From Bacilli bacterium (lineage in GTDB: Bacteria; Bacillota_I; Bacilli_A; ML615J-28; CAG-313), in NCBI GenBank assembly GCA_017501465.1, contig JAFVWY010000018.1, forward strand, positions 141,829-205,828: a stretch of 64,000 nucleotides of DNA, in the 5' to 3' direction. Numbering within the stretch: the stretch's first letter is position 1; each line of letters starts with the position of its first letter. Under the pieces are notes generated by a model. It saw only the letters and a program-made list of their open reading frames with translations, ran no database searches and was not told where the DNA came from. The position numbers and the translations under genes are program-made. Shown here one piece after another: positions 1 to 64,000 of the stretch.

Positions 1-30
1 CTTATCGACATCACATTTTAGTTTTGGCAT
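1..30 (-). CDS. 5' end of a small minus-strand gene (possible DUF1540 protein), partial
   Basis: Only the first ten codons lie in the window, reading MPKLKCDVDK. A perfect GGAGGT ribosome site sits on the minus strand at 36-42, five bases before the ATG. A minus-strand TATAAT at 78-83 could be its -10. The start resembles small DUF1540-type metal-binding proteins, which begin with a short basic stretch then CxV, but ten residues cannot prove this. It is divergent from the tRNA operon. Confidence 0.55.
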   Translation of the reverse strand, partial: MPKLKCDVDK

Positions 31-121
31 ATTTTACCTCCCATTGTCTATAATTATTATGTCCTGTTAGCTTATAAATTATACACACTAAATTATTAAA
101 TATTTTTTACTATGTAATTAG

Positions 122-150
122 TTGACTTTTTAATAAAAATGTTATACAAT
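122..150 (+). promoter_or_regulatory. SigA-type promoter of the tRNA pair
   Basis: TTGACT at 122-127, a 17-base spacer and TACAAT at 145-150, placing the transcript start about five bases before the first tRNA. It is one of only two near-consensus -35/-10 promoters I found in the window. Confidence 0.8.
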
Positions 151-161
151 ATAAAGGCAAT

Positions 162-252
162 GGAGCAGTACTCAAGAGGCTGAAGAGGTGCCCCTGCTAA
201 GGGCATAGACTGGGAAACTGGTGCAAGGGTTCAAATCCCTTCTGCTCCGCCA
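162..252 (+). tRNA. tRNA-Ser (anticodon GCU)
   Basis: The 7-bp acceptor stem pairs GGAGCAG (162-168) with CTGCTCC (242-248), followed by discriminator G and encoded CCA. The anticodon stem TGCCC/GGGCA encloses loop CTGCTAA with anticodon GCT, which reads AGC/AGU. The long variable arm is the class II form expected for serine, and the T-arm carries GGTTCAAATCC. Confidence 0.97.
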
Positions 253-256
253 TTGT

Positions 257-333
257 GGTCCGTTGGAGAAGTGGCTTAACTCACATGCCTTTCACGCATG
301 CATTCACGAGTTCGAATCTCGTACGGATCACCA
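257..333 (+). tRNA. tRNA-Glu (anticodon UUC)
   Basis: Acceptor GGTCCGT (257-263) pairs with ACGGATC (323-329, one G-U), then discriminator A and encoded CCA. Anticodon stem CATGC/GCATG encloses CTTTCAC, anticodon TTC. The T-arm ACGAG-TTCGAAT-CTCGT is perfect. It lies four bases after tRNA-Ser, so both are cotranscribed. Confidence 0.97.
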
Positions 334-348
334 TTATCGTTAATGATA

Positions 349-376
349 GTCGATACAATTAGGTATCGGCTTTTTT
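349..376 (+). terminator. Terminator of the tRNA operon
   Basis: An 8-bp stem (GTCGATAC with GTATCGGC, one G-U pair) around a six-base loop, followed directly by a run of six T. Confidence 0.85.
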
Positions 377-493
377 CTTTGTTTTGGCAGGGTAAAGGTC
401 TTAGTATTAGACACATTTAGGAAATTTGTGAGTTCATTAAAGGGTATGACATTATTTATTCAATAATATAAATAAAGCAAATAATGTACAAGT

Positions 494-535
494 GTGCAAA
501 TTTACGAGTATTTATATTTTTGTTATAATTTGCAC
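494..535. promoter_or_regulatory. Inverted repeat spanning an extended -10 element
   Basis: GTGCAAATT (494-502) and AATTTGCAC (527-535) form a perfect 9-bp inverted repeat. Its right arm overlaps an extended -10 (TGTTATAAT, 521-529). This geometry fits an operator, but no intact gene follows for 420 bases, so it may be left over from a lost gene. The rest of 380-640 shows nothing I can assign. Confidence 0.35.
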
Positions 536-639
536 TAAGTTTTTCTTTAACATTTATGATATTCTTATTATATAATATTTTTGTGACTAAATATGATATG
601 AGATATAAAAAATAGAAAATAACTTGATAAAATCAGTTT

Positions 640-833
640 ATTTGATGAACGAGCTCAAATTGTGCAATATCAAAGATTAAAACTATAACTTTATCTTAAC
701 TGACAAAAGATATAAAAGACTATATCAATAAAAATTAGGGTGATATTAAAACTTGGTTAACAGTTCAAATTGAAATAACAATTAATCTTTTAAAAAATAA
801 GGGAACCATCCAACTCAGCCTATATGACTAGGA
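640..833 (+). pseudogene. Decayed coding remnant, family unknown
   Basis: A degraded reading frame with stops and shifts. Its last clean stretch is about 30 codons, from GDIKTWLTVQ to TIQLSLYD and a TAG at about 831. Just upstream another frame reads FDERAQIVQYQRLKL. The continuous protein-like composition suggests the 3' end of an old gene. I do not recognise the family. A weak 4-bp hairpin with a T run follows at 819-840. Confidence 0.3.
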
Positions 834-871
834 TTTTTTTGTTTGTTTTGGTAGAAAATATAATCTTTGTA

Positions 872-880
872 TGATATAAT
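872..880 (+). promoter_or_regulatory. Extended -10 promoter of the helicase operon
   Basis: TGATATAAT, with no good -35. Because transcription would begin near 887, the upstream in-frame ATG codons at 867 and 891 cannot be normal starts. This supports the start at 954. Confidence 0.6.
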
Positions 881-953
881 TTATAAAAATATGTTTAAGT
901 CAATTAATATTAAAAACTTGTATTTTTCGCATACGAAGAAAGGTATTTTTATC

Positions 954-3900
954 ATGGCTCCAATTAATAAAATTTCCATATTAAAAAAGCAAATTTATGA
1001 ATATATATATAATAGAAATGAAGATGTATATATAAAAATACAATCATTATATGAACTATTTGTTAAAGAATATATTTTAAATCAAGGGACTTTGTTGATT
1101 CCTAAAGAAAACACCTATAATTTATTGGATTTATATATTCCACAGTTTATGGATGAAAAGACATCATATTCAAAAAAGGACGTTTTAGAAAATTTTTCTA
1201 AAGTTAATGCAAAAGCAAATGAAATAAAACATTATACTGTTAATGATAATATTCCTTCCTATGACATAAAATTAATAGATAAGTCGTTAAAAGTATTCAA
1301 TACAATGGTAAAAAATGTGCTGGTTAAAAACGAGAACTTCTGGAGTCTAGATTTAGAAATGATAGATATCGGTAATGTTCATATCTATGAAAGCAAGTAT
1401 TCTAGATTTTATAAAGAAGATAAACCTAAAGAAAAAGCACCACTAAGTAGAGGTCTTGTCTTTTGTGGTACAAGCAATCGGGATTACGGTTTTCAAATAA
1501 AAGGAAGATTTGATAGCGAATGTAGTCATGAATATCGAAGCATTTATGCAATAATCCATAATATTTTACTTAAAAGTAGAGTTTACAGGAAAGATAACAT
1601 TGTAAAAAAATACGAGGATAAAATTAAAAGAGAAGTAAATGTATTTTATTTTTATCGCTATGTTTTAATACTTTTAAGCATTATCAGATATGGCAATTTC
1701 GTTAATAAATTGGTTGTTATGGGCTTGGATAATAAAGATGATGAATTGAATTGTGCTATATATTATATAAATTATCTATTTACTATACTTGGTGAATTAG
1801 TTTCTATCCAGACAAGTGGAATAGAAATAATTAACCGAGTTGATAATGAGTCGATTTCAATTTCTGCAGATAATAACACAAATGCTTCATACTATGTGAT
1901 TGATATAATAAATGATTTAGGTGAGAATAGAAATTTATGGATTTCAAATAACCTAAAATATAATATTGATTTGTATAAGCATAACGTTTTACTTACAGAG
2001 TTGTTGGAGTTGCTTTTTTCATATAAAACATTTAAAGAGGGGCAGTTAGAAGCCATTACAGCATTATTAAATGGTGATTCAAATAATATAGTTGTGATGC
2101 CTACTAGTGCTGGGAAATCATTAATATATTATTTTATTACATATTTGCAACCTTCACCTAGTTTAATTATAGAACCCACAGATATATTAATGAAGGATCA
2201 AAAAAGAAATCTAAACGACCTACATAACATTGATGATTGTGAAGTTTATTATCATAAAAGCGATTCTGTAATTGGAATTAACCATAAACTTAATTATCTG
2301 ACGCCTAAAGTATTACAAGAAAGAAATCAAGTTTTATCATTAATACCTTATAATATTAAAGGCATGTTTTCGTATGTTATTTTAGACGAAGTTCATACAA
2401 TAAGTAATTGGAGTCATAATTTTAGACCAGATTATTTAATGTTGTCATTTAATTTATCAACTTTTTTAGATAACGTTAAACAAATTGGCTTTACTGCAAC
2501 AGCAAATTATAGGGTAATTAAAGATTTGACTTTTCAAATGAAAATTAATTATAAAAATATTATACTTCCAATGGAATTAAAAAATAATAATATAGATTTT
2601 AAGTTTAATCCAGTTGGGGAGGAAGAATTATTTGTTCAGTATTTTAAAGACGTATCTAAAGAGATGTCTACTTTGGATAACAAAATGATTGTTTTTACTA
2701 AATCAGATGACATAAACAAGCATATTAAATTGAATTCAGGAGAATTGCTGAAATATGACATTGATGTATTATGTGAATCTGATGAAAATTCTTATAGTGG
2801 ATTTATTACAGGAAGAAAGAGCATTTTATTATCGGAAAGCGATATGGGTATTGGTTTAAATATTCCCAATGTTAATTATATTTATCATTATGGGTTGCCT
2901 ATTTCAAAAGCTAAATTCGTACAAGAAATAGGAAGGGCTGGAAGACAACAAAAAAGAGCCTTAGCATATATATCTTATATCGAAAGAAATGAATTAAAGA
3001 ATGAGGATTTAAAACTTTTAGACTTTAATACTGATATTGATGAAATAATGGATATTATTTCAATATCAAATTCAGATGTAGCATTAACTTTTAAAAAAAT
3101 AGTAGGACATTTAGATCATTATGCTATTATGGCAAAGAGGATTAAAGATATATACACCATCATTAAAGAAAACGCAGAAAGTGCTCGCTGTAAATTAAAA
3201 TTTCCAATTAATAAGTACAATCAGTTACAAATAGAAGTGTGCTTATATTTTTTAGTTAAAATTGGTGTGCTTTATAATTGGTACTTTGTAGATAATCCTG
3301 ATGATGGCAACAGAGTTTATGATGTAGAAATCTCAGAAGAATTTGAGATAAAAAATATATCATTTTGTCGTAAAAAAAGTATTGAATATATTTTGCTTTT
3401 TGGTAATTCTAAAGATGCAATATTTAAAATAGAAAGTTCATTAACAATAGGGGAAATAATCTATCATATTTTAGAGTGGTATTATAATCAATTTATGATG
3501 TACCATAGAGAACAAATAGTTAATATGTACGAATTTTTAGAAGTTTCTCACCAAAACTCTTACTCAAATGATGTAGTTGTTGACGCTTTGTTTGAATACT
3601 TTTCTTTGACTGCTTCTAATATAGATGAAGATATTATTAGTTATCTTGATAAGGCAAGGGTTAAGACCCAAGAGAAAATTGGTGAAATTAAAGAAAACAG
3701 AAAAACAGCATTTGAAAAATTAGTTAACCTTGATGAAGCTTTTGATTCCTCTAATATATATATTAATTTAATACATAGTATTGTATTGGATAATTATACA
3801 AGTGCACAAAACACAAAAATGGAAAAATACTTAGAAGCAAAATATGATTCTCGTGTTGATTTTTGTATCTTAATTTATAATTTGCTAAAAAAATCTGTAT

Positions 3901-4160
3901 TTAATATATCTAGATTGATAAGAATTATAGATAACTTATCAGGTGATGAAAATGATCTTATGTTGTTAGTTGAAGCAATTGGTAGTATATATAGTAAAAT
4001 ATCTAAGATTGATGATAAAGTTTTAGTGTTAGATGCATTAAAAAAATGTGTCAATTCTATGTCATATATTGCTGATGTAATATACGCAAAAAATAACAAA
4101 GATTTTGCTTATTATTATATGTTGTCAAAAGAAGTAAATATTAGAATGGAGGAAATATAA
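954..4160 (+). CDS. RecQ-like DEAD/DEVH-box helicase, candidate defence protein
   Basis: A protein of about 1,068 residues with a central superfamily 2 helicase core. Walker A (PTSAGKS) is near residue 383, DEVH near 478, the TATA of motif III near 512, and the arginine-finger motif IGRAGRQ near 660. This order and the GRAGR form are typical of RecQ-like helicases. About 380 residues precede the core and 400 follow it; I recognise no domain in either, and no HRDC is obvious. The start at 954 follows AAAGG and lies after the promoter. The stop is immediately followed by the ATG of a coiled-coil membrane protein, so the two form an operon. RecQ itself is shorter; the long flanks and island setting suggest a phage-defence helicase. 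The core is certain, the role inferred. Confidence 0.8.
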   Translation: MAPINKISILKKQIYEYIYNRNEDVYIKIQSLYELFVKEYILNQGTLLIPKENTYNLLDLYIPQFMDEKTSYSKKDVLENFSKVNAKANEIKHYTVNDNIPSYDIKLIDKSLKVFNTMVKNVLVKNENFWSLDLEMIDIGNVHIYESKYSRFYKEDKPKEKAPLSRGLVFCGTSNRDYGFQIKGRFDSECSHEYRSIYAIIHNILLKSRVYRKDNIVKKYEDKIKREVNVFYFYRYVLILLSIIRYGNFVNKLVVMGLDNKDDELNCAIYYINYLFTILGELVSIQTSGIEIINRVDNESISISADNNTNASYYVIDIINDLGENRNLWISNNLKYNIDLYKHNVLLTELLELLFSYKTFKEGQLEAITALLNGDSNNIVVMPTSAGKSLIYYFITYLQPSPSLIIEPTDILMKDQKRNLNDLHNIDDCEVYYHKSDSVIGINHKLNYLTPKVLQERNQVLSLIPYNIKGMFSYVILDEVHTISNWSHNFRPDYLMLSFNLSTFLDNVKQIGFTATANYRVIKDLTFQMKINYKNIILPMELKNNNIDFKFNPVGEEELFVQYFKDVSKEMSTLDNKMIVFTKSDDINKHIKLNSGELLKYDIDVLCESDENSYSGFITGRKSILLSESDMGIGLNIPNVNYIYHYGLPISKAKFVQEIGRAGRQQKRALAYISYIERNELKNEDLKLLDFNTDIDEIMDIISISNSDVALTFKKIVGHLDHYAIMAKRIKDIYTIIKENAESARCKLKFPINKYNQLQIEVCLYFLVKIGVLYNWYFVDNPDDGNRVYDVEISEEFEIKNISFCRKKSIEYILLFGNSKDAIFKIESSLTIGEIIYHILEWYYNQFMMYHREQIVNMYEFLEVSHQNSYSNDVVVDALFEYFSLTASNIDEDIISYLDKARVKTQEKIGEIKENRKTAFEKLVNLDEAFDSSNIYINLIHSIVLDNYTSAQNTKMEKYLEAKYDSRVDFCILIYNLLKKSVFNISRLIRIIDNLSGDENDLMLLVEAIGSIYSKISKIDDKVLVLDALKKCVNSMSYIADVIYAKNNKDFAYYYMLSKEVNIRMEEI

Positions 4161-4670
4161 ATGAATGAATTTGAAGAATTAACCCAACAAATAGAAAAAT
4201 TTAAAAGCAATATGAATTCGGTGTCTAGTATAAAAGAAAGTTTAACAAAAATTTTAGAAGTATTAAGCACATATGAAAAAAAACTAATTGAAATATCATT
4301 GAAGTATGAAGACATAAGAACAGATATTAGAAGCGATGTAGGGACTTCACTATTAGATACGCAAAAAGAATATTTAAAAAGTATTAGTGAATTTAAAGCT
4401 GATGTGAAACTTTGCTTGGAGGATATTTCAAAAAGAAATCTAGATGAAATTCTTAAAAAGTGTGAACAAATAAATACCAATTTACATGCTCAAACTATAA
4501 ATTTTGAGAAAAACTTAAAATTATTAGAAGCTAAAGTTAATACTAATAGAGAAACATTAAATAATATTATTGTTGAAAATAATATTAAGCAAAACAAATA
4601 TAATAAATTAATTGTTGTATTATTATCCGTAGTAATAATTCTATTAGTTTTAGTGCTAATTTTAAATTAG
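4161..4670 (+). CDS. Coiled-coil protein with C-terminal membrane anchor
   Basis: 169 residues. Residues about 1-145 are charged and heptad-like (long helices rich in E, K, L, I), and about 148-168 form one hydrophobic helix (LIVVLLSVVIILLVLVLIL) ending the protein. This is a tail-anchored coiled-coil architecture without a signal peptide, so the bulk would face the cytoplasm. The ATG follows the helicase stop with no gap, and a GGAGG lies inside the helicase 3' end, so translation is probably coupled. A membrane partner beside a helicase suggests either a membrane-tethered sensor or a pore-forming effector, but no motif decides. Nothing downstream shares the transcript, because a new promoter follows. 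Confidence 0.75.
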   Translation: MNEFEELTQQIEKFKSNMNSVSSIKESLTKILEVLSTYEKKLIEISLKYEDIRTDIRSDVGTSLLDTQKEYLKSISEFKADVKLCLEDISKRNLDEILKKCEQINTNLHAQTINFEKNLKLLEAKVNTNRETLNNIIVENNIKQNKYNKLIVVLLSVVIILLVLVLILN

Positions 4671-4684
4671 AATTTATTTTGTTT

Positions 4685-4714
4685 TTGTCTTTTAATTTTT
4701 ATCTATGCTAATAT
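4685..4714 (+). promoter_or_regulatory. Possible promoter of a small RNA
   Basis: TTGTCT (4685-4690), an 18-base spacer and TAATAT (4709-4714). It points at a non-coding stretch that ends in a strong terminator. Confidence 0.4.
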
Positions 4715-4720
4715 TTACTC

Positions 4721-4867
4721 TAGCAGTTTATGAATGGTCCTAGATTACTCTAAGTTATGGTGTTGCACCGCATTCAAGTACCTATGGGCGGTAATAGATA
4801 GCTGTACGTAGATTATGGCAATTAATCAGGTGAGACTCCCACCCGATGAAAGTGGAGTCCTTTTTAT
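4721..4867 (+). ncRNA. Candidate structured small RNA with its own terminator
   Basis: About 145 bases between the coiled-coil gene and the next promoter, with no ORF. It is visibly richer in G and C than its surroundings and holds several complementary pairs, including GGTG/CACC near 4760-4771 and ACCGC/GCGGT around 4770-4795. It ends in a hairpin pairing GACTCCCAC (4834-4842) with GTGGAGTC (4852-4859, one bulge) plus a T run. The downstream gene has its own promoter, so this looks like an independent RNA rather than a leader. It matches no RNA family I can name, and the T-box and SAM signatures are not present in full. Confidence 0.45.
4834..4866 (+). terminator. Strong terminator of the candidate small RNA
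   Basis: GACTCCCAC and GTGGAGTC pair around a nine-base loop with one bulged C, followed by CTTTTTA. Confidence 0.75.
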
Positions 4868-4908
4868 TGTTTTAATATGCGCAAACAGTTGAAATTTTGA
4901 TAATTTTG

Positions 4909-4917
4909 TGATATAAT
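4909..4917 (+). promoter_or_regulatory. Extended -10 promoter
   Basis: TGATATAAT located 76 bases before the ATG at 4993. The leader contains a small hairpin (GTTAG...TTAAC) near 4927-4945. Confidence 0.55.
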
Positions 4918-4992
4918 ATTTTACGATGTTAGTTCCTTTATTAACATGTCAGGTCACACAGGATGTGGCACTTATTAATGGAGGAAAGAAAA

Positions 4993-5670
4993 ATGAAAAC
5001 AAAAGAAGAATTACTTAAGAAGTACGAAGGAACAGAATTTTACGATTGCATTAATGTTCACTATGGAAGTAAAGAATCGTTCCAAGATTATGATGGTGGT
5101 CTTTTAAATTTTGATGAGAATGCTATGAAGGATATTGTGGGTGCTGAAAAGCTAACGTATCCAGATTTCATTGATATTCAAATACAAACTGGGAAGAATT
5201 ACCGTGGCGGTTTTATGCTTTGCTATTATTATTGTCCTATGGGATTTAAAGGTGAAGTTGAGAAGTTCGGTAAAGGAAGAATATGTTTTAGTAGAATTTT
5301 CATTGATGGAATGTATCCTGATGGGGTTTGGTTTGTAGATAAAGAAGAACATGTATGGATGTCAATTAAAGGGTTTGAAGATTTGAAAGTTGGAGACTGC
5401 GTTTCATTCTTTGCTGAACCATACCGTTATATCAAAACTGGTGATGGGAAGAAGCATGATTTTGGTTTAAGAAAGCCAACTCAAATTAAGAAGATAGAAA
5501 AATATGATCTACCAACAGACGATGATTTATTAATGCAAAATATAAATCAAATAATTTGTGAAAGTTGTTATTTGAATGAACAATGTAGCAGAATGAATTG
5601 TATAAGAAATCAAAGAGAACTGAAAGAACTTCGCAAGAGTATGATGAAGTTTTTAAAAGATAAAAAATAG
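4993..5670 (+). CDS. Hypothetical protein with a C-terminal cysteine cluster
   Basis: 225 residues from the ATG at 4993, chosen because GGAGGAAAG lies just upstream; an in-frame ATG at 4963 has no ribosome site. The body is a mixed alpha/beta, aromatic-rich soluble domain. Near the C-terminus four cysteines fall in the pattern CxxCx6CxxxxC (CESCYLNEQCSRMNC), which suggests a zinc or Fe-S site, followed by a basic helix. No family is recognised. It has its own promoter and terminator, so it is monocistronic. A nucleic-acid-binding role is possible from the Cys cluster and basic tail, but this is a guess. Confidence 0.65.
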   Translation: MKTKEELLKKYEGTEFYDCINVHYGSKESFQDYDGGLLNFDENAMKDIVGAEKLTYPDFIDIQIQTGKNYRGGFMLCYYYCPMGFKGEVEKFGKGRICFSRIFIDGMYPDGVWFVDKEEHVWMSIKGFEDLKVGDCVSFFAEPYRYIKTGDGKKHDFGLRKPTQIKKIEKYDLPTDDDLLMQNINQIICESCYLNEQCSRMNCIRNQRELKELRKSMMKFLKDKK

Positions 5671-5782
5671 GGGTATGCAAAACGCAACAATTTAACGATT
5701 ACCCCAATAATTTAAGATTACAAGGTTTAGGGTATGCAATTGTATTAAAATTGTGTAACGTTGCCATTTTTTGAAATTTATA

Positions 5783-5808
5783 GGTCTTCTTAAAAGAGGA
5801 TCTTTTTT
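5783..5808 (+). terminator. Terminator after the Cys-cluster gene
   Basis: GGTCTTCT (5783-5790) pairs fully, with two G-U pairs, with AGAGGATC (5795-5802), then a T run. Between the gene and this hairpin are two loose direct copies of GGGTATGCA (about 5681 and 5729) of unknown meaning. Confidence 0.75.
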
Positions 5809-5985
5809 ATTTTTATAGGATATTTTAGCTAGTTTTAGTTAGAATTCCTTATTGTTTTATAAATTTATGAAACGTTTAGATTTAAAGACTCGGCGAGACT
5901 GACCACGGACTCGAACCTACAAGAGATAATGGTGAAAATTAAATTAGTTTTAGTATATAATCTACGTGTGAAAGGAGTGGTATTG

Positions 5986-6305
5986 ATGAATTTTAATAAT
6001 ATTAAATTTATAGGTACTGTTAGAAGTTATCAACAAAGAATATTAGATTGAGCTGATTTATACTTGTCTATGGTAACATTAATATTGTTGCTGCTCCTGG
6101 TAGTGGTAAAACTATATTAGGTTTTGAACTTATTAGAAGATTAGGAAATCCATATATTATTTTATCTCCTACAACTACTATAAGAGAACAATGGGGTGAA
6201 AGATTTAATGAATCCTTTTTATCCAATGGTATTAATATAGATGAGTATGTTAATGATGATAATTGGAACTATTATTGTTGTTATAGATACTCTAAAACCA
6301 AATGA
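5986..6305 (+). pseudogene. Truncated SF2 helicase remnant
   Basis: It starts with a good ribosome site (AAAGGAGTGG) and ATG, and reads a short N-terminus ending QQRILD, then a TGA at 6049. After a frameshift it continues with INIVAAPGSGKTILGFELI, a Walker A, and SPTTTIREQWGERF, motif Ia. This is the beginning of a DEAD/DEAH helicase of the large superfamily 2 type often found in RM and defence loci. It then runs out at TGA 6303-6305 with no DExH box. Stop, frameshift and 3' truncation show it is dead. Confidence 0.7.
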
Positions 6306-6388
6306 AAACTAAAAAAATTCAAAAAAACTTAAGTTAAATATCACTTATTAATTTTAATTTTTAAATAAATTTTAACTAAATTGAAAAA

Positions 6389-6418
6389 AAGTGTCAAAAT
6401 TTGGCACTTTTTTTTATT
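6389..6418 (+). terminator. Terminator-like hairpin
   Basis: AAGTGTCAAA and TTTGGCACTT form a near-perfect 10-bp stem followed by a long T run. The GTGTC/GGCAC arm is reminiscent of the palindromic repeats near 33.5-34.0 kb. Confidence 0.7.
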
Positions 6419-6477
6419 TTTTTCGTATATATGTGTGAGGTGAGTAAAAGTATTCAACCTCCTCATTTTTTATAATT

Positions 6478-6514
6478 GTATACTGTAGCTAATAATCCCC
6501 TTGTTACAGTATAC
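6478..6514. repeat. Perfect 10-bp inverted repeat
   Basis: GTATACTGTA (6478-6487) and TACAGTATAC (6505-6514) flank 17 bases. It lies between two terminators and before a small ORF, so it could be an operator or an RNA hairpin. No T run follows. Confidence 0.5.
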
Positions 6515-6543
6515 GCAATGTAAAGTTTTTAATAAGGGATGTA

Positions 6544-6572
6544 GGGTATATTTTTTAGTATACCCTTTTTTT
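6544..6572 (+). terminator. Terminator or attenuator just before a small gene
   Basis: GGGTATA (6544-6550) pairs with TATACCC (6559-6565) and is followed by seven T. The small ORF begins 20 bases later, so this either ends an upstream transcript or attenuates the small gene. Confidence 0.75.
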
Positions 6573-6591
6573 GCTTTTTTTTAGGAGAGAT

Positions 6592-6876
6592 ATGGATTAT
6601 TTAAAATTATGTAAAAAAAGAAGAAACAAAAAAGAAATGAAGTTTTTTATTAAAGATGTAAAAAAACTAAGATATTTATATAAAAAAGGTTCATGTGATA
6701 ATATGTTAAAACATATATCAAACATTAAAACAAAATATCAAATTGAATCAAACTTTTGGAAGGATTTAAGTATTTCTAATCCTATTACTATAAAAGATTT
6801 CTATATTAATGCAGAACAACACTTAGAAAGAAAGAGTGTAGAGCTTTTATTGAAATATGGATTATTTAAAAAGTAG
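6592..6876 (+). CDS. Small basic hypothetical protein
   Basis: 94 residues, very lysine-rich at the N-terminus (a run such as KKRRNKKEMK), predicted all-helical, with no membrane segment. The start at 6592 follows AGGAGAG; the in-frame ATG seven codons earlier lies within the terminator tail. No family is recognised. The strongly basic character would suit nucleic-acid binding. It is bounded upstream by a terminator and downstream by about 170 bases in which I see no gene, so it stands alone. Confidence 0.5.
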   Translation: MDYLKLCKKRRNKKEMKFFIKDVKKLRYLYKKGSCDNMLKHISNIKTKYQIESNFWKDLSISNPITIKDFYINAEQHLERKSVELLLKYGLFKK

Positions 6877-7051
6877 GAATCATTTATTATTTTGTTTCCC
6901 TAAGACTATTTTTATTTAAATGCTAATAATTATATTTTAAGTTATATTATAAGAAATAAAGTGATTTTATTTTTTTAAAAAATTACTTAAATAAAATAAT
7001 ATATAAAAGTGTCTTATTAAATGTAAGATATCTTAATTGAACGAATTATTT

Positions 7052-7489
7052 ATGAACTTAGAAGAAAAATTAAAGCGCACATTAAGTAAAAATAAAATAG
7101 ATTTGGGATCTATTATTAATGATAAACCAAAAAACAAAAAAGATTCAATTTTAAATACTCTATTGTTTTTAGTTTGGTAATAACCTTTTTAGTAGTAGGT
7201 GTTTTGATTTTTAATAAACATGTAACTGTTAATTTTTCTAGACCAATATATAAAACTGAAATCGAAATTATGGATATGTATGAATATGTATTAGTCGTTA
7301 AAGGTAATGATAAAAAGTACAGTAAGACAAGGAATAATTTTCTTTATATGATATGGAAATAGTAGATTATATAAAAAAAGTGAAACTCTAGATACTAATC
7401 TTTTATCATTTTGTGGATATAATGTATATAATCATAATTATTTTAATAAATGGTTTAAAAATTGGATCTTAAAAACTAATCTTACATAA
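7052..7489 (+). pseudogene. Frameshifted small membrane protein gene
   Basis: The first frame from ATG 7052 gives MNLEEKLKRTL, a polar N-terminus, then IL NTLLFLVW and a stop. An overlapping frame (7174-7362) continues with a hydrophobic helix (VITFLVVGVLIF) and an extracytoplasmic-looking segment. A third frame carries CGYNVYNHNYFNKWFKNW to about 7489. Joined, they give a single-pass membrane protein broken by at least two frameshifts. The topology, a short cytoplasmic part then one helix then an outside domain, resembles anti-sigma-type or lipid-linked regulators, but no family is certain. Confidence 0.45.
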
Positions 7490-7614
7490 ATGGTGTATTT
7501 TTTTGGTATGCCCTTTTCGGTTATTTGTTTCACGGGAGTTTACACTTTTGTCTCTATGAGAAAAAGAGCAAAAGATGATGAAAATTCTGTGATGAGACAA
7601 CTTTAAATATTTGA

Positions 7615-7665
7615 ACAAATAATCAAAAATCACTGCTAAAAATTTGCAGTAAATTAGACATTTTT
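7615..7665. repeat. Degenerate copy of a palindromic island repeat
   Basis: It contains AATCAAAAATCA followed by an A/T-rich palindrome ending TAAATTAGACATTTTT. It aligns base for base over much of its length with the copy at 33,940-33,990, where AATCAAAAATCAGTGTCC leads to GTGAATTAGACACTTTT. It sits directly before the next operon. Confidence 0.45.
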
Positions 7666-7689
7666 AAAAAGTAATTAAGGAGGAAATAT

Positions 7690-8718
7690 ATGCCATATAT
7701 AATTTCAGCATCAGAAAAGACTAGAAAATCTGCATCAGAAACTGAAACAAAAGCATTATTGTATTTAATGAATTTTGACGAACATAGTAGTCAAATACAC
7801 TACTATATTATTGATGTAATAAATGACCTCTCTGGACATTCTGTAGATATGATTAATTCTTGGGATGTTCAATCGAAAGGAAATAAATCTCCTTCCCCCA
7901 AAACTATTGGAAAGGAAATAGTTACGCTTTTTAAAAATTTTATGTCTGAATTCAATTTTATGAAATCAATATTATTTCTAGGTGGTGTATCATCTACTTT
8001 TAGAATTGACGAGAGCATTAATATATTTGGAATTGAAAATGTTAAGTCATCATCAAAGACCAAAATGATTGAAGGATTAAAAGAAGAAGCTGCAGAAAAG
8101 GAATATATTGAAGGAGAGTGGATCACTGATGAAAATATTGATATTTTTTTAGACCAATTAACTTTTGTTATTGATGATAAAGGTAAAACTGAATATGTCA
8201 GAGGAATTATTAGCCTTAAAACTTCCGTTATAGTTAATGATGAAATTTTAATAAGCATTTTCGATTCCATCAGGGATGTGCAGTCAGCTAAAAAGAATAA
8301 TATGAATGTTGAAGGTAAAAGTTTGAATTCACTAACTGATATCTTAAGATTTAAAAGACACATGACATCAGATGAAATTCGAATTATGGCATTAAATCGT
8401 ATAGTAAACACAAATATAATGGATAAAGGAATGCCGATTTGCCTTAATGAAGTAATTGGACATTTGAGTAAAAATGATTTGAAAGATGTTGTTGAAGACT
8501 GTAAATTGAATATTTCTAAAGCACTGTTCGACAAAAATAATAGCGATAATTTTTGGGATTTGTTTGGTGAAATATATACACTTATTACTGATAATCCACA
8601 GGGAACAATAGAGAAAATATTTATTTTGATTAATAAAAACAAAATAAATTGTGTTCATCATTTAGATGAAATGGCTATAAAATATTTAGTTGCGCTAATA
8701 ATGGAGGTTATTATATGA
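7690..8718 (+). CDS. Cap4/DUF4297-like PD-(D/E)xK nuclease, Lamassu LmuA-like effector
   Basis: 342 residues with a strong ribosome site (AAGGAGGAAATAT). The N-terminal 130 residues look like a PD-(D/E)xK nuclease of the Cap4/DUF4297 type. Acidic residues D42 and D46 lie in a helical segment, followed by the signature WDVQSKG with Q61 and K63, the D-QxK variant known in Cap4. The rest is helical and of unknown fold. Its last codons overlap the next ATG (ATGA), so it is coupled to an SMC-like ATPase. A Cap4 nuclease plus SMC ATPase is the core of Lamassu defence, where ATPase sensing releases DNA degradation. Family assignment rests on motif and neighbour, so it is probable rather than certain. 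Confidence 0.65.
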   Translation: MPYIISASEKTRKSASETETKALLYLMNFDEHSSQIHYYIIDVINDLSGHSVDMINSWDVQSKGNKSPSPKTIGKEIVTLFKNFMSEFNFMKSILFLGGVSSTFRIDESINIFGIENVKSSSKTKMIEGLKEEAAEKEYIEGEWITDENIDIFLDQLTFVIDDKGKTEYVRGIISLKTSVIVNDEILISIFDSIRDVQSAKKNNMNVEGKSLNSLTDILRFKRHMTSDEIRIMALNRIVNTNIMDKGMPICLNEVIGHLSKNDLKDVVEDCKLNISKALFDKNNSDNFWDLFGEIYTLITDNPQGTIEKIFILINKNKINCVHHLDEMAIKYLVALIMEVII

Positions 8719-10322
8719 TTATAAATAAGATTGCTATTGGTAATTCCCAAGAAGCATTTATTGAGGATAGATTTACAAGTGGACTAAACATAATTTCAAG
8801 TGATGATAATAACAAAGGTAAAACAATTGTTATGCAAGCAATATTTTATGCTATTGGTAATGAACCTGTATTTCCTTCATCATTTGATTATAAAGAATAT
8901 TACTATATACTAGATTTCACTTTGGATAATGGAAATAACATTTTGTGTTGTAGAAAAAATGATTCATATGTTGTAAAAGTAAATGAAAGTTTAAATTTAT
9001 TTGATTCAACAGCAGAATTGAAAAGATTTTTTTCTAGAAATGGATTTGAATTTCCATATATTATAAAAGATAATATTAAAAAAATGGTAGATCCAGTTTT
9101 GTTATATGAGTTGTTCTTTGTTGGTCAAGACAAGAAAAACACTTCTGATATTATTCATAAAGGTTATTATAAAAAAGAAGATTTCATAAATATGATTTAT
9201 TCAATTGCAGGAATAGAATTAGTCCAAACATTAAACGTTGACGAAGAACTTACTAAAAAAAGAATAGATGAACTTGAAGAAGAAAAAAAACAATTAAAAA
9301 AACAAAATAAAATTTTATCTTCTAAAAGTACAACAATGAATACAGTTTCAACCTATAGTGATATAACATCTTTGGAATCTAAATTTTCTGAAATAAAAAA
9401 AATAAAAGATACTATTGTAGAATGTTCTAAAGAAAGAAATAGATTAATTAATAGACTACTTAAAAATGAAAATGCATTAAAAGAGTTAAGATCGTTAAAT
9501 CAATTTATAGAATCAGGAACTTTGCGATGTTCGGATTGTGGCAGTGATAAGATTTTTTATTACACAGAGGATAAGTCATATAATTTTGATATAACAACAA
9601 CAGACATGAGAACTCAAATTCTTAATTCAATTGAAGAAAAAATAGAAGCATATAAAGATGAAATAGATAAGTTAAATAATGTAATTGAGCAGTCTCAAAC
9701 TTTGTTAAAGGAATTATTAAAAGATCGTGATATATCAATTGAATCAATATTACTATATAAACCAGATTTTATTAATTATGTTGATGCAGATAATAGGCTT
9801 GTAGAAATAAAAAAAGAAATAAAAACATTAAAAGATTCATTAATAGTAGGAAAAACAAAGTCTAAGTATGTTCAAGAACAGAGAAATAAACTTATTGAAG
9901 ATATAGAGCAAGCAATGGACTCTATTTACCATATAATTGAATCTAATGGCCCTAATACATTTAGTATATTTACAAAAAAAGAAGAAACATATTCGGGATG
10001 CGAAGGGACAGAGTTTTATTTATCCAAACTATATGCGTTGCAAAAGATATTAAATCATACATATCCAATTGTAATGGATTATTTTAGAGATGGAGAGTTG
10101 TCAACACAAAAGGAAAGTGTAGTGATTGAAGAGTTCAAAAAACTATCAAATCAGGTTATTTTTTCTGCCACTTTAAAAGAACAAGAACTAGGAAAATATG
10201 ATAATATTGAAGATGTAAATCATATAGACTATATATCTAATATTCCGTTTCATTTATTACAAGAATCTTTTGTACAATTATTTGATGAATTGTTGAAAGA
10301 ATTAAATATAAAGATAAAATAA
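8715..10322 (+). CDS. SMC/RecN-type ATPase, Lamassu LmuB-like
   Basis: 535 residues. The N-terminus is an ABC/SMC head with a Walker A ending NNKGKT near residues 30-37. Two long coiled-coil arms follow (about 170-265 and 295-400), divided by a CxxC (C272, C275) that resembles a zinc hook. The C-terminal head has YPIVMDYFRDGE as a Walker B-like strand and a FSAT motif in place of a D-loop. This is the compact SMC form found in Lamassu and related ABC-type defence cassettes. It overlaps the nuclease gene by four bases and has GGAGG just upstream. The likely role is sensing phage DNA ends or structures and controlling the nuclease. Confidence 0.75.
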   Translation: MIINKIAIGNSQEAFIEDRFTSGLNIISSDDNNKGKTIVMQAIFYAIGNEPVFPSSFDYKEYYYILDFTLDNGNNILCCRKNDSYVVKVNESLNLFDSTAELKRFFSRNGFEFPYIIKDNIKKMVDPVLLYELFFVGQDKKNTSDIIHKGYYKKEDFINMIYSIAGIELVQTLNVDEELTKKRIDELEEEKKQLKKQNKILSSKSTTMNTVSTYSDITSLESKFSEIKKIKDTIVECSKERNRLINRLLKNENALKELRSLNQFIESGTLRCSDCGSDKIFYYTEDKSYNFDITTTDMRTQILNSIEEKIEAYKDEIDKLNNVIEQSQTLLKELLKDRDISIESILLYKPDFINYVDADNRLVEIKKEIKTLKDSLIVGKTKSKYVQEQRNKLIEDIEQAMDSIYHIIESNGPNTFSIFTKKEETYSGCEGTEFYLSKLYALQKILNHTYPIVMDYFRDGELSTQKESVVIEEFKKLSNQVIFSATLKEQELGKYDNIEDVNHIDYISNIPFHLLQESFVQLFDELLKELNIKIK

Positions 10323-10353
10323 AATGATAGGAAATAAAAAAAGGAGCATTTAA

Positions 10354-10776
10354 ATGAACGAAGACAAAAAACAGTATTTGCAGATGATACAAGAACCAAT
10401 AAGTAGGATGTCGTCAATTTCGGTAACTATTAAAGGCTTTACGGCAACAATTATAACAGGATTAACAGTAATATCATTTTCTGAAATTAAAACAATTATA
10501 CTAATACTGGCTTTTATGCCAATATTAGCTTTCACAATTATGGATATGTATTATTTGAGCATGGAAAGAAAATTTAGATACTTATATAATTGTGTATTAG
10601 ATGAAAAACATGACATTAATTTCTCATTAAAATTAATGAATGAACCATCAGATATAATAAGCGCACGAGCTAGATTTTTAGATTGCCTGAAGTCTCCGAG
10701 TATATATTTATTCTATCCATTGGTTTATGTAGTTTATATTATAACAATTATATTAAAAATAGGAGGAGTTTTATAA
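10354..10776 (+). CDS. Small multi-pass membrane protein paired with the TIR gene
   Basis: 140 residues. After a short polar N-terminus (QMIQEPISRMSS) come hydrophobic helices at about 24-44, 47-67 and 115-137. A conserved-looking aromatic, basic stretch (MYYLSMERKFRYLYN) lies between them. From memory this pattern matches a family of small membrane proteins often encoded beside ThsB-like TIR proteins, where the membrane partner may be the effector or anchor. I cannot confirm the family here. It lies 31 bases after the SMC gene, has AAGGAGC as ribosome site, and its stop abuts the TIR ATG. Confidence 0.6.
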   Translation: MNEDKKQYLQMIQEPISRMSSISVTIKGFTATIITGLTVISFSEIKTIILILAFMPILAFTIMDMYYLSMERKFRYLYNCVLDEKHDINFSLKLMNEPSDIISARARFLDCLKSPSIYLFYPLVYVVYIITIILKIGGVL

Positions 10777-11388
10777 ATGGCACATAAGACTTTTATTTCA
10801 TATAAATATAGCGAATCACAAACTTTAAGAGATAATATAATTAATAAATTAGGGGATGATGCTACTTATTATAGAGGTGAAACTTCTGATTCGCCTGATT
10901 TAAGTGATTTTAAAACCGAAACAATAAAGAAAAAATTAACTGATATGATGTATGATACAAGTGTAACAATTGTAATATTGTCTCCCAATATGAGAGAGAG
11001 TAAATGGATTGATTGGGAAATAGAGTATTCCTTAAAAGATATTACAAGAAAAGATAGAACATCGCATAATAATGGAGTTGTTGCAGTAATTATGAAAGTT
11101 GATGGTTCATACTCTTGGTTTAAAAAATCGGGGGTTAATTGCCATAGAACCGGCATTGTAAAATATGAAATGGATAAAATTTGTAAAATTATTTCAGCAA
11201 ATCACTTTAATTCTAATCCTCCAAAATGGCATTGCAATACATGTAAGACATACGATTGGTTGAATGGATCTTATATTACTTTTGTAGAAGAAGATGATTT
11301 TTTAGAAGAACCATTAAAATATATTGACAATGCATATGATAAAAGTGAAAATGATGGAAAAGGATATAAATTGAATAAAGAAAGATAA
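10777..11388 (+). CDS. ThsB-like TIR-domain protein (TIR_2/DUF1863 type)
   Basis: 203 residues. The first 130 residues carry a TIR-like fold: HKTFISYKYSES in the first strand, a YYRGETSDSPDL loop, TVTIVILSPNM in the central strand and SKWIDWEIEYSLKD around the candidate catalytic glutamate. This matches the ThsB/MTH538 kind, where TIR domains make signalling nucleotides from NAD. A C-terminal extension of about 70 residues has a CNTCKTYDW motif that may bind zinc. It follows the membrane protein with no gap and AGGAGG upstream. No ThsA (SIR2-SLOG) gene is present; the membrane protein would have to be the responder. The TIR assignment is good, the partner logic inferred. Confidence 0.75.
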   Translation: MAHKTFISYKYSESQTLRDNIINKLGDDATYYRGETSDSPDLSDFKTETIKKKLTDMMYDTSVTIVILSPNMRESKWIDWEIEYSLKDITRKDRTSHNNGVVAVIMKVDGSYSWFKKSGVNCHRTGIVKYEMDKICKIISANHFNSNPPKWHCNTCKTYDWLNGSYITFVEEDDFLEEPLKYIDNAYDKSENDGKGYKLNKER

Positions 11389-11390
11389 TT

Positions 11391-11654
11391 ATGAACAAAC
11401 TATTTAAATATATATTAGAAAACTATAATGATGGAATTGAAAAAGTAGATTCATCTACTGAACTATATAAAGTATTAACAAAAACACTTCCTAATAAAAT
11501 AGGATATACACTAGGAATAAGTGATCTTATAGTTAAAGGATCTATGGGATAAGGTAATAAAACACAGTATCCTTGGATTGCTATAATGGATAAGAACATT
11601 ACACAATCAACTCAATATGGATTAAAAAAACAATTATATGAGCTATATTATTAA
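11391..11654 (+). pseudogene. Fragment of an McrB N-terminal (DUF3578/MrcB) domain
   Basis: From ATG 11391 the frame reads an MrcB-like N-terminus and reaches KGSMG, then TAA (11550-11552), then GNKTQYPWIAIMDKNIT. In this family the motif is GxGQGN followed by PWIA, so the stop lies exactly where Gln belongs. The frame ends at 11654 without the rest of the domain or the AAA GTPase. It is a truncated, nonsense-carrying relic of an McrBC-type modification-dependent restriction gene lying right behind the TIR gene. Confidence 0.7.
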
Positions 11655-11714
11655 AACAATTAATTATAAAATTTACGTATTCTAAATTATTAAGATGAAA
11701 TCTTTGTTTAAATA

Positions 11715-11723
11715 TGTTATAAT
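11715..11723 (+). promoter_or_regulatory. Extended -10 promoter of the m5C/GHKL/HNH operon
   Basis: TGTTATAAT, 32 bases before the ATG at 11755. The sequence around it (AAATATGTTATAAT) is shared with the promoter before 17,997. Confidence 0.65.
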
Positions 11724-11754
11724 ACTTGTATATTCATTAAAAAAGGTAATAATT

Positions 11755-13032
11755 ATGAAATCATATACAATAAAAGAATTATCAAAACTAAGTGGCTTAA
11801 ATAGAAAAGAAATAAGAAAGCATTTAATTGCGCAAACATTAAAGAATGAAGTGCGTTCAGGAAAATACTTTGTAGAAGAAGAAGATTTAAATGTGTGGTT
11901 AAAGAACCCGACTGTTCTAGATGAAAATAATTTAGACTCTATTTTCAATGAAGAACAAGAAGAGGTACTAGAAGAAAAGGGTATTTATGAAAAAGATATT
12001 AGTAAAAGTAAAAAAAATATTGATTGGAAAAATGTTCCTTTAAACACTATTAAATTTGCTGACTTTTTCTGTGGAGCTGGAGGAATTTCTTTAGGTTTAT
12101 TGATGGCTGGATATGAGCCTGTTTTAGGAGTTGATATTAATGAGTCAGCTATTGAAACATATAGAAAAAATTTAGGTTCAAGATTCGAAAAATTAACTAA
12201 TCTTTCTGCAAAAGATATTACAAAAAAAGAAGTTAAAAGCGAAATCATTCAAAAGTTAAAAACTGAAAATGTTAAACTTATTTGTGGAGGATTCCCGTGT
12301 CAAGGGTTTAGCTTATCAGGTAGTAGAGTAATATCTGACCCTAGAAATACTTTATATAAAGATATGCTAGAGATTGTTGATGAAGTTAGACCAGAATTTA
12401 TTGTAATGGAAAATGTTGTAGGAATTACAACTATATATAAAGGTAAAGTACTAAACAAAATAATTCGAGATTATAGGAGAATAGGATATGAAATCTCGTG
12501 GCAAGAAATAAATGCTGCAGATTTTGAAGTTGGACAATCAAGAAAAAGAATTATTTTTATAGGTAATTGTGTAGATAAAAGAAACATATTCCCTAAAAAA
12601 TTAATAGATGATCCTGCAAATTATATTACTTGTGGTGACGTAATTGAAAAATATAAAACTATGAATGAAGATAAATCTATTAATCATATTTTTTCAAGAC
12701 ATTCTGATACTATGAAACAAAGACTTTTAGCAGTTCCTGTTGGTAAAAGTTTATATTCTAACTATGGAGATTCTTGGAAAAAGTGTTCTAAGGATAAACC
12801 TTCATGTACAATAAAAGGTAATCATGGGGCAACTAATATTCACTATGAACTTCCTAGAGTAATTACACCTAGGGAAATGGCAGCTTTGCAATCTTTCCCA
12901 GATGATTATATTTTTTATGGATCTAAACATGATATTCTTGTTCAAATAGGAAATGCTGTAGCACCATACGTAGCAAGATCAATAGGACTTGCTCTAAAAG
13001 AAGAAATATTAAAAGAAATAAATGAGGATTAA
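11755..13032 (+). CDS. DNA (cytosine-5-)-methyltransferase with N-terminal HTH
   Basis: 425 residues from ATG 11755; the longer frame from 11695 begins before the promoter. Residues 1-50 form an excisionase/MerR-like helix-turn-helix (YTIKELSKLSGLNRKEIRKH). From about 100 the canonical C5 methyltransferase motifs follow: FADFFCGAGGIS (I), GGFPCQGFS with catalytic C182 (IV), ENV (VI), QSRKRIIF (VIII), and NAVAP (X) at the end. The variable target-recognition domain lies between VIII and IX. It would methylate cytosine in a specific site and protect DNA from the linked HNH nuclease. The HTH probably autoregulates the operon, as known for several C5 methyltransferases. It overlaps no gene but is 1 base from the next ATG. 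Confidence 0.92.
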   Translation: MKSYTIKELSKLSGLNRKEIRKHLIAQTLKNEVRSGKYFVEEEDLNVWLKNPTVLDENNLDSIFNEEQEEVLEEKGIYEKDISKSKKNIDWKNVPLNTIKFADFFCGAGGISLGLLMAGYEPVLGVDINESAIETYRKNLGSRFEKLTNLSAKDITKKEVKSEIIQKLKTENVKLICGGFPCQGFSLSGSRVISDPRNTLYKDMLEIVDEVRPEFIVMENVVGITTIYKGKVLNKIIRDYRRIGYEISWQEINAADFEVGQSRKRIIFIGNCVDKRNIFPKKLIDDPANYITCGDVIEKYKTMNEDKSINHIFSRHSDTMKQRLLAVPVGKSLYSNYGDSWKKCSKDKPSCTIKGNHGATNIHYELPRVITPREMAALQSFPDDYIFYGSKHDILVQIGNAVAPYVARSIGLALKEEILKEINED

Positions 13033-13033
13033 T

Positions 13034-14938
13034 ATGTCTAAGTGGAAATGGAATTTTAGTGTAAAAAATGAGCCTGATTATAAATTAGTAGATTCATTTA
13101 GTGATTCAAAGTTCAATATTAATTGTGTTGCCTCTTTTACTAGGGAAATTATTCAAAATTCATTGGATGCTAAGAATAAAGAAATTAATTCTCCCGTAGA
13201 AGTTAAGTTTGAAATTAAAAAAATAAAATCTAGTAAAATTCCAGGAATAGCTGATTTATTATTTGTGCTTGAGAAATCATTATTGAATTTAACTCATCCT
13301 GAAACAATAAACAAATTTAAAAGAGCAATAGAAAACTTAAAGAAAGATGAAATAGAAGTTTTAAAAATTTCTGACTATAATACTCTTGGAATGACTTTGA
13401 AAAGTTGGGAAGCTTTATTATTTAAAGAAGGCGTTTCTGACAAACAAAATGATTCATCAGCTGGAAGACATGGTGTAGGGAAAAAAGCGTCATTTCTAAT
13501 GAGTTTATGTAATACTGTATATTATGCTACTAAAAATATTAATGATGAAATTTTTTTTAGTGGGAAATCTGTATTAGTCGATTGGAAAAAAGATAATAAT
13601 GATAGTGAGTGGTATTCAAGAACAGGATGGTTTGGTGATAAAACTGACAATAGTATTAGATTTTTAAAAAATGAAGAAATAAATGATATTGATAATTTCT
13701 TTATTAGAAAAGATTCATATGGTTCAGATGTAATGGTTTTATCTCCAAGAGTTATTGATGAAGAATATGATCTTGAAAGATTGATAATTAATTCGGTTTT
13801 AGAAAATTTCTATGTTGGTTTATGCGAAAATAAATTGGTTGTGAAAGTTAATAAAATAGAAATCAATTCAAAAAATGTGAATAATGTTTTAGAAAATTAT
13901 TATATTGACAAATTTACAAGACAAGGAATTATTGGTTCTAATATTACTTATGGTTTGCTGAGAGATTTTAAGAATGCGTATATAGAAAATTATAAAACTC
14001 CTGTAGTTATCGATATACCAAAATTAAATTCTCATTTAGATTTATACATAACATTAAATACAGAAAAAGCTAAGAAATACTATTCTTTCTATCGTGATCA
14101 TGGTATGAAAATAAAAGATGAAAGATTTAGTGATGCAGATAAGACATTTGCAGCAATAGTTGTGGCAAGAGGAGATGGCATTAATGAATTTTTACTTAAT
14201 TTAGAAAATGCTGCTCATGATGATTTTATAGTTGATGAAAATTTAGATAAAGATAAAAAGAAAGAATTTAATGATATGCTATCATATATTAAAGATATGA
14301 TTGGCTATAATATTAAAAAAATAACAAAATTGGATTTAAGTGATGAAATTGAGTTAAATGAACTTAACGATATAATTGACAACCCTGGTGAAATAAGTAG
14401 AAAAGTTTCTAAAAAAACAACAGCTAAGAAAAGTATAAAACCAGAAAGTAAAATTGTAATTCAAACAAAATCAAATAAACAAGTTGAAGAAGAATGGAAT
14501 GAAAGAATTAAACCACTAGATCCTATTCCTGCAACACCAATAAAACCGATAGGGCCTGACACTCCTCCTCGTCCATTACCTTATTCTAAAGAATTAGAAG
14601 AAGAAAACAAAGAAGAAAAGAAGTTGCTTAAAGAGGTCGCTTTCGAAAAAATGTTAGTAACATTACATGATTGTTATTATATGCAATTTTCATGTTCATA
14701 TAATTTGAAACGAGTATCAATTCAAGTTACTGCTAAAAATGTTGATGATGCAGAAAATGATGTTGGTTATATGTTAAGCGAAATTCTATGGAACAATGAA
14801 ATTTATCCTAATAAGGGTAATAATTATATTGAACTAGGTGATTTAGCTGCATATGAAGATATGAAATTATTTATTAAATTAAAAGAATCTTCTAGATATA
14901 AATTATTCGCAAGAATTGTAGGTAAAACATATGATTAA
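13034..14938 (+). CDS. GHKL-type ATPase (paraMORC/Hsp90-like) linked to restriction
   Basis: 634 residues starting MSKWKWNF. The N-terminus has the GHKL ATP-binding motifs: REIIQNSLDAK (E38, N42, D45), the ISDYNTLGM box near 110-118, and GRHGVGKKASF near 143-153, the lid glycine motif. This set is the Hsp90/MutL/MORC fold. Bacterial paraMORC proteins occur beside m5C methyltransferases and nucleases. The middle is a transducer-like domain; the C-terminal part has a Pro-rich linker (PIPATPIKPIGP) and a small mixed domain. The gene follows the methyltransferase by one base and overlaps the next gene by eight. It probably works as an ATP-driven clamp coupling recognition to cleavage. Confidence 0.8.
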   Translation: MSKWKWNFSVKNEPDYKLVDSFSDSKFNINCVASFTREIIQNSLDAKNKEINSPVEVKFEIKKIKSSKIPGIADLLFVLEKSLLNLTHPETINKFKRAIENLKKDEIEVLKISDYNTLGMTLKSWEALLFKEGVSDKQNDSSAGRHGVGKKASFLMSLCNTVYYATKNINDEIFFSGKSVLVDWKKDNNDSEWYSRTGWFGDKTDNSIRFLKNEEINDIDNFFIRKDSYGSDVMVLSPRVIDEEYDLERLIINSVLENFYVGLCENKLVVKVNKIEINSKNVNNVLENYYIDKFTRQGIIGSNITYGLLRDFKNAYIENYKTPVVIDIPKLNSHLDLYITLNTEKAKKYYSFYRDHGMKIKDERFSDADKTFAAIVVARGDGINEFLLNLENAAHDDFIVDENLDKDKKKEFNDMLSYIKDMIGYNIKKITKLDLSDEIELNELNDIIDNPGEISRKVSKKTTAKKSIKPESKIVIQTKSNKQVEEEWNERIKPLDPIPATPIKPIGPDTPPRPLPYSKELEEENKEEKKLLKEVAFEKMLVTLHDCYYMQFSCSYNLKRVSIQVTAKNVDDAENDVGYMLSEILWNNEIYPNKGNNYIELGDLAAYEDMKLFIKLKESSRYKLFARIVGKTYD

Positions 14939-15818
14939 GACAAGTGATTTTCCGTACCCGGTTTTAAGAAGTGATAAAAGTGTTTTAACAAGTTATAAGA
15001 GAGAATATTATTTGAATATAAACTGTGATGATCCAATAAATAATGAAAATGAATATATTTTTAAAACTCAACTTTTAACAAATTCTGAAACTATCAATAA
15101 TATGCTTTCAGAAGGTAAGGCGTCATCTTATATTATTTATCAAACCAAAATTTTAAAAAGAATTTATAAAATCGATAATTCAGATTTGACTTATGAATTG
15201 AAGATACCATATTCATATTTTCAATCAATGGATGAAGTTAAAATTTCTGCTATTATTACAGCAAATGAAGATTTTGAGTTGTTATATAATGATGAAATTG
15301 ATGATGGTTATAATTTAGATGTCCCATATTTTATTACTAAAAAAGATATTGTAGCTATTTCAAATGAGATAATTTTTGATTTTAATAAAACTGGTAAAAC
15401 AATTATTAAATTGATTAAGCGTAATGATTTAACATCTGGATTTCAAGTGAACATTAATCAGGATGAATACATTTTAATTGAAGTGAACCCTGAATTTAAA
15501 AAAGCTTATGATGTTGTTGCTGTTAAACAGTCTGAATTAAAAATTCCAGCACTAACCATGATACATTCAAGTTTAATTCATATGGCAATGATTAATGTTT
15601 TTATTAGATTAATTAAAGAAGATTATAAACAACACATAAACAAAAGATGGTTTAAAGTGATAAGAAGTACTTTAAATACAAAAGATGTAATTTTAGAAGA
15701 TAGTTTATCTGATTTAAATGAAGATTTCGATATTAATAAAGTATACGAATTAGTTGATAAATTTTTAAATCATTTCTTTGACAAAGCAATATCTAAGTGT
15801 AGTGAGGCGTTAAAATGA
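14931..15818 (+). CDS. Hypothetical component of the GHKL restriction operon
   Basis: 295 residues, no recognised domain. The N-terminal 150 residues look beta-rich (alternating short strands, DFPYPVLRS start), and the C-terminus is helical with a long amphipathic stretch from about 205 to 290. No membrane segment or Cys cluster is visible. It overlaps the GHKL ATPase gene by eight bases and the following gene by four, so it is very likely an obligate part of the same complex. The beta-rich N-terminus might bind DNA or the ATPase, but nothing in the sequence decides. Confidence 0.65.
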   Translation: MIKTSDFPYPVLRSDKSVLTSYKREYYLNINCDDPINNENEYIFKTQLLTNSETINNMLSEGKASSYIIYQTKILKRIYKIDNSDLTYELKIPYSYFQSMDEVKISAIITANEDFELLYNDEIDDGYNLDVPYFITKKDIVAISNEIIFDFNKTGKTIIKLIKRNDLTSGFQVNINQDEYILIEVNPEFKKAYDVVAVKQSELKIPALTMIHSSLIHMAMINVFIRLIKEDYKQHINKRWFKVIRSTLNTKDVILEDSLSDLNEDFDINKVYELVDKFLNHFFDKAISKCSEALK

Positions 15819-16639
15819 AAATAGAATTAAGAAAAATAAATACATCTGAATATAATAATTTATTAAATAACATTAATGATAATTTAGAATTTTATATGAA
15901 TTATGAAAACAATGATATTCATATTTATGATGATGTTCGTACACTTGAAGAAATTAGCGAACCAATTGTTAATGGTGAAAAAATAGAAATAGAAATTTCA
16001 GAGGCAGATCTAAAATTTTTATCAACAATTTTAAAATGGAAAGAAAATTATTTGGTTGGCAAATTACTTCATAAAAAATTACAGCAATATGAATATAAAT
16101 TCTATGGTGTTTTTTATGAACGTGGTTTTTGGGCATATATTTGTCATCATCCTATGTTTAGAAAGTATATAAAAAATAGATATTTTTCAGGTGTGGTTGA
16201 AGAGTCAGAAGAAGATGATGATAAAAATGAAGATGTTGTGAAAAAAATTGAAAGATTTTTCTTATGTAAAGGAACTGCAAGTAGAACAGGTGTAATGTTT
16301 AATTGGATGCTTACTGAAAGTTTATATGATAAATATAAAATGTATGATTTATCAGAAGTAGGATTTTCATTTATTGATAGTGTAAAAGCAATTTATGAAA
16401 GAAGTTTTCATATGAATAAAAGAATAGTGAAAGCATTTGTTCAAGGTATTATTAATAACAACAGATCTGCTGCATTCAAAGATACTAAAACTAATTATCG
16501 TTCTATTATTCCAACTCATATTAGCAATATTGCAGCATTAAATTCATTAGATAGTTATGATAGTTATAATGACTTAGTCCAAAAAATAACATTAGAGCAA
16601 AAACATATCATTGCTTTGTATGAAAAGGAAAGAAGGTAA
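15815..16639 (+). CDS. Hypothetical component of the GHKL restriction operon (possibly DUF6339-like)
   Basis: 274 residues, mostly helical. A region at about 100-150 has WAYICHHPMFRKYI and then an acidic linker (EESEEDDDKNEDV), followed by CKGTASRTGVMFNWMLTESLYDKY, which looks conserved. From memory such proteins are called DUF6339 in similar operons, but I hold this weakly. It overlaps the preceding gene (ATGA) and is three bases from the HNH gene. It is probably a structural or targeting subunit; no catalytic motif is evident. Confidence 0.6.
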   Translation: MKIELRKINTSEYNNLLNNINDNLEFYMNYENNDIHIYDDVRTLEEISEPIVNGEKIEIEISEADLKFLSTILKWKENYLVGKLLHKKLQQYEYKFYGVFYERGFWAYICHHPMFRKYIKNRYFSGVVEESEEDDDKNEDVVKKIERFFLCKGTASRTGVMFNWMLTESLYDKYKMYDLSEVGFSFIDSVKAIYERSFHMNKRIVKAFVQGIINNNRSAAFKDTKTNYRSIIPTHISNIAALNSLDSYDSYNDLVQKITLEQKHIIALYEKERR

Positions 16640-16642
16640 AAT

Positions 16643-17380
16643 ATGACCTTTGAACAATGGTTAAAAGAAATATATTTGAAATCAAATGGTAAACCTCTTT
16701 CAACTTCATCTGTAGAAAAATATAAACGTGGTCTATCAACGACTTCAATGGAAATGTTAAAAAAAGGAATAATAAGAAAACCATTAGAAGAAATGGAATT
16801 GATGGAATTAGACTTGGCCATATCAATTATAATGAATACTAAATCTTTTATAGATAAAGATATAAAAGGTGATAGAATGTATAGCAATTCTTTAAAAAGA
16901 TATCGCTGTTATGTTTATCATAATGCTGATTTTGGTAAGAAAGAAGTAGAAGAAATTGAAAACCTACAAAAAGATATAAAATTAACTGAAACTGAAAAAG
17001 AAACACTAATTAAAGCAAGAAAGGGACAAGGTTTATTTAGAGATAAGCTAAAAGAAAAATATAACAATAGATGTATCATTACTGATATTAATATTTCGCA
17101 GGTATTAATAGCGAGTCACATTAAACCATGGGCTGTTTCAAATAATGAAGAAAGATTATCAGTTGATAATGGATTACTTCTTTCTGCGACTTTTGATAGA
17201 TTATTTGATAGTGGATTAATTACGTTTAAGAAAGATGGTACCATATTAATATCTAATTTAATTAGTAAAGATAATATAGAAAAACTACATTTAAAAGAAG
17301 GTCAAGTATATGATATTAAATATAATCCTGATATGGATGAATATTTAACTTATCATAACGATGTTATTTTTGTAAGATAG
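16643..17380 (+). CDS. HNH endonuclease, restriction component
   Basis: 245 residues. The C-terminal half is an HNH domain: C144 and the CIITDI strand, the ASHIKPW motif with catalytic-type H159, then NGLLLSATFDRLFDSGLITF with the conserved Asn and Asp residues. This matches the HNH_2 type found in type II restriction enzymes. The N-terminal half is a helical region with a possible target-recognition or oligomerisation role (KPLSTSSVEKYKRGLSTTS). It is three bases after the previous gene and completes a methyltransferase-ATPase-X-Y-nuclease operon. The likely activity is double-strand cleavage of DNA lacking the cognate cytosine methylation. Confidence 0.85.
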   Translation: MTFEQWLKEIYLKSNGKPLSTSSVEKYKRGLSTTSMEMLKKGIIRKPLEEMELMELDLAISIIMNTKSFIDKDIKGDRMYSNSLKRYRCYVYHNADFGKKEVEEIENLQKDIKLTETEKETLIKARKGQGLFRDKLKEKYNNRCIITDINISQVLIASHIKPWAVSNNEERLSVDNGLLLSATFDRLFDSGLITFKKDGTILISNLISKDNIEKLHLKEGQVYDIKYNPDMDEYLTYHNDVIFVR

Positions 17381-17407
17381 TATAAATAATATAAAAAGGA
17401 GAAAAAA

Positions 17408-17833
17408 ATGGCAAAATTAGTATATGGAAAGAGAAATAAATTAAATTTTCGAGATTATGGGGAATTTTATAAAGCATATGGCTTTTTATGTAATTCTTCA
17501 AAACATAGTTTAAAAGTAATGCTGGAGTATAATGCAAGAAGCGGTGCTTGGGGAAATGAAGGGCGAATATTATTATATAAACATAGTACTACACATTACA
17601 CACCTCTTCCTCAAGCCTTTTATAATAAGCTAACAGCAGGAAGAGGAAGAATAATTAATAGAATTAATTGTAATGAATATGTTTTAGAATTGTATCAACA
17701 TTATGGCTTTTCTGTTTCTAATACAATTAATGGAATAACTCCATCGAATTTGACACCTCCATCATTACAAGATGCATTAACTTATGTTCCAGTGGCATAT
17801 CAAAATGATTTTTTGCAAGGATATAATATGTAG
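17408..17833 (+). CDS. Hypothetical protein at the end of the HNH operon
   Basis: 141 residues, start supported by AAGGAG seven bases upstream. It is a soluble, aromatic-rich protein with motifs such as LEYNARSGAWGNEGRI and YTPLPQAFYNKL and no recognised domain. It lies 28 bases after the HNH gene and just before the strong terminator, so it is probably the last gene of that operon. It could be a regulator, an immunity partner or an unrelated passenger; the sequence does not tell. Confidence 0.55.
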   Translation: MAKLVYGKRNKLNFRDYGEFYKAYGFLCNSSKHSLKVMLEYNARSGAWGNEGRILLYKHSTTHYTPLPQAFYNKLTAGRGRIINRINCNEYVLELYQHYGFSVSNTINGITPSNLTPPSLQDALTYVPVAYQNDFLQGYNM

Positions 17834-17860
17834 CTATTATAAAACCTAGATGGGTCAATA

Positions 17861-17897
17861 AAATCTATTAGTGAATCAGACTAATAGATTTTTTTTA
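17861..17897 (+). terminator. Strong terminator of the m5C/GHKL/HNH operon
   Basis: Perfect 12-bp stem AAATCTATTAGT/ACTAATAGATTT around a seven-base loop, followed by more T. Confidence 0.9.
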
Positions 17898-17954
17898 ATT
17901 CTTTTTATTAATGTTGAGTAATTTTGTATAATTCTTTATTTTTTTATCGAAATA

Positions 17955-17963
17955 TGTTATAAT
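17955..17963 (+). promoter_or_regulatory. Extended -10 promoter of the fused methyltransferase
   Basis: TGTTATAAT, in the same AAATATGTTATAAT context as the promoter at 11,715. Confidence 0.65.
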
Positions 17964-17996
17964 TATGTAAAGTTTTTATGAAAGGAGAATATCACT

Positions 17997-20501
17997 ATGA
18001 ATACATATATAAGTTTATTTAGTAGTGCTGGGGTTGGTTGCTATGGTTTTAAAATGGAAAATTTTGAATGTATTGCAACAAATGAATTAATAGAGCGTAG
18101 ATTAAATGTTCAAAAACATAATAAGAAATGCAAATATGAATCAGGTTATATATGCGGTGATATTACTCAAGACGAAATAAAAGAATCACTTTACAAAGAA
18201 ATTAAATTTTGGAAAACAAATGAAAATTTAAAAAGAGTAGATGTTGTTATTGCTACTCCTCCTTGTCAAGGAATGTCAGTAGCAAATCATAAAAAGAATG
18301 ATAAAGAGATTATAAGAAATTCATTAGTTGTTGAGTCAATAAAAATAATTAAAGAAATTAATCCTAAATTTTTTATATTTGAAAATGTTCCTGCCTTTAT
18401 GAAAACAATATGTACCGATATAGATGGGCAAGATAAATTAATTTCTGAAGCAATTGAAAATAATTTGGGAGAACTATATTCATATAGTGCTAAAGTAATA
18501 AATTTTAAGAACTTTGGAGCATGTTCTAGTAGATCAAGAACTGTTGTGATAGGTGTGTCAAAAGAATTGGTAGATGACATTGGGCCTGCCGAATTATATC
18601 CTATTTATAGAGAAGAAACAACATTACGCGAAACAATAGGGCATTTAAAAAGTTTAACAATAATGGGTGAAATTGATGAAAATGATATATACCATGCTTT
18701 TAGAGAATACCCAGAACGTATGAGAGCGTGGATAACAGATTTAAACGAGGGTGAATCTGCTTTTGATAATGTCGATGATAGTAAAAAACCACATCAAATT
18801 GTTGGTGGTAAAATGGTAATTAATCAAAGGAAAAATGCTGATAAGTATACTAGAACTTATTGGGATAAAGTTGGACCATGTGTTCATACAAGAAACGATC
18901 AATTAGCAAGTCAAAATACAATTCATCCATCAGATGATCGCGTGTTTAGTATAAGAGAATTAATGTTGATGATGACTGTTCCATATGAATTTAAATGGAG
19001 CGAGTATGATTTAGAATATTTGAATAATCTTTCATTGAGTAAAAAGAAACAATACTTAAAAAAAGAAGAAATCAAAATTAGACAATCATTAGGTGAAGCC
19101 GTTCCAACGATTATATTTAAGGAGATTGCAGCAAACATTAAAATCAAATTAAATAAACCTAAAGTAAAAAAAAACACAATTAATCAATTGATAGAAAAAT
19201 ATCAGGATTTAAATACTGAAGATTTAATAGATTTTATAAAGAATAATCCACTAGACCTATCAATATCGACTCTAAGCAAAATAGCAGAAATGGCTAATAC
19301 AAAAAGAACTGATAATGGTGCATTTTATACTAACAAAGAGTTAATCACGAAGATGATGGAAACACTTAAACTATCAGATAAAGAAGAGATTAATGTTTTA
19401 GAACCATCTGTTGGAGTTGGGAACTTTATACCATTTATTATTGATAAGTTTAATGATAAAAAATTAAATATAGATGTTATTGATGTAGATGAAAATAGTG
19501 TGAAAATTGCCAAGGTCTTAATGGATAAATATAACATTCCTAAAAATGTAGAGATTAATTATATTGTTGATGATTTCTTAACACACAAATTTGATAAACA
19601 TTATGATTATATAATTGGAAATCCACCGTTTGTTAAAATAAAAGATGCAAAATTGTTAAAGCAATATAGAAAACATTGTAAAAATTCAGATGCTACAAAT
19701 ATATGCTCATACTTTTTAGACAAAACTGTAGAATTAGCTGATTCAATTGCTATAGTATTTCCAAAGTTTATTTTAAATACACCAGAGTATATTAGAACTA
19801 GAGACTATTTAAAAAAATTGAATGTAGAATGTATTATTGATTTTGGTGAAAAGGGTTTTCCTGGGGTATTAATTGAAACAATTGCTCTTTTTATTAATCT
19901 AAATACTAAACCTAATAATACAAGAATAATTTCATTAACTAATAATATAGATATAATACAAAAGCAAAATTATATAATGGATTTTAAATTACCATACTGG
20001 ATAATTTATAGAAACGAATATTTTGATATGGTATGGAAAAAATTAGAATTCAATGTATTTGATGTTTTTAGAGATAGACAAATCACAAATTCATTAATGA
20101 ATGATAAAAAAGGTTATAGAGTAATAAAATCAAGAAATATTCAAAAAGATGGATCAATCGTTGATATACCTAACTATGACTCATATGTTGAGAAAGATAT
20201 TGCAATAAATTTAGCGATATATGATTATTTAGAACGAGATGATGTTTACTTGACACCGAATATGACTTATTATCCTAGAGTTATCAAAAAGCCAAGAGGT
20301 GTATTAGTTAATGGGTCAGTTGCAATATTAATTCCAAAAACTAACATTGAATTAACTAAAGAACAATGTGATTATTTCTCATCAGAAGAGTATTGGAACT
20401 TTTATGGAATAGCTCGTAATTATCAAACTAGATCCCTTAATGTCGATTCATGTTCAGTATATTTCTATGGATTATTAAAACAAGGAGAAGAAAATGATTA
20501 A
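17997..20501 (+). CDS. Bifunctional m5C plus m6A DNA methyltransferase (fusion)
   Basis: 834 residues with ribosome site AAAGGAGAA. The N-terminal half is a C5 methyltransferase: LFSSAGVGCYGF (motif I variant, lacking the usual FxGxGG), TPPCQGMS with catalytic C90, FENVPAF (VI), SSRSRTVVIG (VIII) and LGEAVPTIIF (X-like). After a linker at about 390-425 the C-terminal half is an adenine methyltransferase: GAFYTNKELI, VLEPSVGVGNF (I), and NPPFVKI with N542 (IV), like Eco57I/Alw26I-type enzymes. One protein that marks both cytosine and adenine suits an asymmetric type IIS site where each strand needs a different mark. It overlaps the nuclease gene by eight bases. Both halves look intact. Confidence 0.88.
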   Translation: MNTYISLFSSAGVGCYGFKMENFECIATNELIERRLNVQKHNKKCKYESGYICGDITQDEIKESLYKEIKFWKTNENLKRVDVVIATPPCQGMSVANHKKNDKEIIRNSLVVESIKIIKEINPKFFIFENVPAFMKTICTDIDGQDKLISEAIENNLGELYSYSAKVINFKNFGACSSRSRTVVIGVSKELVDDIGPAELYPIYREETTLRETIGHLKSLTIMGEIDENDIYHAFREYPERMRAWITDLNEGESAFDNVDDSKKPHQIVGGKMVINQRKNADKYTRTYWDKVGPCVHTRNDQLASQNTIHPSDDRVFSIRELMLMMTVPYEFKWSEYDLEYLNNLSLSKKKQYLKKEEIKIRQSLGEAVPTIIFKEIAANIKIKLNKPKVKKNTINQLIEKYQDLNTEDLIDFIKNNPLDLSISTLSKIAEMANTKRTDNGAFYTNKELITKMMETLKLSDKEEINVLEPSVGVGNFIPFIIDKFNDKKLNIDVIDVDENSVKIAKVLMDKYNIPKNVEINYIVDDFLTHKFDKHYDYIIGNPPFVKIKDAKLLKQYRKHCKNSDATNICSYFLDKTVELADSIAIVFPKFILNTPEYIRTRDYLKKLNVECIIDFGEKGFPGVLIETIALFINLNTKPNNTRIISLTNNIDIIQKQNYIMDFKLPYWIIYRNEYFDMVWKKLEFNVFDVFRDRQITNSLMNDKKGYRVIKSRNIQKDGSIVDIPNYDSYVEKDIAINLAIYDYLERDDVYLTPNMTYYPRVIKKPRGVLVNGSVAILIPKTNIELTKEQCDYFSSEEYWNFYGIARNYQTRSLNVDSCSVYFYGLLKQGEEND

Positions 20502-21720
20502 TCAATCTCAAGTCGAACAATTTATAAACTCGAAAAATTATGATATTAGAATAAGTGGAAATGCAAGATGGATCGATCAAAAATGTACTCCTGATGTTTT
20601 ATGGTCAATTTCAGATTTTATTTTAAATTATGTTGATAATGTAAATGAACAATTTACTGTTGCGGATATATGGACAAGTGATTATGCAAAATTAACAATT
20701 GCTGAGACTTATTCTAAACCTGGAATTGATGAAAAAACTGCTGAGAATGAATATGATAAAGTTTTTTCTCAACCAATAAACTTATTATGCTATGCTGGGA
20801 TATTAGAAGATATTAGCCTTACATCACGCCATCTATACAAAGTTATAAATAGAGAAATTTTAGAATATATTGCAAGAAATGATATTTTTTCCCTTAGGTT
20901 TTTACAATTGTACATTGAAAAAGTATTAAAAGACAGTGGTATTTACCATTATTTTCAAAGTTTTTTTGATAATCAAGATAATACACATTATAATCAGTTA
21001 AAAAACGTATTTATAGAATTTTACCATATGTATACTCCTGTAAAAAAAGATCTTGAGCCCAAACGAATTTTTACAAAAGTAGTAAATCCATTGGCATTTA
21101 AATATTTAAAAAAAGGTTCTGAAAGAGGCAGGATGTCAAAAGACTTAATTAATAGGTCTGATATGATGTATAATAGAGATAATTTTAGAGATGTATATTT
21201 AGGTAAGCCTAAAGGCGTAACTAGACAAGAATGGTTACAAAGTCATCCAGATATTGATATGAGAACAGGTTATTTTGAACAAATGATGAATAAAGCTAAA
21301 AAAGTTATTAAAGATAGCACGATTAATTTTAGAAATAATGTTTCAGAATTAACTCAATTTAGTATAAATCATGATGATTATAATCCTGCAACACAGTTAC
21401 ATCATATTTTTCCTAAAAATGAGTTTCCCGAAATTATGCACTATTTGGAAAATATGATTGCAATTACTCCAAACCAACATTATGGATTTGCACATCCAAA
21501 CAATAATACAAATATAATTGATGTTGGAGCACAGAAAGAATTATTATTGGTGAAAGTTGAAAGTATACAATTAAATCTATCTAATAATGCAGAAGAAGAA
21601 ATTTATGAATTTGATAATTTGCTATATGTTCTTTGTGTTGGATTAGAAGATTCGAATATAATGAAGATTAAAAACGGTGATTATATCGACGTTATACAAG
21701 CCATAAATGCTCATTATTAA
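20494..21720 (+). CDS. HNH restriction endonuclease partner of the fused methyltransferase
   Basis: 408 residues, with AAGGAGAAG upstream of the ATG. The C-terminal third has an HNH/beta-beta-alpha-metal site: QLHHIFPKNEF (H303, H304), then LENMIAITPNQHYGFAHP supplying the Asn and distal His. The N-terminal 250 residues have no recognised domain and likely hold target recognition (for example FLQLYIEKVLKDSGIYHYF). The pairing with a double-specificity methyltransferase recalls Alw26I/Eco31I/Esp3I-type IIS systems, whose nucleases also use HNH, but this protein is shorter and the relation is unproven. Confidence 0.8.
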   Translation: MINQSQVEQFINSKNYDIRISGNARWIDQKCTPDVLWSISDFILNYVDNVNEQFTVADIWTSDYAKLTIAETYSKPGIDEKTAENEYDKVFSQPINLLCYAGILEDISLTSRHLYKVINREILEYIARNDIFSLRFLQLYIEKVLKDSGIYHYFQSFFDNQDNTHYNQLKNVFIEFYHMYTPVKKDLEPKRIFTKVVNPLAFKYLKKGSERGRMSKDLINRSDMMYNRDNFRDVYLGKPKGVTRQEWLQSHPDIDMRTGYFEQMMNKAKKVIKDSTINFRNNVSELTQFSINHDDYNPATQLHHIFPKNEFPEIMHYLENMIAITPNQHYGFAHPNNNTNIIDVGAQKELLLVKVESIQLNLSNNAEEEIYEFDNLLYVLCVGLEDSNIMKIKNGDYIDVIQAINAHY

Positions 21721-21744
21721 ATTAATTAATTTAACTAAATTAAC

Positions 21745-21834
21745 AAAGAACAATATTGAATTTTATTTTTTATAAAATAATTTATAGTGATATAAAAATT
21801 ATACTTATCTCGTATTCAAATATTGTTCTTTTTT
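21745..21834 (+). terminator. Long inverted repeat acting as possible terminator
   Basis: AAAGAACAATATTGAA (21745-21760) pairs with TTCAAATATTGTTCTTT (21815-21831) around a 54-base AT-rich loop, and T residues follow. The stem is strong but the loop is unusually long. Confidence 0.55.
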
Positions 21835-21930
21835 ATTGATCTAAAGAAGTATTAACGATGTTAATACATACATTTATAGAAATAAGTTAATCAAAGTATA
21901 TGTAAATATTTTAATTTATGGAGAAATAAT

Positions 21931-22245
21931 ATGATAATATATGAAAGTTCGCTCAACAATTTTATTTATAATTGTAATATGACGCAAATTGTAGAGGACA
22001 TTCAAAAGGGATTACTTTTATCTGGTTTTAACATTGGTAATCAAAGAGAAATAGATTCATAGAAAGAATCATTGTCACTCGTTGCAAGCGCATTAGACAA
22101 AGATGATATATCGAAAGACATTAATGTAGCTATCGAATATAAATTAGATGTTACAAGCAATAGAATAGATCTATTAATATATGGAAAAAATTTCAATGAT
22201 GAGGATAATTTAGTTGTTGTTGAACTTAAACAATGGAGCGTATGA
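21931..22245 (+). pseudogene. Truncated DUF2075-type helicase N-terminus
   Basis: From ATG 21931 it reads MIIYESSLNNFIYN, the usual start of a DUF2075 (Schlafen-related) helicase. A TAG (22060-22062) falls where the family has SWxxSL, and then IAIEY-like AIEYKLDVTSNRIDLLIYG and VVVELKQW follow, the PD-(D/E)xK-like N-terminal domain. It breaks off at 22245 before any helicase motif. The stop plus truncation show a dead relic. Confidence 0.7.
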
Positions 22246-22811
22246 TAATCAAACAATTAAAAATCATTGGGGGAAAAATAGAACCAGGAGAAACAAAATA
22301 AGAAGCATTATTAAGAGAAATAAAAGAAGAATTAAATTGTAATATAAATATTGAAAAATTTATTACAACTATTAATCATGAATATAATACATTTTCATTA
22401 ACAATGCATATATATTTATGTAGCTTAAGAGATGATGAACCAATTCTTTTAGAACATAAATCTGCTATATAGTGTGATAGAGATAAATTAAAGGAATTGG
22501 ATTTTGTAGAAGCATATTATAATTTTTTAGATAAAATTAAAAAAATTATTGACGCACAAAGAGATATTGATGAAATAAATAATGTATTAAATGATATTGA
22601 TTATTTTCACATTAAATCAGATGAAATATATGAAAGAATTAATAGCAATAAAGAATATACAATTTATATTAAAATAATGAAAAATAAATTTAACATGAAT
22701 GGGAATAATCAGTTTAAAGTACTAGATTATAGATTTAAAAGAGAAGTGTTTAAAATGTTTATTGCAAGCATAAATTTATATATTACAAAAGAAATAATTG
22801 ATACAAAATAA
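22242..22811 (+). pseudogene. Nudix (MutT-like) hydrolase relic with two in-frame stops
   Basis: One continuous frame holds a Nudix box: GGKIEPGETK, then TAA (22299-22301), then EALLREIKEEL, which fits Gx5Ex7REUxEE apart from the stop. Further on it reads LEHKSAI, a TAG (22470-22472), and CDRDKLKELDF, as in MutT-type (8-oxo-dGTP) enzymes where Trp is usual. About 100 codons of unrelated helical sequence follow to 22811. The N-terminal 25 or so residues of the fold are missing because it abuts the DUF2075 fragment. Confidence 0.65.
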
Positions 22812-22817
22812 AATCTA

Positions 22818-22930
22818 TTCTATGTTAAAAATGAATTAAAAGTACTAAAAGAATATAAGAAGAATTACTTCATATATAGAGTATATGGTGCAAAATAGTT
22901 ATATTTTAAATTCGATAGAGCAGTAAGATG
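22818..22930 (+). pseudogene. Decayed C-terminal DUF3883 (NOV-like) fragment
   Basis: A short frame reads FYVKNELKVLKEYKKNYF then IYRVYGAK, and after a TAG LYFKFDRAV. The order NE...Y...YRVY is the usual end of DUF3883 domains found in defence helicases and McrB-like proteins. It is too short for certainty and clearly non-functional. The remaining bases to 23,200 contain only a terminator. Confidence 0.4.
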
Positions 22931-22993
22931 TATATAAGATAATTTTAATAGTAGATCCTGTTACTTATATGGCTAGGTATAAGTATAGTTAAG

Positions 22994-23020
22994 AGCTGGA
23001 ATATATTGTCCGGCTTTTTC
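22994..23020 (+). terminator. Terminator
   Basis: AGCTGGA (22994-23000) pairs with TCCGGCT (23009-23015, one G-U), followed by a T run. Confidence 0.7.
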
Positions 23021-23217
23021 AATTTATTGTAAAATAATGCATTCTTCAAAACCAATTTAGAATGTAGTATTAGACTTTAACTTCAAAATAGAGTAAATGC
23101 TAGGGATTTATAGAACAAATAAATGGAAAAATTTTGGAATATAGTATTTTAAATTTGATAAAATATGACATAATTCTATTAGTTATTTGTTTAATGCTTT
23201 CAAATTTTCTAAAATTA

Positions 23218-23226
23218 TGTTATAAT
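23218..23226 (+). promoter_or_regulatory. Extended -10 promoter of the five-gene operon
   Basis: TGTTATAAT, 38 bases before the ATG at 23264; no other promoter is seen until after the operon. Confidence 0.65.
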
Positions 23227-23263
23227 AAATTATGAATAATTATTAAGATGAATGGGTGTTATT

Positions 23264-25699
23264 ATGAATTCATTAGAAAAAAATAATGTTAAATTACTTA
23301 ATTTGGTCGAAAAGGGTCATTCTTTTAGACAAATAAATAGGTTTTTAGAATCTAAGATTAATAATGATATTACTGAAGTGGATTTTTTTGAGATATTGGG
23401 AGATACCCCAATGATTCATAAAATTGTCATTGACTTTAAAGACTTGGATTATTCTTATTATTCTATTTATTGTTTGTTATTTTTTGATATTAATATGATA
23501 ACAGTTGAAAAATTAAAACTTGATTATAACAATTTAAAAGATTTATCAATGCACATTGAATTATTAGAAGAAATGGGATATCAACAACGAACTATCGAAA
23601 AAATAGTTAATGCATTAAATGAACTAGGTTTGAATTATTGTGGTGATGTTAAGAACACAGTATTAAGGATTATTACTGAGAAACAACCGATTCAAAATAA
23701 TCAATTAAAGAATATAGTTTTAAATAGTTTCAACAACTTAAATGCAAAAATATATGATGAAGTTATTAATGATTTGATAACTGATGGGTTAATTATATTA
23801 ACGATAAATGGATATAAAATTCCCTTTGTTTCTATACATTCTTTTTTTGAAAAAAATAAAGATCAAAAAAATTTAATTGTTTATGAAAAGTTGCAGGGGA
23901 AAACTCTTCAAGAGATTGCTGATGAAAGAAATGTTTCTCGTGAGAGAATTAGACAAATTATTGAGAATACAATAATTAAATATCCTAAGTTTAAAGATGA
24001 AGATAAATATTTTTCAATTTTGTCAGAGTATTCTTTTTGCAAAGAAGATATGGAAATACTTGATTTTGATCTTTCATTGATGAATTATGTTTGTTTAAAA
24101 CATAAATTCAAAGCAAATAAAAATGTGATAGATTATTTAATTGAAAATAATTTATATCAGTATGATTACTCAAAAAAATTGTTTTCAAAATATAATGTTG
24201 TCGTGATTGATAAAGAAATAATTCAACTAAATTTTCTTTCACTGTTTAAAAAATATTTGTATGCAAAAAAAATACATAATTTTGATTTATTGCTAATTAA
24301 AGAAGATTTTAATCAGTATGTTCTAGATAAAGGTATTGATTCTAAAGAATGTTTAATTGGAGACGATATTGAAGAAAAGTCTAGAAAATTAATAAATTCT
24401 GAAAACTTTGTAAACATAAAGAAATTTAATTTTATAGTTTTTGACATAAATGATTTATCTTATGAGTTCTTATCATTAACTAATGATTTTCTAGATTCAT
24501 TCAGAGGTTATGGCTCTGTTGAGATTTTCTATAAAAATAATAAAAAATTATGTCAAAGCAATCATATTTTTAATGAAAATGATTTGTTTGGAATACTTAA
24601 ACGTTTATATTTTGATGAGAAAAAAGATAAGATAATTTTTATACGCACTCCAATTATAATAGAAAAAGGTGTGGATAAAAATGCTTATATAGAAAATATG
24701 ATATTAGATATGGATTTACCATGTACAGTCGATGCTTATGTTAAATATGTCTGTGGTGTAACTTGTTTAAAATATAATACGTTTATGAGTTCATTTAGTC
24801 ACATTATAAATAAATATAAAAATGTTGATGGTTTGATCACGTTAGATGATGATTATAGTTCTGAAGAAGAAGTTTGTTTAAGAAAATTATTAAATGATCA
24901 AATATGTATAGGCTATGATTATTATAGTCTTGCAACAAAAAGATTATTTAAAGAGAGAAGTTATGTTTTTAATAATGCAAACATTCTTCGTAAATTTGGT
25001 TATATTTTAACTAATACAACTATATATAAAGATATATATACGTCAAGAAAGTTAGCTGTTAAAGAAGCTTTAAAAAGAATGGGACATTTATTGAGTGAAG
25101 GAGAAGTAAATAAAATTTGTAACTCAGAATACTTGGTGTACAAATTATATGATGCTATTGATGAATGTTTTGTTATAAAGCTTTCAGATAATAAATATCT
25201 AAATAATGTTGCAAGAGGACAACAACATATTTTCCAAAGTATGAAGCAAACTTTTGATTCTTTTTTTGAAAAAGATAAAATATATACGCTAGATAAAGTA
25301 ATTAAATCATTATCATTTAGACAAATTATTGATAAAAATGAAGATTATAAGTGCATTTTGAATGTATTTAATGAAAGAGATGTAATCCGCTTTTTATTAA
25401 AAACAAATAGAAATTTTTCTTGTGTAGAATCATTTGGAAGTTTTGTTTTTTCTAAAGGCGAGTTATCATTAAAAAAGATTTTAGAAAAAATAATATCACA
25501 ATATAAGGTTTTAGATAAGAATGAGTTTTATGAAATCTTATATGATGAATATGGAATAGATAAAAAATTTTCAAATAATGAACTTTCTGACTTTGGTTTT
25601 TATTGCCCATTCATGTCGGAAAAGATATATTTAAATGCGGAAATTTATGAAATAGATATGAAGGAGTATTTTAATGAGAGTATTGGATTTAACGATTAA
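23264..25699 (+). CDS. Large protein with a sigma-70 region 4-like HTH, first gene of the five-gene cassette
   Basis: 811 residues from ATG 23264, preceded by a weak GGGTG. Near residues 205-240 it has a sigma region 4-type helix-turn-helix: GKTLQEIADERNVSRERIRQIIE, with the RERIRQI recognition helix typical of primary sigma factors. No region 2 is visible, so it is not a sigma factor. The remaining 550 residues look like several winged-helix-sized helical units (for example KKILEKIISQYKVLDKNEFYEIL at the end) with no enzymatic motif. It could regulate the cassette or recognise DNA for it. Its 3' end overlaps the ParB-like gene by 26 bases. Confidence 0.7.
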   Translation: MNSLEKNNVKLLNLVEKGHSFRQINRFLESKINNDITEVDFFEILGDTPMIHKIVIDFKDLDYSYYSIYCLLFFDINMITVEKLKLDYNNLKDLSMHIELLEEMGYQQRTIEKIVNALNELGLNYCGDVKNTVLRIITEKQPIQNNQLKNIVLNSFNNLNAKIYDEVINDLITDGLIILTINGYKIPFVSIHSFFEKNKDQKNLIVYEKLQGKTLQEIADERNVSRERIRQIIENTIIKYPKFKDEDKYFSILSEYSFCKEDMEILDFDLSLMNYVCLKHKFKANKNVIDYLIENNLYQYDYSKKLFSKYNVVVIDKEIIQLNFLSLFKKYLYAKKIHNFDLLLIKEDFNQYVLDKGIDSKECLIGDDIEEKSRKLINSENFVNIKKFNFIVFDINDLSYEFLSLTNDFLDSFRGYGSVEIFYKNNKKLCQSNHIFNENDLFGILKRLYFDEKKDKIIFIRTPIIIEKGVDKNAYIENMILDMDLPCTVDAYVKYVCGVTCLKYNTFMSSFSHIINKYKNVDGLITLDDDYSSEEEVCLRKLLNDQICIGYDYYSLATKRLFKERSYVFNNANILRKFGYILTNTTIYKDIYTSRKLAVKEALKRMGHLLSEGEVNKICNSEYLVYKLYDAIDECFVIKLSDNKYLNNVARGQQHIFQSMKQTFDSFFEKDKIYTLDKVIKSLSFRQIIDKNEDYKCILNVFNERDVIRFLLKTNRNFSCVESFGSFVFSKGELSLKKILEKIISQYKVLDKNEFYEILYDEYGIDKKFSNNELSDFGFYCPFMSEKIYLNAEIYEIDMKEYFNESIGFND

Positions 25700-26963
25700 T
25701 GAAAATTTAACAGATTGGGGAATTGAAAGAACTTCTAAGCAAAAAACAATTGTAATGAAAAACAGATCCATTGATTTTGATGTTTATAAAATCCCAATTG
25801 ATTTATTATTATATAATTTAAATAATGGACGAATGTTCATGGAAGTTAGAAAAAAAGAAAATGAGGATAATATCGATTTATCAGAAATGAAAAAAATTGA
25901 TCCTGCTAATTATAATAACGAAATCGAGTCATTAATTTGGGAAACTTCAGAAGAAAGAAATGAATATACAAAAAAAGATATTCAAAAGTTCGGACAAATT
26001 GAACCAGGAGTAATTCTTGATGATGGTACAGTTATCGATGGTAATAGACGTTTTACATGTTTAAGAAAATTACATAGAGAGTATCCAAATGATGAAAAGT
26101 TTTCTTATTTTCAGGCTGCTATAATAAGAGTTGATGGACAACAAATTACTAATAAGTTATTAAAGGAATATGAATTAAGAGTACAATTTGGTAATGATGA
26201 AAAAGTAGACTATAAACCAATAAATAAGTTCATGAGCATATATGAGTTAATTGAAAAGAATAATGAAGATTTTGATTACACAACAGTAGGTGAGCTAATT
26301 AATAAGAAACCTGGTGAAATTAATAAAATTTGTAAAACATGTAAGTTAGTTGATGAGTTTTTAGATTATATTGAAAAGCCTAGAGAATATCAAATCGCGG
26401 AAGAATATAACATTTATTGGCCTTTAGAACCACTAGTAACTTATTTTGATAATGATGGAAAGAATTTAACCCCAGTAGAACAACAAAAAAGAAAGTGTTT
26501 ATATTTTGATTATTTACTAACTTTAGATGTTGCTTTAATGACTCAAAATTTACGTGATAGTTTAATTAAGAAGGTATTTAAAAATAAAGTTGAAACTGAA
26601 AAACTTATAGATAAACATAACCAAATTATTGGAGGTTTGATTTCAAATATAATAAATACTTCAACTAGTTCTGATGAATTCAATGAACAAATTAATTCAT
26701 TACGTCATTCTGATGAAGCTGAAGAAGATAAAAAGGTTTATCAAGATACAGTTGGTAAATTAAATGATATTTCTCAACTAGATATGCCTATTAAAATTTG
26801 CAATAAAATTAATGATTTAATTGATGACTTAAATATTCAACCTTTGATTTCTGCTAATAACGCTATAGCAGATAGTAAGCTTAAAGATATTCAACAACAA
26901 TTAAAAGAAGCTTTAAATAAAATTGAAGTAAAATTAGTGGATATAGAAAAACATGAAAAATAA
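25674..26963 (+). CDS. ParB/Srx-fold protein
   Basis: 429 residues with AAGGAG upstream. Residues about 100-155 contain the ParB N-terminal signature: FGQIEPGVILDDGTVIDGNRR, where the GNRR (around 123-126) matches the ParB/sulfiredoxin nucleotide-binding motif. The family binds CTP in chromosomal ParB and can be a nuclease or ATPase in other settings. Downstream is a helical region with KPGEINKICK as a possible HTH at about 205-220. No typical centromere-binding domain and no ParA are present, so it is not a partition gene. Overlaps on both sides tie it to the sigma-like protein and the PLD-SNF2 helicase. Confidence 0.75.
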   Translation: MRVLDLTINENLTDWGIERTSKQKTIVMKNRSIDFDVYKIPIDLLLYNLNNGRMFMEVRKKENEDNIDLSEMKKIDPANYNNEIESLIWETSEERNEYTKKDIQKFGQIEPGVILDDGTVIDGNRRFTCLRKLHREYPNDEKFSYFQAAIIRVDGQQITNKLLKEYELRVQFGNDEKVDYKPINKFMSIYELIEKNNEDFDYTTVGELINKKPGEINKICKTCKLVDEFLDYIEKPREYQIAEEYNIYWPLEPLVTYFDNDGKNLTPVEQQKRKCLYFDYLLTLDVALMTQNLRDSLIKKVFKNKVETEKLIDKHNQIIGGLISNIINTSTSSDEFNEQINSLRHSDEAEEDKKVYQDTVGKLNDISQLDMPIKICNKINDLIDDLNIQPLISANNAIADSKLKDIQQQLKEALNKIEVKLVDIEKHEK

Positions 26964-29469
26964 TTTATCAAAATATTTATTTGATACGTCATATTCAGAT
27001 AAGAGTAAAGTACAACAATTTTATAGTAATATATTAAAAGTTGCAAAAGTATATAAAAGAGTTTCTGCCTATTTTTCAACAGGAGTTTTCAATTATCTAT
27101 CTAAAGGAATTGATGAGTTTATTAACAATGATGGATATATGCAATTAATTTTGTCCCCTGAGATAGATAGTGAAGTAGTTGATGAAATCAATAAAGGATA
27201 TAACCTTAAAAGATTTAATTTTATGCAATTTAATAAATTGTCAGGTACTGTCGAAAGCATATGTAAGCAAGAAAATATTTCTTTATTTGCGTACCTTATT
27301 GCAGTAGGTAAACTAGATATTAAAATTGTCTTAAAAAAACAAGGTATTTTACATCATAAATTTGGTTGTGTTACAGATGGTGTTAATAATTTACTTTTTG
27401 TTGGTTCCAATAACACTACTGTAAATGCAATGAAAAATAATGATGAGTCTTTTCAAGTTACGATAGATTGGGATTCACCTAGCAAAAGAGAATTGAAATC
27501 AATTGATGAGTTTAATAGACTTTTTGATGATTATTGGAATAATAGTTTTGATGATTCCATAACTTTTGATTTACCTGATGAATATATTACACAGCTTATA
27601 AATGAAATTAATTATGATGAGGTTAAGAAAAAATTAAAAAAGAATACTGATTTTATAAGATTTGACTTAAATGAGAATTATAATATTGAGATAACTTCAA
27701 ATATTAACTTAAAGGAAATATATTCGAATAGTAATTTATCTTTTTATAAAACTTTTGTAAGTTGTATTGATGAAAATAAAATACAATTTAGTGGTTTAAA
27801 TAATTCTCAAGATATTTTTGAATTGTCAGAATATCTAAAAAGTATTGCTAATAAAATGGATATTAGTTTTTATTATACTCATAAGGCAAAAATATTTTTT
27901 GAATCAAGAATAAGAGACTATGAATTAATGGCTGAAAAGGGAAATGAGATAAAATCATCTGATTATTTAAGTTCGGATTCATTCAAGTTTATAAAAAATC
28001 AAATCAACAGTATAGTTAAGCGTCCATTAGTTGATCAACAGATTGTCACTTGTACACATATTATTGAATTGGAGCGTTCTTTAAATTTTTCAGTTCCGGG
28101 GAGTGGCAAAACTGCAACAATTTTAGGTGCTTTTGAATACTTGAATGGTTTACCTTATGTAGATAAAAGATATGTAAATAAGTTAATTGTTTTTGGGCCT
28201 ATTAATTGTATAAAGTCTTGGAAAGATGAATATAGTTTTGTCTCATATAAATCTGATGAACATGCTCCACTAGATATTACTAGTTGTGATAGTAGAAATG
28301 ATAAATTGGATGTTTTACGTCATGATTTTAAAACATCTAGAATAATTTTGATTAATTATGAAATGATACCTTTTTTAGAACCAATTTTAAAAGAATTGAT
28401 TAATAATAAATCTTTTGTTGTATTTGATGAGATACATAGAATTAAAAATATTAAAAGCCCTAAATATGCAAGTTTAAATAATATAATTAAGGATGTGAGA
28501 TATAGAGTTGCTTTAACAGGAACACCACTTCCTAATGGCTATATTGATTTATATAATATCATTTCTTTACTTCATGATGATTATACTGAAAAATATTTTG
28601 GGATGTACAAAAGTAGTTTGTCAAAGTATGATAGTGATTTTAAGAAGGTAGGAATTCAAAATAGTGATTTAAATAAAATGTTATATCCATTTTACATAAG
28701 AGTCACAAAGAAAGATTTAAATGTGCCTAATCCTGAACCTGATCATTTGGTATATATTTATGGTAATAAGAATGAGATTGAATTATTTGACAAGATTAAA
28801 AAGACTAATTCAAGCTCATTTGACAGAATTATAAAACAAGTGCAAATTGGATGTATCCCTCATAAAATAGATGATAGTTTAAGCCCTAATCTTGATATTA
28901 ATCAGGATAACTATCATGAATATATGACTAGTAAATTATATGCTTTTATAAGAAACATATTAAACAATAAAAGAAAAAGTGTTGTGTGGTGTATATATGT
29001 TGAAACTATTAAAATTGTATCAAAAATTTTGGAATATAATGGCTTTAAAGTTAAAGTGATATATGGTGAAACCCCACAAATAGAAAGAGATAAGATTATA
29101 AATCAATTTAATTATAGTGATAATGTTGATATAATAGTGACAAATCCAGCAACACTAGCGGAGTCTGTTTCATTACATAAGAGTTGCCATGATGCTCATT
29201 ATTTGGAACTAGATTATAATCTATATCAATATTTGCAATCTAGAGATAGAATACATAGACTTGGTTTGAAGCCAGAGGATAAAACAAATTATTATATTTA
29301 TGTTAATATTTATGGAGAACGTAATACAAATTCTATTGATTTAAAAATATATGAAGCATTAAATAAGAAAAGAGATAGGATGATATCGTCTATTGAAAAA
29401 GGTGAATTTGTATTTGATATTGATAAAGAGTTAGATTACAAGTTATTAGATTATGAGGTGAATGACTAA
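26953..29469 (+). CDS. PLD nuclease-SNF2 helicase fusion
   Basis: 838 residues. The N-terminal 200 residues are a phospholipase D-type nuclease domain: KRVSAYFSTGVF, then LHHKFG (H135, K136 near the H of HxK) and LFVGSNNTT about 20 residues on. A single HxK copy implies dimerisation. From about 370 a SNF2/SF2 helicase follows: PGSGKT near 384, DEIH near 491, TGTPLPN (III), and TNPATLAESVSLH with SRDRIHRLG (V-VI). This is the likely restriction effector: a helicase that translocates and a PLD site that cuts. It overlaps its neighbours on both sides. Relatives occur in DISARM-like and other RM-linked loci. Confidence 0.85.
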   Translation: MKNNLSKYLFDTSYSDKSKVQQFYSNILKVAKVYKRVSAYFSTGVFNYLSKGIDEFINNDGYMQLILSPEIDSEVVDEINKGYNLKRFNFMQFNKLSGTVESICKQENISLFAYLIAVGKLDIKIVLKKQGILHHKFGCVTDGVNNLLFVGSNNTTVNAMKNNDESFQVTIDWDSPSKRELKSIDEFNRLFDDYWNNSFDDSITFDLPDEYITQLINEINYDEVKKKLKKNTDFIRFDLNENYNIEITSNINLKEIYSNSNLSFYKTFVSCIDENKIQFSGLNNSQDIFELSEYLKSIANKMDISFYYTHKAKIFFESRIRDYELMAEKGNEIKSSDYLSSDSFKFIKNQINSIVKRPLVDQQIVTCTHIIELERSLNFSVPGSGKTATILGAFEYLNGLPYVDKRYVNKLIVFGPINCIKSWKDEYSFVSYKSDEHAPLDITSCDSRNDKLDVLRHDFKTSRIILINYEMIPFLEPILKELINNKSFVVFDEIHRIKNIKSPKYASLNNIIKDVRYRVALTGTPLPNGYIDLYNIISLLHDDYTEKYFGMYKSSLSKYDSDFKKVGIQNSDLNKMLYPFYIRVTKKDLNVPNPEPDHLVYIYGNKNEIELFDKIKKTNSSSFDRIIKQVQIGCIPHKIDDSLSPNLDINQDNYHEYMTSKLYAFIRNILNNKRKSVVWCIYVETIKIVSKILEYNGFKVKVIYGETPQIERDKIINQFNYSDNVDIIVTNPATLAESVSLHKSCHDAHYLELDYNLYQYLQSRDRIHRLGLKPEDKTNYYIYVNIYGERNTNSIDLKIYEALNKKRDRMISSIEKGEFVFDIDKELDYKLLDYEVND

Positions 29470-30347
29470 TGAAACCTTTCTTAAAATGGGCTGGTGGTAA
29501 AAGACAATTAATACCATATATTAAAAAGTATATAAATAAGAAAAAGATTGGTAAACACAAATACTATGAACCTTTTTTAGGTGGAGGGTCTATTTTCTTT
29601 GATTTGGCTCATGAAAACAGTAGCATAAATGATTTAAATGAAGAAATTATAAACTGTTATAATGTTATTAAAGAAAATCCAGATGAGTTGATAGATCTAC
29701 TAAAACTACATGCCGAAGCACATTGTAAAGAGTATTATTATAAAATAAGAAGTTTAGATAGACAAGAAGATTATAAATTCATGGATAATATTACTAAAGC
29801 GGCAAGGACTATATATTTAAACAGAACTTGCTTCAATGGCTTATACAGAGTGAATAAAAATGGTTTTTTTAATACACCTATTGGTAGATATGTTAATCCT
29901 TTAATTTGTGACGAAGAAAATATAAATGAAATTTCTTATTTTTTAAATAATAATGATGTAACTATTATGTCTAAAAGTTTCGAATTTGCAGTTGAAAAAT
30001 GTGAAAAAGGTGATTGGATATATTTTGATCCACCATACGATTATGAAAATAGCGGTTTTGTCGGATATGTTAAAGAAGGTTTTTCTCATGAAGATTTAGT
30101 TAAACTTAAAGAAGTGTGTGATGAACTAGTAAAAAAGGGTTGTTATGTTCTTGTATCAAATAACGATACTGAATTTGTTCGACAAACATTTAATAGTAGT
30201 GATTATGAAATTATTTATTCTACTAAAACTATAAAAGCAAACAGAAATATTAATAGTAAAGCTAGTAAAAGAAAAAAAGTTGATGAGGTGTTAATATATG
30301 GACATAAGCGAAAAAAACAAAAAAATTCCATTTCCTCAAGCAAATGA
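29469..30347 (+). CDS. Dam-family DNA adenine-N6 methyltransferase (D12 class)
   Basis: 292 residues. FLKWAGGKRQL at residues 4-14 is the motif I of Dam/DpnM-type enzymes, and DPPYDYENSGF with D187 is motif IV. NRTCFNGLYRVNKNGFFNTPIG at about 118-140 is the conserved D12 target-recognition region seen in GATC-type enzymes, so GATC is a plausible target. The ribosome site GAGGTG precedes the ATG, which shares one base with the helicase stop. It likely marks self DNA against the upstream PLD helicase. Length is normal for the family, with a lysine-rich tail overlapping the next gene. Confidence 0.92.
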   Translation: MKPFLKWAGGKRQLIPYIKKYINKKKIGKHKYYEPFLGGGSIFFDLAHENSSINDLNEEIINCYNVIKENPDELIDLLKLHAEAHCKEYYYKIRSLDRQEDYKFMDNITKAARTIYLNRTCFNGLYRVNKNGFFNTPIGRYVNPLICDEENINEISYFLNNNDVTIMSKSFEFAVEKCEKGDWIYFDPPYDYENSGFVGYVKEGFSHEDLVKLKEVCDELVKKGCYVLVSNNDTEFVRQTFNSSDYEIIYSTKTIKANRNINSKASKRKKVDEVLIYGHKRKKQKNSISSSK

Positions 30348-30768
30348 TTTTGATAAGATAATTAAAATTGTTTTAATAGACAACCCAGATAATTTATCTA
30401 ATAAATCAATATTAATGAAATTGTTAGATCTAGGAACAGAAAGACAAGTATCATATTATATGAGCGCATGTGAGTTTTTAGATATTATAGATTCAAATGG
30501 TAATTTAAGTGATTTTGCCAAATTGATAAGAGAAAAATGTTTTGAAACACAAATATTAATGTTAGCTAACAAGATTATTTCAAAGCCTGTGTTTGGGGAA
30601 GTCTTTTTAATGAGATATTATAATTGCATAGATTTCCAAACTGAGGAAATTTCGCAATTGATTAGTGATATCTATAATATTAAAAATTCTGATGTCTGTA
30701 ATAGAAGAGCTAGCACTGTGAAAAGCTGGATTAAATGGATTGAAGAGCAAAAAGAAATATTTATTTAA
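30298..30768 (+). CDS. Winged-helix-like accessory protein of the Dam cassette
   Basis: 156 residues, overlapping the methyltransferase by 50 bases, with GAGGTG seven bases upstream. The sequence FPQANDFDKIIKIVL, then ERQVSYYMSACEFLDIID, matches the pattern of a small winged-helix domain seen with RM genes (called DUF7226 in my memory, weakly). The C-terminus ends with RRASTVKSWIKWI. Such domains are thought to help DNA recognition by restriction complexes. A strong terminator follows, so it ends the operon. Confidence 0.7.
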   Translation: MDISEKNKKIPFPQANDFDKIIKIVLIDNPDNLSNKSILMKLLDLGTERQVSYYMSACEFLDIIDSNGNLSDFAKLIREKCFETQILMLANKIISKPVFGEVFLMRYYNCIDFQTEEISQLISDIYNIKNSDVCNRRASTVKSWIKWIEEQKEIFI

Positions 30769-30786
30769 TATAAAAATTACTATTAG

Positions 30787-30810
30787 GGTAGTCTACATGA
30801 CTACCTTTTT
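30787..30810 (+). terminator. Terminator of the five-gene operon
   Basis: Perfect 7-bp stem GGTAGTC/GACTACC with loop TACAT, then a T run. A near twin occurs at 46,807. Confidence 0.85.
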
Positions 30811-30835
30811 ATAATTCAAAGAAAGAAATATAAAT

Positions 30836-31388
30836 ATGCTAACACATAAAGACATAGAAAAGATAAGAAAAATGTATTATGAACAACATTATACTGTAAC
30901 TGAAATAACTAGAATATTGAAGGTATCTAGAAATGTTTGTTACAAGTATTTAAGGTTTGTTAACTTTAATGCTTATATTAAAGAGAATAAAAGAGCATAT
31001 TACTTAGATCAATATAAAGAAGTATTGTTATCATTAATAAAAAAAAGATAGTTTACAACATCATAAACAAAGATATACTGGTATATGTGCATATGAATAT
31101 TTAGTAGATAACTATCCCGATTTTAAATATGCTAAAATTTCAACAATTAAATACTTTACAAAACTTAAAAAAAGAATTCTATTATGAACATAATGTATTT
31201 TACCATTAGATCATAAAGTAGGAGAAGCACAAGTAGATTTAGGAGAATGTTCTTTCATAGAAAAAGGTGAAAAAGTATATGGTAAATATTTAGTTATGAC
31301 ATTCACTCATTCTATTGTTTCTTATATATAGTTATTAAAGAATAAAAATGCTGAAAGTATTGTGTTAGCTATAAGACGTATTTTTGAA
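30836..31388 (+). pseudogene. IS21-family IstA transposase relic
   Basis: The first 71 codons from ATG 30836 give an IstA N-terminal HTH (VTEITRILKVSRNVCYKYLR). A stop and frameshift follow, then GICAYEYLVDNYPDF, then PLDHKVGEAQVDLGEC, which is the start of the DDE core, and a TAG (31329-31331) at a Gln position before RRIFEYLNGIPQE. The rest of IstA and all of IstB are missing. The frame runs directly into an unrelated AAA+ fragment, so the element was cut by recombination. Confidence 0.75.
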
Positions 31389-31690
31389 TATTTAAATGGT
31401 ATTCCACAAGAACTAATGGATTGTTTTTCTATTGTTGCGTCTATGAAACGATATTCTCAACTCGAATTATTCAATTTAGTTATGAAGTTTGCTGACGCTA
31501 TAAATGTTGAAATAACAAAGGATGCCACTTTGTGTTTGGTGAAATATGCTGATGGTTCATATCGTAATATGGAAAATATTATCAAAAGGGCAACAGACTT
31601 TGCATTAATAAGATATAATAGTATCATAGATTCTAATATTGCTAATACTGTTATTAAAACACTTGATTTGTTTAGAATAGCAAGCATAAA
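31389..31690 (+). pseudogene. Fragment resembling an AAA+ (RuvB-like) lid domain
   Basis: In frame with the IstA relic, the sequence changes to MKRYSQLELFNLVMKFADAI, then VEITKDATLCLVKYADGSYRNME and ATDFALIRY...IANTVIKTLDLF. Its order and spacing match the C-terminal lid of RuvB-like AAA+ ATPases. No Walker motifs remain. It is probably the 3' end of a gene that once belonged with the following intact one and was cut by the IS21 element. Confidence 0.5.
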
Positions 31691-31721
31691 AGATAATTTA
31701 TACGATAGAAAGGATAATTTT

Positions 31722-32294
31722 ATGAAACAAAGAATTTTATTTTGTAATATTGCATATATGAGACATTATGATACAAATTACCCTGAGATACCAGAGAATG
31801 GTGGAAAATATGTACAGGATGAAAAGGATGCTTTAGAAAAACATAATTTTGAAAAATGTTCTGATGGATATTATAGAGGTTTTGTCGAAACTAAACATTC
31901 TAAAGGATATAAATTAGGCATTAAATTAAATGAGTATAAATCTCTAAGAATTGAAAATATTGATAATTCTTATGTTAAACAAATGTCCATTCCCAATGTA
32001 TTGGTTGTATTTTGTGCAAAAAAGAAAGATGTGGGCACAGTGATAGTGGGTTGGTATAAAGGTGCTACTGTTTATAGAAGACGACCTGAGTATAATGGTA
32101 GAGCTTTTAATATAATGACCAGAATAGAAGATGGTGTTTTATTAGAAGAAGAAGAGAGAACATTTCTCGTACCAAGAGTTACAAAAGAGGTTAAAATTGG
32201 ATTTGGTCAATCTAATGTATGGTATGCAAAAAAGCCAGAACATCAATTTTTAATTACTAAGGTAGTTGAATACGTTAATAATTATAAAAAATAA
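31722..32294 (+). CDS. PUA-like domain protein of the type fused to restriction enzymes
   Basis: 190 residues, start chosen at ATG 31722 because of AAAGGA upstream; the longer frame is IS relic. It begins MKQRILFCNIAYMRHYD, and contains PENGGKYVQDEKDALEKHNF, GYYRGFV, NVLVVFCAKK and TVIVGWYKGATVYRR. From memory this pattern is an EVE/PUA-like sensor domain common at the N-terminus of modification-dependent restriction proteins, where it would read modified bases. Here it stands alone with no nuclease. It may have been the sensing partner of the lost AAA+ protein upstream. Confidence 0.6.
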   Translation: MKQRILFCNIAYMRHYDTNYPEIPENGGKYVQDEKDALEKHNFEKCSDGYYRGFVETKHSKGYKLGIKLNEYKSLRIENIDNSYVKQMSIPNVLVVFCAKKKDVGTVIVGWYKGATVYRRRPEYNGRAFNIMTRIEDGVLLEEEERTFLVPRVTKEVKIGFGQSNVWYAKKPEHQFLITKVVEYVNNYKK

Positions 32295-32296
32295 AA

Positions 32297-32320
32297 AATG
32301 CTGATTTCCAGCATTTTTTA
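32297..32320 (+). terminator. Terminator
   Basis: AATGCTG and CAGCATT pair around ATTTC, followed by T residues. Confidence 0.8.
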
Positions 32321-32363
32321 TTTTAAAATTTTATAATTGTAATGATACTTTAAGTGATAAGTA

Positions 32364-32372
32364 TGATATAAT
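32364..32372 (+). promoter_or_regulatory. Extended -10 promoter of the TIR gene
   Basis: TGATATAAT, 36 bases before ATG 32409. Confidence 0.6.
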
Positions 32373-32408
32373 ACAATAAATAATGCTTTTATAGGAGAAA
32401 AATTGAAT

Positions 32409-33431
32409 ATGAATACAGCATACAATAATAAAATATTAAACATAATGATAAATCAAGCTAAAACTATAAAACATAAAAATATTTTAATGAACTGCAACTT
32501 AGAAATTAAATGGTATAGAATGAATGGTAATTTTAATGAATGTATTGCGGTTTTATCTTGCATTGAAGATGATTATTATAAAGTAATTAATAATGATGAA
32601 AAAAAGAAATTAGAAGATTTACTTTGTAAGTCTATTCCAGAATCTGATTCAATTTGTATTATTGAATTTCTACTTAATATTATTGACGATAGTGTTGCCT
32701 TTGAAGTAAACCTAGATACTGTGGAATTTGATATCTATAAAATAGAGAGATATATTAAATTTAAAAAGTTTCTAGAACTTGTAGAGTTATTCCCTTTATT
32801 AACATTGCGTTATAATGGTATTATAAAGAAATGGAAAAATATTTTACCAGATTTTTTAAAGAATGTTAAAGGGGAATGGGATTACGAAAAAATACAACAC
32901 CATTCATTAGAATTAATCAAAATATTAAAGGAGCATTGTTTATCATTTCAAACTCGTGAGCAAAATTTTACAGAAAGTAAACAGAAGAATAAACAAAATG
33001 ATAAAGAAAAAGAGTATGATGTTTTTATTTCTCATGCAAATCTAGATAAAGTTGATTATGTTAGCGATTTGAAAAAAAGCATCAGTAAATTAAATGTTAA
33101 TGTTTTTTATGATGCAGATGAAATTGAATGGGGAGATGAATGGGAAAAAAGAATATTAGACGGAATAGAAAAATCAAGATTTGCAATTTTAGTCTTATCA
33201 AAAAACTTTTTTGGCAGAACTTGGACAGAAATAGAACTTTCTTCATTTTTAAGTAAACAAAACTCAAACAAACAAAAAATTATTCTACCACTTTTATATG
33301 GTGTAACACTAGATGAAGTATTAATGAAATACCCATTTTTATCAAAAATTCACTTCATCGACAGCGAAAAGTACTCAATAGATGAAGTGACAATTCTATT
33401 TGCTCGCCAACTAATTAAAGATTTAAAATAG
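32409..33431 (+). CDS. TIR-domain effector with unknown N-terminal sensor
   Basis: 340 residues; ATG at 32409 or TTG at 32403 both suit the GGAGA upstream. The C-terminal 135 residues are a TIR domain: EYDVFISHANLDK, VNVFYDADEIEWGDEWEKRILDGIEKS (box 2 region), FAILVLSKNFFGRTWTEIEL with the likely catalytic glutamate, and IILPLLYG. Such domains in bacteria are usually NAD-cleaving effectors of phage defence. The N-terminal 200 residues are helical without a recognised domain and probably sense infection or mediate assembly. It is monocistronic with its own promoter. The TIR assignment is firm, the trigger unknown. Confidence 0.85.
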   Translation: MNTAYNNKILNIMINQAKTIKHKNILMNCNLEIKWYRMNGNFNECIAVLSCIEDDYYKVINNDEKKKLEDLLCKSIPESDSICIIEFLLNIIDDSVAFEVNLDTVEFDIYKIERYIKFKKFLELVELFPLLTLRYNGIIKKWKNILPDFLKNVKGEWDYEKIQHHSLELIKILKEHCLSFQTREQNFTESKQKNKQNDKEKEYDVFISHANLDKVDYVSDLKKSISKLNVNVFYDADEIEWGDEWEKRILDGIEKSRFAILVLSKNFFGRTWTEIELSSFLSKQNSNKQKIILPLLYGVTLDEVLMKYPFLSKIHFIDSEKYSIDEVTILFARQLIKDLK

Positions 33432-33530
33432 ATTCAACATTCCATTTCAATCTCCTTTATTTTTATTCCATATTATGTTATACTTATTATATCAAAGAAG
33501 TAAATAAAAGTTAACAAACATACAAACCAA

Positions 33531-33560
33531 GTGTCCAATTATCAAGGGGTAATTTGACAC
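33531..33560. repeat. Palindromic repeat unit (GTGTC...GACAC), copy A
   Basis: GTGTC-c-AATTA / TAATT-t-GACAC around an eight-base loop, followed by a T run. Further GTGTC/GACAC pieces lie at 33575-33660. No ORF of note lies in 33432-34093. Confidence 0.6.
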
Positions 33561-33686
33561 TTTTTTAATTTGAAGTTGACACTTGCGCAGGTGGAATTAG
33601 ACAAATTTCAACTCTAGAATTGGACACTTTTGCTACTTTTATAAAAATAGTGTCAAAAAAACATTTAGAGACCATAGATGTAAAAT

Positions 33687-33728
33687 AGCTTATAAGTAAC
33701 CTATTTCTGGTTGCCTATAAGCTGTTTT
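33687..33728 (+). terminator. Hairpin with T run inside the repeat block
   Basis: AGCTTATAAG...CCTATAAGCT forms a stem of at least nine base pairs with a few mismatches near the loop, followed by GTTTTT. Confidence 0.55.
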
Positions 33729-33815
33729 TGTACAATAATTGCATAAAAGCTGCTATAAAAACACATTGAGATAATTGTTCGTTAGCATAGGGAGGTACTT
33801 AAAATTGGACAAATA

Positions 33816-33850
33816 ACTACGTAGCAGCGGGACGTCAGTGCTATTATAGT
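33816..33850. repeat. GCGGG-loop hairpin, copy 1
   Basis: ACTA and TAGCA pair with TGCTA and TAGT around the loop GCGGGACGTCAG. The same loop type recurs at 33,901 and 49,519 on different stems. Confidence 0.5.
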
Positions 33851-33900
33851 TTTGGGATATTAAAAGGGTAGATGAGGTCATAAATTTGGACACTATACCT

Positions 33901-33925
33901 AAAGAGCGGGGCGCCAGTCTCGTTT
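33901..33925. repeat. GCGGG-loop hairpin, copy 2
   Basis: AAAGA(G) pairs imperfectly with CTC(g)TTT around GCGGGGCGCCAG. It is followed within 30 bases by AATCAAAAATCA and the palindromic repeat. Confidence 0.5.
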
Positions 33926-33953
33926 CCATGATAATCAAAACAATCAAAAATCA

Positions 33954-33983
33954 GTGTCCAAAAATTCAAGGTGAATTAGACAC
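33954..33983. repeat. Palindromic repeat unit, copy B
   Basis: GTGTC caaa AATTCA / TGAATT a GACAC with a three-base loop. Aligned copies are at 7,615-7,665 and 49,573-49,601. Confidence 0.6.
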
Positions 33984-34019
33984 TTTTCCTTATAATAAAT
34001 TGTAAAAAACAATAAGATA

Positions 34020-34028
34020 TGTTATAAT
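34020..34028 (+). promoter_or_regulatory. Extended -10 promoter of recCBD
   Basis: TGTTATAAT; transcription would begin near 34,035, leaving a 60-base leader before recC. Confidence 0.65.
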
Positions 34029-34055
34029 TGCTGTATCTAATATTAAGAAAGGATA

Positions 34056-34082
34056 ATTAGTTCTATAACATATAGTACTAAT
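34056..34082 (+). promoter_or_regulatory. Hairpin between the Shine-Dalgarno and the recC start
   Basis: A stem of 11 pairs with one T-T mismatch joins ATTAGTTCTATA (34056-34067) to TATAGTACTAAT (34071-34082) with loop ACA. AAAGGA lies just before it at 34048-34053 and the first possible start, ATG 34094, just after. Folding would bring the ribosome site within 13 bases of the start. Earlier in-frame positions contain stops. Confidence 0.55.
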
Positions 34083-34093
34083 ATTTTATTATT

Positions 34094-36955
34094 ATGAAAG
34101 AAGTTATTAAAAATTATCAATTAAATAATTTATGTGATGAATTAATTAATATTATTAAAAATAGAAATGATATTTTTAAACCATTAAATATCATTGTTCC
34201 AAATATTAAAACTGAAAAATGGATTAAATCATATTGGTTAAAACATCAAAATGATGTTTTAATGAATGTTAAATTTACATTAATTGATAATGCATTATTA
34301 AGTTTTATAGATTCTAAAAAAACATATAAACTTCTAAACAAAGAAGAGTTAAAATCATTAATTATAAAATTTTTAGTAAATGACAATAATATCAATTTTC
34401 CTAAAGAAATAACTGAATATTTATATAATGATAATAAAATAAACCAAATAAAAATATATGATCTAGCAAATCAACTTGCAAATTTATACACTGAATATGA
34501 TAACGATCAAATTGATATTACTGGTTGGCAAAAGGAATTATATGATGTTATATTGAATGATGCTACAAATTATAATTTAACAACTTTAAGTTATTTATTT
34601 AATAATGAAAAGTATGTAAAAAAATCAAATGACATTACATATTTCTTTGGATTTATAGAATTTACTTCTTTACAAGAAAAAATCATCGATAAATATTCAA
34701 AATATTCAGATATCAAATTATTCTTACTCGAAGAAGATATTAATTATAATAAAATATTTAAACTAACATCTGCACCTTCAAAACTTAGAGAAGTAGAATC
34801 AGTTCATACAAAAATATGTGAATTACTTAAAGATCCTTCTAATAAATATGATGATTTCTTAGTTCTTGCGACAAATATTAGTGAATATGAAAATGTAATA
34901 CCTAGAGTATTTAACCAAGATAATGTTAATTTCCCAAACATTCCTTATAAAATAAATAATAAAAAAAGAATAGAAACAAATCTATCCCTTGGTTTAAAGA
35001 AACTATTTGAAATATTAAATAAAAAATTTTATACAAGAGCAGATTTTATATCTATTATAAATAATAAAGATGTTCAAAAATGTAAAGGAATATCAGAAGA
35101 TGATGTAATTAATTTTGCAAATTCAATAGTGAAAATGAATGCATATAGAAATGGCACTAATAGAGATGACTGGGAATACGCTAAAAAAAGAGTACTACTT
35201 TCAAAATTATCAAGTATAAATGATATTAATAATAATATAATAGAACTTTCAAATAAAAGTTATCTCCCATATACAAGTATAGAATTTACTGATGAATCAA
35301 TTGTTAAATTTATCAATATCATTGATGATTTAGACAGTTGGTTGAAAATTTCTAATAATATTCAATTTCTAAACAATGAAAACTTACTATTAATAAAAAA
35401 CGAACTAATAAAATGGTTTTCAATTAAAGATGATAATGATTTTGAGACAAATAGTTATTTTAAAAACATCCTAAGTGATATTGATTTTTGGATACGTATT
35501 AATATATCAAATAATGATATTCCATTAAATACATTATTTTATATGTTAATCGATTCAAGTACAGAAACAAAATTAAAAGGAACAGATTATTTTACAAAAG
35601 GAATAACATTTACGGATTTTGATGAAAATACAATACTTTCAACAAAACATATATTTTTCTTAAATGCAAGTTCAACAGAACTTCCTAAACAAAAAATTAA
35701 AAGTGAACTTGATTTAAGAAAAGAACCATTTGATGATAAAAAAACAAAAAGAGCATTCTCAATTCAATATCAAAATGCAGTATCATGTTTTAATATAAGC
35801 TATATTGATAAAGATTTAAAAACTGATGAAGATTTCTATCCGTCAACTTATATATTAAATTTAAAAAATAAATCAAAATTTGAAGAGGAAAAAATTACTC
35901 TAGATGAAATAAGAACGTGGTCAAAACTTTATACAAAAAAAGAATACAAAGATAAAAACTATTATACTAGTTTATTAGATATTGATGATGAAACATCTAC
36001 TATAAGTGAAATATTTAATTTATCAGAAAAAACAAAAAAAATAAAAATAAAAGAAATGGCTGAATACTTAGAAGAACCACTTATGAGTAAATCAAAACGT
36101 TTATTTGGAAAAGACTTTTCACTAGAAGAAGACTTTAAAGAAGAATTTGAACCTTTTACAATTGACAACATTTCAAAAAGTGTTTTAGTTAAAAAAATAT
36201 GTATTGATATACTTTCAAACAAAAAAGAGATAACTAGTATCGAAGAATACGATGAATTAAGAGAAAGATTCAATTTAGAACACAAACTACCTAATATAAA
36301 TGAGACATTCAATGAAGAATCTTTCAAAAAAGTTTTCTTAGAAAGTATAGAAATAATAAATTATATTAAAGAAAAAACAAATGAAAACTACGATGTAGTA
36401 AAACTACCTGATATATCATTATATAATAATGAAACAGAATGGACATTAACATGTGATCAAGAATTATGTATATCTATAAATGAAAGAACAAGAAGATATT
36501 TCCAATTTAAGAAAAATTTAATAAAAGCAAATGAAATTGATTTTTTATATTTATATGTTTTCTCATTAATGGATGTATCAAACTTAAGTGATAATACATA
36601 TGAAATTATATTAGATAGAGGTGTAGAAACAAGTTTTAATATAACCCCTTATAAAGCAAAAGAATTGTTAAATAATATTTATGATAAAATGAATGATTAC
36701 AGTGATAATGTATATTTACCTTTAAGAATTTTTGACAATGAAAAAATCACAAGTTTACAAGGTTTAATAGAAAACTTAAAAAAACTTCAAGGAAGCCCTT
36801 GGACATATTTTGATGATAAAAATCTATTTGACTATGAAACACAACTGGGTTATACTAATGAAAACTTCAACGAAAAATACAAACAAAAAAGAAAAGAACA
36901 TATTGATCTAATAGAATATATGGAACAAATAGAAGAAAGTGAGGATGAAAAATAA
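34094..36955 (+). CDS. recC: Exonuclease V gamma subunit, RecC-like
   Basis: 953 residues. It opens with a RecC-like inactive helicase: LNIIVPNIKTEKWIKSYWL near residues 35-55, VKFTLIDNALLSF, then a second helicase-like part with STELPKQKIKSELDLRKEPFDDKKT near 530-555 and a nuclease-fold-like C-terminus. It lacks Walker A, as RecC does. Recognition rests on the N-terminal pattern and on being followed by recB and recD. RecC scans for Chi and binds the 3' strand in the RecBCD enzyme that processes double-strand ends. The start has no nearby ribosome site; see the leader hairpin. Confidence 0.8.
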   Translation: MKEVIKNYQLNNLCDELINIIKNRNDIFKPLNIIVPNIKTEKWIKSYWLKHQNDVLMNVKFTLIDNALLSFIDSKKTYKLLNKEELKSLIIKFLVNDNNINFPKEITEYLYNDNKINQIKIYDLANQLANLYTEYDNDQIDITGWQKELYDVILNDATNYNLTTLSYLFNNEKYVKKSNDITYFFGFIEFTSLQEKIIDKYSKYSDIKLFLLEEDINYNKIFKLTSAPSKLREVESVHTKICELLKDPSNKYDDFLVLATNISEYENVIPRVFNQDNVNFPNIPYKINNKKRIETNLSLGLKKLFEILNKKFYTRADFISIINNKDVQKCKGISEDDVINFANSIVKMNAYRNGTNRDDWEYAKKRVLLSKLSSINDINNNIIELSNKSYLPYTSIEFTDESIVKFINIIDDLDSWLKISNNIQFLNNENLLLIKNELIKWFSIKDDNDFETNSYFKNILSDIDFWIRINISNNDIPLNTLFYMLIDSSTETKLKGTDYFTKGITFTDFDENTILSTKHIFFLNASSTELPKQKIKSELDLRKEPFDDKKTKRAFSIQYQNAVSCFNISYIDKDLKTDEDFYPSTYILNLKNKSKFEEEKITLDEIRTWSKLYTKKEYKDKNYYTSLLDIDDETSTISEIFNLSEKTKKIKIKEMAEYLEEPLMSKSKRLFGKDFSLEEDFKEEFEPFTIDNISKSVLVKKICIDILSNKKEITSIEEYDELRERFNLEHKLPNINETFNEESFKKVFLESIEIINYIKEKTNENYDVVKLPDISLYNNETEWTLTCDQELCISINERTRRYFQFKKNLIKANEIDFLYLYVFSLMDVSNLSDNTYEIILDRGVETSFNITPYKAKELLNNIYDKMNDYSDNVYLPLRIFDNEKITSLQGLIENLKKLQGSPWTYFDDKNLFDYETQLGYTNENFNEKYKQKRKEHIDLIEYMEQIEESEDEK

Positions 36956-39900
36956 TGAATAAATTTGATTTAAATAATTTTAATCCAAACTTAAACTATG
37001 TAATTGAAGCATCAGCAGGAACTGGAAAAACATACAATATCGTTGAAATAGTAGATAAATATGTAAATGTATATAACTTCGAATTAAATGAAATATTAAT
37101 TGTAACATATACAGAAAAAGCAGCTGGTGAATTAAAAGATAGAATTAGAGATAAACTAAAAAATAAAAACGTTGATAATGCGTCAATATATACAATTCAC
37201 TCATTTTGTCAAAATGCAATTAAAGAATTTGGCCTTTCAGCAAACCTACCTTTCAACTTAAATGTTGTTGATGAAAGCGAAATGTATAAATTTGTAGAAA
37301 GATACGTAAGAGATAGTGATATTATAAAAGATATCACCATGTTTGTAGAAACCCAAGAAAGTTTTGATATTGATAGTCTTAAAGAAATTCTTGTTAAAGG
37401 ATGTCAAATGTATTATTTAGATATTAACAATAATGAAGATAAATCAATTATTACTTTAAACGAAAGTACAACTTATGAAGATATTTATAATTATAAAAAA
37501 TCACTAGCAACATCAAAAACATTTGAAGATATTTTATCAAAAAATGATAGAATTGCATATAACTATAATATATTAAAAAATGGAATTTTCGATAAATCAA
37601 AAGATTTAGCAAGTATTTTAAGTACGGTAGAGCATTTTAATTTTAATGGCAATAGTTTTAGAAAGAAAAAATTTGAAGAAGCTTCTATTGATGAATATAA
37701 TGCGTATCTTTATTTTTATAATTTAAAAGACAATATCAAAAAAATAAAAAATGAAAAACTAATTGCATCAATCTACTTAAAAGATTTTTATATCAAATGG
37801 CAATATGAAAAAGAACTTAACAAAAACCAAACATTTGATGACATGATTAGATATGTAAGAGAATCTATCATTCATGATGATAAATTAAAAAACAAACTGA
37901 AAAATAAATATAAAAGAGCTATAATTGATGAATTTCAAGATACCAATCAAAGACAATTCGATATTTTTAAAAACATCTTCATGGAAGATGATGAACATAA
38001 AATAATTGTTGTTGGAGATCCTAAACAATCAATTTATTCTTTCCAAGGTGCAGACATTAACGTTTATTATAATGCAAAAGAAGCAATTAAAAATAATAAT
38101 GGTGAAATTTGCATGTTAAATAAGAATTATAGATCAACTGAAGATATGGTTGATTCTTGTAATAAATTATTTAATTACTATGATTTTAGTGGTACAACAT
38201 TTGAAGATTGTGGTTCATTAAGTAAAAATAATGATAATGAATATCATGAAGTAAAATATTGTGGGAAAGATACAAATGCATTTTGGATTGCAACAGATGA
38301 ATTTGATAATTCGATAGATGAAAATGATTTTTCGAAGATTGCAGTCGAACAAATAATAGATTGTTGTACATTTGATAGTGATGGTAAAACAAAACTTCAA
38401 GTTAAAGATAAGAGTGGAGAATTTAGAAACGTATCATTCAAAGACTTTGCGGTACTTGCAAGAACAAAAAGTGAAATGTTCGCGATTGAAAAAGCCTTAA
38501 AAAATGCGGGAGTACCATATTTAAGATATAAAGATAAACAACTTTTTTTAGGTAAAGAATGCGCTCATTGGATATGCTTATTAAAGGCAATTAACGTAGA
38601 AGATTTTACTGGAAGAAATAGAAAACTATTAAAGAAAGCATTATTTACAAATTTTTTCTCGCTTTCTTTAGAACAAATAAATAGTGATTATGTAAATAAA
38701 GATGATATAAAAGAAATTGAAATAATCAATAACTGGAAATATCTTGCATATACAAATAAATGGGAAGATTTATTTGATGATATAATAATCAGTTCAAAAA
38801 TATCAGATAAATTAAAATCTTTAAAGGATATTCAATCACTTTCGATTTATAAACAAATAGCAAATTATTGTATTGACTATTTATCAAAAGCAAAAACACT
38901 TAAAGAATTAATTAATAACCTAACAAACCTATCAAAAAATGGTGATTTTGAAGGTGATGACCAAAATGGAAATATAATCGAAAAAAGTACAAATTTTGAT
39001 TGTGTACAAATAATGACAATACATGCATCAAAAGGATTACAATTCCCAGTTGTAATTGCTGTAGGTGGGTTTAAAGAATCATTTAAAAACGCAAAAGCAT
39101 ATAAGTGTCATAAAAAAGACGAAAATAATAATGATCAACAAATACTTGTATTTGATAGATCAAATGATGTTGCAGAGGAAGAAACAGCAGAATGGAAAAG
39201 ATTGTTCTATGTAGCTTATACTAGACCTCAGTTTTTATTAATATTACCACTATATAAAATTTATGGTGATAGATTTTTGGAAACATCAATTAAAGATTAT
39301 ATGAATAACCATAAAGACTCATATAAAATTGTTCATTCTAATAAAGAAAGTTATACAAAACTAAGAAGTAAAACAAGTGAAATCCTTTCAAAATATAATA
39401 AAGTATCGAATGATCAATATGAAAAAATAGCACAAGATCAAATATTAAAAGATCTGATAAAAGAAAACTATCATAAAAAAATACAAAAACATTCATATTC
39501 ATCATTATCACATGAGAACAAACAACAAGATGATTATGAAATAAACAAAGAGGGCTTAATTGAGGAAGGCCTATCAATGTTTGATAAGCTTGCAAAACCA
39601 GTTAATCTAAACTATGATAAAGAAAAAGAACCTATAGAACTATCTATAGATTATCCTAAAGGCGCAAAAATTGGTACAGCTCTACATGAAATATTAGCGG
39701 AAACTGATTTTGAACAATATGATAGAAACATTGAAAATAGAATAAAAAATTGTTTTATTAAACAAGGAATAAAGACTATTGAAGAATGGATCAATGATAC
39801 TAAACAAATTGTTGAAAATGTAGTAAATGCAAATTTACCTGTGATAAATGGATCACAAATTAAAAATGAAACATTAAATTTAAAATCTATAACACTAGAT

Positions 39901-40341
39901 AGTAAATTAGATGAAGTAGAATTTAATTTTAATATTTTAACAGAAGATTTTAGAAATTACTGTAATGGATTTGTTGACTTAATTTTTAAAAACAATGAAT
40001 ACTATGCAATTGTAGACTGGAAATCAGATAGATTATATGATACATTTGATTCATATTCTTCACTAGATAGTATCAAACGCCATGTTGATGATGCTTATTC
40101 AATACAAAGAGTACTTTATTCTTATTGTTTAATTAAATGGTTAAAACTTCATAATAAAGACTTATCAGAACAAGAAATATTTGAAAAACACTTTGGTGGA
40201 GTATATTATATTTTTATTAGAGGATGTAATTATAATACATTCAATGGTGTATATGCGCAAACATGGGAATCTTGGAATGATTTAGAACAATCATTTAAAC
40301 AAATAATACAAGTTAAAATAGGAGGAATGATTAATGAATAA
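36955..40341 (+). CDS. recB: Exonuclease V beta subunit, RecB helicase-nuclease
   Basis: 1,128 residues. UvrD-type helicase motifs: EASAGTGKTYNIVE at about 18-31, VTYTEKAAGELKDRI (Ia), IIDEFQDTNQRQF (II), GDPKQSIYSFQGAD (III), IMTIHASKGLQFPVV (V) and FYVAYTRPQ (VI). The C-terminal nuclease has GFVDLIFKN with D1008 and IVDWKSDRL, the D-DxK site of RecB-family nucleases. It is complete and overlaps recC by one base (TAATG) and recD by eight. The TYTEKAAGEL motif and gene order separate it from AddA. Confidence 0.92.
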   Translation: MNKFDLNNFNPNLNYVIEASAGTGKTYNIVEIVDKYVNVYNFELNEILIVTYTEKAAGELKDRIRDKLKNKNVDNASIYTIHSFCQNAIKEFGLSANLPFNLNVVDESEMYKFVERYVRDSDIIKDITMFVETQESFDIDSLKEILVKGCQMYYLDINNNEDKSIITLNESTTYEDIYNYKKSLATSKTFEDILSKNDRIAYNYNILKNGIFDKSKDLASILSTVEHFNFNGNSFRKKKFEEASIDEYNAYLYFYNLKDNIKKIKNEKLIASIYLKDFYIKWQYEKELNKNQTFDDMIRYVRESIIHDDKLKNKLKNKYKRAIIDEFQDTNQRQFDIFKNIFMEDDEHKIIVVGDPKQSIYSFQGADINVYYNAKEAIKNNNGEICMLNKNYRSTEDMVDSCNKLFNYYDFSGTTFEDCGSLSKNNDNEYHEVKYCGKDTNAFWIATDEFDNSIDENDFSKIAVEQIIDCCTFDSDGKTKLQVKDKSGEFRNVSFKDFAVLARTKSEMFAIEKALKNAGVPYLRYKDKQLFLGKECAHWICLLKAINVEDFTGRNRKLLKKALFTNFFSLSLEQINSDYVNKDDIKEIEIINNWKYLAYTNKWEDLFDDIIISSKISDKLKSLKDIQSLSIYKQIANYCIDYLSKAKTLKELINNLTNLSKNGDFEGDDQNGNIIEKSTNFDCVQIMTIHASKGLQFPVVIAVGGFKESFKNAKAYKCHKKDENNNDQQILVFDRSNDVAEEETAEWKRLFYVAYTRPQFLLILPLYKIYGDRFLETSIKDYMNNHKDSYKIVHSNKESYTKLRSKTSEILSKYNKVSNDQYEKIAQDQILKDLIKENYHKKIQKHSYSSLSHENKQQDDYEINKEGLIEEGLSMFDKLAKPVNLNYDKEKEPIELSIDYPKGAKIGTALHEILAETDFEQYDRNIENRIKNCFIKQGIKTIEEWINDTKQIVENVVNANLPVINGSQIKNETLNLKSITLDSKLDEVEFNFNILTEDFRNYCNGFVDLIFKNNEYYAIVDWKSDRLYDTFDSYSSLDSIKRHVDDAYSIQRVLYSYCLIKWLKLHNKDLSEQEIFEKHFGGVYYIFIRGCNYNTFNGVYAQTWESWNDLEQSFKQIIQVKIGGMINE

Positions 40342-42262
40342 TTATAAAGCATTTTACAACTTTTTATTAAATAGTAAAATGATAACTCCTATTTGGGAAT
40401 ACATCTTAGAATTAATCGAAATAGAAATTAAAGATAATAAAAACAAAAATTATTATTTAATAATTTTTTCAGTATATTTTAGTTTAATTGGAGATGGTAA
40501 CATTTGTATATCATTAAATAAAGAAATCTTAAAGAACAAATGGAATGTAAAAGTAAACGCTACAAAAATTCTTCTTAGCGAAAACGAAGACTATAACGAA
40601 GAAGAATTTAATGATTATTATAATTTCTCTATAAATGTAATTGATAATTATTTAGAACAAATTAACAATGTGGAATTGCCACAAATTATTGGTGACAATA
40701 AAGTATTTCAAATAGATAACAACTATTTATATGTGAAGAAATATGACGTCGCAAGAAAAGGAATCATATCATCAATAGACAGAATATTCTCTAAAAAAAG
40801 AAATATACAAAATTCAACATCTTATAAAGAATTTGTAAATGATGGATTTAATCTTTCTGAAGGCCAAGAAAAATCTGTAATTGAAGGCTTAAATAAAAAC
40901 CTAATAATTACAGGGGGACCTGGAACTGGTAAAACAACATCAATTTTATTTTTATTAATAAACTTACTTAAAAATTATAATAATGAAATAACAGTATACT
41001 TGGTTGCACCAAGTGGCAAAGCCTCAAGCAGAATGAAAGAAAGTATTATAAATGGTTTAGTAAATATTAAAGAAGAATATAAAAAACAAAACCAAGATAT
41101 TATTGATAAAATTAATAATCTAGAAGAATCAACAATACATAGATTACTAAGTGTTGATATGGAAACTTGTGGATTTGCATACAATAAAAATCATCAATTC
41201 AATAGTGATTCGCTATTTGTTATTGATGAATCAAGTATGATAGATGTTTGCTTATTTAATTCTTTATTGGAATCTATTCCAGACGATTCATTAGTTTATA
41301 TAATGGGAGATAAAAACCAATTACCATCAGTTGAATGTGGAGCAGTATTCGGAGATTTACTAAAGAAACAATCCTTAAAAGAAAATATTATCGAACTAGA
41401 TGAATCAATTAGATTTAGAAAAGGAACGAAAATATATGAACTAGCTTATTGTATAAACAATGGATTAGATATACCAGTAAATGAAAATGACTGGAAAGAT
41501 TTTGATACATTTGAAATAAAAAAAGAAGATCCAACAAAACCAATATTCTATTATAATATCAATAAAGAAGGATATTCGATTAAAGATATAATTGATTTTG
41601 TTTCAAATAAATGGGCTAATGAATACTTTAAATCTTTACAAAAGATGGCAACCAATCTTGATCATAACGATATACAATATTTAAAAGAGTTATTTAAATA
41701 TACTGAAAGTAGTAAAATACTATGTGCAGAAAATAAAGGGCCAAGAGGAATACAAGAAATAAATAAATTCATAAAGAAAACAGTTATTGATTATTCAATG
41801 CCAACAACAATCAATGGATACTATCCAGGAATGTTGATGATGATTAACAAAAATAACAAAATGTTAGATTTGTACAATGGGGACTCAGGTATACTTGTAA
41901 CATTTGAAAAAGATCCAACATTATATTTTATGGTTAAAAAAGCAACCAATCTTGTTAAAGAAGAAGGAAAATTTGAAGACAAAATTTTCAAAATTGATGA
42001 CTTCACATTTTATCCTTTACGACTTATTACAAGAAGTGAAATTGACTTATCATATGCAATAACTATTCATAAGTCACAAGGATCAGATTATAAAAATATT
42101 CTAGTAATCCTTCCAACTGCAAAAGGGCACCCTTTATTAAATAGACAAATAATTTATACTGCAATAACAAGAACAAAAGGAAATACTTATATACTTTCTA
42201 ATCAAGAACGTTTAATAGAATCAAAAGATTGTGTAATAGTTAGAGATACAAATATAGAATAA
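40334..42262 (+). CDS. recD: Exonuclease V alpha subunit, RecD helicase
   Basis: 642 residues with AGGAGGA upstream. SF1B helicase motifs: ITGGPGTGKTTSIL near 192-205, VIDESSMID (II), GDKNQLPSVECGAVFGD (III), and AITIHKSQGSDYKNILVILP with YTAITRTKGN near the C-terminus. The size fits RecD of RecBCD rather than the longer RecD2 of most Firmicutes. With recC and recB it forms a complete, tightly overlapping recCBD operon. RecD is the fast 5'-3' motor and regulates the RecB nuclease. Confidence 0.93.
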   Translation: MNNYKAFYNFLLNSKMITPIWEYILELIEIEIKDNKNKNYYLIIFSVYFSLIGDGNICISLNKEILKNKWNVKVNATKILLSENEDYNEEEFNDYYNFSINVIDNYLEQINNVELPQIIGDNKVFQIDNNYLYVKKYDVARKGIISSIDRIFSKKRNIQNSTSYKEFVNDGFNLSEGQEKSVIEGLNKNLIITGGPGTGKTTSILFLLINLLKNYNNEITVYLVAPSGKASSRMKESIINGLVNIKEEYKKQNQDIIDKINNLEESTIHRLLSVDMETCGFAYNKNHQFNSDSLFVIDESSMIDVCLFNSLLESIPDDSLVYIMGDKNQLPSVECGAVFGDLLKKQSLKENIIELDESIRFRKGTKIYELAYCINNGLDIPVNENDWKDFDTFEIKKEDPTKPIFYYNINKEGYSIKDIIDFVSNKWANEYFKSLQKMATNLDHNDIQYLKELFKYTESSKILCAENKGPRGIQEINKFIKKTVIDYSMPTTINGYYPGMLMMINKNNKMLDLYNGDSGILVTFEKDPTLYFMVKKATNLVKEEGKFEDKIFKIDDFTFYPLRLITRSEIDLSYAITIHKSQGSDYKNILVILPTAKGHPLLNRQIIYTAITRTKGNTYILSNQERLIESKDCVIVRDTNIE

Positions 42263-42288
42263 ATATATAAAAAAATATTAAAGAAATT

Positions 42289-42320
42289 AAAATGTCAGTA
42301 AAAACTACTGACATTTTTAT
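42289..42320 (+). terminator. Terminator of recCBD
   Basis: Perfect 12-bp stem AAAATGTCAGTA/TACTGACATTTT with loop AAAAC, followed by T-rich sequence. Confidence 0.88.
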
Positions 42321-42330
42321 ATTTTTTATA

Positions 42331-42339
42331 TGATATAAT
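42331..42339 (+). promoter_or_regulatory. Extended -10 promoter of the unknown-gene block
   Basis: TGATATAAT immediately after the recD terminator, about 150 bases before ATG 42489. Confidence 0.6.
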
Positions 42340-42345
42340 GCTAGT

Positions 42346-42429
42346 GTAAGCTTAAGTGTACCTCTTATTTACAATCCCTTTAATTAATTTGTTGTTTTAT
42401 TCTTTCATTTTTTTATTACTTAAGCTTAC
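42346..42429. repeat. Perfect 12-bp inverted repeat in the leader
   Basis: GTAAGCTTAAGT (42346-42357) and ACTTAAGCTTAC (42418-42429) enclose 60 bases. The left arm lies at the predicted transcript start. It could be a looping operator or a long-range RNA stem. No T run follows. Confidence 0.55.
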
Positions 42430-42488
42430 TTAATTGGGTTTAAACTTTTATACAAAAGTAAATATATATAATAATAAGGAGAACAATT

Positions 42489-43211
42489 ATGTCAAGATGT
42501 GGAACTAAAAAAAGTATAAGTTTTTTTGATCAAAAAGAATGGTATTATCATGAAAAGGATTATGGAAAATTAATCATTAAACCTGGAGCACCAAGAAGTG
42601 TTAATGAAGGTTTTAAAGACTTCTTATTTGATTTTAACTTAGATGAAGAATTTGATTTTGAGCTATATCATACATTATTATATGAAATAAGTGAACAAAA
42701 CATTGATTTTGTAAAGATAATGATTTACAAAATATTTAATGGAAATGATAATTATGATACTAAAATTAATGATGATACAAAAATGATATGGTATGAATGT
42801 GGTGATAGAGTTGATGAGCATTGTAATGAATATTCAAAATGGATTTGGTTTAATGATATTGATAGTTTTAAAAAAATAAGTGAAGTTATTATAAAAGATG
42901 TATTTGATAATTATGAAGAATATAACAGAGAAATATTAACAAAATTTAATGATATTAATAAAGAAGAAGACTTTAAAAAATACAAAATTAAATTACTACA
43001 ATTAATTGATGAATTAAATTCAACAACACCTTATGCATATCTTAAGTTTTATATATTTGATGATCCATATCAAGCTAAATACTTACTGGATAAGCGATTA
43101 TGTTATATTGGAATACCATTTGATTTCTTTAAAGAATATAAAAGAGAATTATTTATATTAGATAATGAATTAAAAAAATATTTAAAAGATAAAAAAAGTT
43201 TTATTGGTTAA
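42489..43211 (+). CDS. Hypothetical protein, first of an unknown operon
   Basis: 240 residues with AAGGAGAAC upstream of the ATG. It is acidic, aromatic-rich, without membrane helix. Features include MSRCGTKKSISFF at the N-terminus, MIWYECGDRVDEHCNEYSKWIWF in the middle (Cys/His residues that might bind metal) and a lysine-rich end. I recognise no family. It starts a block of at least two genes behind the leader inverted repeat and is 15 bases from the next gene. Its place between recBCD and other defence genes is the only hint to function. Confidence 0.6.
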   Translation: MSRCGTKKSISFFDQKEWYYHEKDYGKLIIKPGAPRSVNEGFKDFLFDFNLDEEFDFELYHTLLYEISEQNIDFVKIMIYKIFNGNDNYDTKINDDTKMIWYECGDRVDEHCNEYSKWIWFNDIDSFKKISEVIIKDVFDNYEEYNREILTKFNDINKEEDFKKYKIKLLQLIDELNSTTPYAYLKFYIFDDPYQAKYLLDKRLCYIGIPFDFFKEYKRELFILDNELKKYLKDKKSFIG

Positions 43212-43226
43212 TAATGAGGAATAGTT

Positions 43227-44252
43227 ATGTTAGAAATGTTAATTTATAGTAAAGAAAACAATAAAGATTTAGAAAGAAATATATTTGCAGGAATGGAAAT
43301 AATCGGCCATAATCTTTTATATAAAAATGAAGAACTAAAACAAACACTAGAAAAATGGAATGTTGCAAATGAAAATTATAAAAACGGAATTGTGTTTTTA
43401 TTACTATGTCCATGGTATGCAAGAAATATCAAAGAAGTTGAAAGTGAAATAGATAAATTTTCAAAATTATTTAATTATAAATATAATGAAGATTATATTA
43501 TATATGCAAAAAAAATATATCACTTACTTCATAATGATGAAGCAGTTGAAATGGATATTCATATGAATAAAAATAAAGAATTATCTTTTGAAGAAGAATT
43601 AATAAATATTAATATATATGATGCAATCAAAAAAAATATAGATATGAATAAATTGAAGAAAACATTAAGCCAAATAAATAAAAAACATAATGAATATGAA
43701 TTAACAATTAGAGCTATAGAACACAGATTATATTTATTTAACCAATCAACAAAAATAAATGATATGACAAAATTTATTGCAAATGAATTTATTTGCCAAA
43801 GACAATGTCCGTCAACTAAAAAATATTATGATACTAAATTTATTGATTGGTATTTTAATGATAACATTGAAATACTTAAAAAAAACCTAATATATAACTT
43901 ATTAGGCGATCTAATTGATAATTTTGATTTTTATGAAATGAAAGATAATTTATTTTTAGAAGACTATGATGAATTTATAAAAGATGTAGGATTTTTCTGT
44001 ATGGTAGATAGTGATTATCATAAAGTTATTGTAGAAATAAAAAATGATTTACCATTAATTTTTAGTAAAAATGAAAATGACTTTATTAAAGGTTTAGACT
44101 CAATCAATGAAAAATTAAAAAAATATAATTTCAAAGAAAAATTCATATTTTTTAATTCTGTAGATGATGCTCTAAAATATTTAAATAAAGAATATCAAGA
44201 TGATTCAATCAACTATAATGAAATATTTGAAAGAAGATATTTTATTAATTAA
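43227..44252 (+). CDS. Hypothetical protein, second of the unknown operon
   Basis: 341 residues, largely helical and charged, no signal peptide. The stretch FLLLCPWYARNIKEVESEID near 55-75 and FICQRQCPSTKKYYDTKFIDWYF near 190-212 look most conserved. The ribosome site AGGAATAG is moderate. No enzymatic motif is evident. Close spacing to the first gene argues for co-function; the next gene has its own promoter 35 bases downstream. Confidence 0.55.
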   Translation: MLEMLIYSKENNKDLERNIFAGMEIIGHNLLYKNEELKQTLEKWNVANENYKNGIVFLLLCPWYARNIKEVESEIDKFSKLFNYKYNEDYIIYAKKIYHLLHNDEAVEMDIHMNKNKELSFEEELININIYDAIKKNIDMNKLKKTLSQINKKHNEYELTIRAIEHRLYLFNQSTKINDMTKFIANEFICQRQCPSTKKYYDTKFIDWYFNDNIEILKKNLIYNLLGDLIDNFDFYEMKDNLFLEDYDEFIKDVGFFCMVDSDYHKVIVEIKNDLPLIFSKNENDFIKGLDSINEKLKKYNFKEKFIFFNSVDDALKYLNKEYQDDSINYNEIFERRYFIN

Positions 44253-44286
44253 ACTTAATAATAAAATATGATATAAATTATAGTTA

Positions 44287-44295
44287 TGGTATAAT
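44287..44295 (+). promoter_or_regulatory. Extended -10 promoter
   Basis: TGGTATAAT, 24 bases before ATG 44319. The leader would therefore be short but still holds GCAAGGTG. Confidence 0.5.
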
Positions 44296-44318
44296 TAATA
44301 TGAAAGCAAGGTGTTATT

Positions 44319-45245
44319 ATGAATAAAAACGAAATACTAATTCAATATCGTATGGAACAAAAATTTGGTAAAATTTTTGAAACAACTATGAAAGATTTAT
44401 ATAATTTCATCGAAGATGAAATAGATAATGGGGCAACCGAAATAGAAATAATAAATTTAATGTATAAACTATATCGAGATGATGTTATAGATATAAAAAG
44501 TTTAAAAAATATCGTTGAATACCTTGGAAAAGAATTACCACTTCAAATGGAATATTATGGAGAAAAAGCAAAAACAATCATTAGAGATTTCGCACAATAC
44601 TGTCCAAATGAATCAGAACTTTTAAAACGTATTTTTCATGAATATCAAATAGGTAGTATGAATATTAATATTTGTAGAATTTGTATAACACTAATGGGAT
44701 ATAGATTTAGTAGCGAATTTGAAAAAATGTCTGCTCAAGAAAGAAGAAATTCAACATGGATATATGATTTAAATGGAGATATGGTTAAAATAGATTCAAA
44801 TTATAAAAAATTTGTAGATGTTTATACTGGTATATTAAACTTAGAGAATACAGGACTATTAGCCCCCTCATATCCTTATATTAATAATTATGATTTTATT
44901 GATGATTATATGTTGCAAAAAGGTATAAAAAACCAAGACTTAAAAAAAGCAGGACTTTTTAGAAAATATAAAGCAGAATTAAAACAAAAAGGTTTCAAAA
45001 GAAAAATAGATGTATTTAGAATGATAATAACGCTTAATTTACCATCATCTATTGCAAAACAATTTCTAAATATATGCGGATTTAATTTTGATCCATTTGA
45101 TGAAAAAGATATGTTTATACTAGATTATTTAAATGGAAAATATGAAAAGAAAAAAACATTCCAAGAATTTGCGGATATGTTTAATGAAAAATTTGAATTA
45201 TCAGAAAAAAAACCTATCTATTTTGAATGGCCAAACTGGGAATAA
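44319..45245 (+). CDS. Hypothetical protein with helical repeats
   Basis: 308 residues, mainly helical. Residues about 45-75 (IEIINLMYKLYRDDVIDIKSLK and onward) resemble a short downstream decayed ORF that reads VVTFYLMFQDNKISANELSDLL, suggesting a repeated or duplicated helical unit. The middle has SGYRF-type and WIYDLNGDMVKIDSNYKKF strands, and the C-terminus ends with PIYFEWPNWE. No family is recognised. It has a promoter of its own. Confidence 0.55.
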   Translation: MNKNEILIQYRMEQKFGKIFETTMKDLYNFIEDEIDNGATEIEIINLMYKLYRDDVIDIKSLKNIVEYLGKELPLQMEYYGEKAKTIIRDFAQYCPNESELLKRIFHEYQIGSMNINICRICITLMGYRFSSEFEKMSAQERRNSTWIYDLNGDMVKIDSNYKKFVDVYTGILNLENTGLLAPSYPYINNYDFIDDYMLQKGIKNQDLKKAGLFRKYKAELKQKGFKRKIDVFRMIITLNLPSSIAKQFLNICGFNFDPFDEKDMFILDYLNGKYEKKKTFQEFADMFNEKFELSEKKPIYFEWPNWE

Positions 45246-45269
45246 AAGATAAATAAAGTATGTAGTATA

Positions 45270-45645
45270 ATGACTTTAGAAGAAGTAAAAAAAGCAATAG
45301 AATACTTTAAATCAGAAGGAAGAACAGATGATGCAATTGTTGTAACATTTTATTTGATGTTTCAAGACAATAAAATTAGTGCAAATGAATTATCTGATTT
45401 ACTTGGCTTAATTGGATATGAGTTAAAAGATGAGTTTTTAAATTTATAACCTGAATAACAAAAACACATTTTTGATGAGAATTAGGATCCATTAGATAAT
45501 TTAATTGAAGAACTATATCATTTGTGTTCATACAATATAATTGAAAAAAAATAATTAGAGAAAATTTTTAGAAATTTTAAATAAAAAATTTAATGAAAAT
45601 TATTTAGAAAGATTTAAGATAAAAAAAGAAAGAAAAAAATAAAGT
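45270..45645 (+). pseudogene. Decayed relative of the preceding gene
   Basis: An open stretch of 59 codons from ATG 45270 ends at TAA 45447, but the same frame continues sensibly through TAA (45453) and TAG (45486) with HIFDEN and DPLDNLIEELYHLCSYNIIEKK. A frameshift then leads to a lysine-rich tail near 45,640. The three stops look like former Gln codons. Its first part resembles residues 45-75 of the gene just upstream, so it may be a degraded duplicate. Confidence 0.45.
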
Positions 45646-45657
45646 GAGAAAATAGTT

Positions 45658-46224
45658 ATGAATAAAGAAGAAAATATTTTTGAAATATTTAAAATTAGAA
45701 AAAATGAAAAAACAGCATTTACTTTAAAATGTTTAAATTGTAAAAGAATTAAACTTGGTAAAGATTTAGAAGATAATCAATTTGATGATGATTTATTTGA
45801 TGAAGATGATGACTTGATTGTAACAGGAATTGGGTATAGATTTGCACCACAATTATTTGAAAATCCTCCGTCTGTTGAACCAAATAATTGGGATTTAGTT
45901 GAATCTGAAGTAATCAGAAATGAAGTAGATGATTTATTGGTAAATAAAAAAGGTAAATTTATTACAGATCTTGATGATGATTACGCTTATGGAATGAGAG
46001 TTTATTACTCAAAAAAAGAAATGAAAATATACAATTTACTAGATTTTAGAATTGAATATATTGAGGACAATAAAAAAGTAGTATATAGGCCTCCATACAA
46101 AGATAGTTTTGGAGAAAATTTAATATTATTAGATAATGATGAAGTAGAAAATGTACCAGTTAAATGCCCAAAATGTGGTAAAATAATTTACCCATATGAA
46201 GAAATTGGAATTTGCTGGGATTAG
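45658..46224 (+). CDS. Hypothetical zinc-ribbon protein
   Basis: 188 residues with ribosome site AAGTGAG. The N-terminus holds CLNCKR (near residues 26-31) and the C-terminus CPKCGKIIYPYEEIGIC, which together make a plausible zinc ribbon. Between them is an acidic linker (DDDLFDEDDD) and a mixed domain. The frame ends in TAG directly followed in frame by another open stretch, so it may once have been part of a longer protein. No family is recognised. Confidence 0.5.
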   Translation: MNKEENIFEIFKIRKNEKTAFTLKCLNCKRIKLGKDLEDNQFDDDLFDEDDDLIVTGIGYRFAPQLFENPPSVEPNNWDLVESEVIRNEVDDLLVNKKGKFITDLDDDYAYGMRVYYSKKEMKIYNLLDFRIEYIEDNKKVVYRPPYKDSFGENLILLDNDEVENVPVKCPKCGKIIYPYEEIGICWD

Positions 46225-46797
46225 TTGTTAAATAAAGCAGTTCGTAGAATAATAGATAATATTAATAAAGATTTAAGAGCAATAGATAATTTTGAAGGTA
46301 ATCAAAGAAAAAGAGAGTTTTATGCAATGACTTCTGAAGCTGCTTATAATATTTTGGAAGGCATTGCTGAAATAAATGGATTAACTGAAAACTTGGTTTT
46401 AAAACAAAAAACAAAAGAAGATATTGTTGCTGAACAAATGGCTGAAGAAATTAGTGAATATTCTGAAGAAAAATTTGTTAATTCTAATCTAAATGTTAAA
46501 GAACTATATTACAAAATAAAAAATGAAATTTTATCTTTAGGACATATTATAGTCGAACCTAAAAAATTATATGTTGCTTTTAAACGCAATACTAATGTTT
46601 GTGATATTTTATTGCAAAAAAATAAAATTATTGTTTTTATTAATTTGAAAAAAGGAATGTTAAAAGGTCTAGAAGATCTTTGTCAAGATGTTTCAGATAA
46701 AGGACATTAGGGAATGGTGATTATACTTATACAATAAGATCTCAAGAGGATATTACTTATTGTATTTATCTAATTAAACAATCGTTAAATGAAAATT
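46225..46797 (+). pseudogene. Broken DUF5655-containing gene fragment
   Basis: An open frame without ATG (first codon TTG) encodes helical sequence, then ELYYKIKNEIL and KLYVAFKRNTNVCDILLQ...VFINLKKGML...CQDVSDKGH. This is the DUF5655 domain seen at the end of DUF262/GmrSD-like and other defence proteins. At the conserved GHWG the Trp codon became TAG and one base is lost; the domain finishes in another frame as GNGDYTYTIRSQED to 46,797. It is therefore a 5'-truncated, frameshifted relic. Confidence 0.6.
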
Positions 46798-46806
46798 AGT
46801 GGTTTA

Positions 46807-46830
46807 GGCAGTCTGTATGATTGCCTTTTT
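46807..46830 (+). terminator. Terminator
   Basis: GGCAGTC/GATTGCC (one G-U) with loop TGTAT and a T run. It is a twin of 30,787 with compensating changes in the stem. A 28-codon open stretch from ATG 46884 to 46971 follows but is too short to name. Confidence 0.8.
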
Positions 46831-47040
46831 TTATATAAATTTTAAGAAATTATAGAAAAAATAACAAAACTTAATTCAGTTATGTTAAGAGAGTTTTTAT
46901 TGAAGTTTGCGGATATGATTGATAAAGAAGGTTTGAAGAAGGCAATACATAAAATTATTGAGTTGTTATAAATGTGACTTTAATGTCGTATAACTATTGA
47001 AAATAAACACATACTATTATATGAATAAAACGAATAACAT

Positions 47041-47067
47041 AAAATCGTAACAAAATGTTACGATTTT
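47041..47067. repeat. Perfect 11-bp hairpin upstream of a promoter
   Basis: AAAATCGTAAC and GTTACGATTTT with loop AAAAT. The downstream side lacks a T run on the plus strand. It lies 13 bases before the -35 of the next gene, so it could be an operator. Confidence 0.5.
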
Positions 47068-47079
47068 AGGAATAAATTC

Positions 47080-47108
47080 TTGACTTTAATAATATAATTT
47101 GGTATAAT
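47080..47108 (+). promoter_or_regulatory. Near-consensus SigA promoter
   Basis: TTGACT (47080-47085), 17 bases, TATAAT (47103-47108). Much stronger than the extended -10 promoters of most other cassettes. Confidence 0.85.
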
Positions 47109-47143
47109 AGGAGTGTATAATTTATATGAAGAGGAATCAAAAA

Positions 47144-48511
47144 ATGAAAAATTTAATAGTTAAGCTAGATAGCATTAAAATGAATAATTTTAAAAATGTT
47201 TTGAAGAGTGAGATATCATTTTCTGATAAGGGAAAAGTATTAAATACTGTTGGAATATATGGTCAGAATGGAAGTGGGAAGACTGCTGTCGTAGAAGCTA
47301 TAAATATTTTGAAATCGTTATTGATGGATATCCCTTTTCAAAAAGACTTATATTATTATATAAATATTTTAAATGATGAATTGTTATTAGAGTATAAATT
47401 TAATTTTAATAAGGATAAGGAAAAATACATTATTAAGTATTTAATTAAATTTGAGAGAGATTTTAGATTTAATGTTGAAAAGAATTTAGAAGAAAAAATT
47501 GCTATATTAACTAGAGAAAAAATAGAAATATTGGATTTGAATGAAAAAACATTAGGATATATTGACTTTAAAAAGGACAATAAAAAGTTTAGTATAAATT
47601 ATGAAGATCTTAGTTTTGAAAATAGTGATGAAATCATAGCAAAGGATATTGCGATGGCAACTGCACACGTGTCTAATCAATTATCAAAAACAATGATATT
47701 TCAACAGATATTTAGAGAAAATATTAAAAAAAGTACCTTGTTTAAAACAGTGTTAAGAGGGATGAATTTTTATGCTATTACTAATTTATTTGTAATAGGA
47801 ATGAAAGAAACTAGTCTGATTTCTGCTGTTGATAATTTGCCTTTAAATATACGTACTTCTAATAATTGTAATACTATTGCATCTGGTACAGTACCATTAA
47901 ATTTATTTGCTCCAACAATTATTCCTAGTGTTGTATTAGAGACAATCACACCTGAACTTGATCAAATCAATATTGTTATGGGGCAACTTATTCCAGGAAT
48001 AAAGATTGGATATAAAAAAATAAGTGATGGTTTGGATAAAAATGGTAATTCAATTGTAACTATTCAATTGGTCTCTATTATAGGTGAATCAACAATACCT
48101 TTGAAATACGAATCAGAAGGTGTGAAAAAACTAATTGCATTATGTAGTGTTTTAATTGGAATGTATAATAATGAGGCTGTATGTTTGGTAATAGATGAGC
48201 TTGATTCGGGAATTTTTGAATATTTATTAGGAGAATTAGTTAAAATTCTGCATAATGGTGCTAAGGGACAATTAATTTTCACATCTCATAATTTAAGATT
48301 ATTAGAAGTATTACCAAAACAATGTATAGTTTTTTCTACTACTAATCCAAAAAAATGTTTTATTAAAATGGCTAATGTAAAACCAAACCATAATTTGAGA
48401 GATTTTTATTATAGAACAATTCTTTTGGGTGGCCAAAAAGAAGAGTTGTATGATGAGACTGAGGAATATGAAATAGAAAGGGCTTTTAGAAGATGCCAAT
48501 CTCAAGTATGA
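47144..48511 (+). CDS. AAA ATPase of an AbiL/PARIS-like abortive infection pair
   Basis: 455 residues from ATG 47144, preceded by AGAGG; an ATG at 47126 also fits but has no ribosome site. The N-terminus has GIYGQNGSGKTAVVEA near 39-54, a Walker A of the SMC/OLD-like AAA_15 kind. The C-terminal head has VIDELDSGIFEYLL (Walker B near 348-361) and FTSHNLRLLE, with the conserved histidine loop. The interior is a short coiled region and mixed domain. Such ATPases pair with TOPRIM-like proteins in AbiL and PARIS. It overlaps its partner by four bases (ATGA). A likely sensor and store for the nuclease partner. Confidence 0.8.
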   Translation: MKNLIVKLDSIKMNNFKNVLKSEISFSDKGKVLNTVGIYGQNGSGKTAVVEAINILKSLLMDIPFQKDLYYYINILNDELLLEYKFNFNKDKEKYIIKYLIKFERDFRFNVEKNLEEKIAILTREKIEILDLNEKTLGYIDFKKDNKKFSINYEDLSFENSDEIIAKDIAMATAHVSNQLSKTMIFQQIFRENIKKSTLFKTVLRGMNFYAITNLFVIGMKETSLISAVDNLPLNIRTSNNCNTIASGTVPLNLFAPTIIPSVVLETITPELDQINIVMGQLIPGIKIGYKKISDGLDKNGNSIVTIQLVSIIGESTIPLKYESEGVKKLIALCSVLIGMYNNEAVCLVIDELDSGIFEYLLGELVKILHNGAKGQLIFTSHNLRLLEVLPKQCIVFSTTNPKKCFIKMANVKPNHNLRDFYYRTILLGGQKEELYDETEEYEIERAFRRCQSQV

Positions 48512-49221
48512 AAAAGTTAATACTAATTATTGTTGAGGGAAGAAGCGATAGGGCTTACTTATACCCAATTAAAAAAATGGTAAAAGCTCGATCTAATAGC
48601 AGAATTGAATTTAAAGTAACAAAAGGTGATATATTAGTACAAAAAGATACTGATAATACTAACATTGAAATCAAAGTTGGTGTTGCTGTTCAAGAATATT
48701 TAGATTTGTATGGCCTTCAATATGATGACGTTAAACATGTTATACATATAGTTGATTTAGACGGTGTATTTATTGATACAAAGAAAATTAAAACAGATAG
48801 TTCTCTACCTAAAGGACAAACTATATATTATAGAGATAAAATAACAAATGTAAATAGAAATAATATTATAAGAAGAAACAAGAAAAAGATTGATTGTTTA
48901 GATGTATTATATAATTTAGACAAAATTAATTATGGTAATCAAGGAACAATTCCATACAGGGTTTATTATTTTTCTACAAATATTGATGATTATTTTTTTG
49001 GAGAACAGAATCTAACTGACGAGCAAAAGGAAGCAAAATCAAATTTAATTTATGATAGGTATATTGATGATACTGAAGGATATAGAAATATGATTGAAGA
49101 AGATTTTTGCGCTCCTGGGAATTATATAGAAACATGGGATTATGCCAAAAAAGATAATAATTCTCTGAGTCGCTGTTCAAATTTTAATAAGTTTTTCACA
49201 GAAATTATTGATAAACTTTAA
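48508..49221 (+). CDS. TOPRIM-like (AbiLii/RloB/AriB-type) partner
   Basis: 237 residues, start at ATG 48508 coupled to the ATPase stop. It opens with KKLILIIVEGRSDRAYLYPI, the conserved EG of a TOPRIM strand, and has HIVDLDGVFID at about 80-90 with the DxD. The C-terminal part includes YYFSTNIDDYFFGEQNL and helices. RloB, AbiLii and AriB share this layout. In those systems the ATPase restrains a nuclease that cuts DNA or RNA after infection; here the substrate is unknown. A terminator follows, so the pair stands alone. Confidence 0.75.
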   Translation: MKKLILIIVEGRSDRAYLYPIKKMVKARSNSRIEFKVTKGDILVQKDTDNTNIEIKVGVAVQEYLDLYGLQYDDVKHVIHIVDLDGVFIDTKKIKTDSSLPKGQTIYYRDKITNVNRNNIIRRNKKKIDCLDVLYNLDKINYGNQGTIPYRVYYFSTNIDDYFFGEQNLTDEQKEAKSNLIYDRYIDDTEGYRNMIEEDFCAPGNYIETWDYAKKDNNSLSRCSNFNKFFTEIIDKL

Positions 49222-49235
49222 TACTATATTAATGA

Positions 49236-49267
49236 TGCTCAAATCTTATATGGGGTTTGAGCATTTT
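49236..49267 (+). terminator. Terminator of the ATPase-TOPRIM pair
   Basis: TGCTCAAA (49236-49243) with TTTGAGCA (49256-49263), then T residues. Confidence 0.8.
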
Positions 49268-49374
49268 ATACTACTAGAATTGAATACTATTGAGCTAAAG
49301 GTTTACACAAAATTGATTTTTATTTTTGAACAAAATTGCCTTTTGTGCCCACAAGTCAACCAAAACCTTCTAGA

Positions 49375-49398
49375 ATAACTTGGAAGGTATTTTTTTAT
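49375..49398 (+). terminator. Second hairpin with T run at the island edge
   Basis: ACCTTC/GAAGGT with a short loop and a seven-T run. The 49,270-49,640 stretch holds no gene. Confidence 0.6.
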
Positions 49399-49518
49399 TA
49401 CAAATTGATAAATAATCTTATCATATAACTTAAATAAAGGCATAAATGCAGTAATTATATCATTTTCACTAATATTAACTTATAGGAAGGGAGTATCGAA
49501 TCTTCAGAATTTTTGAAA

Positions 49519-49601
49519 ATGAAGAGCGGGGCCGCAATCTTCTTCATATGAAAATCAAACAATCAAAAATCAGTATCCAAAAATTCAGGGTGAATTGTAT
49601 T
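49519..49601. repeat. GCGGG-loop hairpin plus palindromic repeat, copy 3
   Basis: ATGAAGA (49519-49525) pairs perfectly with TCTTCAT (49541-49547) around GCGGGGCCGCAATCT. Then AATCAAACAATCAAAAATCA and a GTATCC...AATTCA/TGAATT palindrome (49573-49601) follow. It aligns closely with 33,901-33,983. It marks the right edge of the defence island. Confidence 0.6.
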
Positions 49602-49702
49602 TAGTTACAATAAAAATTCATAAATTAGTTGCGTAAATATAATTAAAATAATATAATATATTTGAGTTATGAACTCGAGTATATAATGACATTGGAGGAT
49701 TT

Positions 49703-50380
49703 ATGTCTAGACCATTTAATCGAGAAAAAAATAAAACAAGAACTCTAGTTTTACATTCAGCAACTAAGTTATTTATTGAAAATGGATACACAAATACAAG
49801 AATTAAAGATATCGCAAATGATTCTGGTGTTGGGTATAATGAAATATTTAGAATGTTTACTGATAAAGATAATTTACTAAGTAATTTAGTTGATTTGGTT
49901 ATTGAACATCAATTTGAAATGAGTAAGAATTATCTTAAGAGTTTAAGTGATGATAAGTTATTATTATATGTTTTTGAAAATGTCTTACAATTATATATTT
50001 GTGAGTTAAATGAAAACATAAGAGAAATGTATGCGGTAAGTTATACAATGCCTAGTACATCACATAAAATATATGAATATGTTACAAAAAAGATTGAAAG
50101 TGTCTTTAAAAAATACTTACCAGAATATGAGACTAAAGATTTTTATGAATTAGAAATTGCAACAGCTGGTATTATGAGAGGATTTATTATTAATCCATCT
50201 AATATGTATTTTACAATTGATCGCAAGGTAAATAGATTTATTAAAACGATTCTTAAAATATATGAAGTACCAAAGGATAAGATTGATGAAATAATTAAAA
50301 CAATTGAACAATATAAAATGAAGGATTACGCAAAAGAGGTAATTTCTACTTTATATGAATATATTAGTACTAGAACATAG
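49703..50380 (+). CDS. TetR/AcrR-family regulator
   Basis: 225 residues with TTGGAGGAT upstream and TATAAT at 49682. The N-terminal HTH is typical: HSATKLFIENGYTNTRIKDIANDSGVGYNEIFRMF, residues about 17-52. The C-terminal ligand domain is helical and has no obvious signature. It lies eight bases before the surface-protein gene and probably represses itself and that gene. Upstream is the island edge, so it begins the ordinary chromosomal part. Confidence 0.9.
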   Translation: MSRPFNREKNKTRTLVLHSATKLFIENGYTNTRIKDIANDSGVGYNEIFRMFTDKDNLLSNLVDLVIEHQFEMSKNYLKSLSDDKLLLYVFENVLQLYICELNENIREMYAVSYTMPSTSHKIYEYVTKKIESVFKKYLPEYETKDFYELEIATAGIMRGFIINPSNMYFTIDRKVNRFIKTILKIYEVPKDKIDEIIKTIEQYKMKDYAKEVISTLYEYISTRT

Positions 50381-50388
50381 GAGGCTTT

Positions 50389-53300
50389 ATGAAAAAAATT
50401 TTTAAACAAGTTTTTACATTTATATTATTTTTAGGAGTTCTATTATTATTCCAAAACAAATTATTTGTTTTAGCAGATACAGAACATGTTCATACTTATG
50501 ATAATGGTTTTTGTGAATGTGGTGAATTAGAAAAACCTGAATATCTTCAACATTTAGGTACTGGTTGGATTGTTGATAATGCTGGTGAGTTAATATGGTA
50601 TGTTAATCAGTATAATAGTGGTGAATCAAAACTTAATTTATATATTAAAAATGATATTACTCTACCTAGTGGATATAAGTGGGTTCCGCTTGGCACTACT
50701 GAACATCCTTTTGTTAAAAACATCTATACAGTAAATGATGTAGAATATAAAATTGATTTAGGGGAACAAGTTATAAATACTTCTAATTATGGTTTAGTTG
50801 GTATTTTAGGTGATGGTGAAACCTCTTCATCTATAATAGAAAATATAAAAGTTTATGGTAATTTTACAATCTCTAGGTCAGTTGAATCTGTTGGTGCTTT
50901 TGTTGGTAGTGCAATTAATCGATTAGATATTTTAAATTCATCATCATATGTTACTATGACTTTACAAGAAACTGGTATTGGTTCAATTAATATAGGTGGA
51001 GTTGTTGGTAAAAGTACAAAAGAACTAAATTTAAATAAGGTTGCAAACTATGCTAACTTAAATCTAAATGGTGCATATGAATCAGTTGGTGGCATTGTTG
51101 GATGTATGAGTGCTGGCGTTTTAACTGATGTTATAAATTATGGAAAAATAGAATCAAATACTGCAAAATATTTAGGTGGATTAATTGGTTCTATAAACTC
51201 AACAAATTTTAATTCGTTAGCTAATTGTGTAAACTTAGGAATAGTAAATGGAAAAACATTTAACATTTCATTTGATAATAATGACTATATCATGAATCCT
51301 GGAGATTTAGTTGGCTATTTAAATTCTAGTCTTATTAATTTTAATAATAACTATTATGTAAATGAATATCCATATGGTGTAGTTATTAATAACATTGTAA
51401 TGAGTGATTCTAAAAAGACAAATGATGAAGAAATCACTTCAGGTAAACTTACCTATTTATTACAAGGTGCTTATGGACAAAAACTAGATAATTTAAATGA
51501 AAACGAAGTTAAAGAAATATATCCTGTTCTTGGTAGTGATATAGTATATCAAGTATATCATTGTGATGGAACAACAGTATTTTATAGTAACACTAATCAA
51601 AATTTAGATCATCATCATAAATATGAATCAAGTGAAAATGCTATTATCGTAACTTGTGAAAATTGTGATTACAAAAAATCAATTGAACTTGTTGTTTTAA
51701 ATCCTCTTTATTATGACAAAACTGTTAAAGAAGTAACACTTCAAACAGATATTGAAGATTTTGACTTAAGTCAAATTGAAATAGACTATGATAAAGAAGT
51801 AATATTCCCTGGAACATATCTTGCATCATTTACTTATCAGGGTTTAACAGCAAGCTTAGAGTTTGAAGTATTAAAAGGAATCCCTGATAAATCAATGTTA
51901 GAATTTCACCCATTAGAAGAAGATTTAATCTATGATGGAAATATTAAAGAAGTTAATTTATATACATCTTTAGAACCTGGTCTTGGTGAAATAATAGTTA
52001 GTTTTACTAAAAATGGAAATGATGCCTTTTTATGTGAAGGTGGTATGTATGGTGTTATTGTTTCTTTAAAAGAAGGAAAATATTACCAAGCCCATCAGTT
52101 TAGTGTTTTAGATATATTTAATCTAATTACTATTAAGCCAAAAGAAATAACTTTGGAATGGACAAATAATATCTTGTTCTATGAAGAAGGTAAGAATATT
52201 TATACACCAAGTTATGTGCTTAAAGGCTTATGTTATCAAGATAAACCTATTATTAGTTTTTCTAATATAGGTGATGGTATTGGTACTTTTACAACAACTG
52301 TATCTTTAGTAAGTGATAACTATATACTTGTTGGTGATAACTTAACAACTGAATTTACTGTTAAAAAAATACTTGTAGAAACACCCGTTATTGAACCTGT
52401 TCTTTACAAAGAAGGTGTAAAACAAATTGCTAATATTAGTGATACTGATTATTATATAGTTAAAGAAAACAACGGTGGAACTGGTCCTAATCCATATCCT
52501 ATTGTTTTAGAATTAAAAGATCCATCTAAATATACTTGGGAAACAACAGATAACCCAACCCTTACTATATTTTTCTATATTTATGCACTAGACTCAAATT
52601 GGAAAACATATCCTGTGATTAGTGATTGGACTTATGGTGATGCACCAATTCTTCCAAGTTATGAAGTGAGTAATAGCTATTTAGATATTAAAGTAATGTA
52701 TAGAGTTATGGGAGGCGTTTTTGCTAACACAATTCCAACTGAAGTTGGTGAATATGAAGTAATCTTTATAAGTGAAAAAAACGATGTAAGAGCATTCCCA
52801 CTTGAAGATGTTATTTTAAAATTTAATATTAATAAAGCCGACCCTATTTGTGGAATTGATTCTTCCTTTACAATTGACTATGGCACAAAGTTATCAGATA
52901 TTGAACTATTAGGTTTTGGTGATGGTAAATGGTCATTTACTACTGATATTAATAAAGTCTACCCATCAGGAGAACACCAAATTGGAGTAATATTCACACC
53001 TAAGAATAATAAAAACTATAATGAGGTTACAAAAACAATTGCCCTTATTGTTAATGAAATTGAAGTAATGTTTGAAGAACCTACTAAAAAGGAAGGTTTA
53101 GTATATAATAATACTAATCAATTGTTAGTAACTCCTGGTAATGTTATTGGTGGGGATTTATACTATAAAGTAAATGATGGTAATTGGAGTATGGAATTAC
53201 CTTCTAAAGTAGATGCAGGAATATATGAAGTCTCATATAAAGTAATAGGAAAAGATAACTATAAAGATATTGAAGAAAAAAGTTTTCTTGTTGAAATTAA

Positions 53301-53883
53301 AAAAGCAAATATTACTGTCGAAGCAATCAATCAAGAAATAGAACAATATCTACCACTTCCAAATCTTGAATACAAAATTACAGGGTTAATTAATAATGAT
53401 ATCTTAGATGTTAATATAATCCTTAAAGTAACAATTAGTAATACTTTAACACCAGGAGAATTTGATATTACATTTTTTGAAGTGGTAAGTAATAACTATA
53501 ATATTACTTATCAAAAAGCAACATTAACAGTATTGGAACATACTGTTTGCCTAGGTGGCATTGCAACTTGTACAAAAAAAGCAGAATGCGAAGTGTGTCA
53601 TTAAGAATATGGTAATTTATTAGATCATGTTTTTACAAACTATCAATATAATAATGATGCTACTAAAGAACATGATGGGACAATTACATCTAAATGTAGT
53701 CATTGTGATGAAACTAATACACTAATACTTGCTAATACTAAGCTACCAAATACTGAGCTACCAAATACTTCTTCAAATACTGGATTAATTGTATCTATTA
53801 GTTTATTAGGAGGTATAATTTTAAGTGTTGGTGTTTGTTTGGTATTGTATTTTAAAGTGATAAAAAAGAAAATTACTAAATAA
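50389..53883 (+). pseudogene. Large surface protein with a stop codon before its cell-wall anchor
   Basis: The open frame runs to TAA 53602-53604 (1,071 codons) and continues in frame to 53,883 with a wall-anchoring end. Residues 1-30 are a signal peptide. Next come HVHTYDNGFCECG, repeats like VGGIVG (GLUG-type, about 200-300), a second CxxC region (HHHKYES...CENCDY), and MBG-like beta domains with KADPICGIDSSFTIDYG to about 970. After the stop the frame reads EYGNLLDHVFTNY, CSHCDETNT, LPNTELPNT, one membrane helix and KKK, a sortase-type tail. The stop fits CAA (Gln) to TAA. Translation would give a secreted, unanchored protein; otherwise the gene is newly broken. GAGGCT precedes the ATG. 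Confidence 0.8.
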
Positions 53884-53884
53884 G

Positions 53885-53915
53885 AAAAGAATCCATTTTA
53901 AATGGATTCTTTTTT
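53885..53915 (+). terminator. Terminator of the surface-protein gene
   Basis: AAGAATCCATTT pairs with AAATGGATTCTT and T residues follow. Confidence 0.88.
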
Positions 53916-54041
53916 ATATAAAATAATAATTTTTTAAGTGAATAAAATTGTAAACTTTTGTAAAAATTATAGTTTCTTTTTAATGAAATAATAATTCTTA
54001 TATGTTATTATATATAGTAATTATTTTATAAGAGGAAGAAT

Positions 54042-55781
54042 ATGAAAAACGCATTTAAACATATTTCTTGGTTTTTTAAACAAGAATGGAAATCTTATGT
54101 ACTATGTCTAATATTGTTAATCTTCGTTTCTGTTGTTCCCTTAATACCTGCCAAAGTATTAGGGATTGCGATTGATTCATTTTCTACTGGTACACTAACT
54201 TTAAAATCTTTAATAACTTTTGTTGTATTACTATTTTTATGTCCAATATTAACCTATGTTATTAATATCTTTTATCATTATACAATGATTAAATTAGGAC
54301 ATAAATTATCATTTCAATTAAGAGAAAAATATATATCCCATCTATTTGATATGGATGCTGAAATGTATGAAAAATATACTAAAGGTGATTTAATTAGTAG
54401 AGCAACTAATGATTTAAATAGTCTTACTAATCTTGCCACTACTTTTTTAGAAAATGTCATTTTTTATACTATCACTATTATTACAGCTATTGTTATGATG
54501 ATTTCTATTAGTCCAATTCTAACTTTAGCATCAGTTTCATTTATGCCGATTGTTATTTTCTTTTTAAATAAAGCAAGATTAGAAAAAAGAAAATATTATA
54601 AAAAGCATCATGAAATATATGGAGAAATGACCGAAAGTGTTTTAGAATCAATTGAAGGGGTAAAAACTGTTAGAGCATATTGTTATGAAGATGAAGACTT
54701 TAAAAAGACCGAAAAGGCCATTATTAATGATGTCAACTCTTGGTGGAAGATTCAAAAATTTGAATCTATCTTTACTCCTTTATTTGAATTAGTTTATGCT
54801 GTATCTTATTTTATAGCAATCGGTTTTGGTACTTATTTAGTAATCCATGGCGATGTTTCAGCTGGTAGCTTAGTATCATACTTAGTTTATGTAGGTACAT
54901 TGTATGGACCACTTATTGGATTAAGTAATGTATTAAACATTACTAATAATATTGTGATTGCTGATCAACGTTACAATGAAGTAATGAACTTAGAACCTAA
55001 TGTTAAAAACGATTTACATCCTAAAAACATTATTAAATTTAATGAAATAACTTTTAACAATGCTAGTTTTAAATATCCATTTGATGATTTTGAAGTAATC
55101 AAAAATATTACTTTTTCAATTAGAAGTGGAGAAACGATTGGAATTGTAGGACCAACAGGTAGTGGTAAATCAACTTTAATTCGCCAACTATTAAGAGAGT
55201 TTAATTTAACAAGTGGTGAAATTAAAATTGATGGAAACGACATTAAAGACTACAAAATTGAAGATATAAGAAATTTAGTTGGATATGTTCCTCAAAACCA
55301 TATTTTATTTAGAAGAAGTGTTGATGATAATATTTTAATTGGTAATCCTGATGCCAGTAGCCAAGTTGTTCAAAAAGCAATGATTATGGCTGATTTTAAA
55401 AAAGACTTAGAAAATTTAACTGAAGGGTCTCATACTATGGTGGCTGAACTTGGCGAATCACTAAGTGGAGGACAAAAACAAAGATTATCAATTGCAAGAG
55501 CATTAGTTAAAGATCCTGAAATTCTAATTCTAGATGATAGTTTAAGTGCAGTTGATGCCTTAACTGAGGCAAACATTATCAATCAATTAAAAGAATACAG
55601 AAAAGATAAAACTAATATAATCGTTGCTCATCGTTTTAGTGCAGTAAAGAATGCTGATAAAATTATTGTCTTACAAAATGGAGTAATCACTGATATTGGA
55701 AGTTCTAAAGAACTTCTAAAATATGATAACTGGTATAAATTCCAATACTTAAAACAATTAAAAGGTGATATATATGAATAA
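54042..55781 (+). CDS. ABC exporter half-transporter, degenerate-site subunit
   Basis: 579 residues: six membrane helices in the first 310, then an ATPase with GPTGSGKST near 370 (Walker A), GYVPQN (Q-loop), LSGGQKQRLS near 473 (intact signature), LILDDSLSA (Walker B) and AHR. The catalytic glutamate after Walker B is Asp, so one of the two ATP sites of the heterodimer is degenerate, as in TM287/288 and BmrCD-type exporters. The second subunit starts in the last codons. Such pairs export drugs, lipids or peptides; the substrate is unknown. Confidence 0.93.
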   Translation: MKNAFKHISWFFKQEWKSYVLCLILLIFVSVVPLIPAKVLGIAIDSFSTGTLTLKSLITFVVLLFLCPILTYVINIFYHYTMIKLGHKLSFQLREKYISHLFDMDAEMYEKYTKGDLISRATNDLNSLTNLATTFLENVIFYTITIITAIVMMISISPILTLASVSFMPIVIFFLNKARLEKRKYYKKHHEIYGEMTESVLESIEGVKTVRAYCYEDEDFKKTEKAIINDVNSWWKIQKFESIFTPLFELVYAVSYFIAIGFGTYLVIHGDVSAGSLVSYLVYVGTLYGPLIGLSNVLNITNNIVIADQRYNEVMNLEPNVKNDLHPKNIIKFNEITFNNASFKYPFDDFEVIKNITFSIRSGETIGIVGPTGSGKSTLIRQLLREFNLTSGEIKIDGNDIKDYKIEDIRNLVGYVPQNHILFRRSVDDNILIGNPDASSQVVQKAMIMADFKKDLENLTEGSHTMVAELGESLSGGQKQRLSIARALVKDPEILILDDSLSAVDALTEANIINQLKEYRKDKTNIIVAHRFSAVKNADKIIVLQNGVITDIGSSKELLKYDNWYKFQYLKQLKGDIYE

Positions 55782-57795
55782 CTATAAAAGATTGTTTCAC
55801 TTTTTAAAAGGTCGTTTTAGATATTTAATTGTTAGTTTAATAATGATTTTTATTATTCAACTATTAAACTTTATATCACCACTTATTGTAAAGACATTAC
55901 TAGATGACTATATTATGGGGATTGAATATGATTGGGTAGAGGTTACAAGTGAAGATAAACACACTGTTAATTACTTAAACCGCATATTTAAGCAAGTTAG
56001 ATATGTTGATAGTGATGATGTAGTTATTAAAGATGTAAGTATTTTTATGTATGAGGGTAAAGTATATTTTGTTGATGAATTAATAGAGGTTGGTCAAAAA
56101 GAAGTTTTAAATAATCAGTTAACTATCACAAATGGTGAAAGTTCTTATACATATGATGCTTTATGTTTAACATCCGATGAAATTTATAGTTTTTATAATC
56201 CTATGTTATATTCGATTATAATTATTATTTTAATACTATTTGTTAAATCAGTTTTAACTATTGTTTGTAACTTTGTTCAACAAATGTGTACCAATAGAAG
56301 TATTAACCGTATGGTAATGGATGAAAGAATTAATGGTATGAAAGCTATTGAAAGTTTACCAATATGTGAGTTTGAAAATGAACCAGCAGGTAAAATGGCA
56401 AGCCGAATTACTCATGATGTTGATGGTTTATTAATAATGTATCGTCAAATTCTTAATTTATTCTTTAGTGCTATTTTATCATTTGTTTTAGCTTATGTTG
56501 GTATGTTCCATCTAGATACAAAACTTGCCTTACTTACACTTATTTTTTATCCATTTGTTTTCTTATGGATTAGACTATTTTTAAGACTATTAAAGAAAAT
56601 ATCCGAAAGAGTTAATGAATCTCGTAGTATGTTAACTGCTAAAATTAATGAAATCATTAATGGTATTAATATCTTACAAATATTCAATTTTAAACATAAA
56701 ACAATTAACGAATTTAATGAAATTAGTGAAGAATATAGAACTCAACAACTAAAAGGTGCTAAACTTAGTTTAACTAGTGGCTGGAATATGTTAAATGTTT
56801 TAAGAGGACTTATTACAACTTTTGTTATAGCTTATTTTGGATGGCAATATACAAATGTTAAAGGAATCGTAGTCACTGCTGGTTTGGTGTATGCGTATAA
56901 TGAATATATCCTAAAGTTAGTTGATCCTATTAATATTATATTTACGCAAATTAGTGCATTCCAAGATTCACATGTTCAAGTAAGAAGATATCATAAGTTA
57001 ATAGAATCCAAAAAAGAATCTTATGAAAAACATAGTATTAAAAGATATGATGGAAAAATTAAATTTGATAATATTTGGTTTAGTTATATTGAAGATAATT
57101 ATGTTTTAAAGGGAGTATCATTTGATGTAGAACCTGGACAAATGATTGGGTTAGTTGGTCATACAGGAAGTGGAAAAAGTTCACTAATTAATTTATTATT
57201 ACGTTTTTACGACATTAATAATGAATTAAGTGGTAAAATATATGTTGACGATATGGATATTACTCAAATTGAAAAAAGAACATATCGCGAGCATATTGGC
57301 ATAGTTTTACAAGAGCCTGTTTTATTTAAAGGTACTATTGCGTCTAACATTAAATTTGGCAAAGAAGTATCTGATGAGGAAGTCGAAAAAGTCTTGACGA
57401 TGATTGGTGGTAAAAAGATTATTGATAAATTTCCTCAAGGCATTCATCAAAAGATTACTAGATCTGGTCTTAATATGAGTGCAGGCGAAAAGCAATTAAT
57501 ATCTCTTGCAAGAGTTTTAATTCATGATCCTAGTATTTTAATAATGGATGAGGCAACATCACACATTGACTTAGAAACAGAAGAAATGGTTAAAAATGCA
57601 TTACAAGTTGTATCTAAAGATAGAACAGTGATTGTCATTGCTCACCGTTTATCGACAATATTTGATGCGGATAAAATCATTGTATTAGATCATGGTTTAA
57701 AAGTAGAAGAAGGTAGACACGAAGAACTTGTTAAAGCTAATGGTGTTTATGCTAATATCTACAGGGCGCAAACTGCTAATATTAATTTAAAATAA
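55774..57795 (+). CDS. ABC exporter half-transporter, catalytic subunit with an extracellular insert
   Basis: 673 residues. The ATG at 55774 follows AAAGGTGAT and overlaps the partner by eight bases. After the first helix there is an insert of about 100 residues (near 40-140, including DVSIFMYEGKVYFVDELIE) between membrane helices 1 and 2, as in BmrD/LmrD-like subunits. The ATPase has GHTGSGKSS, LQEPVLFKG, MSAGEKQLIS (degenerate signature) and LIMDEATSH with the catalytic Glu. Together with its partner this leaves one fully competent ATP site. Confidence 0.92.
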   Translation: MNNYKRLFHFLKGRFRYLIVSLIMIFIIQLLNFISPLIVKTLLDDYIMGIEYDWVEVTSEDKHTVNYLNRIFKQVRYVDSDDVVIKDVSIFMYEGKVYFVDELIEVGQKEVLNNQLTITNGESSYTYDALCLTSDEIYSFYNPMLYSIIIIILILFVKSVLTIVCNFVQQMCTNRSINRMVMDERINGMKAIESLPICEFENEPAGKMASRITHDVDGLLIMYRQILNLFFSAILSFVLAYVGMFHLDTKLALLTLIFYPFVFLWIRLFLRLLKKISERVNESRSMLTAKINEIINGINILQIFNFKHKTINEFNEISEEYRTQQLKGAKLSLTSGWNMLNVLRGLITTFVIAYFGWQYTNVKGIVVTAGLVYAYNEYILKLVDPINIIFTQISAFQDSHVQVRRYHKLIESKKESYEKHSIKRYDGKIKFDNIWFSYIEDNYVLKGVSFDVEPGQMIGLVGHTGSGKSSLINLLLRFYDINNELSGKIYVDDMDITQIEKRTYREHIGIVLQEPVLFKGTIASNIKFGKEVSDEEVEKVLTMIGGKKIIDKFPQGIHQKITRSGLNMSAGEKQLISLARVLIHDPSILIMDEATSHIDLETEEMVKNALQVVSKDRTVIVIAHRLSTIFDADKIIVLDHGLKVEEGRHEELVKANGVYANIYRAQTANINLK

Positions 57796-57812
57796 GAAGG
57801 AAGGTAATTATA

Positions 57813-58610
57813 ATGAAAAAATATATTATAACTTTAATTATTCCTATTTTATTACTTACAACTACTGGATGTAATATAAATGGTGGTAAAAATGATTTAG
57901 TATTACCTAAAACATATGAAGAAGTAGAAGCTTTAATGCTTGCTTTACCATATTGTGAATATGATATAGATGATGCCATTAATGAAGAATTTGAAGAAGA
58001 AATTCCAGAAGGTACCCATTTAGCTTTAGTTGCTGCTATGAATAAAGAATTTTTTATTGGTGTAAGTTTTATTGATGAAGAGTCTTTAGAAGATGGACGT
58101 GAATCAATGATCGCTTTAATTGAAGAAGTAATAATTTATGAATTTGAACAAGATGTGGAAGATTTTACTATTTATGAAAATGATTGTTGGATTTATACTG
58201 GAACAAGTGACTTTGTTTCATATTTTGAAGGTAAGAATAATGATTTTGTAAATCCTGAAGAAGTTTTCATTCCACTAGTTGTTATTAAATCTCGTTTACA
58301 AGCAGGAGCATTTGAAATAAATATTGAAGATGTTGAAGAAGATTCTATTGAATATATTACTTATGGAGCAAGAAAAATTATAACTGCCAAAAACTCTGCA
58401 GATAAAGAATTGATCGTTCTTTATCAAGTAGAATCGACTACTTCTGCCAATAAATATCGTTCTCAATTAATCGAAACTTTAGAAGATGATTATTTTAGTG
58501 TATTAATAGATAGACTAGGTTTTGAGATTAATCATTATAGCTATGGTACTTATGAAAATTATGTTTATGTAGGAACTGATCTTGCTATTTCATTTCTTAA
58601 AAATGAATAG
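57813..58610 (+). CDS. Predicted lipoprotein
   Basis: 265 residues with GAAGGAAGG upstream. A signal of about 19 residues ends in TTTGC, a slightly unusual lipobox with the Cys at about 20. The mature part is very acidic (EEFEEEIPEG) and has a repeated beta-alpha pattern with no named domain. It lies 17 bases behind the exporter, so it may be a partner on the outer face of the membrane; no direct evidence shows this. Confidence 0.75.
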   Translation: MKKYIITLIIPILLLTTTGCNINGGKNDLVLPKTYEEVEALMLALPYCEYDIDDAINEEFEEEIPEGTHLALVAAMNKEFFIGVSFIDEESLEDGRESMIALIEEVIIYEFEQDVEDFTIYENDCWIYTGTSDFVSYFEGKNNDFVNPEEVFIPLVVIKSRLQAGAFEINIEDVEEDSIEYITYGARKIITAKNSADKELIVLYQVESTTSANKYRSQLIETLEDDYFSVLIDRLGFEINHYSYGTYENYVYVGTDLAISFLKNE

Positions 58611-58622
58611 GATAAAAATAAG

Positions 58623-58656
58623 AACTGATATTTCTTTTAGAAATATCAGTTTTTTA
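58623..58656 (+). terminator. Terminator of the exporter-lipoprotein operon
   Basis: Perfect 12-bp stem AACTGATATTTC/GAAATATCAGTT with a five-base loop and T run. Confidence 0.9.
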
Positions 58657-58876
58657 ATTTTATAAAATATTTTATTATGATCTAATAAAAGATTACAAAA
58701 AAATAATAATAATGAATTATATAAAGATATGATCAATTTTTGTATAGGAAATTTTTGTGTAAATTAATTTGAAAATAACACAAATTTAAAATATAGTAAA
58801 ATCAAAATAACACGTATACTTTAACGTAATGAAGATTAATTAAATACTCATATATTTGGTAAAATTTATTTATAAA

Positions 58877-58885
58877 TGTTATAAT
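58877..58885 (+). promoter_or_regulatory. Extended -10 promoter of the peptidase operon
   Basis: TGTTATAAT, 44 bases before the ATG. The rest of 58,660-58,925 is AT-rich without an ORF. Confidence 0.65.
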
Positions 58886-58928
58886 GTTATAGATAAATAC
58901 AGTTAAATGTACTTAAAGGAGAATTTTT

Positions 58929-60827
58929 ATGGAAAAAATAAGAATACAAGATGATTTATATACATTTGTAAATCAAGAAAAATTAGAAGAATTAGTAATT
59001 CCAGATGATCAACCATGTACTGGTGGTTTCAATACTTTAGCAAATGGTGTTGAACAAATTATGATGAAAGAATTTAAAGATATGTCAACTAGTAAACAAT
59101 ATCCTAATGAATTCTTAAAAAATGCATGTACATTATTTGAAATGGCAAGAAATGTGGAAAAGAAAGAAAAGGATGGTATTAGTCCTGCATTAAATAATCT
59201 AGCTATATTAGATGAAATTGAAAGTATTGAAGAATTTTCTAAAGCATATAAAGAATTAATGTTAAGAGGTATTCCACTTCCTATTAAAGTAATGGTTGAA
59301 ACTGATATGAAAAATACAGCTAATCATTTAGTTTATATTCAAGGTCCTGGAACAATTTTACCAGATGCATCTTATTATAAAGAAGAGATGGCACAACAAA
59401 AAGAAATGATTCTTGGTATGTGGTCAAATATTGCAAGAATGATTCTAGCTAAATCAAATCTTTCAGAAGAAAATCAAAACCAATATTTAATGGATACTTT
59501 AGCATTTGATGCAGTTCTTGGAAGTTTAGTTAAAACTAGTGAAGAATGGTCTGAATATGTTGCTATGTATAACCCAATGAAAACTAGTAAAGTAGCAAAT
59601 CTATTAAAAACTTTAAAATTCAAAAACGTATTAAAAGATTTATTTAATGAAGTTCCAGAAATTATTATTGTGTCAGAACCTCGTTATGTTAAAAATTTTG
59701 TTAATGTATTTAATGAAGAAACATTTATTCAATATAAACACTGGGCATATGTTACTAATTTAATTAATTCTTGTACTTTATTATCAGAAGAATTAAGAGA
59801 CTTAGGTAGTATGTATTATAGAGCCTTAGCAGGCATTCCATCTGGAACACCAGTTGATAAATTTGCATATCAATTAGCTTCAAATGTATATTCAGAACCA
59901 GTTGGTTTATACTATGGAGAAAAATACTTTGGTGAAGAAGCTAAAAAAGATATTACAGAAATTGTTTATCAAATTATTGATACTTATAAATCTAGAATTA
60001 AAAATAATGATATTTTAGAAGAACAAACAAAAGAAAAAGCTATTTTAAAACTTTCTAAAATGGGTGTTAAAATGGGATACCCTGATAAAGTTGAAGAAAT
60101 CTATACTAAATTAGTATTTGATGAAGAATCCTCTTTATTTGATGTTATGCGTTCACTTGATAGAGTTAGAACATTAGATAATTTAGAAAAATTACATAGA
60201 CCAACTGATCCAACACATTGGGCAATGCCTGGTCATATGGTTAATGCATGTTATGATCCATTTGTAAATGACATTACATTCCCTGCTGCTATTCTTCAAG
60301 CTCCTTTTTATTCAATTAAACAAACAAGAAGTGAAAATTTAGGTGGTATTGGTGCAGTTATCGGTCATGAAATTTCTCATGCATTTGACTCAAATGGTGC
60401 TAAATGTGATGAAAATGGTAACATTAATAATTGGTGGACAAAAGAAGATAACAAACGTTTTAATACTAAAGTAAAACAAATGGTTAAACAATTTGATGGT
60501 ATTGAACTTCCATGGGGTAAAGTAAATGGTAAATTTATTGTTAGTGAAAACATGGCAGATAATGGTGGAATGGCAGTAACTTTAGAAATTATGTCAAAAA
60601 CACCTAACGCTAAATACGAAGAATATTTTACTAACTGGGCTAAAGTTTGGTGCTTAAAAGCAAAACCTGAATACTTACAATTACTTCTAAATCTTGATGT
60701 ACATGGACCTAGCATTTTACGTGCTAATATGCCGCCTAGAAACTTTACAGAATGGTATGAAACATACAATGTTAAAAAAACTGACAAAATGTATATTTCA
60801 CCTAGCAAGCGAGTAGTTATTTGGTAA
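58929..60827 (+). CDS. pepO: M13-family zinc metallopeptidase (neprilysin/PepO-like)
   Basis: 632 residues, no signal peptide, so probably cytoplasmic like lactococcal PepO. The zinc site is HEISHAFD (H480, E481, H484), with the third ligand in ENMADNGG (E540, D544), the M13 signature. NACYDPFVNDITFPAAILQ just upstream is the conserved NAFY-type substrate loop. Length is normal for PepO. It cleaves oligopeptides and ribosome site AAGGAG precedes it. The downstream membrane gene starts within its final codon. Confidence 0.92.
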   Translation: MEKIRIQDDLYTFVNQEKLEELVIPDDQPCTGGFNTLANGVEQIMMKEFKDMSTSKQYPNEFLKNACTLFEMARNVEKKEKDGISPALNNLAILDEIESIEEFSKAYKELMLRGIPLPIKVMVETDMKNTANHLVYIQGPGTILPDASYYKEEMAQQKEMILGMWSNIARMILAKSNLSEENQNQYLMDTLAFDAVLGSLVKTSEEWSEYVAMYNPMKTSKVANLLKTLKFKNVLKDLFNEVPEIIIVSEPRYVKNFVNVFNEETFIQYKHWAYVTNLINSCTLLSEELRDLGSMYYRALAGIPSGTPVDKFAYQLASNVYSEPVGLYYGEKYFGEEAKKDITEIVYQIIDTYKSRIKNNDILEEQTKEKAILKLSKMGVKMGYPDKVEEIYTKLVFDEESSLFDVMRSLDRVRTLDNLEKLHRPTDPTHWAMPGHMVNACYDPFVNDITFPAAILQAPFYSIKQTRSENLGGIGAVIGHEISHAFDSNGAKCDENGNINNWWTKEDNKRFNTKVKQMVKQFDGIELPWGKVNGKFIVSENMADNGGMAVTLEIMSKTPNAKYEEYFTNWAKVWCLKAKPEYLQLLLNLDVHGPSILRANMPPRNFTEWYETYNVKKTDKMYISPSKRVVIW

Positions 60828-61414
60828 GTTTAAAAAGCGAGAAGACATTAAAAGTTTTATCTATAATCATATTTATCATATATATTATATTACTTCTTTG
60901 GGTAGTGGTTTTTAAATGTAATTTATTAAATTCCATTAAAATGACTTATGAATACTTAAGTAGTAAAACTTTAAAAGAACGTTTCAATTGTTTTATTGTT
61001 CCATTTAATGATTATTTTATGGAACCATTTAACAAACAAAGAATGAATACTTTTAAAGATGATATGTTAAATATAACAATCTTTATGCCATTAGGATTAT
61101 ATCTATCATATTTCATAAAAAGTAAAAAGTTTCTTAATGTTTTAATATGTTCAATTAGTTTGAGTATCTTATTTGAAATATTTCAATTATTTAGTTTGAT
61201 TGGTTCATTCGCAACAAAAGATTTTATGACTAATTGTTTAGGTGGTATATTTGGATATTTAATTTATAAATTGGTTTATAAAGAAAATAAGAATAATAGA
61301 TTGATACTTAATATTTGTTCTTTTTTAGTGATTTTAATATTTTTACCAATAGCTTGTTATGCTGTAGTTAATACGATTAAAAATTTAGACTTTTATGTAA
61401 GTTTATTTAATTAA
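60821..61414 (+). CDS. VanZ-like membrane protein
   Basis: 197 residues, likely starting at TTG 60821, which overlaps the peptidase end by seven bases; no ATG with a ribosome site exists nearby. Four to five membrane helices are visible, with the VanZ-like signatures NITIFMPLGLYLSYF and ILFEIFQLFSLIGSFATKDFMTNCLGGIFGY. VanZ relatives are small integral proteins sometimes tied to glycopeptide resistance or lipid handling; the role here is unknown. It is probably cotranscribed with the peptidase. Confidence 0.75.
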   Translation: MVSLKSEKTLKVLSIIIFIIYIILLLWVVVFKCNLLNSIKMTYEYLSSKTLKERFNCFIVPFNDYFMEPFNKQRMNTFKDDMLNITIFMPLGLYLSYFIKSKKFLNVLICSISLSILFEIFQLFSLIGSFATKDFMTNCLGGIFGYLIYKLVYKENKNNRLILNICSFLVILIFLPIACYAVVNTIKNLDFYVSLFN

Positions 61415-61424
61415 GGAGAGTAAT

Positions 61425-62339
61425 ATGAAAAGTTTTAAAAAAGTTCCAATTTTAGATAATTTTTATCAATCTTCATCTTTCTTTCCTATGCCTTTAACTT
61501 TAATAGGTACATTAGATGAAAAAGGAAATACTAGTTTTGGAGCGTATAGTTTAGTATTCCCATATTATATTGCGGGGAAAGACTTTTATGCAATGGTATT
61601 AGAGGTCAGAAACTCATCTAATACTTGTAAACATTTATTAAGAAATGGTAAATGTACAATTAACTTTTTACCATATTCTAGAAAGATTTTTAAAGAACAT
61701 GTAAGACTTGGTTTTCCTGGTGATACACCAGAAGAAAAAATGAAAGATTTCAAATTCCATTTAGAAGACGGTTTATCTTGTGAAAAAAATAAAGATGAAG
61801 CATATCCTAAAATTATTACAGAAGCCTTACAAGTATTTGAATGTAGTTGGGTAAAAGAGTTAGATAATGCTGAAAACGACCAAGTTCAAGATGAATATAA
61901 TGGTCCTTATCATAATTTTAATGGTATTACTTCTAAATATGGTGCACACTTTATTTTAAAAATTGATAATATTTTATTAAAAGAAAAATATGCATTATCA
62001 ATTGAAAAAGGTGTAACAAAGAAAAACTTCTGTCCAGTACCTACTAATTTTGGTTACCGTGATAGTAAGAATTTTTGGTGTTCTGATTATAAAAAAGCTG
62101 ATTATGAAGAAATTATGGATAAAGAAGTGGATATTACTTCAGTAAAATATGCAGCTGAACGAGCTGATGATGTTGTAAAATTCTCAGAAGAAGCTTTGAA
62201 AATGATGGTAAAAATTCCTCGCCCTTTCTTAAAATTAGTTCTTGCTGGTTGTGTAAAATGGGCAAAAGAAAATAATTGTACATTAATTACTGAAAAAGAA
62301 ATGGCAATTATAAATGAAAATCGTAAAAAGAAAAAATAA
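61425..62339 (+). CDS. Flavin reductase-like (FMN-binding split barrel) protein
   Basis: 304 residues with AAGGAGAG upstream. The first 190 residues follow the flavin-reductase split-barrel pattern: PMPLTLIGTLDEKGNTSFGAYS, CKHLLRNGKCTINFLP and a later HFILKIDNILL strand. The C-terminal about 100 residues are helical and unassigned. It would bind FMN and reduce it or an unknown acceptor with NAD(P)H. A terminator follows. Confidence 0.78.
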   Translation: MKSFKKVPILDNFYQSSSFFPMPLTLIGTLDEKGNTSFGAYSLVFPYYIAGKDFYAMVLEVRNSSNTCKHLLRNGKCTINFLPYSRKIFKEHVRLGFPGDTPEEKMKDFKFHLEDGLSCEKNKDEAYPKIITEALQVFECSWVKELDNAENDQVQDEYNGPYHNFNGITSKYGAHFILKIDNILLKEKYALSIEKGVTKKNFCPVPTNFGYRDSKNFWCSDYKKADYEEIMDKEVDITSVKYAAERADDVVKFSEEALKMMVKIPRPFLKLVLAGCVKWAKENNCTLITEKEMAIINENRKKKK

Positions 62340-62347
62340 TAAAAATT

Positions 62348-62376
62348 AAACACGAACTTAAAAAGTTCGTGTTTTT
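62348..62376 (+). terminator. Terminator
   Basis: AAACACGAACTT/AAGTTCGTGTTT perfect stem plus T run. Confidence 0.9.
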
Positions 62377-62408
62377 TATTTTAGATAAATGACAATCAAT
62401 TACTTTTG

Positions 62409-62417
62409 TGATATAAT
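62409..62417 (+). promoter_or_regulatory. Extended -10 promoter
   Basis: TGATATAAT, 34 bases before ATG 62451. Confidence 0.6.
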
Positions 62418-62450
62418 ATTACTATCAAAATATATAGGAACTAATAAAAT

Positions 62451-62936
62451 ATGAGAACATTTAAAATTTATTTAAGTTTAATTCTATTAGGACTAATACC
62501 TTTAGTGCTTTTATCAATAATGAGTTTTGCAAGCGTTGATGAACAACATACTTTTTGCATAAGTCCTAGATATTGTAGATATTATAATTGTAGTGATGAA
62601 GAATGTTTTGAGACAAAAACAGTTATTAGAAGAAGAAGTTTATCTTTATTTGAAGCAATAGAAATGCATCCTCTATTAGTAGTATTTATTTTAGTCGCTA
62701 TCGTTTCTTATACTTTATTTATTATCGCATTAAAAAAGAATGCTTATTCTTATATTGGATATGAGGACTTAGGACTCCTAGGTATAATTAGTATGGGTCT
62801 TTATATTTTAAATGGTGTCTTATTATGTATAGTTCCAATGTTTTTATTTAAACAAGTAGGTCATGGACCTTTATTTGTTATGTTAGTAATGGGAATTGTT
62901 CCCTTTATTGTAAGACCAATTGTGGTTGATTGGTAG
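62451..62936 (+). CDS. Small four-helix membrane protein
   Basis: 161 residues: helices near 8-28, 75-95, 105-127 and 133-155. Between helices 1 and 2 is a short extracytoplasmic loop with Cys residues in CISPRYCRYYNCSDEEC, which may form disulfides. No family is recognised. It is 12 bases from nadE and shares its promoter, but no link to NAD metabolism is evident. Confidence 0.65.
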   Translation: MRTFKIYLSLILLGLIPLVLLSIMSFASVDEQHTFCISPRYCRYYNCSDEECFETKTVIRRRSLSLFEAIEMHPLLVVFILVAIVSYTLFIIALKKNAYSYIGYEDLGLLGIISMGLYILNGVLLCIVPMFLFKQVGHGPLFVMLVMGIVPFIVRPIVVDW

Positions 62937-62948
62937 AAAGGACTAAAT

Positions 62949-63689
62949 ATGTATAAATTTGATGTTGAAGATGCTACAAAAAAATGTGTAGAATGGATCA
63001 GAAAGTTTTTTGAAGAAAATGGTAAAGGATGTAATGCAGTTCTTGGCATTAGTGGGGGAAAAGATTCAAGTGTTGCTGCCGCGTTATGTGTTGAGGCATT
63101 AGGAAAAGATCGTGTTATTGGGGTATTATTACCAGAAGGTGAACAAAAAGATATTCAAGATGCTTATGATTTATGTCATCATTTAGGTATTAAATATTAT
63201 GAATGTAATATTTTAGGAATGGTAGAAGAAGCTTTTAAATCTTTAGGTGTTATTGATATTTCAGAACAAACTAAGATTAATATAAAACCACGTATTAGAA
63301 TGACTATGATTTATGCAGTATCACAATCAATGAATGGCCGAGTGGTTAATACTTGTAATTTAAGTGAAGACTATGTAGGATACTCAACAAGATACGGTGA
63401 TTCTGTTGGTGATTTTTCACCAATCTCTGGATTTACTGTAACTGAGGTAAAACAAATAGGCGCTTATTTAGGACTCCCTTCATTTTTAGTTGATAAAGTT
63501 CCTAGTGATGGATTATGTGGGTATACTGATGAAGATAGATTAGGTTTTAAATATAGTGACTTAGATAAATATATAAGAGAAGGAATAGAACCTGAAATTA
63601 CTATTAAAAATAGAATAGATCACTTACATAAAATAAATCAATTTAAACTAGAATTGATGCCATCATATAAATACTTTGATGAGGAATAA
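62949..63689 (+). CDS. nadE: NH3-dependent NAD+ synthetase
   Basis: 246 residues. The ATP-pyrophosphatase P-loop is LGISGGKDSSVAA (S35 to S41 region). LLPEGEQKDIQDAYDLCHHLGI, NTCNLSEDYVGYSTRYGDSVGDFSPI and VPSDGLCGYTDEDRLGFKYSDLD are family-typical adenylation and NaAD-binding segments. It converts nicotinic acid adenine dinucleotide, ATP and ammonia to NAD+. There is no glutaminase domain, so it uses free ammonia. Its stop is followed one base later by the next gene. Confidence 0.92.
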   Translation: MYKFDVEDATKKCVEWIRKFFEENGKGCNAVLGISGGKDSSVAAALCVEALGKDRVIGVLLPEGEQKDIQDAYDLCHHLGIKYYECNILGMVEEAFKSLGVIDISEQTKINIKPRIRMTMIYAVSQSMNGRVVNTCNLSEDYVGYSTRYGDSVGDFSPISGFTVTEVKQIGAYLGLPSFLVDKVPSDGLCGYTDEDRLGFKYSDLDKYIREGIEPEITIKNRIDHLHKINQFKLELMPSYKYFDEE

Positions 63690-63690
63690 T

Positions 63691-64000
63691 ATGCAAAAAG
63701 TAGAAGAATTAAAAAGAATTAGTAAAAATGCTAAAATATTCATAAAACCTAATAAAAATGAAGATGCATCCACTAGATGGCAAAATAAGGCTGTAAAACG
63801 CTCCAAAAATGTATTTTCTAACCTTTCTTTAGATAAATTATCATATAATGAAAATCAAACATTAAAAATCGAAAATAATAATGTCATTATGGAAGGTTCT
63901 ACTACTGTTATTAAATCGGGACCACGACCAACATTGAGTTTTATTTTAAAATTTGATGGAGAAAATTTTGAAGAATACAATAGACTTTCTTTTGATGTTT
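63691..64000 (+). CDS. Hypothetical protein, 3' end beyond the window
   Basis: At least 103 codons from ATG 63691, preceded by GAGGAATAAT that overlaps the nadE end. The start (MQKVEELKRISKNAKIFIKPNKNE) is soluble and polar, and strands such as GPRPTLSFILKFDG and EYNRLSFDV suggest a beta-sandwich. There is no signal peptide. It is cut by the window edge, so no family can be named. Confidence 0.6.
   Translation, partial: MQKVEELKRISKNAKIFIKPNKNEDASTRWQNKAVKRSKNVFSNLSLDKLSYNENQTLKIENNNVIMEGSTTVIKSGPRPTLSFILKFDGENFEEYNRLSFDV

What the first reader, a model, noticed from the sequence alone, without database searches (positions are those of the whole stretch)
11755..17380. m5C methyltransferase, GHKL ATPase, two unknowns and an HNH nuclease as one RM operon
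Five genes with gaps or overlaps of a few bases. The GHKL (paraMORC-like) ATPase between methyltransferase and HNH nuclease is not standard type II architecture; two conserved-looking unknown proteins at 14,931 and 15,815 must be part of the machine. Known paraMORC clusters often include a Z1 helicase, absent here. It looks like an ATP-gated restriction complex.
Basis: partly seen in the sequence, partly recalled or inferred. Interest (0 to 1): 0.62.

Follow-up and report, generated by a model that had tools for sequence, protein, structure and literature searches.

The report
Restriction operon with modular ATPase triad
A bacterial defence operon joins an ordinary DNA-methylating and DNA-cutting gene pair to a conserved trio (an ATP-using, MutL/MORC-like protein and two non-enzyme-like partners) that recurs beside many different restriction systems, so it looks like a plug-in ATPase module that has been listed as a candidate but never tested.

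Summary
In detail: five co-directional genes (C5-methyltransferase, GHKL ATPase, two unknowns, HNH nuclease), gaps of 8 bp overlap to 3 bp, all catalytic motifs intact, one AT-rich terminator after a sixth small ORF. The GHKL protein and the two unknowns are a near-obligate triad: in 117 homologous loci found through the GHKL gene, unknown 1 follows in 112 and unknown 2 (or a same-size ORF) in 108. The triad is PADLOC's unpublished candidate PDC-M33A/B/C; its ATPase carries the ExxxH signature of Iyer's paraMORC2 in 118/118 sequences. But the restriction half is exchangeable: the triad sits beside HNH, IceA/NlaIII-like, FokI/AlwI-like, Sau3AI-like or no nuclease, and 10 of 23 triad genomes lack any C5-methyltransferase. 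Conversely, relatives of this methyltransferase (45-50% identical) occur without the triad. Yet methyltransferase and triad are linked beyond chance (6/13 genomes versus 0.17 expected) and this HTH-methyltransferase marks one ATPase clade. Predicted folds: unknown 1, two beta-sandwiches plus helices; unknown 2, all-helical with no structural match. Best reading: a type II RM pair served by a modular ATP-dependent adaptor. New variant of a known kind; coupling untested.

The parts
11391..11654 (+). Broken remnant of an MrcB-like protein N-terminal domain (one in-frame stop, truncated), just upstream of the operon; possibly a relic of an earlier partner nuclease
   Evidence: PF12102 MrcB_N 3e-15 when the stop is read through, profile positions 2-74 of 183
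11695..11723 (+). Promoter-like site (ATGAAA-17-TATAAT with TG before the second hexamer) ahead of the methyltransferase start
   Evidence: consensus match only, number of sites not above shuffles
11755..13032 (+). C5-cytosine DNA methyltransferase, 425 aa, with an N-terminal helix-turn-helix extension
   Evidence: PF00145 2e-66, HTH_17 0.009; 45-47% identical over the full length, HTH included, to methyltransferases beside triads in L077, L047, L088, L120, L048
13034..14938 (+). GHKL ATPase of the paraMORC2 type (PDC-M33A), 634 aa, ATP-site motifs, R354 and the ExxxH motif intact
   Evidence: PDC-M33A 1e-77; motif columns 117-118 of 118 sequences
14931..15818 (+). Unknown 1 (PDC-M33B-like), 295 aa: predicted two beta-sandwich domains plus helical C-terminal domain; conserved N-terminal FPYPVL motif
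   Evidence: profile search from the window protein joins it to 112 loci, among them L038, which is PDC-M33B 2e-63; AlphaFold2 pLDDT 92.4
15815..16639 (+). Unknown 2 (DUF6339, PDC-M33C), 274 aa: predicted all-helical, no structural relative found
   Evidence: PF19866 2e-8, PDC-M33C 2e-6, AlphaFold2 pLDDT 85.9, pTM 0.85, no PDB fold match
16643..17380 (+). HNH (beta-beta-alpha-metal) endonuclease, 245 aa; nuclease domain residues about 108-245; N-terminal ~100 aa without a recognised sensor domain
   Evidence: HNH_2 9e-12; VcaM4I 6yex 1e-30 with all four active-site positions kept
17408..17833 (+). Unknown 141-aa ORF, same strand, 27 bp after HNH, probably in the same transcript
   Evidence: no family match, no relative in any fetched locus
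17860..17892 (+). Terminator-like hairpin followed by U8
   Evidence: -12.7 kcal/mol, z -4.4, 0 of 200 shuffles as stable

Best explanation
It is a type II-like restriction-modification pair (HTH-C5-methyltransferase and HNH endonuclease) in one operon with a conserved three-protein ATPase module (paraMORC2 GHKL ATPase, a beta-sandwich protein and a helical DUF6339 protein = PADLOC's candidate system PDC-M33). Shown here by sequence: the triad travels as a unit; its ATPase site is intact in every relative; its partners are interchangeable methyltransferases and nucleases. Inferred mechanism: the methyltransferase marks the host's own sites; the GHKL protein dimerises through its N-terminal domain on ATP binding and closes on DNA as a MutL/MORC-type clamp; the two accessory proteins, which look non-catalytic, act as adaptor and DNA- or nuclease-binding subunits; on unmethylated incoming DNA the complex recruits or activates the local nuclease (here HNH, elsewhere NlaIII-like, FokI/AlwI-like or Sau3AI-like). 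In this view the ATPase module amplifies or licenses restriction and is not itself the cutter.
For: Triad linkage 112/117 and 108/117, 99.5% of gaps at most 20 bp. Reciprocal search with the PDC-M33B profile: 17/17 comparable genomes have it beside the ATPase. ATP-site residues and ExxxH kept in 117-118 of 118 sequences. Link to methyltransferases: C5 gene within 6 kb in 6 of 13 genomes, expected 0.17; a methyltransferase-like gene within 7 kb in 78/117 loci. HTH-methyltransferase loci form one ATPase clade (SH-aLRT 96, label changes fewer than in all 500 shuffles); 5 of 7 class genomes with a near-full-length HTH-methyltransferase also hold a triad or triad fragment, against 29/395 overall. 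HNH directly downstream of unknown 2 in three separate ATPase clades (window, MT837792, Hungatella hathewayi). No nuclease-like fold in unknowns 1 and 2.
Against: 10 of 23 triad genomes have no C5-methyltransferase at all, and several triads have no methyltransferase or nuclease that I could recognise within 6-7 kb, so the triad may be a complete system of its own that only shares defence islands with RM genes. The HTH-methyltransferase also occurs without the triad. No interaction, restriction or ATPase data exist for any member I could find. I could not predict the complex.
Confidence: 0.5

Rival explanations
1. The triad is an autonomous anti-phage system (PDC-M33 proper) that merely sits next to a complete, independent type II RM pair; the operon is a shared transcript in a defence island.
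For: Triads without a recognised methyltransferase or nuclease nearby; 10/23 triad genomes lack C5-methyltransferases; this island is packed with other defence genes; HTH-methyltransferase plus REase-like gene without an adjacent triad (L155, L156).
Against: The triad proteins show no recognised effector (nuclease, toxin, TIR) by profile or fold; C5 adjacency is about 35 times above chance; the HTH-methyltransferase follows one ATPase clade; in the window the triad lies between the two RM genes.
Confidence: 0.3
2. One reading: all five proteins are one stable ATP-gated restriction complex with a fixed composition.
For: Single operon, intact motifs; the order methyltransferase-GHKL-U1-U2-HNH recurs in Hungatella hathewayi L102 (methyltransferase 489 bp upstream), and the same five parts with the methyltransferase last in MT837792.
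Against: Composition is not fixed: nuclease and methyltransferase vary or are absent; HNH N-terminal regions in L066, L102 and L126 are not detectably related to the window's.
Confidence: 0.12
3. The triad is a MutL-like repair or control unit for the RM system, for example handling methylation-linked mismatches or breaks the nuclease makes in the host.
For: GHKL relatives work in mismatch repair (PMC2292703); Vsr-like genes, which repair T:G mismatches at methylcytosine, occur in 15 of the loci.
Against: Vsr is usually linked to C5-methyltransferases anyway; triads are found in genomes with no C5-methyltransferase.
Confidence: 0.08

Closest known systems
PDC-M33 (PADLOC-DB v2 unpublished candidate system; proteins A, B, C)
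   Same: GHKL = A (1e-77), unknown 2 = C (2e-6), unknown 1 = same family as B through intermediates; same gene order A-B-C
   Different: The window's unknown 1 is not recognised by the PADLOC B model, nor are unknowns 1 and 2 of its nearest relative L120; the flanking HTH-methyltransferase and HNH are not part of the three models; no published experiment found
paraMORC families of Iyer, Abhiman and Aravind 2008 (PMC2292703)
   Same: N-terminal GHKL with all motifs, C-terminal S5-type region, invariant ExxxH = their paraMORC2 signature; gene neighbourhoods with methyltransferases and nucleases
   Different: Their account stresses a helicase (Z1 and others) and a PD-(D/E)xK nuclease; here there is no helicase and an HNH nuclease. 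I could not see their figure, so whether they drew this exact operon is unknown
Z1-type system (Miller et al. 2022 Type I, PMC9523054; loci L053-L056 here)
   Same: GHKL of the same family (hhalign 99.4%, 6e-22), third gene related to unknown 2 (95.5%, 1.5e-8), second gene possibly related to unknown 1 (26%, 7e-4; unrelated control 0.2)
   Different: Adds Z1 and DUF4420 nuclease genes, absent in the window
Mza (MzaABCDE)
   Same: Sigma70-region-4 segment of the large protein that accompanies many triads resembles MzaA; Z1 and MutL-like logic
   Different: No Mza protein in the window operon
HEF_HK / Response_reg_2 GHKL pair with C5-methyltransferase and HNH_2 (Bellieny-Rabelo 2021, PMC8011034)
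   Same: GHKL gene beside C5-methyltransferase and HNH_2
   Different: No Pfam domain of that pair is matched in the window
VcaM4I (EVE-HNH modification-dependent nuclease, 6yex, PMC7897488)
   Same: HNH domain, all four active-site positions kept
   Different: No match to its EVE sensor region; unrelated N-terminal region here

Membership tests
PDC-M33 | Protein A (GHKL) | tested here: met
   PDLC04582 1e-77 over residues 4-624
PDC-M33 | Protein B | tested here: inconclusive
   Window unknown 1 has no direct match to PDLC04583 at E<=1, but an iterated profile from it reaches the B proteins and the gene position agrees
PDC-M33 | Protein C (DUF6339) | tested here: met
   PDLC04586 2e-6, PF19866 2e-8
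PDC-M33 | Anti-phage activity | not testable with these tools
   No paper found; PDC systems are described as unpublished candidates (PMC11811056)
paraMORC2 (Iyer 2008) | GHKL motifs for ATP and Mg binding | tested here: met
   all key columns 117-118 of 118
[quoted passage not shown]
   E391 and H395 118/118
paraMORC2 (Iyer 2008) | Neighbouring SFII helicase | tested here: not met
   none in the operon; the paper describes helicase linkage as common, not universal, so this is not a defining feature in the strict sense
MORC family | MORC-type GHKL and S5 sequence | tested here: not met
   profile comparison with two HATPase_c_3 GHKL proteins from MORC-Z1-DUF4420-like loci gives probability 0.2%
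Type II restriction-modification | Intact methyltransferase plus intact nuclease in one operon | tested here: met
Type II restriction-modification | Same recognition site, cutting of unmethylated DNA without ATP | not testable with these tools
   no specificity or activity data
Z1-type system (Miller 2022 Type I) / Mza | Z1 helicase-like protein and DUF4420 nuclease | tested here: not met
   absent from the operon
HEF_HK / Response_reg_2 | HEF_HK and Response_reg_2 (PF19192) domains | tested here: not met
   no match at E<=1

The most novel reading that the evidence does not exclude
The GHKL-U1-U2 triad is a general plug-in: an ATP-driven adaptor that couples to unrelated restriction systems (HNH, IceA/NlaIII-like, FokI/AlwI-like, Sau3AI-like, adenine methyltransferases, and, in a diverged form, Z1-DUF4420), so that 'ordinary' type II systems in many Bacillota are in fact ATP-assisted, with two new structural protein families as the coupling parts.
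Probability: 0.35. Interest if true: 0.75.

Novelty: new variant of a known kind. Interest (0 to 1): 0.5.

Why it matters
MORC and paraMORC ATPases were proposed in 2008 to act in restriction and to be ancestral to eukaryotic chromatin MORCs, but the prokaryotic paraMORC2 branch has, as far as I could find, no experiment. This locus and the recurring partner pattern give a small, defined unit (three genes, known order, cultured carriers such as Hungatella hathewayi DSM 13479) in which the idea 'GHKL ATPase licenses a separate nuclease' can be tested directly, and they assign roles to be tested to two protein families with no known function.

Tried and rejected
Nuclease hypothesis for unknown 1 or 2: no profile or fold support; the hits of unknown 2 to designed helical-repeat proteins look like chance matches of helical sequence. 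Unknown 1 as an Ig-like protein: many Foldseek hits to antibody and FN3 domains but none with E<=0.001 and low TM-scores, so only 'beta-sandwich' is claimed. Unknown 1 = second gene of Z1-type loci: suggestive only; a deeper profile could not be built because only the same four loci turn up. GHKL as MORC: rejected. Close relatives in viral contigs from the single GHKL sequence: none; with a profile, six contigs. The small ~75-aa ORF that precedes the triad in 50 of 117 loci was sought and is absent in the window. My N6-methyltransferase profile became promiscuous for Rossmann methyltransferases, so only 'methyltransferase-like' counts are given for it.
Full report
Observation. The five genes exist at the stated places on the + strand with overlaps of 8 and 4 bp inside the GHKL-U1-U2 part and gaps of 1-3 bp on either side of it. 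A sixth ORF of 141 aa follows 27 bp later and then a strong AT-rich terminator hairpin; a TATAAT site with extended -10 lies just before the methyltransferase start (consensus match only). The methyltransferase belongs to PF00145 with an N-terminal HTH extension; the HNH protein to PF13391. The HNH active-site positions established by mutation in VcaM4I (H224, D250, D254; PMC7897488), plus N241, are all kept.

What the middle three genes are. PADLOC-DB calls the GHKL protein PDC-M33A (1e-77) and unknown 2 PDC-M33C (2e-6); unknown 1 is too diverged for the B model, but its family includes proteins that hit PDC-M33B at 2e-63. PDC systems are described in the literature as unpublished candidates (PMC11811056), and I found no paper naming PDC-M33 or DUF6339. 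The triad's ATPase is in 29 of 395 genomes sampled from the class (four of them the Z1 type), on plasmids and in Bacillota, Mycoplasmatota, Thermotogota, Cyanobacteriota, Planctomycetota and Pseudomonadota records.

Conservation. In 117 loci located through the GHKL gene, unknown 1 follows it in 112 and unknown 2 in 102, with six more loci having an unlabelled ORF of the same size there; 99.5% of the gaps are at most 20 bp and 82% are overlaps. Searching with the B profile instead, all 17 genomes that were in both samples have it beside the GHKL gene. Every ATP-site residue is kept in 117-118 of 118 GHKL sequences, as are R354 and an ExxxH motif (E391, H395). ExxxH in the S5 region is the signature Iyer et al. 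gave for paraMORC2 (PMC2292703). Profile comparison ties this GHKL (6e-22) and unknown 2 (1.5e-8) to the corresponding genes of a Z1-DUF4420 system in four class genomes, and only hints at unknown 1. So the triad, or at least two thirds of it, appears older than either partner set.

Partners. Around the triad I found C5-methyltransferases (in or near the operon), D12 adenine methyltransferases, IceA-type (NlaIII-like, from my own knowledge of that family), FokI/AlwI-type and Sau3AI-type nucleases, HNH, Vsr, AIPR, and a large Sigma70-region-4 protein. Ten of 23 triad genomes have no C5-methyltransferase at all. Where one exists it is near the triad far more often than expected: 6 of 13 genomes within 6 kb, 0.17 expected under uniform placement (the window itself is one of the six). 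HNH lies directly after unknown 2 in three separate ATPase clades: the window, the gut phage-like record MT837792 and Hungatella hathewayi DSM 13479, the last in the same gene order as the window, with the methyltransferase 489 bp upstream.

The methyltransferase. Its nearest relatives among the loci (45-47% identity over the whole length, HTH included) are all beside triads, and the ATPases of those loci form one clade together with a truncated contig (SH-aLRT 96, quick search). In 395 class genomes, seven carry a near-full-length HTH-methyltransferase; five of them also hold a triad or a triad fragment. But the same methyltransferase lineage also occurs with a restriction-enzyme-like gene and no adjacent triad (L155, L156) and with MORC-Z1-DUF4420 in genomes that seem to read TGA as Trp (L154, L158). 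Upstream of the window's methyltransferase lies a broken MrcB-like fragment, which fits a history of partner exchange.

Structures. Unknown 1: AlphaFold2 mean pLDDT 92, two beta-rich domains then a helical domain; Foldseek gives Ig/FN3-like sandwiches without significance. Unknown 2: pLDDT 86, pTM 0.85, all-helical, no PDB match. Neither resembles a nuclease. The conserved residues of unknown 1 include an N-terminal FPYPVL motif (invariant P10), which could be a docking segment (inference).

Mechanism. Shown: unit, order, intact active sites, exchangeable partners, association with methyltransferases. Inferred: ATP-driven clamp by the GHKL dimer (from established MutL/MORC behaviour), adaptor roles of unknowns 1 and 2, nuclease recruitment, methyl mark as self signal. 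The main rival is an independent defence triad beside an ordinary RM pair; the present data separate the two only weakly, mainly through the clade-specific link with the HTH-methyltransferase and the position of the triad between the two RM genes.

Verdict. This is a diverged member of an existing unpublished candidate system in a variant arrangement with an RM pair.

Noticed in passing
window 11391-11654: Truncated MrcB_N domain fragment interrupted by one stop codon directly upstream of the operon; a likely relic of a former restriction gene.
   Followed up: partly
window 23252-25699: 815-aa Sigma70-region-4 protein of the same family as the large protein (MzaA-like segment) that stands in triad operons in over 20 other loci; here it heads a different cluster with a 429-aa unknown, a PLD+SNF2 helicase and a Dam-type methyltransferase (29469-30347).
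   Followed up: partly
window 17997-21720: Second RM unit next door: an 834-aa fused C5 + N6 methyltransferase and a 408-aa protein matching a PADLOC restriction-enzyme model (1e-121).
   Followed up: no
window 7690-11388: PDC-M22B-like ATPase (3e-193) and a ThsB-type TIR protein (5e-82) upstream; a 342-aa unknown precedes them.
   Followed up: no
window 34094-42262: Exonuclease V gamma-like (RecC), UvrD-family (RecB-like) and a further helicase-like ORF in one run inside a defence-rich region.
   Followed up: no
window 32403-33431 and 47126-49221: TIR-domain protein, and an AAA_15/AAA_21 ATPase followed by a 242-aa unknown.
   Followed up: no
L061:6728-6958, L120:8752-8982 and about 48 other loci: Conserved small ORF of 71-100 aa (motif GNLSN..NYEY) just upstream of the triad in 50 of 117 loci, no Pfam match, absent in the window.
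   Followed up: partly
L154, L158: HTH-C5-methyltransferase followed by a MORC-like GHKL, Z1 and (in L154) DUF4420 in genomes that appear to read TGA as Trp; L158 also has an HNH gene upstream.
   Followed up: partly
L102:6947-14028: Hungatella hathewayi DSM 13479 chromosome has methyltransferase-GHKL-U1-U2-HNH-Vsr in the same order as the window: a cultured strain suited for experiments.
   Followed up: partly
window 162-333: tRNA-Ser and tRNA-Glu genes at the edge of the defence island, a possible integration site.
   Followed up: no
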